Positions 1 to 64,000 of a DNA stretch of 64,000 nucleotides are shown one piece after another. Below the pieces are notes generated by a model, which made no database searches, was not told where the DNA came from, and saw only the letters and a list, made by a program, of their open reading frames with translations. The stretch covers positions 103,860 to 167,859 of the forward strand of contig JAHLKI010000043.1 of the NCBI GenBank assembly GCA_025602905.1, written 5' to 3'. The stretch's first letter is position 1; the number at the start of each line of letters is the position of its first letter. Made by a program: the position numbers and the translations under genes. The stretch comes from Phlyctochytrium arcticum. Lineage: Eukaryota; Chytridiomycota; Chytridiomycetes; Chytridiales; Chytridiaceae.

Positions 1-885
1 AGAGGAAGACAGACAGCCCAGTTGCATGTACCTAGCATGGCAGACCATCCCAACAAAGCACCATAGTTGAATGCCAGACCTAGTACTGCTTGGGGCCAGT
101 ATGTAATGCGTTTCATCAGCGGATAGGAGACAACAAGACTTAAAGATGCAGCTCCGAGGAAAATGCTGGCAATTTGCTTGTCACTATGCTAGTCCCGCTA
201 AATATTTTTCAACAAAGGCGTACCTGTACCAATTCAGCTGCATGAGCACGGCCAAACCGACACTTAGTTGACAACCAAGGAAAACAAAGGCATCCGCTGT
301 TGTTAGCGTTCCAGCAGCCAATGGCCGAGCCCTTGTTCTCCATACCTGCGATAAGGAAGACTATTAAGCCTTGCGGTGTCAGGACGGTTGATAAACAAAG
401 CGGACCTTCTTGTCAATATCTTGATCCCACATATCGTTGATAGTGCATCCGGCTCCGCGCATAACCAGCGCCCCAGCCCCAAACAAACCAAGATACCAGG
501 CTGTCGTTGACAGTGGAATCACTCCTGCATACGCCGCCATCCCAATGGACCATGAACACGGTAGTAGCAAAAGGTATGTGCCAGCAGGCTTATCCACCCG
601 CATCAAGTGGAGGTAAGGCTGAGTCCTACGGGGCATTTTGTCGATCCAAGAAGGCGGAAGCGTTGGTTGCCTTCTGGCTACCCCGTCAAGTTGGGGGGTG
701 GGGGCGTTGACAAGGGCAGGTTGTACGGCGGGTTTGGTTGCAGTGAAACGCACCACTAGCAAATTCACTGATAGTGGTAGGTTACGGGAATGCCGTACAG
801 GTGCCATCGCACATATCCGTGGACGTGAAAGCACATAGTTGGGACGGGCATTGAGAAGGCCCTTTCCGGCTTTAAGGCGAATCAT
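1..885 (-). CDS. COQ2: 4-hydroxybenzoate polyprenyltransferase, mitochondrial (3' part missing)
   Basis: UbiA-family enzyme that attaches the polyprenyl tail to 4-hydroxybenzoate in ubiquinone synthesis, in the mitochondrial inner membrane. Exons read on the minus strand: 885-406, 345-224 and 165-1 (the gene continues off the left edge). Exon 1 carries a presequence rich in Arg and poor in acids ([20 protein letters not shown]), then [16 protein letters not shown] and the prenyl-diphosphate motif NDMWDQDID. Exon 2 gives [11 protein letters not shown], exon 3 gives [14 protein letters not shown], all in the family order. Intron 1 uses a GTCCGC donor, intron 2 GTACGC. I chose the ATG at 885 because a typical presequence follows; an in-frame ATG at 1023 is possible. 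It is divergent from the mitochondrial uL3 gene, with under 190 bp between the starts. Family assignment is very secure; the second TM half and the second Asp motif are outside the window. Confidence 0.93.
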
Positions 886-1073
886 TTCAGTGGATCCCGG
901 CCAGCTTTGCCAAATCCACCAGATCCCACCGGAGCAAGTGGAAAGTCCGCTCCGTTGTGGTAGTAACAGCACAAGTGGCACAGCAGATCGAAGCTGGGCG
1001 AGACTGGCGAGCTTGGAAAGCATTGCGAAATTGCAACTTTTGACCGAGGCTGCTAGCACCTTACCTGTGCAAA

Positions 1074-2429
1074 ATGTCGGGAGCCATGCTGCGAACAACG
1101 CTCGTAAGGCGAACGCTTTCTGTTTGTAGCAATTCTTCAAGACTGTCCGCCGTTTGCACCACCTCCACTTCCTGCTCATCTTTGCGTTCGCAACGTCGAT
1201 TTGCCCGTACCGCACCTACTTCTTCCTCCTCCACCACCCGGACGTCCCGACCCGGCTTGCGCCATTTGGAAGCCCCTCCCCCTGCCCAGTTTCCCGTATC
1301 AGATGGCTCAGGACCGGCCCCATCTTTAAAATGGACTCCGCAAAGTATGCGAACTGGAGTAGTAGGATTAAAGCGGGGAATGACGGCCTTGTGGGATGAA
1401 TGGGGAGTTCTGACACCAGTCACTGTCTTGCAGGTGGGTTACTTCCGCCAAGGAGGATATAGGCCATGTACCAGATCACTAACCCTTTGTGCAGATTGTT
1501 GATTGTGAGGTTATTCGAACGCGATGGCACGGAGGAATGGGATCGTATCTGGTGGAAGTAGGCGCGGTCAATCAGCCGAAACTTCACCGTGTCACGAAAC
1601 CTATTTTGTTTCATTACCGCCGATGGACAATCAAGCCCAAGCGGAAATTGTCTGGATTTCCAGTCTCACCAGATGCATGTTTATCCACCGGTAGGATCCG
1701 TATTTTACCCCTTGGCTGTGAGAAACATACTCATTTTTCAATGCAACACCAGGCACGAAACTTCTTGCTGCTCATTTCGTTCCGGGTCAATTCGTTGATT
1801 GCCAGGCAAAATCGTGAGTATAAATAAACCACCACCTGTCCAAAATGGGCCTATAACTGACCGGTCGGCATAGAACTGCAAAGGGTTTCCAGGGTGCCAT
1901 GAAACGATGGAACTTCAAAGGACAGCCTGCATCACACGGTGTTTCCCTAGCGCATCGTGCCTTGGGATCTACTGGTAACCGAAAAGTATGAAGCTAGCGA
2001 AAAGTCCGCAATCACAATGTTTTAAAATGTTGTTTTAGGATCCTGGACGGGTTTGGAAAGGCAAGAAGATGGCGGGTAACATGGGAAATGATACAGTCAC
2101 CGTACAGAACCTCCGAGTAAGACCACATAAGCAATCTAAGTGCGGAAAATGTGGCATACTGACATCAATAACTTTAGGTCATGAAGGTAGATAACGAGAA
2201 AAACCTCGTTTACGTTAAGGGTGCCGTCCCCGGGACTGACGATCGCTATGTGCGCATCCGCGATGCAGTCAAGAAGGGATGGTACAACAAGACGTTTCCT
2301 CCAGGATCTGAGGTTCCATTCCCAACGTTCCTTGGCAATGTCAAATCTTTACCTCGTGAACTCGTACCAAATCCACCGCCAACTGACGCCGTCGATCCGT
2401 TCTCGCGCCAGCGACGTGAAAAGGCTTGA
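1074..2429 (+). CDS. MRPL9: Mitochondrial large-subunit ribosomal protein uL3m
   Basis: Protein of the mitochondrial large ribosomal subunit (yeast MRPL9, animal MRPL3). Six exons: 1074-1433, 1495-1690, 1753-1813, 1874-1985, 2039-2116, 2178-2429, giving 352 codons. The first 60-70 residues are an Arg/Ser-rich mitochondrial presequence. The core reads in family order: [91 protein letters not shown] and a C-terminal VKGAVPG segment, as in uL3 proteins. All five introns are 53-62 nt with GT-AG ends, and every junction falls inside a conserved block, which makes the splicing secure. Downstream it converges on the coiled-coil gene on the other strand. No odd features were seen. Confidence 0.95.
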
Positions 2430-2706
2430 TTACCCATTAATTTATGTCCATTGTTCAAATACTACATTCTTGCATTACACCATTTTTCGGATATGATGTT
2501 ATTGTCCATGGTCTGTGACAGACGTTTGTCACTTAGCACTACCTACTCTCTTCCAAAATTCCAATATCTGAATACGATCTCGAATACGATTTCGGAAGCC
2601 CTTGAGGGAGGAAGGAACAGAGAATAATAGGTGTATGTGTAATAGATTGCGGTCCCGGCGAAAGCTCAGCGCTCCGGCAACCGGACGCATCTTCATAGAG
2701 TATTGC

Positions 2707-3842
2707 TTATTCGTCAATGCGATCAATCAGTGCCAGACATGCTTTTTTCATGGCGCTACTTTCATCATGCTCCTATTGGGAAAGCTGTAAAGTCATCGAC
2801 AAGCGTAGCAGATCCCACATCGTGCACCCACCTTACTAATCTTGGATGAACGTTTTTTAGAACCATCAACTCGGCCTTCCATCTGTTTGAGTACCAGCTG
2901 CGCACCCTTTTGTCGTTCAGCCACTAAATAACAAGTGAGTCTTGGAGGCCAAATCCAATATTGGGTAGTATAGGAAAGCAAACATACTTAGCGTCTTGGA
3001 CTCTTCGCCAAATTCAGTTCCGGCGGTACGAATCTGCTCCATCACACTGTCCAATTCCTCTAGTGCTGATTTCATTGCACTTTTGTGACTCTCTATTGTG
3101 ATCGCCATCTTTTGCAGTACAGTATGCTGGTGAGCGGTTAGTGCGGAGCAAGTAGTGCTATGACTGTCGACCGCTGGAACGCTATCACAATCTTCGTTAT
3201 GAGTTGTCCAAGACTACCCGCTTACTGACTTACTATTTGGATTCTTGGTTTCTCAGAAATGTATCCAAATTTGTGACTGTTTGCGCAAGGCGCCCCTCGA
3301 GAATAGAGTCGACTCGCTTAATCTCTTCCTGTGCTAGATGCTTGTAATAGCCTAGATTGGAGGTTCGTGTCATTCAAAGATTAGACGTTGGTACATATGA
3401 AGAGTACGCACGGTCTGCTGCTACGGCAAGTTGCAAGACTTCACCACTGCCAAACCATCAGTCAGAATTGGTGCATTGCTAGTGTATGATGGGAAGGAAC
3501 CGACTCATCTTCATCTTCCGAGTCACTTTCATCCTCTCGAACGTCCAAATTAACTCGTCGTCGATTTCGATCGTGCCCAAAGTTTGTCGAGGGTCCGGTT
3601 TCATCAAACTTTAACAAGCGGTTCACTTCCTGAGGTTGCTGTTGCTGTGGGGAGATGCCGTAAAACCGGAATGCGTCTGAGGATCGATGATGTGTTGATA
3701 GCGAGGGTAGAGGAAAAGTTCCGTCTGTGGGAAGAGTCAAGTCAGTCTTTGGGCCATAAGGATCTTCTTCGATAGTACCAGCGAAAATGAGATGCTTCTT
3801 GGTCGCTGAAGGCGCTGGAGTTGGAAGTCCTGCTGCCTGCAT
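2707..3842 (-). CDS. Coiled-coil protein of unknown function
   Basis: Six exons (3842-3505, 3446-3412, 3351-3234, 3181-2988, 2923-2832, 2772-2707) join to 280 residues with no internal stop. I do not recognise the family. The first 110 residues are low in structure, with a Gln run and a strongly acidic Ser/Asp/Glu patch (SDSEDEDD). The remaining 170 residues form long amphipathic helices, likely coiled coil, with stretches such as YYKHLAQEEIKRVDSILEGR and KSALEELDSVMEQIRTAG, ending in ALIDRIDE. Introns are 52-64 nt. The start at 3842 is the first Met of the long exon; an upstream exon cannot be excluded. A small adaptor subunit of a trafficking or cytoskeletal complex would look like this, but that is only a guess from shape. 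Confidence 0.7.
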
Positions 3843-4097
3843 ATTTTGGGCTGTCCACAGGTATCCGGTATCCTAAACGTAGCTCTTTTTGATCGGCAAA
3901 CCCGAAATTGCCGAGCCTCGCGTGGGAATTTGGGAGATGGTGGCTATGCAATTCATCGCGGCAGGTTGTGCTGTTTCAGCCTGTTTGAAGTTTCTGGAGT
4001 GTGACTATTGTACGAAATCTTTGAAAGGCACACATAACAGGATCTTTCTGAACAGTCCTACTCTATAGAGTTCTCGTACCAATCACTGCATCCGAAA

Positions 4098-6195
4098 ATG
4101 GAGTTCCCGTCCGGCTCTGGCTTGGGAACGTTTGCTGCCGCAACAGTCATTGCCTTGGCTGTGCTTTGGCAGTCGCGCAGAACGACGGCGACAACACCTG
4201 AACGGACCGAATTGGATATGAGTGCATTGGAAGAAGTGGAGCAGGAAGACGGGCCGTCATTCAAAAGGTAGGATCTCTCTCACCCAATCCCACTCTGCAG
4301 GCGATCTGAAACAAAATGTAGTGCGCAGGACAGCAACTCCCCAACGTCAAGCACGGAACCATCCTCTACACAGTCAGTATCCACAAGACGTTGAATTTTC
4401 AATCGCGGGTCCTTTTGCTTTTCCTGTTTGTAACACTGTTTTCCCTTTTGCATATTTGTTTGTACATAGTAAAGTAACGGGCGATATTGACGAGCCGGCT
4501 CACAACCCTCTTGCTACTACAACAACCGATGAAAATAAAGCTGAACAGCTGTCACTTTTGTCCAGGTGCGTCAATTTTATAGACAATCAATGTTCTGCAT
4601 CAAAATTTAATCTTATTGGTAGTGTGCGCACACGGCTGGAGACCGTCATCGACCACAATACTCTTGATGAAATTGCCCATCTGGATCTTGATGATGCGAG
4701 CGGCGAAATTCTGAATTCGAGTTCTCAAAATACTGAGCAAAACCCAGTCAGTGAATCTGAAGAATCGCCCTGCCCGGAGGCTCAGAAATCCCCACAAGAA
4801 GAGTCGGGGACGTTTGAGCCGGTTCTGTCGTCGAGACCGTGCGAAGAGAACGATCAGGTTGCTCTTCCAAAAGAGCTACACCTTTGGGAGAAGCACGCCG
4901 TTGTGCAAGACACAGAGAATGTTGAGCAAACGGATGATGGACTTCTCCCTACTCCGAAAGCCGAAGAGATGACACCGGTTCATGAACCAGAACCTTCTCC
5001 TGAGCCAAGAAGTGACATTCCCTCCGACATTAGCGACCATCCAAGTCATCCGCCAATTGTGGAGAATGTTGTTACAAAATCAAATCCGCAGATTTGTGGT
5101 GACTCGCCCGGTGCTGCAGCGCTCACGACTCAACATGAGCCTTGCACGCCCCTGGATGCTCGAGACAACTCAATATCAGAACCAAAACCTGACCCGATAG
5201 AAGAACCCATTGTAACGGAGCACAGTGAACCAAATTCCGCCTTATTAAAGGACATTCCACCCGAGAGATCTGATGATGAAGCTGGCCATAGTATCAAGGA
5301 GGGCAGCGATGACCCGGATGCACTCACGCAAAGTGATAACTTCTTGACCGATAACGGACTCACGACTTTACCTGTGCAAGAGTTGGACACTGAAGGAGAC
5401 GATTCAACCGAGCGTGTTTGGTCTGACAGCGGCGCGGAGGCGAACGTAAAGGACGAATTGGGGGCAGCAAGGGCAGGTCGCTGGAGTGAGGTTGTGCCAA
5501 CAAACGTCAATACAGCACGAGGGCCCAAGCGAGTGACGCATCCACATCCGCCATCCCTACCTTCCGCGAACGATCCCTCTATTCTCCGGATTGATACATC
5601 TGCTACTTTGCACAAAATCGAGGCTCTGGAATTCAAGCGGCGACAGTACTTGTCTAGATCAGCAAGCGACGAAAAGGTGGCTACCGCGTCGGAAGTAGGG
5701 CTCGCCAGCATGGCCAAAATTGAAGAGTTGGAGCGGCGTCGGCAGGAACGCCTAGCAAGCAAAACTGTGTCGGTGGTGGAAGGGTTGACCAATGCACCCA
5801 GGCCAAACATGCAAAAGATTGAGGCGATTGAGCGGCGGCGGTCAGGATTCTTTTCCCCACCTATTTTGGATTACGAGCACGCCAATGGCAAATCGAGCCC
5901 ACCCACAATTCGCATGCAACGTTCAACCTCCTCGCCGGGAATGATGGCCCATGCCCTAGCGCCGCTACCGAGTCAGATCTTGTCGCCACCACTCACACCG
6001 AGCATCGCCAGAGCCAAGGGCACTAGCCCTACGAAGAATGCGGGTGCTGACGGTACCTCTGATATCGATGTAGGACCTGCAGCTGAAAATACATTGCATT
6101 GTGAGTTGGAACGACGGGAAGCGCAACGGTCAATGGACGAAGTAGTGCGAAGGAGGTCCATGTTTATGGAAAAGTTTGAACGCACAGGTGCCTAG
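4098..6195 (+). CDS. Single-pass membrane protein with long acidic tail and KIE repeats
   Basis: Proposed exons 4098-4267, 4301-4372, 4470-4565 and 4623-6195 give 636 residues. The first exon supplies one N-terminal hydrophobic helix (FAAATVIALAVLW) followed by Arg residues, so the protein probably sits in a membrane with its tail in the cytosol. Residues of about 60-430 are disordered and rich in Glu, Asp, Pro and Ser. The C-terminal third has three spaced copies of a charged motif: KIEALEFKRRQYLS, KIEELERRRQERLA and KIEAIERRRSGFF, plus ELERREAQRSMDEVVRRR near the end. I recognise no family. The first intron would be only 33 nt and the second uses a GTCAGT donor; the third (57 nt) could be retained without breaking the frame. 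The large ORF is secure; the 5' exons are less so. Confidence 0.65.
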
Positions 6196-6550
6196 ACTTG
6201 CCTAGCACGTATTTATCTGTATATATTGTAGCTTTCTCTTCTTTTCACCATAGTATTCCTTTTTAATATTAATGTACTGTATCATCGAGACATCGGACAA
6301 CTTTTCCCGCGGCGAAACACCAAAAGTTCAAGGTGACGTTTGTGTGTCACGACTGAAATCTCTAAGTCCAAACATCACATGCTCCAGATCCAAAGCCCTA
6401 TTAGTGGAATATAAACTACGTTACCTACTACTATTCAGCAGCCAGCGGGCAAAGATACAGCATAACATTCAGTAAAGCCCAGACGATCAGTGTTTACCTC
6501 ATAACAACATTTCCAAATTAGCTGCCCACGACGTGGGCTCTACGGTCGAG
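6196..6550. other. Intergenic stretch, 355 bp
   Basis: Lies between the stop of the acidic-tail gene and the start of the transporter. I see no ORF with coding character and no RNA gene. It presumably holds the 3' end of one gene and the promoter of the next. Confidence 0.5.
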
Positions 6551-8673
6551 ATGCGTGTTTTGGATGCCAGTAGGGAGGAGGGTGGAGCTCGGCCAGTGGC
6601 CGTAACGATGCCCCGCGCACGCCGTCGACCCAGCCAGGAAGATTTGGATGAGACCGATAATGCCGCAAGTGAACCCTTGGATACTCTGATCGCGGACCCA
6701 CAAGGAAAGAAGGATTTGAGTCTGCTGGGATTGATTTTGCTCACAATATCATTGACGGGGGTGCAGTTTACATGTATGTACTGCGATAACCATGCTACAG
6801 GGTTCATCGCATATCTCTAATGGTCATTTACAGGGACAGTCGAACTCGCGTATGGCACGCCATACTTGGTCTCGCTCACCCTCCCAAAATCTCTCACGGC
6901 TCTGGTTTGGTTGGCCGGGCCGTTATCAGGATTGCTGATACAACCAATCGTTGGGGTTTACTCGGATCGGTGCCGACTGAAGATGGGGCGAAGAAGACCC
7001 TTTATGATTTTTGGAGGAATACTGGTATTGATGTCAATTGCTATGATTGCGTACTCACGGGAAATGGCGGCCCTTGTCTTGCCGGAATCTCGAGTGAGTA
7101 TGGCCATTTCTTGCATTTTTCGGGAGGTATATCGGAACAGATCTGATATATCCCCCTCGTAGCTGAGAAGTGGAACGATTCTTGTAGCCGTGACTGGATT
7201 TTACTTTCTTGATTTCTCCATCAATGCCGTACAAGCGTCGTGCCGTTCTCTTATAGTCGATACGGCACCATTGCATCAACAAGAAACCGCCAATGCCTGG
7301 GCCGGTCGTATGATTGGTGTAGGAAACGTCATTGGATATTTTATGGGATTTCTCGATCTTGTAAAATTTTTTCCTTGGATAGGCGGAACGCAAATGCAGG
7401 TTTTATGCTGGCTTGCAGGTTTATGGTTCACTGCCAGCGTCGGTGCAACCTGCTGGTACGTGAATGAAACTCCGCTGGCAAAGTTGCCGGCAAGCGAAAC
7501 ACTGGCGCGTCAAGGAGAGTCTTGGTACTTGCCCATGCTTCAAATTCTGCATGCGCTCAGGCGATTGCCAAAACCCCTGCAACGGATATGTAACGTGCAG
7601 TTCTTTGCTTGGGTGGGCTTGTTTCCATTTTTGTTTTACAGGTATAACTTTGCGTGTCTCCGGAAATCCCTTTCTAATCCAGATCTATAAAAGCACAACT
7701 TGGGTAGGTCTGAAAGCACCGATGGCTATCCCTCCTATCCTGCCTCCGTCCCCACCATCAATAAACACCACTCTCTCCTCTCCGCCCATCATCAACTCAG
7801 GTGGTGTGCACCCTACCGGTGATATGGATGGCACTCGCGCGGGGTCTTTTGCAATGCTCATCTATTCGATCGTGTCGCTTGTTACGGGTGTATTGCTTCC
7901 ACTCCTAACTATTCGCACACCGCCTTCCTCCGAGTCATCCGGAGTTCATTGGATCTGGCGACTAGTGGGCCGCATTCGCAGCTTACCGGGTGTTTGGGCG
8001 GGCTCGATGTTTTTGTTCGGTGGACTAATGGCAGGAACATTTTGGGTTGATGACCTAACCGGGGCAACGATACTCATCTCTGCCGTCGGCATTTCCTGGG
8101 GTGCGTATAATGAAGTTTGTTACTTTGTAAAGCTTTTAGACTCAAGAACCACAATTAGGAACGATGCAATGGGTTCCATTCGTTCTCCTAGGTGAAATCA
8201 TAAACACTTACGCCGCCCACCCCAATCTTCCCACAAGCACCACCCCACCCACTATTGAAGATGGTTACGCAAATGTTCCGGACTCGGACACGGATGAGCC
8301 AGCGGATGGATGGGCAAATGAGACATCTTCTGATCGCCTTGTGAGAGACACCAACGCGCCAGCGACCGCTGCAGGCCAACAATCTGGGTCTCAACATCAT
8401 CTGGAGGCTGGGATGGTTCTCGGCATTCACAATATTTACATAGTTCTTCCCCAATTTGTATCGACCTTGTTGTGCTCTATCCTATTTGCTATTCTCGGGG
8501 CTGTCAATCCGGAAAATCCAGAGGACGAAAGCGATCCTGGAGATGCAGTGGGTTGGGTTCTGAGGACAGGGACTGTATTTAGCATTATCGCGGGAATTCT
8601 GGCCTGGCGAGTACCTGCTGCGGGTGCGGGAGCGACTGCTGGTGCTGCAATCTTGGCTGGGGGTGGTCACTAA
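6551..8673 (+). CDS. MFS sugar transporter of the sucrose/alpha-glucoside (GPH/SUT) type
   Basis: Plasma-membrane sugar:proton symporter-like protein. Exons 6551-6773, 6834-7093, 7163-7641, 7694-8100 and 8159-8673 give 627 residues. Signature blocks of the SUT group occur in order: GVQFTWTVELAYGTPYL in TM1, SLTALVWLAGPLSGLLIQP, the loop GVYSDRCRLKMGRRRPF, NAWAGRMIGVGNVIGY, FFAWVGLFPFLFYSTTWVG, and a late MQWVPFVLLGEIINTY. About twelve hydrophobic segments are visible. A central cytosolic loop rich in Pro and Ser follows the STTWVG block, and a second hydrophilic stretch precedes the last helices. The start at 6551 is the first ATG before the cytosolic N-tail. Introns are 52-69 nt. Fungal relatives move sucrose or maltose; the true substrate is not visible here. 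Confidence 0.9.
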
Positions 8674-8821
8674 CCACATGCATCGCACTTGTCGCTCAGA
8701 TTATGAAAAAAGACATTCTAGACCTAAAATTGAAGACTGAAGCGTATAATCTCTCAATTTTTTTTAACAGAATTACAGTATGGTAAGATAGAAGGGTTAT
8801 GGCTAAAAATATGTCGCCAAC

Positions 8822-9982
8822 CTACTGCGCTCCGACAGCCTGCCGGGCGGGGTTGGTGCTCTCCGTGACAGTTGCGTCAGGGAGTAAATCCGCCTTTGAC
8901 TCGCCCGCCTGCCTTCCACCAGCTAGGGCGGTCAAAGACTGAAAATGTGCAGTATCTGGGTTATAGGCCAAAAGATCTCCAGCCTTAAAGTCGAAAAACC
9001 AGCCATTAACACTAATTTCACCAGTCGACAACTTGTCTTTGATCCAAGGGTAGGACACCAAATTTTCCAGGGAGCAGATGATTGATGCTTGTTCGCAAAC
9101 TCGTGCTTGATGGTCGAAATCCAAATGACCAAAGTTATTGAGCGTGGTGTCTTTGGCTTGCTGCGCAATGCCCATCCAGGCTTCAATAAATTCGCATCCT
9201 GCATAAGAACCGCTGAGAAGGGCGCGGATTCCACCGCAGGAGGTGTGGCCCATGACAATGATAGACTGGACTTTCAATGCCTTGATGGCAAATTCCATCG
9301 CAGCTGACGTTCCGTGTCGGGTACCCATGTCGTTGGGAATATAAGGAGGAACGATATTTGCGACATTACGAATCACAAAAAGGTCGCCTGGATCACAGTC
9401 GGTAATGATGGCTGGGTCACATCGAGAATCGCAACAACCGATCAAGAGGGTTTTGGGAGCTTGACCATGTTGCAAGTTGGAGAATAGAGATGTGTTATCG
9501 GCAAAGAAACGCTTGTGGAAGCGTTGGAAGCCAGAGAGAAATTTCGACATGTTGGCACGGGCATTTTCATCTATTTTGGAGGTTCATTGAGCTTAAGAAA
9601 AAAAATCGTCGCCCACTAATATCTGCAACTCACCTAATTTACCAACATCTGATGTAGATGGAATACCAGGCTCTGAAATTTTCTTTCCCCGTTTTCCCAA
9701 TCCACCCGGCCCCTTTCCATCGTCGGCCTCCTGCGAAATGGCGTCTTTGTTTTGCTGCATTTTCAGACTAGCGGAAGTGTGTGAATGCGCTGGGACAATC
9801 TCCTCATTGGCCCTACGGATGCGATCCGCGACGGTATTGGCGGTGACGGGAGAGAACTCTTTCGCGACACCAGCATCAGTCGAATGGGTATTGACTGAGG
9901 GGCCCGCATTTTTTTGATTGCCTGACATGTTGGGGACTTCGCTTTCGATGCCGCGAGAGATAGATGCTTGTTTTATTTCCAT
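8822..9982 (-). CDS. Beta-class carbonic anhydrase with N-terminal extension
   Basis: Interconverts carbon dioxide and bicarbonate with a zinc ion. Two exons, 9982-9634 and 9570-8822, give 365 residues. The catalytic core shows CCDSR (zinc Cys and the Asp-Arg dyad), then MGHTSCGG with the zinc His and Cys, as in bacterial CynT-like enzymes (MSKFLSGFQRFHKRFF at the core start). About 115 residues precede the core. They are Ser/Lys/Glu rich, without clear structure, and not a classic targeting signal. The first ATG downstream of a TATA-like element at about 10071 is the one at 9982, which decides the start. The junction GKL-DENARAN restores the normal first helix of the family, so the extension truly belongs to the protein. 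Cellular site is uncertain. Confidence 0.92.
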
Positions 9983-10069
9983 AGACTCTGATAATGATCT
10001 AGATTTCTCCAATTTTCCTTCAGCTTGCACACTTGCACCGCTGTGTTGTGAATAATTTAAGGGAATGTG

Positions 10070-10080
10070 CTTATATAGCG
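10070..10080 (-). promoter_or_regulatory. TATA-like element of the carbonic anhydrase gene
   Basis: On the minus strand the bases read CTATATAAG, about 90 nt upstream of the first ATG of the carbonic anhydrase at 9982. The spacing suits a TATA box; no start site data are available. Confidence 0.45.
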
Positions 10081-10876
10081 AGAAAAAAAGTCTGAGCCGC
10101 TTACCATCCCATTACTGTTTTTAAACTGGGAACATGAGGAAAATTTCAAACCCCTCTTTATGAGGCAGGGACCGCAGGGTTAGCCCAGGAGAACTGGGAA
10201 AAAGGACGGAGTTTCTTGTACGTAAGCATTGATCGAAAGTATATCAACTGGAAACTCTGGTAACTGGTATAAAGTTGGAGCACCAACGTAATTGGAAAAC
10301 CAGGAATTCACCAGAGGTGCATAAGTAGACGACCCGGGCTTGCCCGTCGACACTGGATAACCACCGGCTTCACGCTTTGACTTTCCAGCTTCAAAAGCAT
10401 AAGAACGCCGATTCTTTTGCCTCACTACTGGCTAATTACATACAATGATTTCAGTGTCCCATATGAGAATGATTACTATTTAATCGCTCAATAAGATATT
10501 CTGACTGGATGGATGCACCAAAGCTTTATGAGATGCTGAGGTTTCCCTCGAATCATCCTACACGGCAAACAAGTTTTAATTTTGCCTCATTGACCTGTTA
10601 GTTCTCCTCTTTCCGAACGTACTGATCCATTCCTCTTCCTTTTCTTCTCATCTTTGATACTTTATGCTTGATTCTTTCTTTTCGTTCTCTTTGCCGATGG
10701 ACATTTTATCATATGCCGGCGATTTTAGATTTTGGTTATGTCCAAAATATTATGTCTGCCCAACATTCACCATACATTGAACCTGAAACGGGGAAGAGCT
10801 GTGGTCAAGCGCATAGAAATTGGCGATGTGTGTATTTACATGTGTAAGAACAAAGGTGAAGTATAGAAATTTAAGG
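10081..10876. other. Stretch between carbonic anhydrase and the giant dynein gene, with one orphan ORF
   Basis: Holds an 81-codon minus-strand reading frame (10425-10180) that lacks an ATG. Its codon use looks plausible and it includes segments such as NSWFSNYVGAPTLYQLPEF. It could be a last exon of an unseen gene or a relic; I found no convincing upstream exon. The rest of the stretch shows nothing clear beyond T-rich runs. Confidence 0.25.
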
Positions 10877-13800
10877 TCAAATTGTCAAAACGAAAGTAGA
10901 TACATCTCCACGCGAATTGCCAACAAATATGACAGGTGAGGGGCCGCCACCAACCGTCATACAAGTAGGGTCATTGGTGGGATACATGGCAACAATCCTC
11001 TGCGAAGAATCATCAGAAAATTGCGATTTTGCAGGGTTTTTATCGTGACCAGAGTCGAGAGTATCTTTCAAACTCCAGACTCTCATGATATGATCGCTTC
11101 CAATTGTCACTATGTAAAGTCCATCGTCCGTGAAGGACCAGTGTAGTATACGGCCGGACTCATGTCGTAATGTGCAATAGCGTTGTGGTACATCTTGCTG
11201 CATAACAACTATAATCCCGATATCTGAGACGGTTGATCGCCGAATTTGATACGCTGATTGCTCGGTATCGATTCCAGCATACGCAAGGTGTTTCCCGTTG
11301 CGATGTGCCAAGCAAGATTGAATAGAAGTAAAATCTCCGTGCACACCGCCAGACGACCAAAGCGTGTTGTCGAGCCAAAGATCAGATGTTGAGCAATAGG
11401 CTATACCAGTAGGTGTCCAGTATATGTCACGTACTTCTTGCCCGTTTGTTTGGAATGATGTGGACTCATAACCATTTTGCAAGTCCAGAACATACACATG
11501 TTGTCCTTTTCCGAGTACAATTTTCGAGCCGTCAGGAGAAAGCAAATTTTTTGGCACTACAGTGGCATGTCTTTGAAATACTGGAGAAGTGTGGTGGGCT
11601 AGAGATCGATCGGGTCTGCGCAGTACTTGCCAAGCCGTGAATAACCCTGTGACATCCCATGTACAAAGGAAGAGGTTATGATTTTCCGTTTTGAGACGCA
11701 CTAAACTTGCTGTTCGGAGTGGTGCTTCCTGGTTCAGCTGCAATGCAATTTGAAGTGTGTTCATATCGTACGCCGAAACTGAAGCTCCTCCAACGACGAC
11801 CAAGTAGTTGTCATCTTTGGAATAAGCAATGGCCTGGCCTTTAAGACCCATAGGTACAACTCTCTTGGGAGAAAATGTCATTCGATTTTCAGTGAGCATC
11901 CAGAGAATAAACGTCTCATCACTTGACGTGGATATTACTCCCACCTCAGCGCTGTTTCCAGGAGAGGAATTTTGCTCGCGGCCGAAAAGTTCTATCTGAA
12001 GCACTGCTTTTTTGTGAACAATTTCAGAGCCGGGCGTGTCTGAACTTTGTTGCCCAAGTGATTTCCAATTCGAATTATTGCAAACCAGAAGACGGTTGCC
12101 TAACGTGAGAAAAAATCTTTCTTTTCCACGAGAAGTTCCGACACAAATTCCGCTTAAAGAGGCCGCGCCGGACGATATCTTTCGAAGAAGCCGACCATTT
12201 TGAATGTTTACCGCATGAATAACACCACTCGAGCTTCCACATAACAAGACCGTTTCGTCCGCAGAGAAGCAAAGGGTTTGAACGCTGAACTCCTCCGGTA
12301 GCTGAATCAAAGCAATCCGGCTACGGTTATCGATACGCCATATGGTTAGTTGACCGTCGTCGCGAGTGGCAGCAAGCAGATCATGGCTGAGCGAAAAGCA
12401 TGCTGTTGAATTTTGGGTAATACGAGTTTCGTTGAATCGACACAGTTCCCGTAACTTGGACGCATGGAGTACGATAACGCATTGTTTACGTTCAGAAAGT
12501 ACGGCCAACCGAGAATGGTCGGATGATACCGCTAATATCATATTGCACGTATTTTCTTCCAAACATCGATCAGGCGCTCGCGCGATCAATTCGGTACGCG
12601 AATGAGCAAGTGACTCTATATCCGCAAATAGAATCTGCTCTAGCTGCCCCAGAGGCGAGCGTTGCCAAAGGTTATGTTTTCCCTCGGAAAAGAAGCACAA
12701 CCCCCCATTGTAAACACCCTCGGCAATGAAGATCAAAGCCCCGGAGGATAAGTCAAATAGGCATACATCCTTACTTGCTAGAGCGAACGCTGCGTATTCT
12801 GCACCTCCCGGAGAAAGGCAGCACTGAGTCGCTGTCCCGGGGGGAAAAGGCGAGGCCAAGACTGTACGTAACAGGAAATATGAGTCGACGTCCCATGCTT
12901 TAATTGTACCGTCGTCAGAGACGGTCATACAGCATTTTCTCAGTTCCTTCTGTATGGTAATAGTACTGGTAATGACCTTTGTGGGATGTTGTCCGATAAT
13001 GATGGATTCTACTTGCGATTCACTAGCCGTTACGCAGTGTAGAAACAGACGACGCGATTTATCGTTTGCCCTCTCTTTGATTGCATCCTCTCGAACGGAA
13101 GGACAAAAAGTCTTTGGAAGGTTATACGCTAGCGTGAAGATCATGTCAGGATACGGTCTGAGATATTTTCCGTATGTTTCAACGAAAAAGCTGTAATCAC
13201 TGAGCTTGGCTACTGCGTCGGCCTGACCTTCCATTTGTGCTCGCTTCATCACTTCACCCAGAAAAGTGACGATCTCATATCCTGATTCGGCCAAATAAGC
13301 GCACCTGAGGAGGCTAAGAGAGCATAAAGCCTGCACGATGATTTCCAGCGAAAAGTTTGCTGAAAGCTGATGGTGCACAATGTCCAAGCTTCGACTATAG
13401 TCGTAGTCTCTCCAGATTTTATACTTTCCAGCAACCTTATAGCACACCGACATGAAGTACTCGGCCATTATTCTGTGCTGCTCTTGGGTATCTTTCGCGC
13501 TTTTGAAATATCTGTTTCGAATGGCGTTCGAGAAGTCCTCATGAAAAGGTATCAAATGTCCAGACTCAGTATAAACCACAAGGTCTTCAAGTGACTGAAA
13601 TATGAGGTTCCAGCTAACAAAGGGTAGCTTTAACAACCCAACGACTTCAACTTCCCGTAATCCAGAGCGAGCAGTCGCCAGAGCTCGAAGAACATTTGCC
13701 ATATTCTTGCCGTGCTCAATCTCCAGGTCACTCAGTATTTTGGCAAATATGTCGTTGGTGTTGAATGGAATGTCGTCCAAATTTACCGTCCCATCATTCT

Positions 13801-16800
13801 TGATCCTTCGGAGCTTGGCTAAGACAGATGCCAAGAACAATGGCTTGGAGAGATCACGTCTGGTAATCAAGGTTCGGATATGCCGGTCGTCCATTGAGGA
13901 CGGTAAAGTTGATCTGGTCCGGCGAAATATATCTGTTTGCTCGTTCGGAGATAATCCACCGAGATGCAGGAAATCTGCGTGCGGATGTATCCTTTGTAAC
14001 GAATCCTTAACTTTGAGATCGTTAGCACTGAACAAAAAGCGCACAGAATCAAATAGTTGGCTGTTCATCTCGGAACCGAGTGGTAGCCACTTGATATCCA
14101 ATCTGCGCGTCTGCGCGTCCAACACTCGGTCTATTCCATCAACTAGAATTAGAACCTTAAGATCCAATTCTGCTGCGATCTGCAGTAACCGTTTGAAATC
14201 ACTTTTGATTTCGTCAAACGTCTCTAGGGTATGTGTCCGTTCGAATATACCGAGCTGACGAGACAAGGTCCTGTGGAACCGCTTCAACATGTGTTGCGCA
14301 CTAAAGGAGCCATTCCAAGTACGCACGAAATTTGTCAACATGATGCATTTTGTCTTCTGGTAGCCTCGAACAATTTGTGAAAACAGCTCGGTCTTTCCGC
14401 ATCCCGCTTCCCCATACACAAGGATGGTTCCGCGATGCACTCCTGTGCTTGAAATGACAGGAGCGGTTTGAGTTTTAAATGACGCGAAGGCCAGAATATT
14501 ACGGATCTTTGTTAACAGTTCAGTTCGCCCAGCGAACGGGATCGATGTTTTGTGTGGAAGCCAGGCGCAGTACTCGAGCTCTCGCTGGACAATGGCTTTG
14601 TTCAGATCAGCAGTCAGTTGCTTCCCGAAATTCTCCAGCCCACCCATACGCACTTTTCTATTCTCAATCCGTGAAAAATACGCTTGATAATTGTGCACAT
14701 GGTCCCGGTGTGAATTTTCAACAAGATCCAGTTTCAGCAAATTCAAGCGAGAGGTTGACTCAAAGTCATTCGAAAGATATTGCGCTCGAAAACTCTTTGG
14801 GACAGAACGGGCGAAAGAGGGATCGCGAATGTAGAAGTTTGACAGCAATTGGCTGATATGCCTTCTCACGATTGCCAGCTCCTTTTCAAATAAAGAGACA
14901 TCTTGGCCAGGTTCTGTCTCGATGGTGTTACCAACAAAGCAGAGTGCTATATCAGTCCGCTTGATCTGCCATTTCAAAGCTGCGAGGTAATCAAGGTTGC
15001 TCTGCTGTTGCACGGGATGACCATGTTGGAAATCGACAACTAGAAGGAGGACCTTCCGACGGAGCCATTGCGCACGAACGTGTGGTAAAATACAGTCGTA
15101 GAAGTAGCTACGTTCATTTTCCATGTCTTTACTGGTGCATAGATAAACAGTAATGCTTCGCATAAGACCTAACGCCTCAGAGGCCCGATCGGGGATAAAA
15201 CATAGGTCATTGGGCCAATTGAGGTGTTCCATCTGATGTGTATCACCCATCGTCAAGGGAGACTTCGAGCCACATAAGCTTACACGATGCAGTAAGGCGT
15301 CCACGGGAGCTGTCAGTGACGTATGCACCAACTCAGGTGGAACTTCTGATATCGATGGCAGCAGGTTGGAAACTGAGTTCCAATAAGTAATAGGCAGCTG
15401 CAATGGCACAGCATTGGAGGATCTGTTCGAAGTGACAGGTCTGAAGGCGTGTCTGCCCACCCGTAGGTCTGGTTCAGCTACTTCAATGAATAATTTACAA
15501 CAAGGTAATTGTGAGCGATATCCAGGTCGCACGCACTGTAGCACCCCGTTAACAGTACAAGCGTTAAGCTCTTGCCAGTCTGTTACTCCATAAGCGGTTG
15601 GATACAATGTCCGATCCATGAAGATGGTGCTTATGGCCTCTTGTAAATTTTCGACGGCAAATAGCGCCTTCAGATTTTCAAAAGCAACCCCGTACTTCTG
15701 GCTACATGTTATCATGGCTGCGTACGCCAAGTTGGCAGGGTTCATCGGGAGCTTCGCACTCAGGATTTTCGGTAAAGATATGCACATGGAATGATGAATG
15801 AAATCATGCAAAGCAGCAAGCTCCTCGAAAAACTCTCGAGCCGAAAGTTGCTGTTGTGCCGAGCTCGATATCCAATCATCAGGGACTCGGTCGTTTACAA
15901 GACTCGCTAGACTTCTATTGCAATACTTCACGTCTTCCCGTAGAATGAGAGTTTTAAGTCCATCTCTTACGGTATGAATTGCTTTGTTGAATGAGTTGGC
16001 TTGGCGTAAAAAAATCAGCCGAGCCATTTCCGTATCGTTTCTGTTCACAGACTCGTACATATCGCGAAGCTTGACGAACTTTGGCGTGCCATTCCATAAC
16101 GACCCGGCGGTGAGCTGAGGTGATGGGACCTTGGAAGCATGTGGGCCATAGTCGCTTTCTGATCGTTCGTCATGTATCATCAATTTTCTTAAAACCCCAA
16201 GGAAATGTTTGGTCATTTGAGTACGATTATGCTGGTGACTTTCCATCCGCAGTTTCCAAAGATTCTGCACGCTATTATGCTGCGCGTTTTTGAAACTCCT
16301 CTCAAAGTTTTCGTAAGTAACAATGTCAAGTTCGGAAGCATTTGTGTATCGTTCAAGTAGAGCAAGGATCAGAAGCCGCCCCGCGTTTATAGGCGTTTCT
16401 TCCTCCAAGGTCGTGACTTCCTTCAAATAAATTACCGACACGCATATCTCCTCAATCACGTCCGGGGACACGCCCAAATTTACAAGCTGCGTTGTCAAGA
16501 ATGTGGCCAATTGAAAATCACTGAAGTTTATCTTCAGAGTAGAGTATTCCAAATTGTTCCAGGTTAATGCCATGCTTTGGGTAGCGGCATGCGTGTATAC
16601 GAGAGAATATAATGCGCGATTAACTGGTAGCGGAAGCTTGTGAGGACTTGACACGTAATTGTGCGCCAAGTCCTGAACAAGGATGCTAAAACGGAACATT
16701 AGTGCCAATCCTCATTGGAGGTCCGACAAAAGATGAGGCGCCTCGTACCTTAAGGATTGATCCTTATCAAGAAAAAGTAAATTCACAGCTGCAGCAAGGC

Positions 16801-19800
16801 CACTGGGCAAGAGATGCTGCATGTATTCGGGACAGACCATCCACACCAAACCACCTGCTTGCACTTTGCGCGCATACCACGAAAATTCGGAAATTTTTGA
16901 AATCCAGTAATGGTCCAAGTGAACCACTACCCAATCGCCTTCAACACACGCCCTTTCAATTTTTTCCCGCCAAATATTATCTAGACCCAGTGGCATAAGG
17001 AAATGTCCATATGGAAGCCGATCGAAATTACTAACCTTGTTTGTCTGATTCACCCAAACACACTAACCGGGTTGAATGATGTTCTTGGTCGTCCAAACTG
17101 GAACTGATGACATGTAACACGTCCTTTGATGAGTTTGTCACCAATACCTTGATTGGCATATGGAATTTCCCGAACAGCGTGTTCCGGTTAAATCCTGGCG
17201 GAAGCAATCTGACCCCAGTCGCTTGCATAAGCTCATCTAGTACTTGGGAAATACTATCGGGATAAAATAGCCTACATATGAACGCGTAAGAGATCAACTC
17301 GGACAAAAGGAATGGAACAGTCTAGTCTCACTTACATAAGTAGCAAGGCTCGCTCCACCGTCCCCACTCGGCGGTGATATTGGGTTGATACTTCGTGATC
17401 TTTTAAAATGTCAACTTGTTGCTTTTGTGCTGTTACTGCAGCCTCGACGAGTTGTTGAAAAGCAGGTCGTTGGCCTAAACCGCTTTTGGGCAGTCTGCTC
17501 ATCACTTCCTGCCAACGAATAAGTAACTGCGAATCGAGCACAGACAAAAATACACACCTCTGCAAGGAACTCCTCAGGAGTTAGATGGACGATACATTTT
17601 TTGAAGAAATCGCTATCAAAATGGCTGACCACCGACAAGTTGTTTGCCAGCAAGAGAAGAGTAGCCAGCACTACTGGCTCACGATCTGCTGCTTGTATCA
17701 TGCTGATTGTAGGAACAAGAACTGCAGCCGTCAATGCTGATTTAATCACGTCCAAATCTTCCTTTTTCGGGGTCCCACTCTGCAATAAAGCAGCGTGAGG
17801 CGACACCGCATCTTCAATGCACGTAAAGAGCATATGATCAGTGACACCATAGAGTGGTCGAAGCGCTTCCACTCCCTTGACATAAGACTTCAGGGTGGAT
17901 GAAAAAATTGCAATATGATGGAATGGCTTAAACAAATGCTCGTTGTGAGACTTGAACGTGCGGTAAATTGCCGCATTTCTTTCGGACTGATAGGAGTTAC
18001 GCTGATGCACGATGATGTCATGCATCAAGGGATCACTCTCTGTGATGTTGCTGGATAACATCATGCTGATACAAGATTGGAATGATTCTTCATTCTTTTT
18101 AAGTGCGGAACGAACATTGACTCCTAGAACAAAGTTAGGCATTGGTCAATGCGACGCGAAGTACAAGAGAATCTTACGCTGAGCCCGTCCCTGAAGGTCA
18201 AACGAAGGCCGTACAATATTCATGAGCTTATCCAAGATTATACTGCAAGTTGTTTCGGAAGAATGACAGCAATTGATCACAGAGAAAAACTCTGGAGTCT
18301 GTGTGGTGAAACTGGAAAGTTTGGACACCACGATCATTGACATTTCAGCCGACATCCCTGGCCGCCGTTCCTTTTTCCGCTGCTCCTGGATTTTGACTAT
18401 TTGTGAGCTGATTAAATCATCTTGAAGGTTGGTAATGATTATTGGCTTCCATGTTGACTTGAGCACAGCAAGCTGATCAATGAAGTTAGGAGCACGCGCG
18501 TCCAACTTCTGCACTTCACCCTTGAGCGGGAAGAGTTTGGTGCTATCAAGGAAAGGTTCAATTAATCCGTCGGGGTCAAGAATCCAGATATCCTGATTTT
18601 GAGATGTGATCAAAGCTATATTCTCTCTCATGACCTTGCTTTTCTGTAGAAATAATGCGTCGTGAATTGGACTTTCTGTCTTCCTAAATTTGAAACTCCG
18701 GCAGTTATCTGGGAATTCCTGCGAAATGATACTCTCAATTTCTTGAAAGAGTTCGAGTCGTTTTTCTGGTGGAAATGGCCCTAAATAGGTCAAGAAGGCG
18801 GATTGCAGAAGAGAATCACCTAGTAAGGTTTTCTCTGCAGCCGACAAGTCTGCAATTCGTTTGCTGATATCTTCTCCAATTTGACCGAGCGAGTTCGAGA
18901 ACCTGTTTTGAAATTGCAAGTACTTTCCCGTTCGCTTCCCATTGTGAAAGACAAAAATAGCTTGAAATAATTCTGCCAGAAGACTGAAAATTGATGTTCT
19001 TGATGAGGCAAGCACAGGTACAGTAACCTGCTGCGCTGGAGCTTTGAACAGATCCGAAACATTGGCGTTCAGGGAAAGGTGAACAATCCCACCACGGTTA
19101 TGCGGCAGCTGCTTTCGGAGTCGATCGATTGTGGCATTGAATACCCCATTCTTGCGCGCTTTCTTCATGATGAATTCATGGATAAATTTATCAGGCACTG
19201 GAGTCTTGTCAGTGGTTTCGCTATGCGCCACCAGCATATAGTTGCGCAGCGACGAATGCTTATCTCTTGACTGCCTAGTTGGCTGGCCTGCAATGCTGGG
19301 AGCTGTACCATCCTCGTGAAGATAATCCGAAAAAGCGTTTTCCACGGCAACAAAAAGATCATTGGCAAGCTCATAACTGATTAGCATGTCTGATGTAACC
19401 ACGGTGCCTTTATCGAGACGTCCAAGTTGAGCATACTCAGGCAGCTTCTTTAAGTAGGTAGTCATTCTCGCATACGCCCTATTTCGTGCTTTAGTTCCAG
19501 GCTAGAGCTTGTCTCACTTCAGAAATACATACTTGAAACCCATAAGACCCGCCAATGCGTGCGTTACCGACGGCTTTAGCGCGGTTAGCCGACTTTTAGT
19601 CATAGCGTCCAAGGTAAAGTAGAATGCTTTCCACGAGAGATTGTTGGGGTAGGAAAAGGCAATACCCCAGCCGCGTTTCAGACACATCCATCTCCAGAAT
19701 TGCATATTTACTAGCGCTTTGCTCCACGGCTGATTCACACGGAAGGATTGTGCTAATGTCCTGCTGTCGAGTAATGACAGAATTTTCAGTGAAAGAGCTT

Positions 19801-22800
19801 GTGGCAGCTGCCCGACGATATCAAAATAGATAGAATCAACATGCTTGCGGGTCGCTGAAAGTATATTGGCCAGATTGTACTCTTTCAAATTGTCTTGAAT
19901 GGTATTGAGCACCTGCGAATCGCTAAATCTTATGTTGGCCATCTCCCGCAAGAAAAGTTGCGGGTTACGCAGAATCCATTTGGCTAGTAATGGAGCATCC
20001 GCGTTCCAGCCGATCATTGCGCAACTGGTTCTTAGGATAGCCTCCAGTAGAGGATGAAGATTCTGGGCTGTAATATGACATCTCATGAGGTCCCTATCGG
20101 TTTCCTCCAGACGCTTTCGAACACTCTGATAAAGACGGGTAAGTCTTGATGATTAATAAATGCTCTTGACACGGACCTTCAACGTTTGTAGAATCACTTC
20201 AAATGGCCAAAAGGCGGCTTGAACCTCATACTTTTGACACCATATATTGTCGAACGTCTTCTTCTCTTGTTTCACCTTCTCTTGGTAATATTGCAACTGC
20301 GAGACTACTTGCTGATGTCTAGTCTTATAAGTGCGAACAGCTGTCGCAATATCGAAGACAGTCATGGCTCCCTTTGGGGCAGTGTACGGCATAATTGCCC
20401 TAGACGAGACAGCATTTTTATCTAATACACCGTTAGTGTTGCCTAGAGAGATTTTCATCGTACACACACCATAATATACGGTCCGATTGTAATCCGAATT
20501 GCCCACATTTCGCTTGGCGATCTCTTTCAAATCATCGACGTCGGAGCTTTGAGCCTGAAATGCAAGATCAGATTTGAACGGAGCTTTTCAAGAGCTGTAT
20601 AGAGCTCACCCGATCATGTATCAAAGGGACGCTACTCTGCTCTGGTAGTTGAAGAATGTCTAATAAGATACTGCGAGCGTGAGTAACAAACGGATTACTT
20701 GAACCCAAGTCCATCAACGTTGTTATATCGTCCAAGGTGAGACTGGAAAGCAGGGTTCGTATTTGCTTCGATTGCTCCTGACCCTCAAAAATATCTGCGG
20801 AAAGTAGTCCCTGAATTCCTCCCAGCTCCTGTACTGCTTTCGCGTAGTTCTCGTGAGCCTTCGCAACATCACCGTTGTCGAAAATAGGGCCATCATCATC
20901 GCCATGGAAAGCTTGCTGAATCCACTGGCTTTCTGAAATATGGTCGACCTCCCCTGGTTCGTGTCTCTCGAAAATACCTGTTGGGGCGAAAATTTCCTCC
21001 AAAAGCGCTATACGCCCAACCAGCTCACGTTTATCATTTTGAAGGCGGTCATGCTTTTCCCGTAACTCTGCTTCCTCCTGTGTAGCAATTAAAAGCTTAT
21101 CGCGAGTCTTGATGATTTTTTCCTGAGAATCAGCAGATCCAACCATTCGCTTTTGATTTTTCGAAAAACTTTGGGCTTGCTCTTCTCTAACTCTCCGCGT
21201 TTCGCGAACGGAGGTGTAAAGGGTAGCTATCCATGAGCATAACTCTTTAGCAGCAACGCCCACAACCGCGCAACGATCCGGTCGGAAGGCGCTAGCTTCG
21301 ACGATTAATTTCAGTTTCATAAGGGTAACATCTGACACGGTGTCTGGCCCGAATCCGAGAAGTTTGTGCAGGAATGAGTGGCTGGCTAAAATTTTCCGAG
21401 CTTCTGCCCACGACGGCGGGCGGTCAAAAAGAATGCACAGAGCGTTTGATAGCATGACAACTGATGCTGGTAGTTCACCCTCCGTCCGTAGCTCCTGGAA
21501 CGCGTCCTTGCGCAGCGCTTGTAAGCGTTTCTGGCTGTTTTCCAGCATCCGTCGAGCGGCATCCAAAGCACCATCAGCTAGGGTCTGTTGTCGTTCCCGC
21601 CATTCCCGACCTACAAGATCCTCATCCAGTTTCAGCTTATACCGTAGCTCTTTAACAGTGGCTTCGCTGGTGCGTAGGCGACTCCTGACTTCTTCAAGTT
21701 CTAAGGCAGTTCGACGCAATTCTTCAGGAAGATGCTTTAGACTTTTGCGCGTAGCATCAATTGTCGACGCAATTTTAGTTTTTCCATCAAGAACGCGTTC
21801 TAGACAGTTGGAATATCTTTTCAATTGATCTTGGATGGATCGGCGCTTTTGCTGATACGAACTTGAAAATCTCTGAAGATGGTCCTCAAAACTTCGTAAA
21901 GAAAAAAGACGAGCAGAAGTAGACCAGTTGCTCGATTTTTCGATTACAGCTGAATAGAGACGGGTACTCAGCAACGAAACTTTCGAGACTTCCAGGCCGT
22001 CACTCTTAGTGGCTTCATTTACCCCGGTTTGGGTGAGATAATGGTTAGCAAAGTCCGCAAGTCCTTCAGCTGGCATATCACGGTACATTGTCAGATCTGG
22101 AGCCGAAACGAGTTTCGGGTATTGACCTATGGTTCTCAGAGTAAGGAGGTGTCAATCGTTTCCAGTTTGGGATACACTTCTTACTAATTTTTTTCCAAAT
22201 TGCCAAATCTCTGGCATCAAAAAGCAAGATTATTTTCAAGTTGGTCAAGGTCCGCTCATTAAAATTCCTTTCGGTGTCGAATGCTGATTGCAATCTCTTT
22301 TCATTCGTCGCAGTACCTTCCTTTCCTAATGTCGCAGTGTTGACGGCCTTCTCATTATTTTTGGCTTGATGAGCAACTTTGGTAAGGACATCTTCGTATT
22401 CGCTGGCAGACCATAGTTGTGCAGATCTTCCATGGTCCATTAAAGCATTCACATCGCCAAGTATACCATGAGGTAAATTGCTACCTTGGGGCAATGTAAT
22501 ACCGACAACGACCTTCTGCTGCGCAATAGTTGCTTCCAAAATTTGGCGACGAATGAAAGTATGCCATGGTACTGTCTCTGAGATTTCGGAAACAGTGAAC
22601 TCACGGTACTTATAACCTCTCATTGCAGCGCAGAGCTTCACTATGTCCTTTTGTAGTTCCAACTGCATATGAGCCATGGCTATCGCACCAGACCGTCGTT
22701 TGCTTCCCAGAACACGATCCAATCGGCAAAACTGATCGATTGCCCCGCGATATGAGGTGATGTTGCGAGAAATCAGATTACGAGTTTCGTTCTGGGCAGT

Positions 22801-25800
22801 AAAGATCGAGATTGCCTCTTTGATGGTGTCTTCCTCTACTTCACGATACGTCGACCGTTCCATGTAGGCAGTTTGCGTGAGCATAGCATTCGATTGTTTC
22901 ATTACGCCCGTGAAGCCCAGATTGAAGATGGAACGATTAGTGTCTTTATCATTAGGGATGACAGGTGTAGTAGTTATGTCGGAATAATATACCGATCGGG
23001 AGTCCTCAGGTATGACTTGGTGTAGATATTGTAGCGACACCTGACGAATGGTAGCGAGATATGTTGGAAAGTCGATTTCATCTATACGGTCCTGATGAAA
23101 TAAGCTGGCTGGTGAGATAATGTATGTAATTTCACGGTAGTTACCTTGTATGTGCGTTCCATCTCATGAGACCACGCCCGGATGAGCCGCTTGTTGCTCC
23201 TCCAGTCCTCGTCATCCACTCGTAAAAGCCCATTGAAAACCTTCGCGACATCCCTCGGTTTAAAACTGCAAAAAGAGTTTCCCAAGCATCTTTGCTGTAA
23301 CAAAGTATGACTGCGCAATGTAGCTGCTAGAATTAGCTGAACCTTGTTTCCTTTGTGCAGTAGATGCTCGGAGTATTGTTGGCGTGTAGCTTCGAGCACA
23401 TCTTCATCCTGGAATGGAAGACAAACGAAGTGTCTGGTAAGGCGCCTTTTGAGTGTCCACGTATCCGACACTCCAAGAACTGCAACCTTGCGGACACGTC
23501 GAAAGTTACATCCATCGCTCCAGTAGCCCCCGCAATCAATGAAAGAGCGCCAAAATTCTTGAACGGAGGAACCTTGTTCCGATTCACTTTCAATATGGAG
23601 ATCATCGATAAAAACTATCAAGCTTTTCCCATTGGGAGGCCCATATACAGTTCCACTTTCGTCCTTAATTAAATTCTTCTGTAAATGACTGGTGAAATCA
23701 CTCGATTGAGATTTGGGGTGCATAGCGTGTGTATGCACGGCGAACTTTTGATCAAGCATCATTTCCAAAATATTCTCCGCAGAAGACGTCTTACCGGAAG
23801 ACGCCACTCCACAGAGCAGAACATTCGATCCATAGCGAAGAAGAAGTGTCGCTAATGGTTGAAAACGTGTGATGACCCCACGATCATGGTCAATCCCCCA
23901 GTTACCAGTATCGATGTGCAAATTCAGCTCGAAAATGGACCAGCTACGATTGGACTCAAGCTGGATTGCTAGTCGACTTTGAGAATTCTGGCAGTCGAGA
24001 GCCACAACGAGCCTCTTTTGAAAGCTAGCCCGGTCCTTGACCGAAATCTCTAAACCGAAAGACCAAATAGCTGCGAACCAGAAATAGTCCTCAATGCAGG
24101 CTTTCCAGCGGGGATTTAATGTCTGAGCTTCAGTGCAAACAGCTTGAAATATGTTCGTAAAACCCGCAAATGCTCTGCGCACCGTGTCATGTGTTTCACA
24201 GTAGTGGTCGAGGGCGTCAACTACATCTCCTAAGTACATCCCTGCGACAGATTGTATGGAAAGGTGGCTACTTGCATCCCCTTTGAAGTAAGCGCTAGAC
24301 AACCCAAATAGCCATTCTGCTAGTGCCACATGCCAGAGCCACCTCTTATGTACATGGACGATCTGAAAACGTGAGATAAACCCAAGTGAAACTTCACTCA
24401 AGTTTTCCGACTCCACAATAAGGACCATATTCTCGGGTAACGAGAGTCGCTTCCCGGTCGGGAGACAAAGAGTACCAGGCGGTATGATAGATGATATGCT
24501 GTCAGTCCAGCTTGCCATCAGAGGCCCGTCCATGTGGATAAAAAATTTCTCGGTGTGAGCAAGCAGGCCTTCGACGATTCCTTTACTATGACCGGCTGGG
24601 GTCGTAGCCCCAAAGAGAAGTCCCTGAGATATCGCTACTGGGTTGATTCGCACAAGCTGGGCGGCTGATCGTGTTGCAGCTATACCAATCGCGGATGTCT
24701 TCCCGGTTTGACTTGCGCCAGACACTAAGATCTGCGCTCCTGAAACTCGAGTCGTTCTCAAAATTCCTTCTATTACATCCGCAATGTGCGTATGCAGTGG
24801 CGATATCTGATCGAGATCCAACATTTCCGTCATTCTGCGTCCCAGCAAAGGACCAGGTGAAGGATTTTCGCCGGCTGCGCAGATTGATGTGTTCAGTAGA
24901 TTCTCAAAGATTTGGAAATCCTCGCCCGTGAATCGAGTGCTAGCCCAATCGAAAATGCATCGCCTTATCACTTGTAGTTCATCACTTGTACCCCGTCGTT
25001 TTTCAATCATCTTGCAGATGGAAACAAGGCTGCATATACCCCCAATAGGCAAAGAAAGCCCTTCGCAAGCTCGCCAAAATGCCGCCATTTTCCGAGAGTA
25101 GCGATCCCATTCCGCAATACCAGCTTTTCGGAGAAGTAGCGTCGCGATTGTTCCTATGGATGGTACACGAAGCTGTATTGGAATCATCTGGGTACGAATG
25201 ATGCCGCTGAAAGCCGGGTCAGACATGTCGTCGCAAGTCGCAAGACATCGTGCATGAACGACCGGGGGGAGCTTGATTACTCTTCCAAGAAACATCAGCG
25301 AGGAGACATCTTTCCGAACTATCTTCATAATGTCGTTGACCGCTAATATGGCATTCAGGCAAACATTCAGAGCTTCATGTCCGAGGCGCTCGATGTTTCG
25401 CATGATAAGAAACGAACCCGTCATGACCATTCCTGTAAGAGCGCGTCGCAACATCCTCCCATCTACAGTGTTTGAGCAGCTATAAACTACCGCAAATCTT
25501 CCAACCGTGTAGGTAAATTCCAAAAGATTGGTAGTTTTGCCAACGGTGGGAGGGCCGGTAGCGACTAGCCCCTTGTTTGTTTGCAGGGCGAGCCATATAC
25601 TTTGAAAGCCTCGAGAAGAGATACCAAATGCGATTCGCTTGCAGGCGGGAATATATTCGAACCCATACTGGGCTTTATACACATACTGAGAAAGATTGAT
25701 AGATACCTCATCCTCATCATAATGGTACCTAAGATTCTCCAGCCATACCACTGACTTTTGAAGATCTTTGCATAATGCACGTTCATGTTGTAAAGCCTGT

Positions 25801-28800
25801 AGCCAATCCCGATGTTGTATCGCCAGCGTGAGCAGATTTCTTGCGTGGATAGTATGCTTTGGCCCCATTAGTCTAATAAACGTTTGTACTTGCCCCAGTA
25901 ATTGTTCGATGAAACCGGATTGGCTGAGTAAGGTCGGATCACTAAGTTCCTTTGTCCGGTGAATTTGGTAGATTATAATCTGCAACTGCGAGGGGATACT
26001 ATCTTTTTGTGAATCTTTCTCCTCCGATCGTAGTAATTCAAAAAGGATCTCTTTCAACGTAGCTTGAATTTGGGCCTCAATCTTTGTCAAAAGCTCTTCC
26101 AAGCTGAGATTCGCCATCGAGATTGGATTTCTAAACATTAGGATATCTCCAGGGCCTGCTCTTATCCCCGTGATCTTGAAATCCTGGCCGCCCACGCCAC
26201 TGGTCTGATAAACAAGAGTGGTAAAGTGGAAACACCTTTGCGAGAAAATTCTGTTAGCAAAGTTGTTAAAAGTAAAAAACAACAAGATCCATACTTGGAC
26301 AGATGCAAACTTAATTCCTTTGGCTCTCGCTTCACCTTGACCAACTCAAGAAGTTCTTCATCGGCGCTAAAAAAAAGACGAGGAAACCCTATACGCTTTC
26401 CATCTAGCCATCCTTGAACATCCCCCACCAATTTTTTGAGAACGTCTCGCATATCTCTCAAGCCTTCCGCGAGGTCAGGAGCATCATCCACCAACGCCTT
26501 CATTCCAGTATTCTTCTCTGCCTTGGCCAGCAAAGCTCTGTATGTGGTTTCTACAGCGTTAAATCGTTTTGTCTCAAGAGGCAGCGCAACGCGCACTTCT
26601 GTTGCACTGAAGAACGTATGAGTGGAGAGTAAGAGAGGTTGGGTGATGGACCATTCTGTAAGTGCAGTTGTAGCAAGCTGTAGGTCCTTCTGCAGCAGTA
26701 AGAGCGAATCTATGTAATGATCCACCCCCGGCTCTGAAGAACCGTCAACGAGCATACCAACCGACATCAAATCAGATTCCACGACGCTCATGACAAACTC
26801 GAAACGATGTATCACAGTGAGCCCACTCGCTTCATCCTGCCCCGTTTCAAATTTCAGCTGAGCAAAGCGGGTTTGCATATCTTCGAGTGTTTGGGAGACG
26901 CTGCGCTCGGCCTCAGCTTCTTGCAAAACTTGTGACAGATCAGAGTGAAGAACTGCCAAGTTGCGCCGACCAACGGTTTCGATAACATCGTTTAAGGTAT
27001 ATAGTGCTCGATCAAAATCCTCCAGCTCAAAAGATCCTTTAATAGCATCCCAATGCCACTCGTGGAACTGATCATAGGCCATGGCATCCAGTATCGGACA
27101 TTCATTGCGCAAGAAACTTGAAATTGCATACTGGGCATACTTTACTATGGGAAAGCCTGAAAACTCGGCGTGCGCGAACTTGACAAGGTATTCCTGGCAG
27201 ATCGCTCGCACCTGGGCTGCATCAATATTGGTAAAAACTGTGCTGCACCAGCCCTGCAAGTCTAATCGGTATTTCGTCAGCACATTGACTAAATCCATCT
27301 TGCTTTGAATTTGCTTCATAAGCTCAACAGCGTCTGCAATCTTCCCCGAATCCTCAATACATTCAGCGTCCTCTTGAATCGTGCGAGATACAGCGAGCAA
27401 AGTTTTCATATGTTCAATTGCCGGGGAGAACTGCTCGACAATGGGAGGCACTGCTGGCTCCGCCTCGCGAACAGCCTCGTCCTCTTCAATCAAGCGATCC
27501 TCATCATCACTGTCGGCCATGCTTGACGTCTCAGGTAGCCCGGGAATGTTGCTGCCAAGCAGTTCGTCCACCGATGATAGCAGCGCTGCACATTGGGTGC
27601 GCAAATCTGAAATGTTTGTAGCCAACATCGCCTGCAGCATCAGAACTGACTCATCGATTGCTTGTTTGCGCTTTTCAGCGGAGGCCTCAAGCTTGCTGTA
27701 AACAGTATATGCTTCGTAGTACGCGAAAGAGTCCTCATCGCTGATATTCCGCAAATATCCATCCAGTAGACCCTTTAACCCTCGGATCATGTCGCTCTTG
27801 ACCCGAATGGCAGAGACTGTTTTCTGAAGTAGCAGATAACTCTGTATGGCCTGCTTTGTCTCCTTGAATGTTTTTGGCGATCTGGGTACCTTATGATGTG
27901 CTCGGGTTTCCAGAAGGTCAGCGACACTCTTTTTGAAGAGTTGTAATAGATGCTGCAATAGCTGCTCCCGAGTTTGTGTGCTCCAGTGCTGTAGATCTGT
28001 CTTCAGTTCAGAGGCATCTACCGTGAAGGGACCGCAAGCGGAAATACTCGGCTGGGCTTTCGCGTGATGTTCAATTTGCGATATCGCCTTGAAATGAGCT
28101 TCGCACGAGTTGATAAAGACTTGTGCTGACTGAATTTCTAGTATTGGCATTGGCATTTGGACGGCCGATTCCATGCGTTGCACAAAGAAAGCCTGTAAAT
28201 CGTGCAGTTTTGTGTTGCACTGACGTATGCCGTCTTCAAGCGTTTCATTATACAACTCTTGAAGAAATTTGTAATCCTCTGGGAGTGGGTTGTACCTTCC
28301 AGAGGGCAAAATGCATTCCTGTGACTCCAAAGTACCGGCGTCTTTCAGATTCCTCTCAGTGTCTTCCAGATTGCAACAATACTGAATGCTATAGAGCCCG
28401 TTGCTTGCATCCTGATGGAACTTGAGTGGCAAAATAATTCTCAAGTCGCCATGATGAAACGCTTTATAGATATGTAGAGCATGAAGGCGACATAGTGGGC
28501 TTACAATCCCTTTCGCAAAATAACTCACGAAATTGCAAATCAATGATTTTGCGGTCTCAATGTCTTTGCTCCTCAATTCATCGGAGCCTACATCACACTG
28601 CAAGTTGTGAGCGGTTTCGGCGGAGAGTACGGCACTTTTTACAGCTGATGGAATGGTTGTGTTCAGAGCCTTTGTGAATTCGAGCTTCCACTGCCCACAT
28701 AACTGCATGAAATAGGCGGGTGTAATGATGAAAGGTTCAGGGGTAAGTTTCGGACCGGTCTTGCGACTACTTATCAAAATGCGCATAATGTCCATCTCCA

Positions 28801-30852
28801 AACAGCGTGTGCAGTCCTCGCGCAATTGTCGGATAGAGTCTCGGCATTTCACAAAGTAGAAGTCAATGCGCGCCTCCAGCTCTTCTATTCGGTGCCCCGC
28901 ATATCCACGCTCCACGCATTCGATGGGCTCGCAATCCAAGGACCAGTGAACTGCATTGGCGGTCAACGCAGACGAGTCGTTCTGGTCCGGGAGGAATGTC
29001 CGTAAATGCGAACTTTGTAGAACCGCTGCCTGCACTTGAGACCGGATAAAATCATTCCAGATCTCGGCGCGGAGATTGATCAAAAAATCGGGTGGATATT
29101 GCCACATGTCGCCTTCCGGGGACAGCTTTACCATCATGTATTCCGCATCTTCTGAAGGATGGATATCGCTATCGTTTTGGGTATCAGGTTGCTTGAGAAA
29201 GCTCTGGTGTATCACGCTCGTAAAAACACCTTCGGCCATCCGAAATGGTGTATCAGGTATGTAAGATCGTAGAAAAGGGCGGAGAATGGCAGAAAATTGG
29301 CGCAAGGCCAAGTGATATTCAAAGTCCACTCGCAATTCTCGTGCACGCAACAATTTCAGACGATGAGCATGGGGTGTTTCATTCGGAAGAAGCAAATCGG
29401 TGCGGGTGAGGTATGTTGGAAAATGCTTCCGACCGGGCAGTGGAGATCTCTCCCAGCGAACTTTGAATCTCGCGTCATCGGCATGATATGACAGGACTGT
29501 ACAAGGATAGTAGCTTGGAGTAAAGTTGAGTGCAGGCTCAGGGTCTTCTGCGGTACTGGGTGTGCTGAGTGCTGCTAATCTGGCTCTCGTAGCAATCCCT
29601 TCCGAGTTTTTCCGCAGAGGTTCCACCAAGTACTTTTGAACGTCCTCAAAATCCATGAAAAAATCCAGTGGAAAGATTTGCCCGACGTTGCGTTTCCCAT
29701 GACTGGAAAGCCCCCCTTGGAACGACCAATGACTTTCTGCAGTCGCAATCGGTGGTCTGAACACCTCCACGGGGTCTTCGAAAGCAACTTGAGGGGAGGC
29801 CATCTCGGGTATGGGTTCGGCGATTTCAGCCGCCGCCGCCATGAGTGAGGGGATAGGCGTCAACCGTTTAAGACCACGCACGGCCTTTGGGACAGGATAC
29901 CTTCGAACGATTTGACTGAGAATGACATGTCCGTCGTTCTTGTCAAAATATTCAGAAGGAATTTGGTGCTGACTCAATTGCGCTGGTGCTCGAAATGATA
30001 CTTGAGGGCAAGTGGTTTCCTCGATATCTACTGGAAGCCCGAGCCGCCTGTTATTCTCGATTGGCTGCTCATCGTCATCGTCCCATAAAATGCTTGGAAT
30101 GCCAGGTTTTGGCGAAATCACGGGTGCCGGCTTCCAAGGTACCTGCAAGACATCCCCAATAATATCGAGCAGCCTAGATTTTGTTTCACGCGAAAGTGGG
30201 CGCTGCTTGCGGGGTAGAAGCAGGTCATCTGAGGGTTCATCTCCCAGCATCATGGCCCGTCGAGCGGACCGAATCCGGCGGCCTCTGTTTCCGCAAACTA
30301 TCTCATCGGCGGATGTGGGTCCAGCAGGATAATTCTGTACTGCTGCCGATGTCGGTCTTACAAATACGAGCTTGTCCAGCTCGCGAAAGCTATTCAGACG
30401 CGTCCTGTGTTCAGCTGAGAGGTCCGCTGTTTTGGGCCGTAGTACGCGTGCTGCTGGCAAAGAAGGGACATTCAACCCTTCTCGCCAGCACGCATCATCC
30501 TCTCCCTCAACAAAATGCGGTGAATCATAACGGACATGTGGGTTTAAATAAAAGGTTACTCGGGAAGACCGTGGCGCGTCGTAGTCCCGCTTTCCCACCC
30601 CGCGTTCTTTGCCAAAGAATTGCTCCAAAAAAACTTCCTCTGCCTGAGCCCACCGCGAAATTTCATCCAGCTCTTGTGGTGTTGATGGGTATTTGTGTTG
30701 TTGCGGGGTCACGGCACTTTCGATTGGGAGTGGTCGAATGTCAAACGAGATCTTCCCTGGAAAACTTTTGCGTCAGTATGTTTACACAAGAAAAGATCCA
30801 TCATCTTACTGCTGTTGGGATGCAGAAAGCGTCCCGAGCTTTCCATAGTCAT
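10877..30852 (-). CDS. Giant dynein heavy-chain-like protein fused to DUF4062, NACHT and WD40 modules
   Basis: Thirteen exons: 30852-30810, 30756-26295, 26235-23145, 23091-22185, 22096-20610, 20554-20177, 20125-19533, 19478-18178, 18123-17558, 17526-17336, 17271-17036, 16980-16749, 16685-10877; 19,296 nt, 6,431 residues. Order by rough residue: tail and linker to 1500 (signature GKRIGFPRLFF); AAA1 P-loop GPPTVGKTT near 1729, but the Walker B block reads FLIMRNIER, without Asp/Glu; AAA2 GASQTGKTS near 2008; AAA3 GVASSGKTS near 2311 with FIDDL near 2377; AAA4 near 2661 without a P-loop; stalk with microtubule-binding-domain-like segment 3032-3137; F-box-like 3561-3624; AAA5 near 3872 (LLGDSLLQSAFLTYLGPF); AAA6 and dynein C-terminal domain to about 4880 (LVNDRVPDDW); DUF4062-like 5003-5090 (YLCTSKDMENER); NACHT with GEAGCGKTE near 5254 and LILVDGIDRV near 5341; WD40 repeats from about 5680 to the end. 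Probably non-motile and linked to the flagellum or to sensing (inference). The intron between exons 9 and 10 would be only 31 nt, the weakest junction. Confidence 0.85.
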
Positions 30853-31316
30853 CAGCAGAACGCGTCGCAAACGCGGACAGCTATCTGATGACAATCTGAC
30901 AGCGGTCAAAAATTCACCAGTCAATCTGCTCTGACTGCGCTTGGCTTACTCAGCTTGGGCCACGTGACACACGCGAAACGCGAGGACGCGCGCGACTCTG
31001 GTACGGGTAATTCAGGGAAGCGGGACGCGTTCCCGAGTTCTGGCAAAAGTCGACAGTTTTTGCCCTGATCACATCTCCTTTGCGACGTAGGAATCGTGGT
31101 CCTTTCATTTTAGGTTGTGATCTGATAGCCGAATGTTCTTGCAGATTGGGTGGTGCCCCCTTTAATCATACTCGTAGAAGATGCCCTTCGGAGATATGAT
31201 TAAATGTCAGCGGAACGACCTTAAATACTTGGACCCATCTCAGAGTCTCCCGGGGCAAAGAGCCAAGTTCAAGACACACATATAGACACTTTCACCTCAT
31301 AGAATCTGGCGACCCG
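30853..31316. promoter_or_regulatory. Divergent intergenic region between the dynein fusion and the carboxypeptidase
   Basis: 464 bp between two divergent starts, so both promoters should lie here. A TTAAATACTT element near 31221 is a possible TATA-like box, 96 bp before the carboxypeptidase ATG. A CACGTG box (E-box type) occurs near 30961. Neither is proven functional. Confidence 0.4.
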
Positions 31317-32639
31317 ATGCTTCAATCCCTCTTGTCCTTGAGTGCGTTTGCGCTGCTGGCCAGCACCAGCGTCCTCGCCGGCCGCGTTGCACGCGCAGAA
31401 GAACCCGAGAAACTCGTCCTGGACTGTCTCCTTCAGACAGTCGAGCAGCAGCACATTATCGCTACCGCCGACATTGATCTCTGGTCTCACCACCTCCTAC
31501 TCAACGACACTGTTCAACTCCGAGCCAGTGCCCAACAAGCTGCCGATTTCGCAACGCAGGGTATTCAATGTCAAGAGCTCGACCTGGATTTGCCTGCCTT
31601 GATTGCCGAGGAGCGCCAGCCGGTGCTTGTCAGACGCCAGAAGCCTACTTGCACCTCATTCGGAGCACCCAGCGCACCCGACCCCTTCTTCCAAAGCTAC
31701 CAAAGTTACGACGCTATCAAATCTAAAGTTCAATCCTGGGCGAAAAGCTATCCCGACTATGTCACTCCTCTTGGCTCTGTCGGCAAGTCCGTGGAAGGCC
31801 GGGACATTATTGCTTTCAAAGTCACAAACAACAAGATCTCTGCCACCGAGAAGCAAAGTATCTTTTTCAACGGAGGGATCCATGCTCGGGAGTGGATTGC
31901 CAGTGCGACCCTCATGTACGTGACAAACAACCTCGTCACCAAGGCCAGCACGGATGCTCAGTTGGCTGGCTTTTTGGACAAGTTTGAGATCTACATTATC
32001 CCAATGTCCAACCCCGACGGCTACGAATACTCTCGCTCCAGCACCAGCACCAGCGTCCGTATGTGGCGAAAGAACCGACGGGCAAACGCCAAGAAGAGCT
32101 GCATGGGTGTTGATCTGAACCGCAACTTTGACGCGAAATGGGCCCAAGTCCCTGATGGATCTTCTAACGACCCTTGCCGCGAAGATTACCGAGGTCCTTC
32201 AGTTGGTTCCGAGCCCGAAATTCAAGCCGTCATGAAATTTGTCAAGACTCTTCCCAACCGTCTCGCTGGAATTGACTGGCACTCTTACGGACAACTCCTC
32301 CTTCGACCCTGGGGATGGACGTACACCCCCAACAGCAACGACGCGCAGATTCTCGACCTGTCCAAGAAGGTCAAGTCTGCCATCGCCGGCGTCAACGGTC
32401 TTCAATTCTCCACCATCCCTGGCGCAGATCTTTACCCCACTGACGGCGCTACTGACGACTGGATGGGACTCAAGATGGGCATGACTGCATTCACCTTTGA
32501 GTTGCGAGACACCAAGACCTTTATCCTGCCCCCTTCCAACATCATTCCTTCTGGCGAGGAAATGAGCGCTGGTGTCATCGCCTTCCTCGACTTTCTGAGC
32601 AAGAACAAGCTGAACTCTTACCAGATTCCGTCTTCCTGA
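31317..32639 (+). CDS. Secreted zinc carboxypeptidase, M14A family
   Basis: Removes C-terminal residues from peptides outside the cell. A single exon of 440 residues. Residues 1-21 form a signal peptide (LLSLSAFALLASTSVLAG). A propeptide follows, up to about residue 110, where VRRQKP may mark the cleavage site. The mature enzyme shows the zinc motif HAREW (His and Glu of HxxE), substrate-side MWRKNRR, GVDLNRNFD, the third zinc ligand in GIDWHSYGQ, and the catalytic Glu in FTFELRD. All key residues are present. Codons lean strongly to C at third position compared with neighbours, which fits high expression. No intron is seen. It is divergent from the giant dynein gene. Confidence 0.95.
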   Translation: MLQSLLSLSAFALLASTSVLAGRVARAEEPEKLVLDCLLQTVEQQHIIATADIDLWSHHLLLNDTVQLRASAQQAADFATQGIQCQELDLDLPALIAEERQPVLVRRQKPTCTSFGAPSAPDPFFQSYQSYDAIKSKVQSWAKSYPDYVTPLGSVGKSVEGRDIIAFKVTNNKISATEKQSIFFNGGIHAREWIASATLMYVTNNLVTKASTDAQLAGFLDKFEIYIIPMSNPDGYEYSRSSTSTSVRMWRKNRRANAKKSCMGVDLNRNFDAKWAQVPDGSSNDPCREDYRGPSVGSEPEIQAVMKFVKTLPNRLAGIDWHSYGQLLLRPWGWTYTPNSNDAQILDLSKKVKSAIAGVNGLQFSTIPGADLYPTDGATDDWMGLKMGMTAFTFELRDTKTFILPPSNIIPSGEEMSAGVIAFLDFLSKNKLNSYQIPSS

Positions 32640-32915
32640 ACTGCACTATCGCAGGCATAGATTAGAGCTGTCGCACTGTATCTACTCCCGTGTATACATG
32701 TTTTCGTTTCTTTGTTGTGCCTATCCATACCTTTGTCAAACATGTATCTAGAAAGTTGTAACTAGCGACCAATATAGACCTGCCTTCCGCGACATCAGTG
32801 CTCTGATACTTTGACAGATGAGAAAAGATGATGATATTAGGGTATGGTATCTACATATTAAATGATGAATACATAATGAGACAGTCTGGTGGGAAAAAAA
32901 GAGTCCATTTTTTCC

Positions 32916-34232
32916 TCAGTACGTGCCCGTCCACCATTGCAACGGAACATTTGCTCCAACCCGCGGTACAGTACACCATGCACAAGAACAGCCGCATGCA
33001 GGGGAGATGAGTGGCGCGAAAGCGAATGAGGGAGCTGGCGGGAGTTTGCATCCCGGGGTAAGAACGATGGAAGAGGGTGGGTAGGGAGTGCAAGACGCAG
33101 GCGGATGAAGAGATCGGGGGCGACGCGTGGGTGTGTTGCTTGCAGTGGAGTAGTGGTAGGACCCGCTGGCGGCAACTCCAGAGCTGGGAAGATGGGGCCT
33201 TGGTGGTTTCATCTGGTGCCGCCGGGTAAGCAGTTGTGCAGTCGCTGCGGCTGCGTTGGCGAATTGAGGATGATAGTAGATGGGTCGGGGGTGTGATGCT
33301 GGTGCTATTGGGGGGTACAGTGGTGAAGTAGAAAGAATGGAAGGATGAGGTACAATGATCTTGCTGAACAGCATGGGCAGTGGAGTTGCGATGGGATTCG
33401 CCAGCTGATTCTCCACGACAACATTTTCCAGATGTCGCCCACCGGCGTACACTGAAAGTCGTTCTACCGCCAAACTCACACGGGCACCTCTTGCTGAAAG
33501 CCCGGCAAGTGTGGCTACCCAATCCCAGTACTCCTCCCCTTTCACATGTAGATTCCACCCCAATGCTTCAGAGAATTTCCACTCGATGACATGCAGCTCC
33601 CGCACTGGGATCTTCAACAGTGTTGCCCAACATTTGATGGATAAGACGTTATCGTGAATCAGTTTGTTTGCCAGAAAAACAGCTGCCAAGATTGCAGTTG
33701 GTAAGTTCCATGAGAGGAGGGTAGGTGTAGATGTGACCACCAGAGGCAGATCTGATGTTCCACAGGGGGCCAGACTGGCAGTCGCGAGAGGCGGTTGTTC
33801 GAGAAAGACACTACCGGATGGGAAAGCACTCGCCTTGAGACGATACAGTAAACGGAGCATAACGATCAATTCTGGAGCAGTGATACCCGCGCGGGCTATC
33901 ATTAGGAAGCACAAATGGTATAAAACTTCCCATGCCGATGGCCTCTCCCCCGTTGATAGTGTCCCTGAAGATGCCAGTGCCCGGCCCGGCGGAGTTGCAG
34001 TCGGGTATCGCACTGGAAAAGAACTTTGATCATCAGGAGTATACCAGATGTATTCGGCCAACTCAACAACAATCGAGGCCAAGTCCTGAATTTGTGGCGG
34101 GAGAAGGGCCGGGACGGGAACGGGATTTTGCAGATTGGACAAGTATGGACCGGACGCTATGGAAAGTCGAGGAGGAAGTGTTTGAGAGGTGAATGGTGGT
34201 ATGCTCGACATAATTGTCACCACCCTGCACAT
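32916..34232 (-). CDS. Pho80/PCL-type cyclin
   Basis: Regulatory subunit for a cyclin-dependent kinase of the Pho85/Cdk5 type, by family. A single exon of 438 residues. The cyclin box lies at about residues 90-245: MLRLLYRLKASAFPSG, LPTAILAAVFLANKLIHD, then CWATLLKIPVRELHVIEWKF and LGWNLHVKGEEYWDWV, the usual end of the PCL box. The region before it holds about 65 Pro-rich residues. The last 170 residues are disordered and rich in Pro, Ser and Ala. An insert of about 40 residues with many Ser, Leu and Pro splits the first and second helices. The start at 34232 is an ATG; a second at 34211 also fits. The kinase partner and the process controlled cannot be read from the sequence. Confidence 0.85.
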   Translation of the reverse strand: MCRVVTIMSSIPPFTSQTLPPRLSIASGPYLSNLQNPVPVPALLPPQIQDLASIVVELAEYIWYTPDDQSSFPVRYPTATPPGRALASSGTLSTGERPSAWEVLYHLCFLMIARAGITAPELIVMLRLLYRLKASAFPSGSVFLEQPPLATASLAPCGTSDLPLVVTSTPTLLSWNLPTAILAAVFLANKLIHDNVLSIKCWATLLKIPVRELHVIEWKFSEALGWNLHVKGEEYWDWVATLAGLSARGARVSLAVERLSVYAGGRHLENVVVENQLANPIATPLPMLFSKIIVPHPSILSTSPLYPPIAPASHPRPIYYHPQFANAAAATAQLLTRRHQMKPPRPHLPSSGVAASGSYHYSTASNTPTRRPRSLHPPASCTPYPPSSIVLTPGCKLPPAPSFAFAPLISPACGCSCAWCTVPRVGANVPLQWWTGTY

Positions 34233-35779
34233 GTATAGATCAAAATGTCGTTGTGTTTCGGCACGGTGATAAGCGGAGTACGGTTATCAGGGTGGTAAAA
34301 ATACACTTGACATTTAGGTTGTGCGAGGTAAAAGGAAATGTGGGGTGGGCGACGGGTATAAAAATCAGGTTGAGAAATTGTGTGTGTGTTCTCCAGGATT
34401 TGGTAACTTTCTGCGGAGAAAATTGGGTTTGTTGCTTTGCCCTGTGTGGGAATAGTCTGTTGAACAAGGGTTGCTGTGATAAAATAGTTCACGAATGCAA
34501 CAGACAATTGAATGTTGTGATCAATATGCTACCGAAATCCCTCGGCAAGTTCGGGTAAAGAGACCTATTTGTTGCTGACATGGCCCATAATCTGCAAAAA
34601 CAACAGAAGGTTTAGAATATTCACGATAATATATACATAGAACGGAGCCGCTCTTGTTGGGATGGAGGAGGCCTCAATGGGGCAGCCACATGCACCAACA
34701 CTCAAAAATGCCCTTTTTTGATCGGAAAAATCCGTCAGGGAGCGCCGCCATTGAGTTATCCGAGGCCAAAGCTGCTTGCCTGGAAAGCCGAGTTGGGCAA
34801 CAAAGGGGTGGAACCGAAACAAAAATAAAGATTAACTCTGGCTGTGTCGCAAATAAATGTTCTGAAGGGAATTGAATTTGGGATTGGGGGGGATCCTTAT
34901 TTATTTCTGTCATGGGGGCCCAGGTGTGTGGCAGAAACTATGGAGAGATGGATTTATTCAAGAGCCGACAGCAATATTGTATTCGGGGCGGAGTAGAGTT
35001 TGAACGCTAATAATAACCCAAGCTTTTCACGAAATGAAGGACACCCTCGAAAAGTGATACCTTGTACCTTGCAAACTTGCATAAAGCCAATTGCCAAATA
35101 TCGCCTCTTCGTGCCGTGGTTTTTCCCATCCAGTTTTGTATGTATTTTCTCATCTTGATACGTCAACAAGTGAATGACGGCCTTTGGAAATCACGTTGTT
35201 CAAGTACCATTGATCCAGCATTGATTTCCCCAAGCTAAGAGCTCCCCCCCCCTTGTTTTGAGTTGCCACTACAAAGGTATGCAACGTGGGGGTTGGGTGA
35301 ATATTCTATTTGTGGGGGTTTTTTGCTACCCAGTTCCATCACTCATTTTTCCATTGATGCCTGCGCAGGTTTTGCTGACGTGCTGTCAGTCAGAAGGGAT
35401 GGGTGACATCGAGATAATTTTCCATGCTGTCTCAGTAGAGCCGATCCACCGGGAAACTTTATAGAGATGACTTGCGTCTGAAGCTGCGATTTAGAGAAGA
35501 ACATTTATTCCTCCTACTATGGCAATGGCGATACTAGAAAACTAAACTGGAAAAAATTGTAACGAGATAACCAGATCTCTATGTAAACTAATCAAAAAAA
35601 AATACAGGCAGGTGGGAATACGATACAAGAAGGACTCGAAAAAAGAAAATGTTGAGACAAGCAAAAAAGGGGGAGCAAAAAGAATGGAACTCCGTTGAAT
35701 GATGGAAAGTCTGCAATATGAGTGTAGAAATCCAATGAATGTCGGGGTGTAGAGGTCATGTAAGAGAGAGAATGGGGGC
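34233..35779. other. Long intergenic stretch, 1.5 kb
   Basis: Between the cyclin start and the end of the SUR7-like gene. I see only short overlapping frames on both strands without coding character, T- and G-rich tracts, and a short C run near 35243. Part of it must be the cyclin promoter and 5' untranslated region. No RNA gene or repeat family was recognised. Confidence 0.4.
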
Positions 35780-37657
35780 TTAACGCCATCGGTTAGACTC
35801 GGACTGGTCAAAGTCAGATCCGATAGATGAGGGTGGGTATGGCGCAGAGATGACAGTTTGGGGTGCTGAGCTGGATGTCATGGTTGGCGCGCCAGAGGAT
35901 CGACGGGTCTCCGAGTAGTGCGAAGAAGAGTACTCGCCCGCCGATGGGTTATGACTGTGACGAGAACCGCCGGCAGCATAGGCGGCAGCAGCCGTTTTGG
36001 GGCCAGTGATGGTTCGTGTTTTGGTGACGGTTGTGACGGGTGTCATAACGCGGCCGTCGCGGATGACGGTAGACGAGTTGTGGGCTCCACCAGTGTGACG
36101 TGCTCCGCTCGCGAGAGCTCCACCGGCAAGAGCTCCGGTGGCCAGTTCTGCTCCAGTGCCGTGGCGGGAAGAGCTACCGGTGCTGTAGCCGGTAGTGCTG
36201 TGACTGGTACCGGCGTGACGTGCTCCATTAGCGAGAGCTCCACCGGCAAGAGCTCCGGTGGCCACTGCTGCTCCAGTGCCGTGGCGGGAAGAGCTACCCG
36301 TGCTGTAGCCGGTAGTAGTGCTGTGACTGGTACCGGCGTGACGTGCTCCATCAGCGAGAGCACCACCGGCAAGGGCTCCTCCAGTAGCGTGACGGGAAGC
36401 GCTGCCCGTGCTGTATCCTCCAGAACCAACAACGTTGTTTCGAACATTGCTGTGACTACTTGTGGTGTGACTGTACTTGCTGTTTTCGTACTCACGGCTG
36501 CCTCGGCGGTGAGGTCGCAAGGCGCAGGTCGTGAGCAAGCACAAGAGGGGAAGCAAGAGAATGGCGAGGATCAAGGCGGCCAGCACCATCCAGAAGGAGT
36601 GGTTGTAGTGGTACAGGGTGTTGACGTTGGGCATACCCGTGTTGGACAAGGTAGGGGAGAGACTGGCGGATAGGACGGCGAGTGAATCCAGAGCGCGCTT
36701 AACTCCGACAAGCAAGCCTAACGAGACAGCCAAGAAAATGGCCATGAGTAGGACGGACAGGAAGGCAAACATGAGGGCCAAACGGCCACCGGCAGCGCAT
36801 GCTACGACAGCAATGGCAATGAGTGCGCAAAGACCGATAAAGAGAGCCAAGATGATGGTAGCGCGTGCACCGTTCATACGGGGGCAAAGAACACTTTCGC
36901 GGCTGAGAAACTCGTCGCGGACATTTCCCCACGCAGTAAAGTTGAGTCCCGGGGTTCCTGATGTGATGACGGCAAAGGTGCTGCGATCGCCACAGGGGAG
37001 GTCGAGATCCGTGCATTTGTCGCCGATGCAGCGTTTCCAGAATCCAATGTCAGATGGTGGGTGGGAGGCAATGTAAGCAGCCTGAGCTGCGGGGATATCG
37101 CCTTGATTTTGGGCAGTGGTATTGGGGTTTCCGTTACCGGGGTTTTGTCCATTTCCGTTGTTTCCTCCTGGAGTTCCTCCACCACCACCTACTACGACAC
37201 CGCCGCCGCTGCCGTTGTTGGAGCCTCCGTTGGAACCGTTACCAGTGTTTCCACCAGTAGATCCTCCAGGGACAGGTGTTCCTCCCGATGAACCTCCGTT
37301 TCCATTTCCAGATGAGCCGCCACCATTTCCAGATGAACCTCCACCATTTCCAGATGAACCTCCACCATTTCCAGATGAACCTCCACCGTTTCCAGACGAG
37401 CCACCACCATTTCCAGATGAACCACCGGATGAACCTCCAGATCCATTGCCGTTTCCACCGCCGTTGCTGGGGTCGGTGCGTCCAATGGCTGCATTGTTGG
37501 GAGCTGGTTCGGCAATGGGGACGAGCGAGTACTCGTTCTCTGCCGTGTACAGTTTGGGGATGCCTTGCGCGACGGAATTCAGAATAAGAACAATCAGGAG
37601 AAGCGGGATGAGCATGAACGCCACCGTCTTGGTGCGAACTCCAGTGCCGGAAGACAT
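35780..37657 (-). CDS. SUR7/PalI-like four-helix membrane protein with Gly-rich and Ala/Gly-rich repeats
   Basis: A single exon of 625 residues. TM1 near residue 15 (VAFMLIPLLLIVLIL). A long outside loop follows. It contains a run of Ser-Ser-Gly-Asn-Gly-Gly-Gly units (about residues 67-120) and then the more conserved part with Cys pairs, WKRCIGDKCTDLDLPCGD, typical of SUR7/PalI loops. TM2, TM3 and TM4 are ATIILALFIGLCALIAIAVV, LMFAFLSVLLMAIFLAVSLG and HSFWMVLAALILAILLLPLL. The cytosolic tail holds three copies of a roughly 40-residue unit with GALAGGALA and GARHAG, then a Ser/Tyr-rich end. By family such proteins mark plasma-membrane domains or sense outside conditions and walls; the exact role here is inferred. 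Both repeats are probably variable between strains. Confidence 0.75.
   Translation of the reverse strand: MSSGTGVRTKTVAFMLIPLLLIVLILNSVAQGIPKLYTAENEYSLVPIAEPAPNNAAIGRTDPSNGGGNGNGSGGSSGGSSGNGGGSSGNGGGSSGNGGGSSGNGGGSSGNGGGSSGNGNGGSSGGTPVPGGSTGGNTGNGSNGGSNNGSGGGVVVGGGGGTPGGNNGNGQNPGNGNPNTTAQNQGDIPAAQAAYIASHPPSDIGFWKRCIGDKCTDLDLPCGDRSTFAVITSGTPGLNFTAWGNVRDEFLSRESVLCPRMNGARATIILALFIGLCALIAIAVVACAAGGRLALMFAFLSVLLMAIFLAVSLGLLVGVKRALDSLAVLSASLSPTLSNTGMPNVNTLYHYNHSFWMVLAALILAILLLPLLCLLTTCALRPHRRGSREYENSKYSHTTSSHSNVRNNVVGSGGYSTGSASRHATGGALAGGALADGARHAGTSHSTTTGYSTGSSSRHGTGAAVATGALAGGALANGARHAGTSHSTTGYSTGSSSRHGTGAELATGALAGGALASGARHTGGAHNSSTVIRDGRVMTPVTTVTKTRTITGPKTAAAAYAAGGSRHSHNPSAGEYSSSHYSETRRSSGAPTMTSSSAPQTVISAPYPPSSIGSDFDQSESNRWR
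36085..36420. repeat. Three tandem ~115-bp units in the tail of the SUR7-like gene
   Basis: The segment with AGCTCCACCGGCAAGAGCTC recurs, with slight changes, at about 36114, 36234 and 36357. Each unit codes for an Ala/Gly-rich block with GALAGGALA and GARHAG. Copies two and three are nearly identical, which suggests recent duplication. Confidence 0.8.
37300..37455. repeat. 21-bp minisatellite coding for Gly/Ser/Asn units
   Basis: On the plus strand a unit close to CCACCATTTCCAGATGAACC repeats about seven times with few changes, inside the outside loop of the SUR7-like protein. The unit is in frame, so copy number changes would alter loop length only. Confidence 0.85.
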
Positions 37658-38740
37658 GATGCTGTGTTTGTTTACGCTTTGTTTCTACTCCTCGTAGAGC
37701 GAGATCTTGGGAATGTTGTTGGTAGTGTTTTGGGACAGAATTGGCTCAGTCGATCACTCGAGAGCAAGAGCAAGAGGAAAAGAAGCTGTCAACGAAGGAA
37801 AAGCACCAGCAACGTAATATTGGCGGGTCAATGGTGTATCTTTGCAGCTGGTGTGCGACGGTTAACAAGAGGTCGTGGAATCTATTCTGAAGTTCTACTT
37901 TTGAGGTGAAGTTGAATGGAACGATTTGTGAGTTATCCCTTCTGTTTTATACCCAAGGAATAGCTGTATCATACCTTTTAGTCGCTCCTACGTCCGATTT
38001 GATGTCGTCTTCTCTACCGTAAAAACGTTTCCAGAGCTTGGATCTGGCTTTCTTTTGACGGGGCTGTCTATACTCTACTCTATGCTTTCGCGACCGTCTA
38101 TATGGTCTACCGTCTGCTCTATGTTTTAACAACTTTCGGCTTTGGAAATGTCGCAGAGGACAGCTCTGATATATCTGGGCTCCTTTTTTTCGACGCAAAA
38201 TTTGCCAGCCGTTTTTCGCAGCGACCGCGTCACAAACATCGAGAAATCAGAGTTACAAACACAAAAATCCGACCAGAAAGCAGGTCTTGTCCTCGCCCGG
38301 AACCTTTTTCCGTGTATTGAATGGCCTCATTTCATCTCTTTTGATGCACGATCTCGGGATTCTCGGCCGCTTTGGATCGCATGAATCGTCCTAGTAATTA
38401 CTACTCGAGTGGCAAGTGCGAGCTCTATATGCAACAAAAGCGCCAGTCTCCATAACATAAAACACCATATCTAATCCTTGAGTACGAGTACTCGAGTACA
38501 ATGGATATCAAAGTGTTGTGTTTGGAATCTCTGATAATGGGCGTTGGACAAAAACACGACCCGAAATGCTGTCCCCCCCCCCCCCAAGCCACGTCAAACG
38601 GAGCAGCCAATTCATTTTGAGATGAAACTCGCAATGGAATTGAACGTTGTGAGCACTGCATTAATTAATCAAACACAGCGGTTTAACCTTGGGGACTCGA
38701 GAGAAGGGGGCAACAAACAAACGGGCTTTTGGAAGAAAGG
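37658..38740. other. Intergenic stretch, 1.1 kb
   Basis: Divergent promoters of the SUR7-like gene and the SRPBCC-like gene should lie here. A run of about 13 C occurs near 38572, and a GTACGAGTACTCGAGTAC near-palindrome near 38481. No gene or RNA was found. Confidence 0.4.
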
Positions 38741-39684
38741 ATGGCATCGATCATATCACGTCGGACAACAGTCGGACTATTATCATTGGCATTAATCTGT
38801 TCCCTATCAATACCTGTATGCCACGCCTTCTGGTTTAGTTCAGGCCAGCCTAAAGCAGATCTGGACGACATTTACGACGATGACGCTGAATTCCCTACCA
38901 TCAATTACAACTCGGTGGATCCCCAGGCTGATGCGTTGATGCTCCGGGCAGCATCCTTTGCCCGGCGGAATTTGTACTGGATGCTGCCAACCATCCTCAT
39001 CTTGCTGGCTCTGGACGTGTGGTTACTGGTATATGCAGCGGGGAAAATGCTCAAGGAAGAGTTTGTGGTGGTACGGGCTATCAAATTGGAGGGACAAGCG
39101 CTGGGGAATGTCTGGCGAGTGCTTACCCACTGGGAAGGCTTGAAAGATTGGAGGACGGGGGTCGTTGAGGTGACGGATGTCGGGCATGAGGATCGGCAGG
39201 ATGCAATAGATCCAAAGAGTAGGGTGCATAAGAGTCAACTGGGTGAGCAATGGACTTTGCTTGACAAACAACGAAATGCCATGAAATGTGTGGTGACTGA
39301 AGTGGTATGTTGACCCTGCATCTTACCCTGCACATTTGTTTAACCAGCATTCCTATAAAACAGGAACAGGAATCACTGCTCGTTGTGACGCAAACTCCTA
39401 TGCCCAGTAGAGACCCATGGCCCCTATCTTCCTTCCATGCCGCAATACAACAGAGCACTTGGACCATCGAACTCCGCAGCCAGAGCTCATTACCCAAAAG
39501 TTGTATCGTCTATGTCACGCAACAGGGCAAGATTGCTTCTCCCATGTGGCGACTCATCTTGGCATTGCTGGGCCATGGACCTGCAGCGGAAGAACTGCTG
39601 ACGGATCTGGCCAGGCATGTGGGTCAAGAAGGAAATTTGCATATATTGAAACCGATCGACGGGAAACTAGTTGTTGAGGAATAG
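38741..39684 (+). CDS. Membrane-anchored SRPBCC (START-like) domain protein
   Basis: Exons 38741-39304 and 39364-39684 give 294 residues. The N-terminus is a signal-like helix (TVGLLSLALICSLSIPVCHA) and a second helix follows at about residue 85 (WMLPTILILLALDVWLLVYA). The rest resembles the START-like/polyketide-cyclase fold: KEEFVVVRAIKLEGQALGNV, WRVLTHWEGLKDW, a middle strand QWTLLDKQRNAMKCVV, and a C-terminal long helix MWRLILALLGHG with AEELLTDLARHVG. Such domains bind lipids or other hydrophobic molecules; no ligand can be named. The start at 38741 is the first ATG of the frame. The exon junction falls after GTG of a Glu-Val pair and restores the strand pattern. Family call is moderate. 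Confidence 0.65.
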
Positions 39685-40095
39685 ATGTAGTTTAGGCAGC
39701 GGCTCCTTTTGTATTTATTGTAAATTATTCTTGCTAGCTTTCTGTATATTTTCTTGCTTCGCTTCTCACTCAACCAATGTGCTTTCCCAACGTCCGCTGA
39801 TTACTTATGCTGCTTATAGTCGCGAAAACGTTGGTTTTTTTTTACCTATTGTAATATACGAGGCACTGAGGAAAAGTGTGCGAAAGGACCGGGTATATAT
39901 TTCCACAACATCCAAAAAACAAAAGACCCAGAAATGACAAAGCTTAAAGCGTAGCTAAGGTAAGGTGCTATCTACCCTGCCGTTCCCACCGTTTCTCCGC
40001 TTGAAAGAGTAACAGAAAATGAATATACATTAACGCGTGATGTGCACGCAATAATCAAAACAAAAGTCTCCCGCAAAAAGATAACTTTCAATCTT
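39685..40095. other. Intergenic stretch between converging genes
   Basis: About 410 bp between the stops of the SRPBCC-like gene and the rhomboid. It is AT-rich with T runs and presumably holds the two polyadenylation regions. No feature of its own was seen. Confidence 0.4.
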
Positions 40096-41641
40096 TCACT
40101 GGTCGGCCGTTGCCCACTTGTCCGCACACCATGGCATGCCCGGTATGCAATTCAGGTATTTGCACCATGTACATGTCGGGCCGGCACCGTAGAACCCTCG
40201 GATCAGGAAAAAGAGAATCAGTACCAATGTGGGTAGGGCGACCATCATCAGAATGCGTTTTCGCCACTTGTCCCATTTTCCGAAATGGATGGTGGGCATA
40301 AAGAGAAGGCCAGACACGATTCCAGTGTAGAATCCGCCAACGTGGGCAAAGTTGTCGACAAATGGTAACATTCCCAGGAGGATGGAGATGATAATCTGAA
40401 CCATCATCTTGAAAAGCTCGACCCAAGGACGGGAGATGAGGCGCCAATTTTGGAATAGATCCAGTAACAGACATGCCATCAGACCTGAAAAATGCACAAA
40501 CATTAAAAGGCATTCGTCGATAACCCAGATCGCTGCATACTCACCATAAAGTGCACCGGAACAACCCACACTGGGTGTCATTGGATTAAAATTTGCCCCA
40601 AACACAAATCCAGCTATCCCACTCGACAAGTATATCCCCGCAATCCGCCACCATCCAAAATCCCGTTCCATTTGAAACCCAGTGCGGACTTGAAAACTGA
40701 GATTGAACAGCAAGTGCAAGACACCGCCGTGCAGGCCAATTGGCATGATAAAGCGGTACCACTGATTAGGCGTCGAGCCAATTCCTCCAAACCCACAAAT
40801 ATCGCTGCGTGTACAGGATTGGCCATTATCCCCCGAGCCTTCTATCCCCGCTGGACATTGAATTGCGTCGAAATTATCAAATGTTGTGCCGTTGCGCATA
40901 CATGGGACGTAACGAGCTCCCATGGTAATCAGAACCTGCGCAAATTTTAAATCAGCATTGGACTCATAAAATAGAAAAATAAAAGACTCTTACCCCCGAA
41001 GTTGGTCCAATCATGTAATTAAATGGATTTGTTTGCAACAGACTTCCAGTGGTTTTTTTATTGAGGATAAAACTGGCAATCAGCGTGGCCAAGTGAAGAA
41101 CCGTCATTAGCCCCAAAAAGTATGGTCGGTGCGGTTTCATTTTGGCCAATTGTATCCGAACTTTGGGGTTATGCAGGGACTCTGGCAATTTTTCGTTCAT
41201 CTCGGCCTCTTCGGCTGCCATCCGGGTGTAATATGACATGCGCTCCGGTGGTGACTGATTCATTTTCCCCCCTTCAATACCGCCTTCTTCAATAACGGTA
41301 TTATAATCACTCGTATTGCTGCCTTTGATCAGTGGTGAGGTAGGTGATCCCGGCATCCCCGAGCTGCGCCGGGTGCTATTACTGTTGACAGTGTTGGCTC
41401 GTTGCGGGGATGATCGGAGATCCTCGCGGGACAATGGGTCGGCGTAAAAGTAGTAGTTGCGAAGGTCGGCATCTTGACCAGGGGCGCCAGCGTCCTTGGA
41501 AGAGTCTGGCCAATTGGTGAAAAAAGGATAGACTGGTTAGAATTACATGTTCAGCAAACATGATGTGTGAATTATGGAGAGTTTGACAATCCTCATTCAA
41601 ATATGATACTCACTTTTACTGGATTTCTTACTTTTGCCCAT
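40096..41641 (-). CDS. Rhomboid-family intramembrane serine protease
   Basis: Cuts transmembrane segments of other proteins inside the membrane. Exons 41641-41614, 41505-40994, 40935-40545 and 40484-40096 give 439 residues. A cytosolic N-region of about 135 residues precedes TM1 (LGLMTVLHLATLIASFIL). Then come the loop with several Cys, WYRFIMPIGLHGGVLHLLFN (conserved His in the second helix), the GxSG block SVGCSGALYG with the active Ser, and FAHVGGFYTGIVSGLLF with the active His. Ser and His are both present, so it should be active. The tail ends with a Cys-rich stretch (TCTWCKYLNCIPGMPWC). Exon 1 codes only MGKSKKSSK; the junction leads into NSSKDAGAPGQDADLRNYYF, and the frame closes exactly. 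The overall form resembles eukaryotic secretory-pathway rhomboids with a cytosolic N-region. Confidence 0.92.
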
Positions 41642-42110
41642 AATGACAATAAGCAAATGGTTGAAGTCGAAAAATTAAAGTTGAACGAACAGGAAGGTCG
41701 AAGAAATTATGAAAAAAGTTCCAATGCAAGAGGATTCCAAAGGTTAAAGTCGTATATAAGAGACCGGCAAAAGAGCCAAGATGTGCGTGGTTGACGAACC
41801 ACAAACAAAAGGAGAAACAAATAAAGGAAGGAAAGGAAAAATTAGTTTAAGTTTGCCAATTACGACGTCGAAAAAATCATAGGAATCTCTGGTGCTTCAC
41901 GGTGCTTCACCAGCGTCATAATAGATGCTGTCGAGACCCGAACACCCGCTTTGTTGACGTGACGCTGTAGCCAAAAATAGGCACAAAAGAACCATGATCC
42001 CCTACCAGACTGCCCCTTTCGGCTTTTTACCACGCTTTACCACTCTCTGCCCATTTGAGAGAGTTTACCACTGCGCTCCCACGCCAGGCCCAGCCGCAAA
42101 AGTTCCATAT
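41642..42110. other. Intergenic stretch, 470 bp
   Basis: Upstream of the rhomboid. It is A-rich on the plus strand, with a doubled GGTGCTTCAC near 41890. No gene was seen. Confidence 0.4.
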
Positions 42111-42350
42111 TTACCTCGTGTAAGCCAGCTCATCGTAGTCGTAGTTTTGGTTACCGGATTTAGGATTTTGGGTGATGGGCGGTGAGGGTATGATTGGCCG
42201 CTCAGGCGGAGGTTGGGATTTCTTCTTTAATGCCGATTTCAAAGGTTTGGGACCTGCTGGCGGTGGTGGTGGTGGTGGTGGGGTTGGGAAGAACTCTTGT
42301 TGATGTCGCGTCAACCACTCTAGCGGATTGTTGTGATGCTTTTTCGCCAT
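42111..42350 (-). CDS. Small proline-rich protein, 79 residues
   Basis: A single ATG-led frame with MAKKHHNNPLEWLTRHQQEF at the start, a run of eight Pro near residue 25, then a basic stretch (KPLKSALKKKSQPPPERP) and an acidic/Tyr end (NYDYDELAY). I do not recognise it. A short helical N-part with a disordered tail suggests a small adaptor or a nuclear-encoded mitochondrial peptide, but neither is shown. It could also be the first exon of a longer gene. Confidence 0.4.
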   Translation of the reverse strand: MAKKHHNNPLEWLTRHQQEFFPTPPPPPPPPAGPKPLKSALKKKSQPPPERPIIPSPPITQNPKSGNQNYDYDELAYTR

Positions 42351-42372
42351 AGTTCGTCAAGGAATCGCAGGA

Positions 42373-42654
42373 TTAGAGAATAGTCGTATTCGTGTTGAGG
42401 ACGATGGGATGGGCAGTGGGATGGAGGAAAGCGCACACGGCTGACACTAAAGTCAACCGCAAACCGCGAGCAACTGTTTGGCCTTTGAGCTGGCCATCCA
42501 CCTCCTCCTCCTCCGATGATATATATTGAACATTAATCATATACTTGGCCGCAGCCAAAATGCGGTGCACCTTCCTCATATTGGTAGCCTTGGCAAGAAA
42601 GACGAACTTACGCGGTCGCGTGAGGAGCAGTGTTTCATGTTTCAGCCTCCCCAT
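42373..42654 (-). CDS. Small basic ORF, 93 residues, uncertain
   Basis: An ATG-led frame beginning MGRLKHETLLLTRPRKFVFL, followed by KVHRILAAAKYMINVQY and an acidic patch, then a hydrophobic C-end. A strong GTAAGT donor-like site lies within codons 15-17, so the true product may be spliced differently. It lies upstream of the proline-rich ORF on the same strand, with 22 bp between the frames, so both may be parts of one transcript. No family recognised. Confidence 0.3.
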   Translation of the reverse strand: MGRLKHETLLLTRPRKFVFLAKATNMRKVHRILAAAKYMINVQYISSEEEEVDGQLKGQTVARGLRLTLVSAVCAFLHPTAHPIVLNTNTTIL

Positions 42655-43033
42655 ATTGCCAAACTCCCTGGCCGCACAAGTATTAAGATGTTTGACAGCC
42701 CGAAAGTATATTATGCGTTTAGCGATTTAAGTTTTTACAATTCGGCAGTGGGAAGAAAGTGCTGTCCTACATTACGCTCCAAGTGAAATTAATGTGAAGT
42801 AGCTGCGCGTCTTTACCAAATGCCCGTTAGAATGACCTTCTGATCGTTCAAAACTATTGGAAAAACGTGTCCTTAATCGCAAAAGGAATGTATTAATGTG
42901 TGATGTGTCTGCTGTAAGTACAATTTCAAGTATTTGCACCCGGCAAAATCGAACGACTAAAATCTATAAGTTTAAAAAAAAACAAATGCTCCCATCCTGC
43001 TCATGCTAGTACGATTTAATCTCTTTCCACTAT
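42655..43033. other. Intergenic stretch, 380 bp
   Basis: AT-rich, with an A run near 42976. No coding or RNA feature recognised. Confidence 0.4.
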
Positions 43034-43831
43034 CTATCCCGAGTCTACGAAATGTCTTTGTACAGTAAATGCCACATTGATGCTGGACTTTTTCCCGGTG
43101 CCATCGACGCATTCCAGGTGCATCGTGCCCTTATGTATCCACGTCGAAGTAGGATTGTTTACGATTTCGAGATTGCTGTAAAAGATGGGGATGAGTTGCG
43201 GAGTTATGGGTATGCTGATGTTTAATAATTTGCATTTGGAGTGGAAGTTGATGGCAGTCGCACTGGGAGGAAATGTGATGGTGGTTTGTAGGAACGTTTC
43301 ATCCTGAGCTGATACTTCCACATTAATGCAATCCTCAATCGCCAAAGCATTAACGTGATGGTGCCGCGGGCCTTCGTAGACTGGGTCAGCGAATGTGACT
43401 AGATGTTGGGCAATCATCTCCGAGATGTTTTCAGGGGCCGGACAACCACCCTTTCCACTTGTTGCTCCTTCATCTTGATTCTCAACACCCACGGAAGACG
43501 GTTTGAAAAACTGCACACTCCTGCGGCGTCCAGCAGCGGTGGACGGTCGGCGCGAATTTGTTTCGCTCCCATGTCCTCCTTTCTCGATTCTATCGGAAGA
43601 TATAGGGGACGAGCCTGCCGACAGCGCTGATTTGGCCGGCAATGGCGACGCTGGGGCTAGGCCACTAGTCGTCGTGGGGGACGATGGGCGCCGGGAAATG
43701 CCGCCTCCCATAGATGCCCGTCGTTGTCGGGCGGATTCCTCCAAGTTCTTGAATAAAACATTCAAATCGGTCCCATCTGCCCAGTTCTCGACCACCGACG
43801 CCCGCCGTTGAAATAATCGAAGAATCTCCAT
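43034..43831 (-). CDS. Hypothetical protein with disordered N-half and beta-rich C-half
   Basis: A single exon of 265 residues starting with a clear ATG. Residues 20-45 look helical (NVLFKNLEESARQRRASMGG). Residues 45-125 are Ser, Pro and Arg rich. From about residue 140 the pattern alternates in strands: NALAIEDCINVEVSAQDE, TTITFPPSATAINFHSKCKL, then GTMHLECVDGTGKKSSINVA near the end. This could be a beta-sandwich domain. No family was recognised. The Arg-Arg-Ala-Ser and Arg-Arg-Pro-Ser sites in the N-half look like basophilic kinase targets (family knowledge only). Confidence 0.6.
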   Translation of the reverse strand: MEILRLFQRRASVVENWADGTDLNVLFKNLEESARQRRASMGGGISRRPSSPTTTSGLAPASPLPAKSALSAGSSPISSDRIEKGGHGSETNSRRPSTAAGRRRSVQFFKPSSVGVENQDEGATSGKGGCPAPENISEMIAQHLVTFADPVYEGPRHHHVNALAIEDCINVEVSAQDETFLQTTITFPPSATAINFHSKCKLLNISIPITPQLIPIFYSNLEIVNNPTSTWIHKGTMHLECVDGTGKKSSINVAFTVQRHFVDSG

Positions 43832-43947
43832 GACGTCTCAAGTACTTGTTTGAATGCCCAAAAATGCCCAGTGCCTTGTCATGCAGATTCGCAAGCTAGC
43901 TGCTGATACAAAAAAAGTTCAAACTGTTGTAAAGCGGGTTAAGGCAA

Positions 43948-44331
43948 CTAGCGAATAGGTTTTATGTTGCACTTGAGGAATGCGTGATGCACCATTCGGC
44001 TCTTATTTTTCTTGGATCTATTTATAGCGACTCCGCGAGAGGATCCCTTCCACGAAAAATCCTCCTGACCAAACGGGGAACAATATAAAACTCCCGAGCC
44101 GGCATTTGAAAATTCGATGATTTGAGGCCCAATCGGCGGAAGGAATTTGTCATTCGCTCCAAGGAGGTTTCGAAGCTTTTTCGTATTGTTTGAGGTTTTT
44201 CGATCGGCCGAGCCTCTCAGTTGGAACGAAACCCATCCAGGGCATCCTGAGGGCATCACGCAAACAGTCTTTCCACTTGCCGATAGTATTTCATCTACCA
44301 GGGTATCAAATGGCGTACCCCAGGGGCGGTA
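43948..44331 (-). CDS. ORF fragment of unknown gene, 5' end unresolved
   Basis: A minus-strand frame reads from about 44331 to a stop at 43948, with ordered-protein character: RPWGTPFDTLVDEIL, ASGKTVCVMPSGCPGWVSFQ, LGANDKFLPPIGPQIIEF. A stop lies just upstream in the same frame, so an upstream exon is likely; a donor-like GTGAGT near 44442 could join it, but I could not find a clean ATG-led first exon. It faces the shared TATA-like element at 44587. Function unknown; possibly a damaged gene. Confidence 0.35.
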   Translation of the reverse strand, partial: YRPWGTPFDTLVDEILSASGKTVCVMPSGCPGWVSFQLRGSADRKTSNNTKKLRNLLGANDKFLPPIGPQIIEFSNAGSGVLYCSPFGQEDFSWKGSSRGVAINRSKKNKSRMVHHAFLKCNIKPIR

Positions 44332-44586
44332 TCTTCCTTTATCCGAGTCTTCGAAAAGTCATTTTCCACATTGTTCGTTGTTGCTGCAATCGGGAGCTTC
44401 CGTAAGGGAAGCGCCGCAATGCCGAGTATTCATCCTACTCACCTTTCTAACGTTGTTTTCGGTTGGAAAGAATGGCTCTGGGGAGAAGGAGCGTCTTCGC
44501 GAATTTACAGCTCTGAGGCTTCAGCCTCGTTTGTGAAAACTCCGACCAGGGGCTGGTTATTTGATTCCACTACGTCACAGTCTCCC

Positions 44587-44596
44587 TATATATAAA
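44587..44596. promoter_or_regulatory. TATA-like element
   Basis: TATATATAAA, about 100 bp upstream of the ATG at 44697. Because the core is nearly symmetric it could also serve the minus-strand ORF that starts near 44330. Confidence 0.5.
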
Positions 44597-44696
44597 GTAG
44601 TCTTTCTCTGTGTCTCTCGCCTTCATCCTTCATCCAACGTCCAGCGCAGGAACACCACCAGGCAAACGACAATCCACCGTATATCGATTCATCAAA

Positions 44697-45137
44697 ATGC
44701 CTAGAACTCAGCTAGCTCCGTCCGTATTCTCGCGACTCTACAGGTTGCCGCTTCACCACCACCAACCATCTCAGGCCCTCTCCATCCGCAGCGCATCAAA
44801 CAGCTCAGGAGGAAAGCCCACTAAGCCCAACAACAACAAGGAGGAATCAGCAGCCCAACATTTCCATATCCCGGACGACGTGGCTCCCAGCCACGCGGGC
44901 CCCGAACCCGGCAAGGTCTCGAGCATCCCACCCGTCGGCAAAGGCATGGATCCCGACCATGAGGCCGTCTCGCTCAAGAACGAGGGGACGCATCCTAGAG
45001 TTTTGCTCGAGGATTGGAATGAGGGGGATGAGCCGGTTGGATCGGCGCATAGTTGTGGTTTTGGAGCGGCGGGTCGGGATCAAGGCAAGGAGGAGAAGAG
45101 CCGGGGCGAGGATGTCAAACGGGGATGGGTTGAGTGA
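44697..45137 (+). CDS. Small mitochondrial-type protein of unknown function
   Basis: One exon, 146 residues. The first 35 residues (PSVFSRLYRLPLHHHQPS, then IRSAS) are Arg/Ser/His rich without acids, a likely mitochondrial presequence. The rest is hydrophilic, rich in Gly, Pro, Lys and Glu, with no membrane helix: DPDHEAVSLKNEGTHPRVLL, EDWNEGDEPVGSAHSCGFG. No family recognised. A good TATA-like element lies 100 bp upstream. Start choice is clear: first ATG after the TATA element. Confidence 0.55.
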   Translation: MPRTQLAPSVFSRLYRLPLHHHQPSQALSIRSASNSSGGKPTKPNNNKEESAAQHFHIPDDVAPSHAGPEPGKVSSIPPVGKGMDPDHEAVSLKNEGTHPRVLLEDWNEGDEPVGSAHSCGFGAAGRDQGKEEKSRGEDVKRGWVE

Positions 45138-45379
45138 ATAGTTTTTGAAGTTAGTTGTGTGTGCTTGTATATAAAATGGAAGATATGTACATTGAATGGA
45201 AAAAATGGAAACATTTTGAAGTTCCGATATGGATGATGAATGTTACCCACTGATATAGAAAGGGTTGGGTATAGAAAGTGGCGATGCGATAGTTTACACG
45301 CTGGATACCGCTATTGCCGGACACGCTATTCGTAATGCAACGTGTTAGTCACAATATACATGAACCCATTCAGTTTCAG
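45138..45379. other. Short gap between converging genes
   Basis: AT-rich 3' flanks of the two neighbours; nothing else seen. Confidence 0.4.
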
Positions 45380-47203
45380 TCAACTTACCGGTGAGCGCGC
45401 GGGGGATGCTCGAAAGAGTGACTGGAGTGCCTTTGTCGACACGGGTTTGATTGATGGCGTAGCTTTTTTAGGAAAAGCCAGGGTTCGGCGAGGGGCGCTC
45501 TGAATTGCAGCATCCCATGTGGCCTTATTTTTTTGAATTACTTGTTCCAGAGGCTTTGGGGTATTTTGTGGTTGGGATGGGGCATGCGATGAAGCGCCCG
45601 ATCTTCGGATAGGCATGGTTTGGCTGCCATTGTATACACTCGGTTCGTATCTGTTCCGTTTGGGTGTTTCCGGAATGACAGTGTACTCATGTATCGACAG
45701 CGGCTGTGACGCTTCAGGACTGGGCGTCAATTCCTTGGACCAAGCGTCCGGTGACAGCGCACTGCTTTGATGATTCTCAGTAGGATCTGTCCTCCGCGCT
45801 GATGACTTGTTTTTACGTCGAGGGGTAGAACATGACTCTGAGAGCGAGCTGGATCGTCGCTGAACATGGGACGCAGGTATATCAATGGTTAAATCAGCAG
45901 GCGCCTGAGGATCAACGCTCTTCCGCCTCATCATCCGTTGTCGTTTCCGTGATGCTCGTTCCGGTGATTCGTCATCATGATCCAGCGTACGAAGAATGGT
46001 TGAGCCCGTAAACTGCAACTTCTTTCTCGCGCGTCTCTGCGTACTCCATTGGTGAGGCGACTCTTCATCGTCGCCAAAGAGAGTGGCTGCCATCTCCGCA
46101 TCATCCTCCAGCGCAGCACTATCAATCTTTCTTCTACTAGCTCGCCCGTCGGGAGACCCCACCAACGAAGATGTTGGACTCTCCTCGTAAGTATTGGTAA
46201 AAAATAAGCGCTTCCGTGGATCCACATCTTTCGTGAGTGGGTTGAGCTCATCGACTGCAATGCGGGGATTTCGAGTAGCTGAAAGAGGGCGAAGACGTCG
46301 TCGCTTGACATTTTTAGCAGTAAAGTCCAGCCCTTGTGGTAGCGCTTCCGTAATGGGGTATGGTGATGGGGGAGCGTGATTTGGAGATTTGGGTGATGAC
46401 ATTAGATCAGCTAGTGTTTGAGAGTTTTCAATGGTGGTTCTGTCTTGTTCCTCCGGACTTGTCAGATCAAACAGCTCCAAACTGAAAGAATCATTAGCTA
46501 TGATTATTTGGACAAGTGTAAAGACATAAACGGCCTTACCGCGAGGTATTGCTGACAGTAGGAGTTCTGTAAGGTGATGAAGCCACCATTGGGGATGTAG
46601 CTTTTGAATAGTCCTGTGGGCTGTTTTGTACACGCCTGCTTGACCTACGGAGTGTGCTGCTCCTGGAAAAAGAGACTCATTGAGTAAAGGCCATGAATTG
46701 ACAACTTCTCCATATTACCGTGTGGCTGGCGAGACTGTGTGATTAACAGATCTGACAGGCGTTGCAGGCTCCGAGAAGCCTTGAGGACTATCCAAAGCCT
46801 GTCGTTGGGGGGTAGAAGGATTCAAAGGCCTACTTTTAGGAAGTGTTAGTCAATGAAGCTGCGGATAAGTTTGAGCTCCAAATCCTCACTCCCAAATATC
46901 CACTGCATCCTCCGAATCAACAACATCAGGGCTCTTTGCCGTCAACGACGAAGCAAGCCTCTGGGATCGGACCGGAGATTTCTTGGGATATGCTTCCGTG
47001 GTTGCCCAACTGTAAGAAGATGGCGAGGTAACGTTTCGAAGCTTGACAGTGTAGTCTGTGTCTTGAACGGGAGTAGGTCGACCCTTTACGCGGGCAATAT
47101 CGCGTTCCAATCGTCGAAGAAACTTTGACTTTTCGGTAGATTTTCCCCGGGAGCCGTAAGTGACATTGACTCGCTTTGGCGTTGCATTGGCGAGCATCGA
47201 CAT
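45380..47203 (-). CDS. Disordered nuclear protein rich in Ser/Thr-Pro sites
   Basis: Exons 47203-46890, 46829-46719, 46662-46540 and 46481-45380 give 549 residues. The protein is nearly all disordered and basic, with many SP and TP sites (for example SPKSPNHAPPSPYP, TPSPEAS, PETPKR), the usual targets of cyclin-dependent kinases, and likely nuclear signals (NVKRRRLRP, RASRKRQRMMRRK). The N-terminus has KRVNVTYGSRGKSTEKSKFL followed by a helix (RRLERDIARV). I do not recognise the family; a chromatin or cell-cycle regulator is a fair guess from composition only. Introns are 56-60 nt and the frame closes. The tRNA-Lys lies 220 bp upstream on the other strand. Confidence 0.65.
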
Positions 47204-47422
47204 GGGTATGATTTGCGGTGGTCGTAACGGCGTGAGAAGCCAAGATTGTGTGTGCATCAGCAGCAAGCTGAGCCAAGGCAAACACCAATCGCGCAAGCCC
47301 CTCATTAGCTCACCAGCCACCTTCCCCCGCGGTTTTTTCAGTGATGGTGAGAAAAAAGTCGCGCAAACACACGAAAAAGTTTACCTTTCTCACTAGAAAA
47401 AACATTGCGCTTTTCATCAAAA

Positions 47423-47495
47423 GCCCGGTTAGCTCAATCGGTAGAGCGTGAGGCTCTTAACCTCAAGGTTGCGGGTTCGACCCCCGCATCGGGCT
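47423..47495 (+). tRNA. tRNA-Lys (anticodon CTT)
   Basis: 73 bases fold as a full cloverleaf. The acceptor stem pairs GCCCGGT with ATCGGGC. The D arm is GCTC...GAGC and the anticodon stem is TGAGG/CCTCA around loop CTCTTAA. The variable loop is AGGTT and the T arm GCGGG-TTCGACC-CCCGC. Anticodon CTT reads AAG. No intron and no encoded CCA. A T-rich stretch follows at about 47496-47504, fitting polymerase III termination. Confidence 0.97.
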
Positions 47496-48891
47496 CTCTT
47501 TTGGCCTCTGTCACTCTTCCTTTTGGCCGTTGGACGACATTTTTACCTCGGGTATGCGCGGGGGAAGCCAGTAAACAAATCAAGAAAACTACTACGACTA
47601 GTTTTTTAAGCGTTATCAGCACCATAGTCCCTACCACTATTAAGGCTGATCAGAGTCAACCCTCAACCTCGATACTGCTTTAGGTTAGCGGTCGAAGTCT
47701 TCAAGAATAGCAAACTTGTAGGTTCAGAGCAGAGAGCTGCCCACATATCCTCCCTTTTGACGGAGGTTTCAAACTTCGCTCGAGGGAAACTGAAGTTTTT
47801 CTCCGGATTCAAATCAAATCCACGAGTCTTGCTCAGCAGCTAGACCACGACGACAACATTCGAGCAGGCGGATGTCTGTCTATAGATCTGCGATGTTCTT
47901 CTCGTTGTTTTTGGCCGTATTCGCATCAGAATACAGTACTCGAGTATGCGCCAGATCCGCAAATTCGCATCAAAGATCTTCGGTGCAGAGTGGGCGCTGG
48001 GATTTCTTTTAGGTATGTTACGGAATAAAAGTTAGATCAGGAGGCAAGTTCAGAGGCGAGTTGTCGAAAATCCATGCGAAAATCCCAGGAATACCGCCCA
48101 TGTTGAGAGCGCGCCCGTTTCGCTATGACAGAAATGGTCGTGTCGTGTTTGAACCTGTTGAACCATTTTTGAACCGACACACACAGCGACCCGACCACTC
48201 GCCAGAGATGGCCAAGTTCTATCCACTTTTGGTGAGATGCTTTCCGCTTTCGGTCTCAATGACCATCTTTACGGGCATTTGGTTTTTTGCGGTGTTTCGC
48301 CGTGTTTCGCCGTGTTGAACCATTTTTGAACCGACACACATAACGACCCGACAACTCGCCAGAGATGGCCAAGTTCTATTTACTTTTGGTGAGATGCTTT
48401 CCGCTTTCGGTCTCAATGACCATCTTTACGGGGATTTGGTGATTCGCGGTGTTTCGTCTCAGGTTTCGTCTAGTGTTTCGCGGTGTTTCGTCTGGTGTTT
48501 CGTGGTGCTTCGTGGTGTTTGCTTCTTGGTGCAGACGCGTCGAAAAAGGCCAGTTTCTGGTCGAAATGCGTATCTTCAGGGGCACTGGCGAAACCAAGAT
48601 CGAGTCAAACCCAAGATCAGTTGACCTTCATCTTTTCGCGGATTCCTTCATGAACCAGCACACATTCCCGCATACATAGTACATGCACATGTAGTACATA
48701 CATCCAACGCAAATTTCCATATACATACCCCAGCGAGAGATACGAGAAAAATGCTTTCTGTGCAAAGTGACGTTTACAGGATTGACCGAGGTGAGGTCAA
48801 GATGGGAGAGTAGTGTATAAAGGCTGCCGGGCTCCAGGTACGAGTATCAGAAGTCCAATTTGTTCTTTCAAAATACGATATATCTGGCCAT
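47496..48891. other. Intergenic accessory stretch, 1.4 kb
   Basis: No gene with coding character was seen. It holds the duplicated 127-bp sequence and a GTGTTTCG-rich simple-sequence tract described separately. This is where the household gene order gives way to accessory DNA. Confidence 0.4.
48157..48440. repeat. 127-bp direct duplication with simple-sequence flank
   Basis: A 127-bp sequence occurs at 48157-48283 and again, with about nine changes, at 48314-48440. Both copies begin GTTGAACCATTTTTGAACCG and end near ATTTGGT. The spacer and the flank up to about 48520 are made of repeated GTGTTTCG-like units, so the copies may have spread by slippage or unequal exchange. Confidence 0.85.
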
Positions 48892-49890
48892 ATGACAATC
48901 CATCTCGACGACGACCAGCTGTGGGAAACCGACCACTCACGTTCTGCCCAGCAGGAACAAAGCACTCCCGATCATGAACGGCTGCTCCGGGCAGTGGATG
49001 AATTGTCCAAAGGGGACCCTCAGGAGAGAGATTATCTTTTATCGTTTGCCGGCGTGAGTAGATAGTGTCATTGAATGGTCTACTGCATGGATCTCATTAT
49101 GGGGTTTTCAGTTACCCCCGAACCTGATGTTCACCGAGATGATGGCGGCATTGCTCAGAATGGAAAAACGTGTAGAGGATATGACAAAAGGCATAGCAGA
49201 TATCAAGCGTAGGATGTGTTCCCAAAGCGGTGTACGCGAGACACTGTGCAAACAAATATCGGCCGTCACATCTGCCACAGCGCAGAGTCCTGTCGTCCGA
49301 GACTATTTGACGGCATCATGGAAAAATTGTTGCAAGAGAACGCCATCACTAGAGCCCAGTCGAATGATGATGCTTTTTGTGCCACTGTCTATCCAAAGAT
49401 TCGCCAGTCCTGGAGCAGTTCCAAGTCGAATTTGATGAAACGAGTGACTCGAACTCGTAATAGGAATGCGCCTTTAGACAAATTCGCCGCGACGGTTTTT
49501 GGAGTTTCAGTCGATTCAGTCAGGGAAAGCCATCGCCAGCGGGGTGCCCTCTTTCGTCACTTTCGTCGGCGGTACGACAAAGCAGAGGCTGAAAAGGATC
49601 TGAAGCGGGCAGATTGGCTTTTGCAAGGCGAGGATCCTAAAAAGAATCCATTCGACGAGAAGCGTCCGTCTTTTTGGACCATCTTCAACCAGGAACTTGG
49701 GAAATTTAGGAGGCAACCGGATAAGGGCGTGTGTGCCATTAGGGACATTGAGAATAAGGATATTGATACGTACAAGTATGGCCATGAAGAAGACGACGGT
49801 GCCGAGGAACATTCTTCTACCGGGGAACATGACGAATCTGACCATGGGTCGCAGCCTTATGAAGGATACAATAGTGCATTAGGTTTTTGA
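48892..49890 (+). CDS. Unknown accessory protein, 287 residues
   Basis: Exons 48892-49053, 49112-49208 and 49286-49890 close to 288 codons. Residues 1-60 are acidic, then a short coiled-coil-like helix (MMAALLRMEKRVEDMTKGI). The C-half begins LFDGIMEKLLQENAITRAQS and has a basic, helix-rich region (KSNLMKRVTRTRNRN, SVDSVRESHRQRGALFRHF) that could bind nucleic acid. The tail is acidic and Ser/His/Gly rich. The second intron (77 nt) has a GTAGGA donor. I do not recognise a family. Its place among repeats and the Crypton suggests a lineage-specific, perhaps mobile or expanded, gene family; that is inference. Confidence 0.6.
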
Positions 49891-52529
49891 TTGGAAATGT
49901 ACCCTGTATACCCCACTTTCTTCCCAATGCTTCTGTATACCTCTTTGTAACATGGGCTGAAAGTTTCCCCATCAGACTGCATTTTTCTTGGCGTGGGAAA
50001 ATAGAATACCGCTACTAGTCTGAACAACCCCGCGAGAAAAATCAACGTCTGTCAAACAGTTACACACAGCTTGTTGGCATCATGGACTTTATAGGGAAGG
50101 GAGCCTTCCCCCGCCTACCCAGCTCTGTGAAGAAAATACTATGAAATGGCCGACTTTGAAGGGGCAGGCAGGACTCTGACTTTCTCAAAAAAACTCCGGG
50201 GACGACCCAACAGATCGCCAGATACGGTCTGTTTCTATCTCTTTTGGGAGCGGCTTCCGCCCAAGCGAGTCGAAATGACTGACAATGAAGGGAGCTCCAA
50301 GGCGCTGCCCTCGAAAGAATTGCGTAGCTGCCAGTAGTACATGACGGCCTCCTCAGAGCCTCTTTTTAGTCAACTTCTAACCTGGTTTGGACGGCCGATC
50401 ACCCAATCTACCTTGCTTCGGAGGGCATGCGTCGTCAAATCGCCCAGATGATTCATCATTCATTTGTCACCCCAATCTACACGAGGGCTCCCCAATTAGC
50501 TGTACGCGCCCGTAAACGGGCTGTAAACAGTGCTGAGGGTTTACCCCATGATCGTTTCTGTCTATGATATGTTCAGCTTTTGCACATTGGTGTTCTTGTT
50601 TGATTCACAGGCATATGTGAGAGTTATGTTCAAATGGCATGTATTTGGCTACTCCACTGTATGTTCCTTGCTGATGTCAACTCTTATGTGGAAGCGGAAA
50701 TGTGAATCAAATCTCTTGTTGTCGTCTATTCGCCACTTTGCACATGTCCTTCGGTGTCGTTAGAATGATGTGTCTGGTTCCACTTCAATATGTGCTCCAA
50801 TACTACCTATGAAGAGTAATTTGTTTCTATCTGTTTTGAACATGTTTTTTTTCCAATTCTTTCGTCTCCGGTCGCTCTGTTATTGGATTTATTTATGTTC
50901 TATCGTGCAAATGTTTTTAAAGGTGAATTTATGTTCTATCATGCACATGTTTTGGAAGGTAAGCTGCTTTTTTTTTCAAACATCCCCGTTCCTTCATTCC
51001 TTTACTTCTTCCTCTCATCTCTGCTCGTTCATTTGTTGTGTTAAGAGAGAGATGTCTTGTACCTTTGCTGGATCTCCGTTCTTTCATTCTGGCATTCATA
51101 TGTTATTTGCCATCTATCTATGCTTTTTTCCACTTCTTTGGATCTTTCTTTGATTTACCTCGTGAGATTTTTGACGTTGATGTTTCAGAAGTGAGTCTTA
51201 TGAATGACTCAGAAAATTTTGGTTTGGTGCAACACTTCGGGGTAAACCCTAAGCACAGTATGTCCGTGTACAACAACGGTTTTGAAACGGTCTCAAAACC
51301 GTTTGGTTCACACGGGAACCCTCCCCTGCTTCTCGAAATGGATGAACACCCTCTGTATTGGGCCAGCAGTTTGCCAGAAACAGTAAAAACCGCGTCCTCG
51401 AAGGGTCGTTCCTATCGAAATAATGGGCTATTAATGGGCTTTTAATGGGTGTTACGTGACACAAGTAACACGTAGAATGCGATAAGGAGTTGTTGCGTGG
51501 AATCGAACAGTTCTCTGGTTCAGCTTCGACGAGACTTCGAGCGTATCTACATCCGTATTCATTTTTCCGATGAACAGTATCACGGTGTCTGCCGACGCGC
51601 TTGGCGATGGCAGCCATCGCCGATGGCCCAGGTATACGGTGGGTATTTAGGGTTTCGCCATAGCAAAATACTCCGCTGCCATCGGTATCAAGAGGGATGG
51701 CCTTCCTTATACCTTACCTCTCGACATTGATAGCTTTGCTGATCGCAAAATGGGAATTTTTACATTGACATTGAGCCCATGCATAAAATCGTTTCTCGTC
51801 GGCGGCTCCAAAATTATTGTAGAGTCAAAACGCTTTTAAAAATTCGCCAGAACCAGGGATGGTATATGAATCTAGCATATGCTGCCTGCATCGCCGGCCT
51901 ATTCCCACCTACCTGTATTCCCGAATCGCTCAACAGGTCGTGTTAACACTTCAGGTATTAGATTTCAAACACAAGGGCCTTGCGAGCCTTGCAAATATTT
52001 TTATTGGCTGAAGCAGACTATCATATAAGGCATTTGAATTGCTATGCATCGTTCAATCATGCCGATTCGCTATAGCAATTTGCACACACAAGGACCTGAG
52101 AAATCCTGTGACAAGATCAATCATTCAAAAAACAAACAGTATATTGGGAATGTTAAGCATTCCTTATTTGTCCAATTTCCACGCCTTGATTGGAAAACTT
52201 ATTTATTATCGCTTTCCGATGAGAACATCCCTCCCGGAGGCTCAGGTGGATATCTATATACAGCTGCTTCTCTGCCGGTGATTTCACAAGATACAGCTCC
52301 GTTTGATTTATAGGGTACAGGTATTAATCTACTCAAGTATGCCAGCATAGCATCGTATAATTGTGATGTTGGTACACCTTTCGAATATGAGAGGATAGAT
52401 GTTTAAAGTTAGACTTCTTCCGATTTGGTTCGTAAACGGACCAAGCGCGCAATCCAAATTTTTGGTCAAGTCCAGCGGAGTTCTGAGCGGAGTTGCTGTC
52501 AAAAGCCTTGCCTCGCTCAATTATCAACA
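49891..52529. other. Intergenic accessory stretch, 2.6 kb
   Basis: No convincing gene. The plus-strand frames at 50530-51150 are T-rich and look non-coding. A short tandem pair occurs at about 50893-50960 (ATGTTCTATCGTGCAAATGT and ATGTTCTATCATGCACATGT). The 5' end of the Crypton element may lie in here, but no boundary repeat could be fixed by eye. Confidence 0.4.
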
Positions 52530-55500
52530 ATGGCAAGGCAACAGTTCGACAAACCGCGCAAAAAGATAGCAGTTTTCCTTGCGAGGAAATGGAAGAATGC
52601 TGCAGAAGTCGCAAGACGGTTGGGGATCAAGGCCAATAACGTATATCGTTGGATGGGAGAAGGTATGAATTCTGCTGAAGATCGGGCGTCAAATCAGTCG
52701 ACTCAACTTACTCCAGCTCAATCCCAAGGTCAATCTCAGGATGATGAAACACATGGTCAGGCTCAGGGTGGAGCTCAAAATCAGCAGGATCAAGCTCAAG
52801 GTTCGCAGAGTGGTGAAAACCAACCCGGTCAAGATGAACAAGTCCGAAGTATGGAGGTGTTGCTGGGGCTGACCTGCTCTCAGCGCACTGATGCGGAGAA
52901 CATCCATGTTTTCTTGGAAGGAAATCACGCAGTGTTGGCCAGTGATCAAAACACGGCAAGTACAACACCTCTTAATCCGCTGGAAACGTTGTTACATCAA
53001 GAGGAAATGGAAAGTTGGTTTATGGAAACTGTCGACGAACAGCTTCTGGCAACAATTAACCAAGTGGCTAATGTGCAAGTTCCAGGTGAATCCCAATATG
53101 GACCGCATCCTTCATCAAAAATAGCTAAATTTTGTTTGTTTACCTCCAGATAACGTCCTTGCTGAATTTACCGACATTGTTAATATGACCGATCATGACC
53201 TCCCGGAGGCTGCAACGGCAATTTTGGTGAACACCATGGGATTCGCCCGCGACATTCGACAAGGCATTCGCACCGAAAGCACCAATAGGAACTGGAACCC
53301 AAGGAAGGAAAAATTCATGGTAGAGAAATTGGCCAAGTCACTGAATTTCCTCATACTGAGCATTCTATAACTTAGCTATTCTATCTCAAGTATGCCCATG
53401 TAGCCCAAACCAGGGAGCACCCGGAGGGTATAGATGAGGAGGAAATGAAGCGCTTATACCGCCAAGCAGTCTTAGTTAGCGCGCAGAAGATTCTGACGTG
53501 GATACGGTAGGGATGAGATTTTGTCTAAATCGTTGCCCACTCTCATAAATTTCTCACCATGTATGTAGCTTCGATAGTCTTAAAACTAATCCCAACCTTG
53601 GCTATGAGAGTATCAACGCGGATATCAAAGCAGCCCAGGATTTGTGGCGGGACCAGAATACAGGTCACAGATCACCGTTTCCTGACCCCAAGGAAGATAC
53701 TTTCATAAAGGCATTTAAGAAGAAGTTTCAACGGAGACAGGGGGAGCTCAATAACGCCTTGTTCGCGGACAAAGCTATCGACACCATCAAAGACGGGTAC
53801 AATAAGCAGGAGTTCATCGAAATATCGAAGAGCTTGTTTGAAAACAATTTTGGCGTGCCATCTGCCGATATGTATTACCAACGAGCTGTCGTCATGTCGT
53901 TGCACATGATTATGGGTAGGTCCGAGGATATTGTCAACGCCAAGTTATCAGATCTGATGCTCCAATCGGTAAATATGAATATCCCTTTTCAGATTTGAGA
54001 ATGTCATTTGACGCAACTTTTTTCATAGTACGGTGATGAGCAGCCTCTTCCAATGAAAGCCGTGCTGATTAACGTGCGGAGCTCGAAGACTAACACTGCG
54101 GCCCGCTTAGAGACGGGCATCGGAATGCGGGCAGCGGATCCGATTGCGTGCTTGCCAAACGCCCTAGCCTGCTATTTCTTCAATATGTTCACTATCCAGC
54201 AAATCGATTGGCCCGATCTGTCGAGAAAGGAGAGGTGATACAATGTTTCGCTCTTTGGCTGCCGGTATAACGTTCACTATTCATTCATTAAGAAAATCCT
54301 TCACGCGAATGAGATCTTTGCCAGCCACGTTACGCATACCATGAGGAAATCTGCGGCGCGTATATGCCAGACGGCGGGTTGCTCCTTTGAGGCTATCCGT
54401 GTGCACGGCCGTTGGTGCGGCGATCAATTGCAGAATCGGTACTTAGCTCCTGAGTCCTTATCAACCACACGAACACTTGCAGGGTACCCAAAAGACGGCG
54501 GTGGCTGCTGGAACAAGCGCCAATTGCTGGAACCCCCGCTTGATTTATGTAAGATGGTATTCCCCAAGGTGAGTGCATTTTTAATCATGTTGGGCCGATA
54601 AGAATTTCTCACATCCCATTCTTGTAGCTCGACGAGATCAGAGCCGTTGCAAACTCTTCCAGCGATCGAGCAGCTAAGGCGTTTGTTGAAATGATGGACT
54701 GGCTCGCGGTCGTTTTTTTGCAGGACGCCCCCACCTTGAAAAGCCAATATCCAAACTTGAGCCTTTGGAGGCATTCTTTGTTTTCAAGTGACGCATGGAT
54801 TCAGTGGGAGACGGATCTGCTTTTCGCCATGGAAAATACTGAGTGTCCCTCAATCATGCGAGTCCATTCAGTTATTCCTGACTTGCAGGGGGTTTTAGGC
54901 TCAATCTCCGTTGAATTGGCCAGCAACACGGCCAGGTCGGTAGCAGCTTTCCAACAGTTATTTGGAGCAGTTGGCAACATTGAAAGGGCAATTACGCCAG
55001 TATTACCGCGCTTAGATCGCATTGATTCTCGAATGGCTGATTAGAGTCTTCAACTAAATTCTATGAATTCAGTCGTGCATTCCATTCAGGCCGCATTTCG
55101 ACAAATTCACCAGATCACATCACCTTTTGTTGAGCAAGGGCAGCCGCACCTCTTTACATCCGCCGGACAAGGGACAAGCGCGAGCGCAGAAGGTATCTAT
55201 TAAAACTGTGTTTTCAATTTGTTTCGAGGGCTCATTGCCTTTGCAGGATTCTCCACGCTTGGCCCAACCTTGGGCAGCGCAAGCTCTGGCACCGCTACTG
55301 GCAACGCTGCTACCGCTGCCACGGCCTCTGCCTCTGCTGGTAGTGCTGCTACCCCAACTGCTGCTGGTGCTGCCGGTACTGCTGGTACCGCTGCTTCAAC
55401 GGCTGCTGGTGCCTCTGGCACTACCACCTCCGGAACCCTGCATCCGCCCCGACCAAGTCATGTTTACGTTAATGCCACAGATATTGGGACGGTAGTGGAT

Positions 55501-55863
55501 CTTTTTCTGGAGTTCGACGTGGGATGGAAAGGGGGGCCTGCCATTCGGGCACTTGAGGCAGCTAAGAACCTGAATCCCGCTCTTAATTGGCACGGGACCA
55601 AGGAAATGGGCGGACACGCAAATTGCAAAGCTTGGATCCGCAGAAAGTTTATTATCAAGGGCATTCAGAAGATTGCTAGGGAGAAGAATATCCCTGAATC
55701 TGACGTGGCAGTGCGACTGGAAAACAAGCGACTTAGTGAGATTCGCAACAAAAAACACAAACTGAGGAAAGGCTCGACCTTAAACAGCATGAACGACTTG
55801 TTTAAGGCAGGCGGAGCACCGCTCGCCGAATGGTTGGACAGCCATCACTTGGGGAGAGCCTAG
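52530..55863 (+). mobile_element. Crypton-type tyrosine-recombinase transposon (coding part)
   Basis: Cryptons move through a tyrosine recombinase and lack terminal inverted repeats. The coding part here shows the recombinase active-site residues and a GCR1_C-like DNA-binding domain at the C-end, the pair typical of fungal Cryptons. Element ends were not found: these elements leave only very short direct repeats. Two stop codons interrupt the frame, so this copy is probably not autonomous. Confidence 0.85.
52530..55863 (+). pseudogene. Crypton tyrosine recombinase, broken by two in-frame stop codons
   Basis: Seven exons (52530-53085, 53150-53319, 53391-53506, 53569-53968, 54029-54568, 54628-55192, 55247-55863) sum to 2,964 nt, a whole number of codons. 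The N-end has a helix-turn-helix (AAEVARRLGIKANNVYRWM), then a Gln-rich linker. Active-site candidates: Arg in IMGRSEDIVNAKLSD, Lys in SSKTNTAARLETG, His and Arg in VTHTMRKSAAR, His in VHGRW, Tyr in QNRYLAPE. A coiled-coil part and an Ala/Gly/Thr-rich linker lead to the GCR1_C-like domain (TVVDLFLEFDVGWKGGPAIR). TGA at 54236-54238 lies between the Lys and His boxes. TAG at 55042-55044 lies in the coiled-coil part. Coding character runs on in the same frame after both, so these look like nonsense mutations. A 90-nt intron could instead remove the TGA; none is evident for the TAG. Confidence 0.8.
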
Positions 55864-56617
55864 TGATGAGTAGGTCTTTACCTTGGTCATTTCTTAATCC
55901 GCAGCCGGTCTATTTTCAAGCGCGCGTTCTTTTTCTATCTACGACCCTCCACTTTTTACTCTTTCTGCTTTACATTCACTTTCTACTCTCTTTCGATAGG
56001 TTACCCATTTGACTAGACTGCCCTTTCGACTAGACTGCCCTTTTTTAACTAGCCCTTTTCTATACTCCCCTGCCTTTCTTTTACATTGATTTAGTAGCCA
56101 TATCTTTTCATTACATTACATTCACCTGTCTCTGTTGTATTTTCACATTTGATATGGATATCGGGATATCTGCTGGGCTTTCTTTAAGTAAATGATGACC
56201 ATGAAAAGACAACTTGTTTATTTTGTGTACGATGCTACTACGATGATTTGTAGCTGGCTAGTATGAGTGAGCTGTCAATCATTGTATAAATTCATGATGT
56301 GCTACGTAAGGTACATATGTAGGAATCTTTTTCCTCAACATTGGAATATGAAGGAGAGTGTAGCCATTTTCACGTTCAGCACTATAGTCTACCGTATCCT
56401 CCTCTGTCAGGGTGTATTTTCCGCGAGTATTAGAGAACCGATGGCCAGCTCCCTCAAAACCTGGTAACTTGCGTGCCGAGAGGCTTAGCCTTGCCTTAGA
56501 CTGAATGGCACGCGATGGCGTGCCACCCCGCTACCGCGATCCTCTTATATACTCAAACAGTATCTCAGTGTATAGATGTAAAAAAAAACGAGTGTGGGGC
56601 TTGCGCAGTACGGAGGG
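55864..56617. other. Non-coding stretch after the Crypton
   Basis: T/C-rich first part (possible untranslated end of the Crypton), then mixed sequence. No gene recognised. Confidence 0.4.
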
Positions 56618-56691
56618 TGACACAGTGCACGATTTATAATCCAAATTTTCTGGTACCAGAAAATTTGGATTATAAATCGTGCACTGTGTCA
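56618..56691. repeat. 74-bp perfect palindrome
   Basis: Two 37-base arms are exact reverse complements with no spacer; the centre is TGGTACCA and the outer ends are TGACACAG and CTGTGTCA. An AT-rich inner part contains ATTTATAATCC on one arm. Such a structure would extrude as a hairpin or cruciform. It may be a mini inverted-repeat element, a hairpin end, or an assembly fold-back. Confidence 0.95.
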
Positions 56692-56786
56692 TTGACTTAT
56701 TTATGGACTTATAAGCCACAAGTGGATTTAACCAATTAAGCCACATTGGGTAATATGACTTAATTAGGACTTAATTGCCTATGACA

Positions 56787-57592
56787 TCATTGGCACGGGA
56801 CGTGACTTATGGCAGCCTTGCTTCCAATGACAGGGGACTGAACCATGTACCAGCATTTTGCTGAAGGCAGAACTTTTTCCAATCTTGGCAATTTTTTGCT
56901 GAAGGTAGATAGATCTTGGGTGATTACGTAAGCAATCACCTTCGTGTCTCCGCTATTTCTCTGCAAAACCAACGACCCCCTTGGCGTCGTTGGGTCTCCT
57001 TACAGAAACTACCAATTCAAGGCATTGGTCTCCCTCTGTCTCAATCATTGCCAAGACAGCCGCTTGTTTGGATAACCTTGAGCTGCTTGATCTTGTCCTT
57101 GTACCTTGTCCATGCCACTATTGCTGTCTTGATGTCCTTGATGTCCATGGGGGGCATGAGGGAGGCGGGTTTCTTTTATACATGAGATTTGCATCGATAG
57201 GTGAAGTTACCTATCGATAACATCGGTCTTTCAAAGTCTTGTGTTGATATGTCTCGATTTTTTCTAAGTCCGAACATATTCATTGGACGCTCAGTCACCT
57301 ATCGATAACATCGGTCTTTCAAAGTCTTAATCTCCAAACGCATAACAAGAACGGCATCCGCTATCTCAGACACTTTACTAATACAGAATGACAACCATTT
57401 AACATGTGTTTCTTCACAACTAATTACCTTCTTTGAAAAAGAGATGTTATCGATAGGTAACATCCCATCCAACGGGCTTCCCTTTACGTAATCACTGAGG
57501 ATAGATCCGTCTCCTATGAGACGGTTTTCAGCTGGGCTGTTGGGATGATGGGATGCATGTTTCATTTTGGTAATCTTGGGCTCAACCCGCAC
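56787..57592 (-). pseudogene. Possible decayed gene, minus strand
   Basis: Three separate minus-strand frames show protein-like character but do not join cleanly. One near 57592-57299 has LIGDGSILSDYVKGSPLDGM and ETHVKWLSFCISKVSEIADA. One at about 57148-57050 has MDIKDIKTAIVAWTRYKDKI. One at 56972-56787 has DTKVIAYVITQDLSTFSKKL. A stop and frame changes separate them. It may be a multi-exon gene or, more likely, a relic of a mobile element. No family recognised. Confidence 0.3.
57209..57329. repeat. Direct repeat with a nearby inverted partial copy
   Basis: A 31-base sequence beginning ACCTATCGATAACATCGGTC recurs at 57209-57239 and 57299-57329 with 59 bases between. An inverted partial copy (TTATCGATAGGTAAC) occurs near 57448. 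The core ATCGAT is itself symmetric. This may be a remnant of element ends or a binding site array. Confidence 0.8.
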
Positions 57593-57599
57593 GATCTTG

Positions 57600-58203
57600 A
57601 CACTTCTGGTAGAACTTTGACAGTTGAATCAATAACGTCTCTACATGCATGAAGGCTTTTTTCACAACCATGATTTCCTCATGGAGACCCTTTCATCAAG
57701 TGTAGCTTTGTAGTTCTTTTTTTCAAGATTTTCAATAAATAAAAAGAAGCTTCTAAAAAAAACCATCACCTGGTAAAAAAAGAGAGACTGCCCTCATTGA
57801 TATAGACAAGTGTCCGGTTTTTTTAGCTAAAAAGCTACCTTACATTAAGTTCCTCTACATACTCATCCATCTCGTACAAAAATATACCTACATTTTGTCT
57901 AGACAAAGTTCACACATGTCCTCCTCCCGCTTCTATCAGACTTTGACAAACTACTACATTGGTTCCATGTTCGCACGCGCCCAACGTTGTCGCAGGAATT
58001 CTCGATCTACCTCCCCCAATATCTTTCCCTCATCCTCATCCACACCGTCGTCCTCTGACACTCCTAAACATGTCTAAGCTACTCTTGTTCATCCTTGAGT
58101 TCACAAAAAAGTTGAGCCAGTTCAGCCTTCTTCTTAAGTTCAAATATCTTTCTTTCTTGTTCAAATGTAGCCGTGAGGGTTATTGTTTGAAGGGTGATGA
58201 GTT
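57600..58203. other. AT-rich non-coding stretch
   Basis: No gene with clear coding character. A short ATG-led plus-strand frame at about 57916-58077 (54 codons, Ser/Thr-Pro rich) is the only candidate, and I regard it as chance. Base composition is more AT-rich than before 56 kb. Confidence 0.35.
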
Positions 58204-58265
58204 TGTGATAGTGCATAACCAAATCCCATAGTATATACTATGGGATTTGGTTATGCACTATCACA
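58204..58265. repeat. 62-bp perfect palindrome
   Basis: Two 31-base arms are exact reverse complements around the centre AGTATATACT, outer ends TGTGATAGTG and CACTATCACA. It is the second long perfect palindrome within 1.7 kb and differs in sequence from the first. Confidence 0.95.
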
Positions 58266-58277
58266 GGGGAGATTCCA

Positions 58278-58555
58278 ACTATGGGCCAACTATGGGCCAA
58301 CTATGGGCCAACTATGTGCCAACTATGTGCCACATTACACCGGACTTTACACCGGGCTTTACACCGTGTAATACGCTGTGTACGGGACTTCCAGAAAATT
58401 CACAAATTTCTTCTGTCAAAATTTGACACCTTACAAGTCGGCGAAGAATATTCTTCGCCCCATTTACAAGTCCCGTAATGAGCGTATTACACCGGTGTAA
58501 TACGCTCATTACACCGTGTAATACGCTCATTACACCGTGTAATACGCTCATTACG
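58278..58555. repeat. Tandem and palindromic repeat array
   Basis: It begins with five units close to CCAACTATGGG at 58278-58330. An ACACCGG/ACACCGTGTAATACGC region follows, then a 20-bp palindrome GGCGAAGAATATTCTTCGCC at 58440-58459. It ends with three 21-bp units built on TTACACCGTGTAATACGCTC, each itself an inverted repeat. The outer part is bracketed by TACGGGACTT at 58381 and AAGTCCCGTA near 58466, with TTACGGGACTT again near 58551. Confidence 0.85.
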
Positions 58556-58961
58556 GGACTTCCGTCAATTTATCACGATTTTAATTGTTGCAATTTGAAA
58601 ATATTGTTATTACAATTCCATTATCTTTACTTTTATCCCAACATTCTCGCTACATCCATCATCGGGTCGCCGAAGTATTTTCACATCTCCCCGCTACATG
58701 TACAAATATTTGTACCGTGTTGATGCTTCCCTGAATCCCTCGGAATGTTCCCAGTCTATCAATTCTTCTCAATAAATGTCGCTTCCATTCTTCTCCTGTG
58801 ATGATTGATATTTTCGAATGATTTCTCCGGTGTGGAGCGGCCCCTTTACGGGACTTTCAAACCTTTATAACATTCTCTGCTATCGATATCATATCGATGT
58901 CATATCGATATCATTCCGAATTCTTTTCTGGATAAGACATATCGATATCATCCCAAAAAAA

Positions 58962-59344
58962 GGTGACACTTTTGGTGACACTTTTGGTGACAGTTTTTTT
59001 TACTCCACGTCTCGAGTGAGAGACACTTTTCATTATATATTTCCCTCCATTTTACATGTAGGTGACAGAGATGACAGTTTTTTTGAGGTAAAGTCCCTGG
59101 GGATATAGTTTTTAGACTAGTGATTAGTTGTTCACACGTTCTGTGAACTTCTGCTCACTCATAAAAATTCTATACAAAAAATAAACTTACAAAAAAACTG
59201 TCATTTCTGTCACCCTTTTTTTCCCTTCATAGAAACACTACACAACTTTATTAATAAATTTTTATTTTCCTACATGTATCGAGTGGTGACAGTTTTTTTT
59301 TTACCTGTCACCAAACTGTCACCTTTTCCAAAAAACTGTCACCC
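58962..59344. repeat. Cluster of GGTGACA/TGTCACC motifs
   Basis: At least nine exact copies of GGTGACA or its complement occur in 383 bp (58962, 58974, 58986, 59061, 59209, 59285, 59306, 59317, 59338), plus close variants at 59071 and 59198, often next to T or A runs. The array ends 20 bp from the stop of the polymerase-helicase gene. It resembles an iteron array: candidate replication origin, end repeat or regulator site of the virus-like element. Confidence 0.8.
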
Positions 59345-59363
59345 CTCTTCATCAATCCCCGAT

Positions 59364-61847
59364 TCACTCATTCTTCCATTCTATCCCTACAAAGTATCGA
59401 GTCGTCTTTGTTCGTTTCTCCGATACTACCGCTCTCAGTTCTTTGTAAAATGTGTTTCGCTCACAAAGAGTTGTGGATCCAACATTATCGGCCAGATACT
59501 TATCGTAGATTGCGGTTCTTTCAATTTTGTCTTCGGGGTTGTTGGTCAATTTATAAGTCATTTTGAACCATTTCGCAACGGTTAGAGAATTTACCAGATT
59601 CTTTTTAGTATACTCATTGACCTCCTCTGGAACCTTTATCGATAAATCCAAAGTTCCATCCTTCTTTACAAACTTTGCTTTAAAGTATTGCAGCAATATG
59701 AGAATAAATGTGTCTCGATATTCTGGAGAGGATAAAAGTCTTTTAAGGTTTGGATCAACTTGACGAACAATTTGTTCATCTTCACCATCATCCATTTGGA
59801 CGGCCTCTTCTTCATCCTCTTCTTCATCATTACATTCTGCAAATGTAACGGTGTAAGGGATCATTTTCGCCGAAAGAGCAATAGCAGTATCGATACGGTC
59901 GAATTTTGGATCTTCGTTTGTTTGAATATGGAGTGCCCCAGTCATAGGGAACGTAAGAGGTTTGCCGTGAAGTGTCCGAACCGGATAAGGGTCATTTCCT
60001 CGAATGATTTTAATTTCATCAGAAGCAAAGGATTGACCAACTTGAGGCTCAGAAGTTGCGAGATATCTCTTACCGAAACAGTTGAACATTTGCGCATTTG
60101 GGGCATCACGTTGACCTTTGCTGCGAGTAGTAATATTTTCAGGTTTGATAAAGTAGAAATAAGTCCCAAAAGTAGATGTAATTAGCGCGGTTTCAGCACC
60201 CTTCCCGTTACGACCGCCTCCTTTTTGTACGTAAAAGGACTCCTCTACAACCTTTCCATATAAACATCGTGCAAGTTGAGCGATACGATAGTCACGTATA
60301 TTATCGCATGGAAAAATGCTTACAATGAATGAGGCGATTTCCTCTTTAATGTCCGCATCTACTCCATCGCTAGGGAAAGGATACCCACAAGTGTGCAAGA
60401 TGTAATCTTTGGCTTGAAAAGGACGAAACTCACCCGTGGTAAGGTCGTAAACGCCATCGGTGAATGCGAACAGATGAGGATTTGAAAGAAAGAGCCCGAT
60501 ACAATTGTCGTTTTTAACAGAGAGTCTATCGACATTTTTGGCCACATTCCCGGAAAAATCATTCATTTCGATCGTACGTTGAAATTGTTTAAACACATCT
60601 TTAAGGTCGTTGACATTCTGCATATCGTCATCTGCCTCTTGGATAAGAGATTTAAAGGAGGACACCAGAGTTTCGGCAACTTGAATATTTAAGTCACTTG
60701 ATCCAATAGTGTCATACTCGCGCCAGATATTGTCTTTCCCGAGGATATAGAGAAAACCGCTTGTATGTTTCATGATACTATCGGCACTTTGCTCTTCAAT
60801 AAACCATTTTGCGGCGTTGAGATGTGTTGGAGCATAAAGTCGCTTGAAATCGAAATATTTCCATTTGCCAGATGGTAAGTCCCGCAACGCTTCGAAATCA
60901 AGGTCATCTTTTTGTTTTTTCTTGGGTGGCTCATCATCATCATCCTCCTCATCATCATCTTCCTCCAAAGGGTCATACTTCAAACGGAATTTCTCCAAAA
61001 ACGCATCAGACACAAGGAGTGGTTTTTCCGCCAGTTTAATATGAATACCACATTCGTCAAAGACGAATTGTGAACATTCATCAAGTAACTCTTGAGTCAT
61101 ATCGTGACCCTCTCTTTTCCTAATCATTCCACCATCAAAGATTAGAGCATCGACCGACCACCCCCTATCGGTAAAGAATCGATCCATTAAAAGTGTCACT
61201 TTCTTTTCGAGGGTTTGGGTAACTTGTGCGATAAAACTACCTTCGCGATTACCCTTAATAGTAGCGTCCCGGGATGTTCTGACTTTTTCCCAAATGTCGG
61301 GATACTCGTTTTTTAGAATGGGGCAAAGTGTGGTGTAAACGGCCGAGTGTATTTCAGAAAAGAAAGGGTCACTGATTTTACGCCCAGCAAAAAGCATCAT
61401 GGAAACGACCTCTTGTTTGTCAATTTTTTTTTCTGTCAAGATAGTAGAGCGATTTTCGACATAGTGAGTTAGAGCATCACAAGTGATAGAATGCCTTTTA
61501 AAGAGATGTGCAATTAAAGTAAATATAGAGTTTACTTGGTCGATATCATGATACCGTCCTGCTGCTAGATACTGTCTGAAATGATTATCTCTTGCCTCGA
61601 GATTCTGAAGAGACAGTCCTCTAGCCCACAATCTGCCAATTTGTTCTAGGGCGCTTTTCTCTGAATAAGCATATTCAGTGCGATAAAGATTTTTTCCGAC
61701 TTTGCGATACTTAAGAGCACGCAAACGGGTCTTCATTTTGTGTAAAACGAATGGACTCTGAAGACAATATTTGATATGAGTGTCATTGATATATTCGAAC
61801 TTTTCGAGTGCGGTATCGCTTGATAATTTTGGACAAAAGTCAGACAT
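59364..61847 (-). CDS. TVpol-like polymerase fused to SF3 helicase (D5-like replication protein)
   Basis: One exon, 827 residues. The N-half fits the transposon-viral polymerase family, a branch of family A polymerases: GRYHDIDQVNSIFTLIAHLF with a conserved Asp, ALTHYVENRSTILTEKKIDK (Arg/Lys finger region), and motif C-like VDALIFDGGMIRKREG with the Asp-Gly pair. An acidic run and a PPKKKQK nuclear signal follow at about residue 295-310. The C-half is a superfamily 3 helicase with D5_N-like features: Walker A GGGRNGKGAE near residue 540, then NAQMFNCFGKRYLATSEP (Walker B region with Glu), IIRGNDPYPVRTLHGK and ALHIQTNEDPKFD (motif C Asn) as in viral replication helicases. It probably starts replication of the element. 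All key helicase motifs are present, so it looks intact. Confidence 0.85.
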   Translation of the reverse strand: MSDFCPKLSSDTALEKFEYINDTHIKYCLQSPFVLHKMKTRLRALKYRKVGKNLYRTEYAYSEKSALEQIGRLWARGLSLQNLEARDNHFRQYLAAGRYHDIDQVNSIFTLIAHLFKRHSITCDALTHYVENRSTILTEKKIDKQEVVSMMLFAGRKISDPFFSEIHSAVYTTLCPILKNEYPDIWEKVRTSRDATIKGNREGSFIAQVTQTLEKKVTLLMDRFFTDRGWSVDALIFDGGMIRKREGHDMTQELLDECSQFVFDECGIHIKLAEKPLLVSDAFLEKFRLKYDPLEEDDDEEDDDDEPPKKKQKDDLDFEALRDLPSGKWKYFDFKRLYAPTHLNAAKWFIEEQSADSIMKHTSGFLYILGKDNIWREYDTIGSSDLNIQVAETLVSSFKSLIQEADDDMQNVNDLKDVFKQFQRTIEMNDFSGNVAKNVDRLSVKNDNCIGLFLSNPHLFAFTDGVYDLTTGEFRPFQAKDYILHTCGYPFPSDGVDADIKEEIASFIVSIFPCDNIRDYRIAQLARCLYGKVVEESFYVQKGGGRNGKGAETALITSTFGTYFYFIKPENITTRSKGQRDAPNAQMFNCFGKRYLATSEPQVGQSFASDEIKIIRGNDPYPVRTLHGKPLTFPMTGALHIQTNEDPKFDRIDTAIALSAKMIPYTVTFAECNDEEEDEEEAVQMDDGEDEQIVRQVDPNLKRLLSSPEYRDTFILILLQYFKAKFVKKDGTLDLSIKVPEEVNEYTKKNLVNSLTVAKWFKMTYKLTNNPEDKIERTAIYDKYLADNVGSTTLCERNTFYKELRAVVSEKRTKTTRYFVGIEWKNE

Positions 61848-62083
61848 AATTGTTGTTATTGAATGTTTAGTATCTTTCCTTCTTTAAACAAGAGTTTTAT
61901 TTCTTTAAATAACAATTAAACGCAACATCGACATTCAAAACGGTATTGGTCATAATCCATCATATACATCGAAATTTCTCGAATTCGATGTAGACGATGA
62001 CTCTTTCAAACGCAACACATGAAATATTGATTCATATTTAAAAAGATAGTAAAATAGTTTAGCATTATTTTAATATTCTTGCA

Positions 62084-62281
62084 ATGACTGGGTCAAAAAG
62101 CATCTATACAGCAGTTGTAACTTTCCTGGGAGAAGAACGAACGGTTGAAGCACGGAGCATTCGACAATTGGCACGAAAACTCGGCGTATCTCATCCGACA
62201 ATTCATAAAATGCTCAACAATCGCGAAACTACTCGGATGAAGGCTGTAATCACAGAAAGACCAAAGAATACAGAAAAGTGA
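62084..62281 (+). CDS. Small helix-turn-helix protein of the virus-like element
   Basis: 65 residues from a clear ATG. The middle part SIRQLARKLGVSHPTIHKML is a classic helix-turn-helix (turn at Gly-Val-Ser). The ends are basic. It lies 236 bp from the divergent polymerase-helicase start, so it may act as a repressor or regulator of that shared promoter region; this is inferred from place and fold only. Similar mini-HTH proteins occur in transposons and in small viruses. Confidence 0.65.
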   Translation: MTGSKSIYTAVVTFLGEERTVEARSIRQLARKLGVSHPTIHKMLNNRETTRMKAVITERPKNTEK

Positions 62282-62325
62282 TATCTTTAAGGGCTATGAG
62301 GAAAAGGGGGGGTCAAATCGATATT

Positions 62326-62400
62326 CTTGATAATCTCGATCGTGTAGGAACATTAGGAACATTAAGATTATCGATATTACCCCCCCACCTCCCATAAATG
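62326..62400. promoter_or_regulatory. Repeated hairpin/C-run element, copy 1
   Basis: Contains CTTGATAATCTCGAT, later AGATTATCGATATTACCCCC and CCCATAAATG. A close relative lies at 63438-63510. It sits between the HTH gene and the next small gene. It may be a promoter or terminator element of the virus-like unit. Confidence 0.5.
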
Positions 62401-62542
62401 ACATGGGACATTTTGTAAAAACAAAGTCCAAACTCTGACATAATGTCGGACATTTTTAAAGTTTGTGTTATTTGCTAGACTTATCAGGATACAAAAGAAC
62501 AACAAGACGACCAGAATCATTGCTTTAACCCCCCCATTCAGA

Positions 62543-62944
62543 ATGTACCGCACGGCTCTACAAACTCCAAATCTCATCGAGAATGTGTACAAGAACTTGA
62601 AGAAAATAGACGATTCTGTTTGGGCAATTGGTGAAAGGGCTGAACCAATGAGTGAGATTATCGAAAGATGGGCTCCAATTCATGAAACCGGACAGTACAT
62701 ATTCGAACATTTGGATTCTATTCGCGAAATTCAAAAGTCTTTTGACCAACTTATGAAGATTCCCTTGGAGTTTGACGAAGAAGAAGAGGATGAGGCAAGA
62801 CATCTCTACAATGAAACGGAACTCCTAGTATTTGATATTGTGGCAAACATTGACTCGGTTTCACCGGACATGTTTAAAAAACCGCCGACACCTACACCAG
62901 CACCAACACCAGCACCACTCCCTTCAACCCAGCCAGTACTGTAA
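62543..62944 (+). CDS. Small acidic protein of the virus-like element
   Basis: 133 residues from the ATG at 62543, which follows a C run (AACCCCCCCATTCAGA). Mostly helical: ALQTPNLIENVYKNLKKIDD, EIIERWAPIHETGQYIFEHL, an acidic stretch EFDEEEEDEARHL, and a Pro/Thr-rich end (TPTPAPTPAPLP). No family recognised. Only three bases separate its stop from the ATG of the next gene, an arrangement more viral than fungal. Possibly a structural or regulatory component; no function can be assigned. Confidence 0.55.
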   Translation: MYRTALQTPNLIENVYKNLKKIDDSVWAIGERAEPMSEIIERWAPIHETGQYIFEHLDSIREIQKSFDQLMKIPLEFDEEEEDEARHLYNETELLVFDIVANIDSVSPDMFKKPPTPTPAPTPAPLPSTQPVL

Positions 62945-62947
62945 CAA

Positions 62948-63412
62948 ATGCCTGTGCCCGACCCCATACAAGAGATTGAGAATCCACACCCTTCGCCAAG
63001 TAAACATGAACTGAAGAAAAGGGAACGTTTTCAAAAGGAAAGAGAGAGTCTGGTAGACACCATGCGAAATGTTGTCAAATCTTTTAAAATGGATGGACAT
63101 TACGAGAGCCAGGAGAATTTCAAACGCTTTTTCTTTCTCAATCTGTCAACACATACAAAATCACGAGGCACCAATAAGAAGATCACCAAAGAATCGGTTT
63201 GGAGACTATACGAAACAGTGATGGAAACGGACGGATTTGTACAAGTTCATCAGTATTTCTGCAAAGAATGTGACAATTTCTGGAAAAGAGGATGCTGCGA
63301 TAAGTACAAAAAGACAACTCGTGGAAATCGACTGTGGATTGTCAAGAATGCATGTTTTCCAGATAAGTTTCATGAGCATTGTCGCGAAGGCGCAAAATGG
63401 GGAAAATGTTGA
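62948..63412 (+). CDS. Cys/His-rich protein of the virus-like element
   Basis: 154 residues. The N-half is basic and charged (SKHELKKRERFQKERESLVD); the middle has NFKRFFFLNLSTHTKSRGTN. The C-half carries a likely zinc site: FCKECDNFWKRGCCDKYKK, later NACFPDKFHEHCREGAKWGK and a final Cys. The protein may bind DNA or RNA, but no named finger type fits exactly. Its end overlaps the end of the convergent integrase frame by 71 bases. It follows the acidic protein after a 3-bp gap, suggesting one transcript or coupled expression. Confidence 0.6.
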   Translation: MPVPDPIQEIENPHPSPSKHELKKRERFQKERESLVDTMRNVVKSFKMDGHYESQENFKRFFFLNLSTHTKSRGTNKKITKESVWRLYETVMETDGFVQVHQYFCKECDNFWKRGCCDKYKKTTRGNRLWIVKNACFPDKFHEHCREGAKWGKC

Positions 63413-63998
63413 AAGGTAGTTTCAAGCAAATCGGTAATCTTGATAATCTCGATAATCTAGGATTATCAGGAACATTAGGATTATCGAGATAACCCCCCAT
63501 CCCCCATAAATCGTGCTTTTGCTCTGCCGAAATATTTTCATCACCCCGCTCCATTTCGTTTGGAGAAAACCCTGTTGCTGTTGACTTTACCGAATTGATA
63601 TTGTCAATAACTGTCTGAAGATTATTAACCCATTTTTTATCATTATTTGACCCCATGATTTGGTCTAACTGACGTTTAATATCGCCTCCTCTTCTCTCAA
63701 CGTACGCATTACTTTGCGGTCTGGCTACTTGTGAATAAAAATGTTTGATTCCACTATCACCGAGTTCCCTTTTGAAGATTTGTTGAAAATGCGCGCCTTG
63801 ATCCGTTTGCATTATTGAGATTTTCCTTCCTTCTCGTCGACCCTTGCCAAGGCACTTCTTTAATGCTTCGGTCACTTCTTCTTCACTTTCGCCTCTAAGT
63901 GGAGCAGCATATCCTTTTAGCGACATGGATGAAATGTAGAATGTTGTGTGGATTGTATAAATCAAATGCATTGTAATCTCTCCTATGTAAATGATCAA
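63342..63998 (-). CDS. Retroviral-type (rve) integrase, N-terminal part outside the window
   Basis: 218 residues visible; the gene probably begins beyond the right edge. The core shows IMQTDQGAHFQQIFKRELGD with the second catalytic Asp, then SQVARPQSNAYVERRGGDIK with the catalytic Glu 35 positions later, as in DD35E integrases. The downstream helix DKKWVNNLQTVIDNINSVKS and the block ATGFSPNEME also fit the family. The first Asp is not clearly visible: the segment where it should lie reads FYISSMSLKGYAAPL, so it is either upstream or lost. The last 60 residues or so look unusual (many Leu/Arg/Asn, over a hairpin element) and may not be part of the true protein. Inserts the element into host DNA. 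Confidence 0.75.
   Translation of the reverse strand: MIIYIGEITMHLIYTIHTTFYISSMSLKGYAAPLRGESEEEVTEALKKCLGKGRREGRKISIMQTDQGAHFQQIFKRELGDSGIKHFYSQVARPQSNAYVERRGGDIKRQLDQIMGSNNDKKWVNNLQTVIDNINSVKSTATGFSPNEMERGDENISAEQKHDLWGMGGYLDNPNVPDNPRLSRLSRLPICLKLPFNIFPILRLRDNAHETYLENMHS
63438..63510. promoter_or_regulatory. Repeated hairpin/C-run element, copy 2
   Basis: Relative of the element at 62326-62400: CTTGATAATCTCGATAATC, then AGGAACATTAGGATTATCGA, a C run and CCCATAAAT. The parts ATCTCGATAATC and GATTATCGAGAT pair as a 12-bp stem. Lying just after the convergent ends, it may stop transcription from both sides. Confidence 0.5.
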
Positions 63999-64000
63999 TT

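What the first reader, a model, noticed from the sequence alone, without database searches (positions are those of the whole stretch)
10877..30852. Dynein heavy chain fused to a DUF4062-NACHT-WD40 protein in one polypeptide
Seen: a single uninterrupted minus-strand frame (16685-10877) begins with AAA6-end and dynein C-terminal-domain sequence (ALYSLVYTHAATQSMALTWN, LVNDRVPDDW) and continues into a DUF4062-like block, a P-loop NACHT and WD40 repeats. Upstream exons complete the rest of a dynein heavy chain. Known: DUF4062-NACHT-WD40 architecture occurs in NWD1/TEP1-like proteins, and dyneins normally end at their C-terminal domain. Inferred: a cytoskeletal or flagellar scaffold joined to a STAND-type sensing switch with a beta-propeller. 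I am not aware of a described protein with this layout, but could not search.
Basis: partly seen in the sequence, partly recalled or inferred. Interest (0 to 1): 0.92.

Follow-up and report, generated by a model that had tools for sequence, protein, structure and literature searches.

The report
Retired dynein fused to immune-type switch
A swimming fungus and relatives of it carry one giant gene that joins a dynein motor which has lost its key ATP-cutting site to a switch of the kind that triggers immunity or cell death in other organisms.

Summary
The fusion is real. One minus-strand gene (30852-10877, 14 exons in NCBI's model, 6,419 aa) of the chytrid Phlyctochytrium arcticum encodes a dynein heavy chain layout followed, inside one 5.8-kb exon, by DUF4062, NACHT and WD40. 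Gene models of five other chytrids are collinear (6,481-7,433 aa) and a sixth is a fragment spanning the junction; four orders. Best reading: a non-motile, probably microtubule- or flagellum-anchored platform for a TEP1/Apaf-1-like switch, possibly an NADase. Architecture about 0.95, mechanism about 0.55. Transcripts, location and enzyme activity are untested. A ctenophore paper's legend lists dynein domains among those on NACHT proteins.

The parts
10877..30852 (-). whole gene, DFS34DRAFT_698061 (P0002, 6419 aa), 14 exons in NCBI's model
27350..30852 (-). N-terminal 1150 residues; no match to 37 other dyneins at iE<1e-3, but present in the family
26294..27325 (-). dynein linker (DHC_N2, E 2e-40)
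24696..25667 (-). AAA1 (AAA_6, E 6e-23): Walker A kept, Walker B Asp-Glu lost
25395..25400 (-). AAA1 Walker B acidic positions (P0002 1781-1782), here Arg-Asn instead of Asp-Glu
23871..24788 (-). AAA2: Walker A and acidic Walker B position kept
23418..23870 (-). AAA3 (AAA_7, E 2e-20): Walker A and Walker B kept here
22213..22752 (-). AAA4 (AAA_8, E 5e-10): P-loop lost
20940..21992 (-). stalk with microtubule-binding domain (MT, E 3e-8; family profile matches 37 of 37 other dyneins)
18844..20940 (-). stretch of about 630 residues between stalk and AAA5, with introns, largely without counterpart in other dyneins
19676..19813 (-). F-box inside that stretch
16070..18844 (-). AAA5, AAA6 and lid, divergent (six exon pieces)
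15644..16099 (-). dynein C-terminal domain
14537..15163 (-). DUF4062, TIR-like, TEP1 type
14879..14881 (-). codon of Glu 5086 (P0002), aligned with catalytic Glu 1008 of human TEP1
13154..14554 (-). NACHT/STAND ATPase with winged helix and helical arm (Pfam NACHT 13916-14428)
10880..12928 (-). WD40 region (Pfam propeller-type hits at exon residues 1257-1556 and 1847-1884)

Best explanation
This is one member of a chytrid protein family in which a dynein heavy chain, retired as a motor, serves as the platform for a TEP1/NWD-like STAND module. Shown: one gene; a layout kept across the family (N-terminal region, linker, AAA1-AAA4, stalk, stretch with F-box, AAA5-AAA6, dynein C-terminal domain, DUF4062, NACHT, WD40); loss of AAA1's Walker B acids; kept STAND motifs; kept DUF4062 Glu. 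Inferred: AAA1 can bind but hardly hydrolyse ATP, so there is no stepping; the kept stalk and ring place the protein on microtubules, most likely in or at the base of the zoospore flagellum; the WD40 part holds the NACHT closed until a ligand binds; ATP exchange then lets copies oligomerise and bring their DUF4062 domains together. Output, in order of likelihood: NAD+ hydrolysis by the TIR-like domain acting locally (a stop, resorption or death signal), or recruitment of partners without catalysis. The F-box may couple the protein to SKP1-cullin ubiquitin ligase.
Against: No transcript, location or enzyme data. TEP1 R908 and R976, whose change to Ala lowers activity, are not kept: R908 0 of 7 (Lys in the window copy); R976 Lys in 5 of 7, Thr in the window copy, Gln in Borealophlyctis. 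The loop before the Glu has 16 residues in the window copy against 27-37 in the six others. Human NWD1, NWD2 and NPHP3 have the same domain pair and showed no NADase activity. Two positions after the lost AAA1 Glu, 6 of 6 members have Asp or Glu where the 37 dyneins have Asn, so a shifted acidic residue cannot be excluded. AAA3 Walker A reads R-K-T in 3 of 6. The AlphaFold model is poor outside the NACHT part (mean pLDDT 48.2), so the dynein C-terminal and DUF4062 folds rest on sequence profiles. The F-box exon model failed (pLDDT 51.6; no PDB match at E<=0.001). Dynein D6 (PF03028) has 11 matches in the genome, none in this gene. Precomputed domain lists show NACHT for P0002-P0005 and P0007 but not P0006 or P0045, an F-box for P0003, P0004 and P0006 only, and Dynein_C for P0006 and P0045 only.
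Confidence: 0.55

Rival explanations
1. Static scaffold: the fused module is a non-enzymatic assembly platform, like a ciliary NPHP3 or NWD protein. DUF4062 does not cut NAD+, and the NACHT only controls assembly of a large flagellar or basal-body structure.
For: Human NWD1, NWD2 and NPHP3 have DUF4062 beside NACHT and showed no NADase activity (PMC13174449 passages). TEP1's helper Arg residues are not kept. The ring has lost its main hydrolytic site. Three of 6 DUF4062 pieces also hit the NPHP3 domain model, best 7.7e-5.
Against: The catalytic Glu position is kept in 7 of 7, also where surrounding residues drift. The one solved chain matched by the DUF4062 profile at E<=1 is TEP1, the active one.
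Confidence: 0.3
2. F-box output: the protein is a microtubule-anchored SKP1-cullin ubiquitin ligase adaptor; WD40 and NACHT control substrate capture.
For: F-box-like in 5 of 5 pieces scanned, profile matches to solved F-box proteins, best 1.7e-5; SKP1 is present in this genome.
Against: Most of the F-box is missing in the sixth gene model, Borealophlyctis. It sits in the middle of the dynein part, far from the WD40 region. The fold model failed.
Confidence: 0.1
3. Annotation or splicing chimera: two neighbouring genes, a dynein-like gene and a DUF4062-NACHT-WD40 gene, wrongly joined.
For: No transcript data. The linker between the dynein C-terminal domain and DUF4062 is poorly conserved.
Against: The junction lies inside one uninterrupted exon, and the same junction is in gene models of seven species in four orders.
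Confidence: 0.02
4. Decaying gene: a relic on its way to a pseudogene, as has been suggested for DNHD1.
For: Very divergent AAA5, AAA6 and C-terminal parts, lost AAA1 and AAA4 sites; long stem in the trees.
Against: Full-length gene models in six species that align end to end; N-terminus, linker, stalk, NACHT and WD40 parts are all conserved.
Confidence: 0.03

Closest known systems
TEP1 (telomerase protein component 1, vault protein)
   Same: DUF4062 next to NACHT with WD40 repeats; DUF4062 profile matches TEP1's TIR-like chain at 7.1e-31; catalytic Glu position kept
   Different: No dynein in TEP1 (established knowledge); helper Arg not kept here. The vault family PF01505 did not ring in this genome, but it rang in no control genome either, so that test says nothing
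NWD1, NWD2, NPHP3 (DUF4062-NACHT proteins)
   Same: Same two-domain core; NPHP3 domain model hit by 3 of 6 DUF4062 pieces
   Different: None carries a dynein heavy chain (recalled); their partner domains differ
Apaf-1 and NLR/STAND proteins
   Same: NBD, winged helix, helical arm, then WD40; model match over about 400 residues
   Different: N-terminal partner is a dynein plus TIR-like domain, not CARD
NACHT-bearing gene models of the ctenophore Mnemiopsis leidyi (PMC11797021)
   Same: The legend of its Fig. 3b lists DHC_N (dynein heavy chain), DUF4062 and WD40 among domains found on NACHT proteins (section 6 part 1 and passages read)
   Different: The figure is not held, so the domain order is unknown; Pfam NACHT could also ring on an ordinary dynein P-loop. 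No dynein-NACHT fusion is discussed in the text I read
DNHD1 and other orphan dynein heavy chains
   Same: Degenerate dynein-related gene; DNHD1 is called a ghost gene and an orphan (PMC8754002, passages)
   Different: No C-terminal STAND module is recalled for DNHD1; I had no DNHD1 sequence to test orthology. The other divergent dynein of this genome (C16) shows no NACHT
Axonemal and cytoplasmic dynein heavy chains
   Same: Linker, ring, stalk and C-terminal domain in order
   Different: AAA1 Walker B lost, AAA4 P-loop lost, F-box stretch, C-terminal STAND module; the family is its own clade, 100/100, in both trees, nested in no dynein class sampled

Membership tests
Dynein heavy chain | Linker (DHC_N2), AAA1-AAA6, stalk/MTBD, in order | tested here: met
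   AAA4-AAA6 weak but in order; D6 Pfam model silent
Dynein heavy chain | Hydrolytic AAA1 with Walker A and Walker B Asp-Glu | tested here: not met
   Walker A 6 of 6; Asp-Glu 0 of 6 against 37 of 37 other dyneins. Related by descent, not filed as a working motor
Dynein heavy chain | C-terminal domain after AAA6 | tested here: met
   Pfam E 1.4e-4, below cut-off; family profile 11 of 37, best 3.4e-17
Dynein heavy chain | Microtubule binding and movement | not testable with these tools
   needs protein
STAND/NACHT NTPase | Walker A, Walker B, winged-helix His | tested here: met
   7 of 7; Pfam NACHT above cut-off in the window copy
STAND/NACHT NTPase | NBD-winged helix-arm fold | tested here: met
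STAND/NACHT NTPase | Ligand- and ATP-driven oligomerisation | not testable with these tools
   needs protein
DUF4062 TIR-like NADase (TEP1 type) | TIR-like DUF4062 domain | tested here: met
   Family profile 7.1e-31 to 11gz_A; Pfam DUF4062 5 of 6 pieces at E<=0.1, window copy below cut-off
DUF4062 TIR-like NADase (TEP1 type) | Catalytic Glu (TEP1 E1008) | tested here: met
   7 of 7
DUF4062 TIR-like NADase (TEP1 type) | Active-site Arg (TEP1 R908, R976) | tested here: not met
   R908 0 of 7; R976 0 of 7 Arg, 5 of 7 Lys. Not filed as an NADase
DUF4062 TIR-like NADase (TEP1 type) | NAD+ cleavage | not testable with these tools
   assay needed
F-box protein | F-box motif | tested here: met
   5 of 5 pieces scanned; mostly missing in the sixth gene model
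F-box protein | F-box fold in a model | tested here: inconclusive
   model pLDDT 51.6
DNHD1 orthologue | Groups with DNHD1 in a tree | not tested
   no DNHD1 sequence was in hand

The most novel reading that the evidence does not exclude
A new class of cell-fate sensor: a dynein that gave up walking and became a microtubule- or flagellum-mounted STAND switch with a TIR-like NAD+-cutting output, so that an event on the axoneme (damage, attachment, infection, encystment) is turned into local NAD+ loss and shutdown.
Probability: 0.25. Interest if true: 0.93.

Novelty: new variant of a known kind. Interest (0 to 1): 0.82.

Why it matters
Each module is known; a full description of this combination I did not find. 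Searches pairing dynein with NACHT, WD40, DUF4062, chytrid, Spizellomyces or the locus tags (open-licence PMC only, judged mostly from listings; the 10 best of 88 seen) gave one lead: a ctenophore paper whose figure legend lists dynein among domains on NACHT proteins (PMC11797021). Kollmar 2016 was not held. If right, the finding shows a cytoskeletal motor repurposed as carrier of an immune-type ATPase switch, with the working ATP site moved from AAA1 to the NACHT. It bears on what a dynein without a motor can do (compare DNHD1) and on NLR-like proteins in chytrids: one survey found no hits there (PMC4986451, passages), a later one counted one in species of Chytridiomycota (PMC12258605, passages), and a third cites TIR-NLRs there (PMC9815663, one passage).

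Tried and rejected
Annotation chimera: rejected by the single exon and seven species. A separate DUF4062-NACHT gene in the genome as donor: none found, with six-frame searches that score only the best candidates. A sister dynein class: the first tree (34 rows = 6 family, 8 of 12 other own-genome dyneins, 20 of 37 hits; four own loci left out because of introns, own C43 as the same gene as P0002, P0045 as a fragment) warned of long branches meeting (C16 and the family); rebuilt without C16 (33 rows), the family is again one clade (100/100), parted from the 27 others by a long branch, in no class. The place of C16 is unsure. F-box fold: model failed. Vault protein: uninformative control. P0046-P0048 (20-24% identity) are too weak to name a donor. 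Fold search did not test the DUF4062 and dynein parts (model ranges 709 onward). One search found 3 and six family members, so these word-based searches miss relatives: absence outside chytrids is not shown. The 37 other dyneins (P0008-P0044, 4,054-4,910 aa) were themselves found with the linker-AAA1 region, so matches there are expected; the later domains are the real test. E-values are for 37 sequences only. PMC13043383 (listing) was checked by passages: dynein and NACHT are unrelated there.

Full report
What is in the window. The window is contig C43:103860-167859 of a 31.5-Mb, 91-contig genome; the protein database returns its gene as DFS34DRAFT_698061 of Phlyctochytrium arcticum, a chytrid. 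On the minus strand an open frame of 1,944 codons runs from 16711 to 10877, with a chance of about 1e-45 at this composition. My gene finder joined it to the upstream exons; NCBI's 6,419-aa model agrees except at the two ends and three small places inside and has 14 exons from 30852.

The dynein part. Pfam finds the linker (DHC_N2, 2e-40), AAA_6 (6e-23), AAA_7 (2e-20), AAA_8 (5e-10) and the stalk (3e-8), then Dynein_C (1.4e-4, below its cut-off) in the big exon. The D6 model PF03028, with 11 matches elsewhere in the genome, is silent here. Segment profiles from six species against 37 other dyneins gave linker, AAA1, AAA2, AAA3 and stalk 37 of 37, AAA4 22, AAA5 23, the AAA5-AAA6 stretch 30, AAA6 16, lid 2 and C-terminal domain 11 of 37, at the matching places in those proteins. 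The N-terminal 1,150 residues matched none, and the three segments between stalk and AAA5 matched 1, 0 and 0. So the fusion point is after a complete dynein, not inside one.

It is a family. A search with the linker-AAA1 region of the Spizellomyces protein (only 869 candidates scored) put six proteins far above the rest: S. punctatus SPPG_06767 (the query), S. 'palustris', P. arcticum, Borealophlyctis nickersoniae, Batrachochytrium dendrobatidis and Entophlyctis helioformis, E 8e-72 or better, 6,419-7,433 aa; the next is a 4,056-aa dynein at 9e-18. A search with the DUF4062-NACHT region (7,987 candidates scored) added Polyrhizophydium stewartii, 2,147 aa, which by eye begins near AAA6 and runs through WD40. 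By NCBI taxonomy these fall in Chytridiales, Spizellomycetales, Rhizophlyctidales and Rhizophydiales (S. 'palustris' not looked up). The six full-length models align end to end. In two trees the family is one clade (100/100) on a long stem, in none of the sampled dynein classes.

A retired motor. In AAA1 the Walker A lysine and threonine are kept in 6 of 6, but the Walker B Asp and Glu, present in 37 of 37 other dyneins, are Arg/Gln/Thr and Asn/Gln/His/Tyr in the family: 0 of 6 keep either. Against this: two positions on, 6 of 6 have Asp or Glu where the others have Asn, and I cannot exclude that it steps in. AAA4 has no P-loop in 6 of 6. AAA2 is kept; AAA3 keeps its Walker B, and its Walker A reads R-K-T in 3 of 6. 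AAA1 hydrolysis powers dynein (established knowledge), so a walking motor is unlikely.

A live switch. The NACHT Walker A, the Walker B pattern D..DR and the winged-helix His are kept in 7 of 7. It is the only NACHT match in this genome at E<=0.001; NB-ARC gave none; both are six-frame searches. The evident ATP-driven part of the protein is therefore the STAND module. That contrast is the central new observation.

A possible output. A 2026 preprint (PMC13174449; abstract, passages and section 11 read) shows that DUF4062 is a TIR-like NADase in bacterial defence and in human TEP1, dependent on Glu 1008, while NWD1, NWD2 and NPHP3 showed no activity. Reading the alignment with an offset of 893 puts TEP1 R908, R954 and R976 on Arg and E1008 on Glu, which fixes the register; that Glu is the second of an E-x-E pair that is invariant in 7 of 7 family members. 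Against activity: R908 is not kept (0 of 7), R976 is Lys in 5 of 7, and the window copy is the most altered, with a 16-residue loop before the Glu against 27-37. I put NADase activity at about 0.4.

An F-box. Between stalk and AAA5 lies an F-box: 5 of 5 pieces match Pfam F-box-like (best 8.5e-10) and the profile matches solved F-box proteins such as FBXW7 (best of all 1.7e-5). Precomputed lists show it for P0003, P0004 and P0006 only. The Borealophlyctis model lacks most of it, perhaps a gene-model gap. The fold model failed. SKP1 is present in the genome.

How it most likely works. By analogy with Apaf-1 and TEP1: WD40 as sensor and lock, NACHT as ATP-gated oligomerising switch, DUF4062 as output; the dynein body as a large anchor with a microtubule-binding stalk. 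The members found are all in flagellated fungi, which fits a flagellar role but does not show one. Confidence: architecture 0.95, non-motile 0.85, STAND switch 0.7, microtubule or flagellar site 0.5, NADase 0.4.

Literature. Searches for dynein with NACHT, WD40, DUF4062, chytrid, Spizellomyces and the locus tags gave no account of this protein, with one lead: PMC11797021 (section 6 part 1 and passages) finds 38 NACHT genes in the ctenophore Mnemiopsis leidyi, and its Fig. 3b legend names DHC_N, DUF4062 and WD40 among the partner domains. The figure and supplement are not open to me, so this is either an ordinary dynein with a chance NACHT hit or a relative of the present fusion. The 2026 fungal flagellum atlas (PMC13358043, passages) has no mention of NACHT or F-box in its main text. 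DNHD1 is described as a ghost gene (PMC8754002, passages). Fungal NLR surveys: no hits in chytrids (PMC4986451, passages); one in species of Chytridiomycota (PMC12258605, passages); TIR-NLRs cited there (PMC9815663, one passage). Whether any of these counted this gene I could not see.

Novelty. Each module is known, and a dynein-NACHT co-occurrence may have been drawn once in a ctenophore figure. A dynein with a conserved loss of its motor site that carries an intact TEP1-type STAND module and an F-box is, as far as I could search, undescribed. I file it as a new variant, at the far end of that term.

Noticed in passing
L045-L046 (G000:C16:571700-585700): A second very divergent dynein heavy chain in the same genome, without an AAA1 P-loop and without a NACHT; possibly a DNHD1-like orphan. 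Branch of over 4 changes per column in the tree.
   Followed up: partly
window 59367-61883 (-): 839-aa frame with a D5_N (PF08706) match, E 3.9e-10, in the AT-rich end of the window (GC about 0.40 against 0.47 overall); looks like a mobile or viral replication gene. Described only.
   Followed up: no
window 62314-62392 and 63427-63505; 57283-57472: Two 79-nt direct repeats (82% alike) and a pair of 42-nt inverted repeat arms near the D5_N frame.
   Followed up: no
G000:C1:1566271, C42:115434 and C42:169819: Three SKP1 hits with identical scores, two of them on opposite strands of one contig: a recent duplication or an assembly effect.
   Followed up: no
window 8825-9583 (-), 31200-32636 (+), 47423-47496 (+): Neighbours: a carbonic anhydrase about 1.3 kb 3' of the gene, a zinc carboxypeptidase (M14) divergent from its 5' end, and tRNA-Lys(CTT). 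No link to the finding seen.
   Followed up: no
P0003 and relatives, P0002 residues 250-560: Conserved N-terminal block of the family (for example PCTVLSYD) without similarity to 37 other dyneins; could be a Tudor-like fold, untested.
   Followed up: no
PMC11797021, Fig. 3b legend: Dynein heavy chain domain listed among partners of NACHT in a ctenophore; worth checking for an independent or ancient dynein-NACHT fusion.
   Followed up: partly
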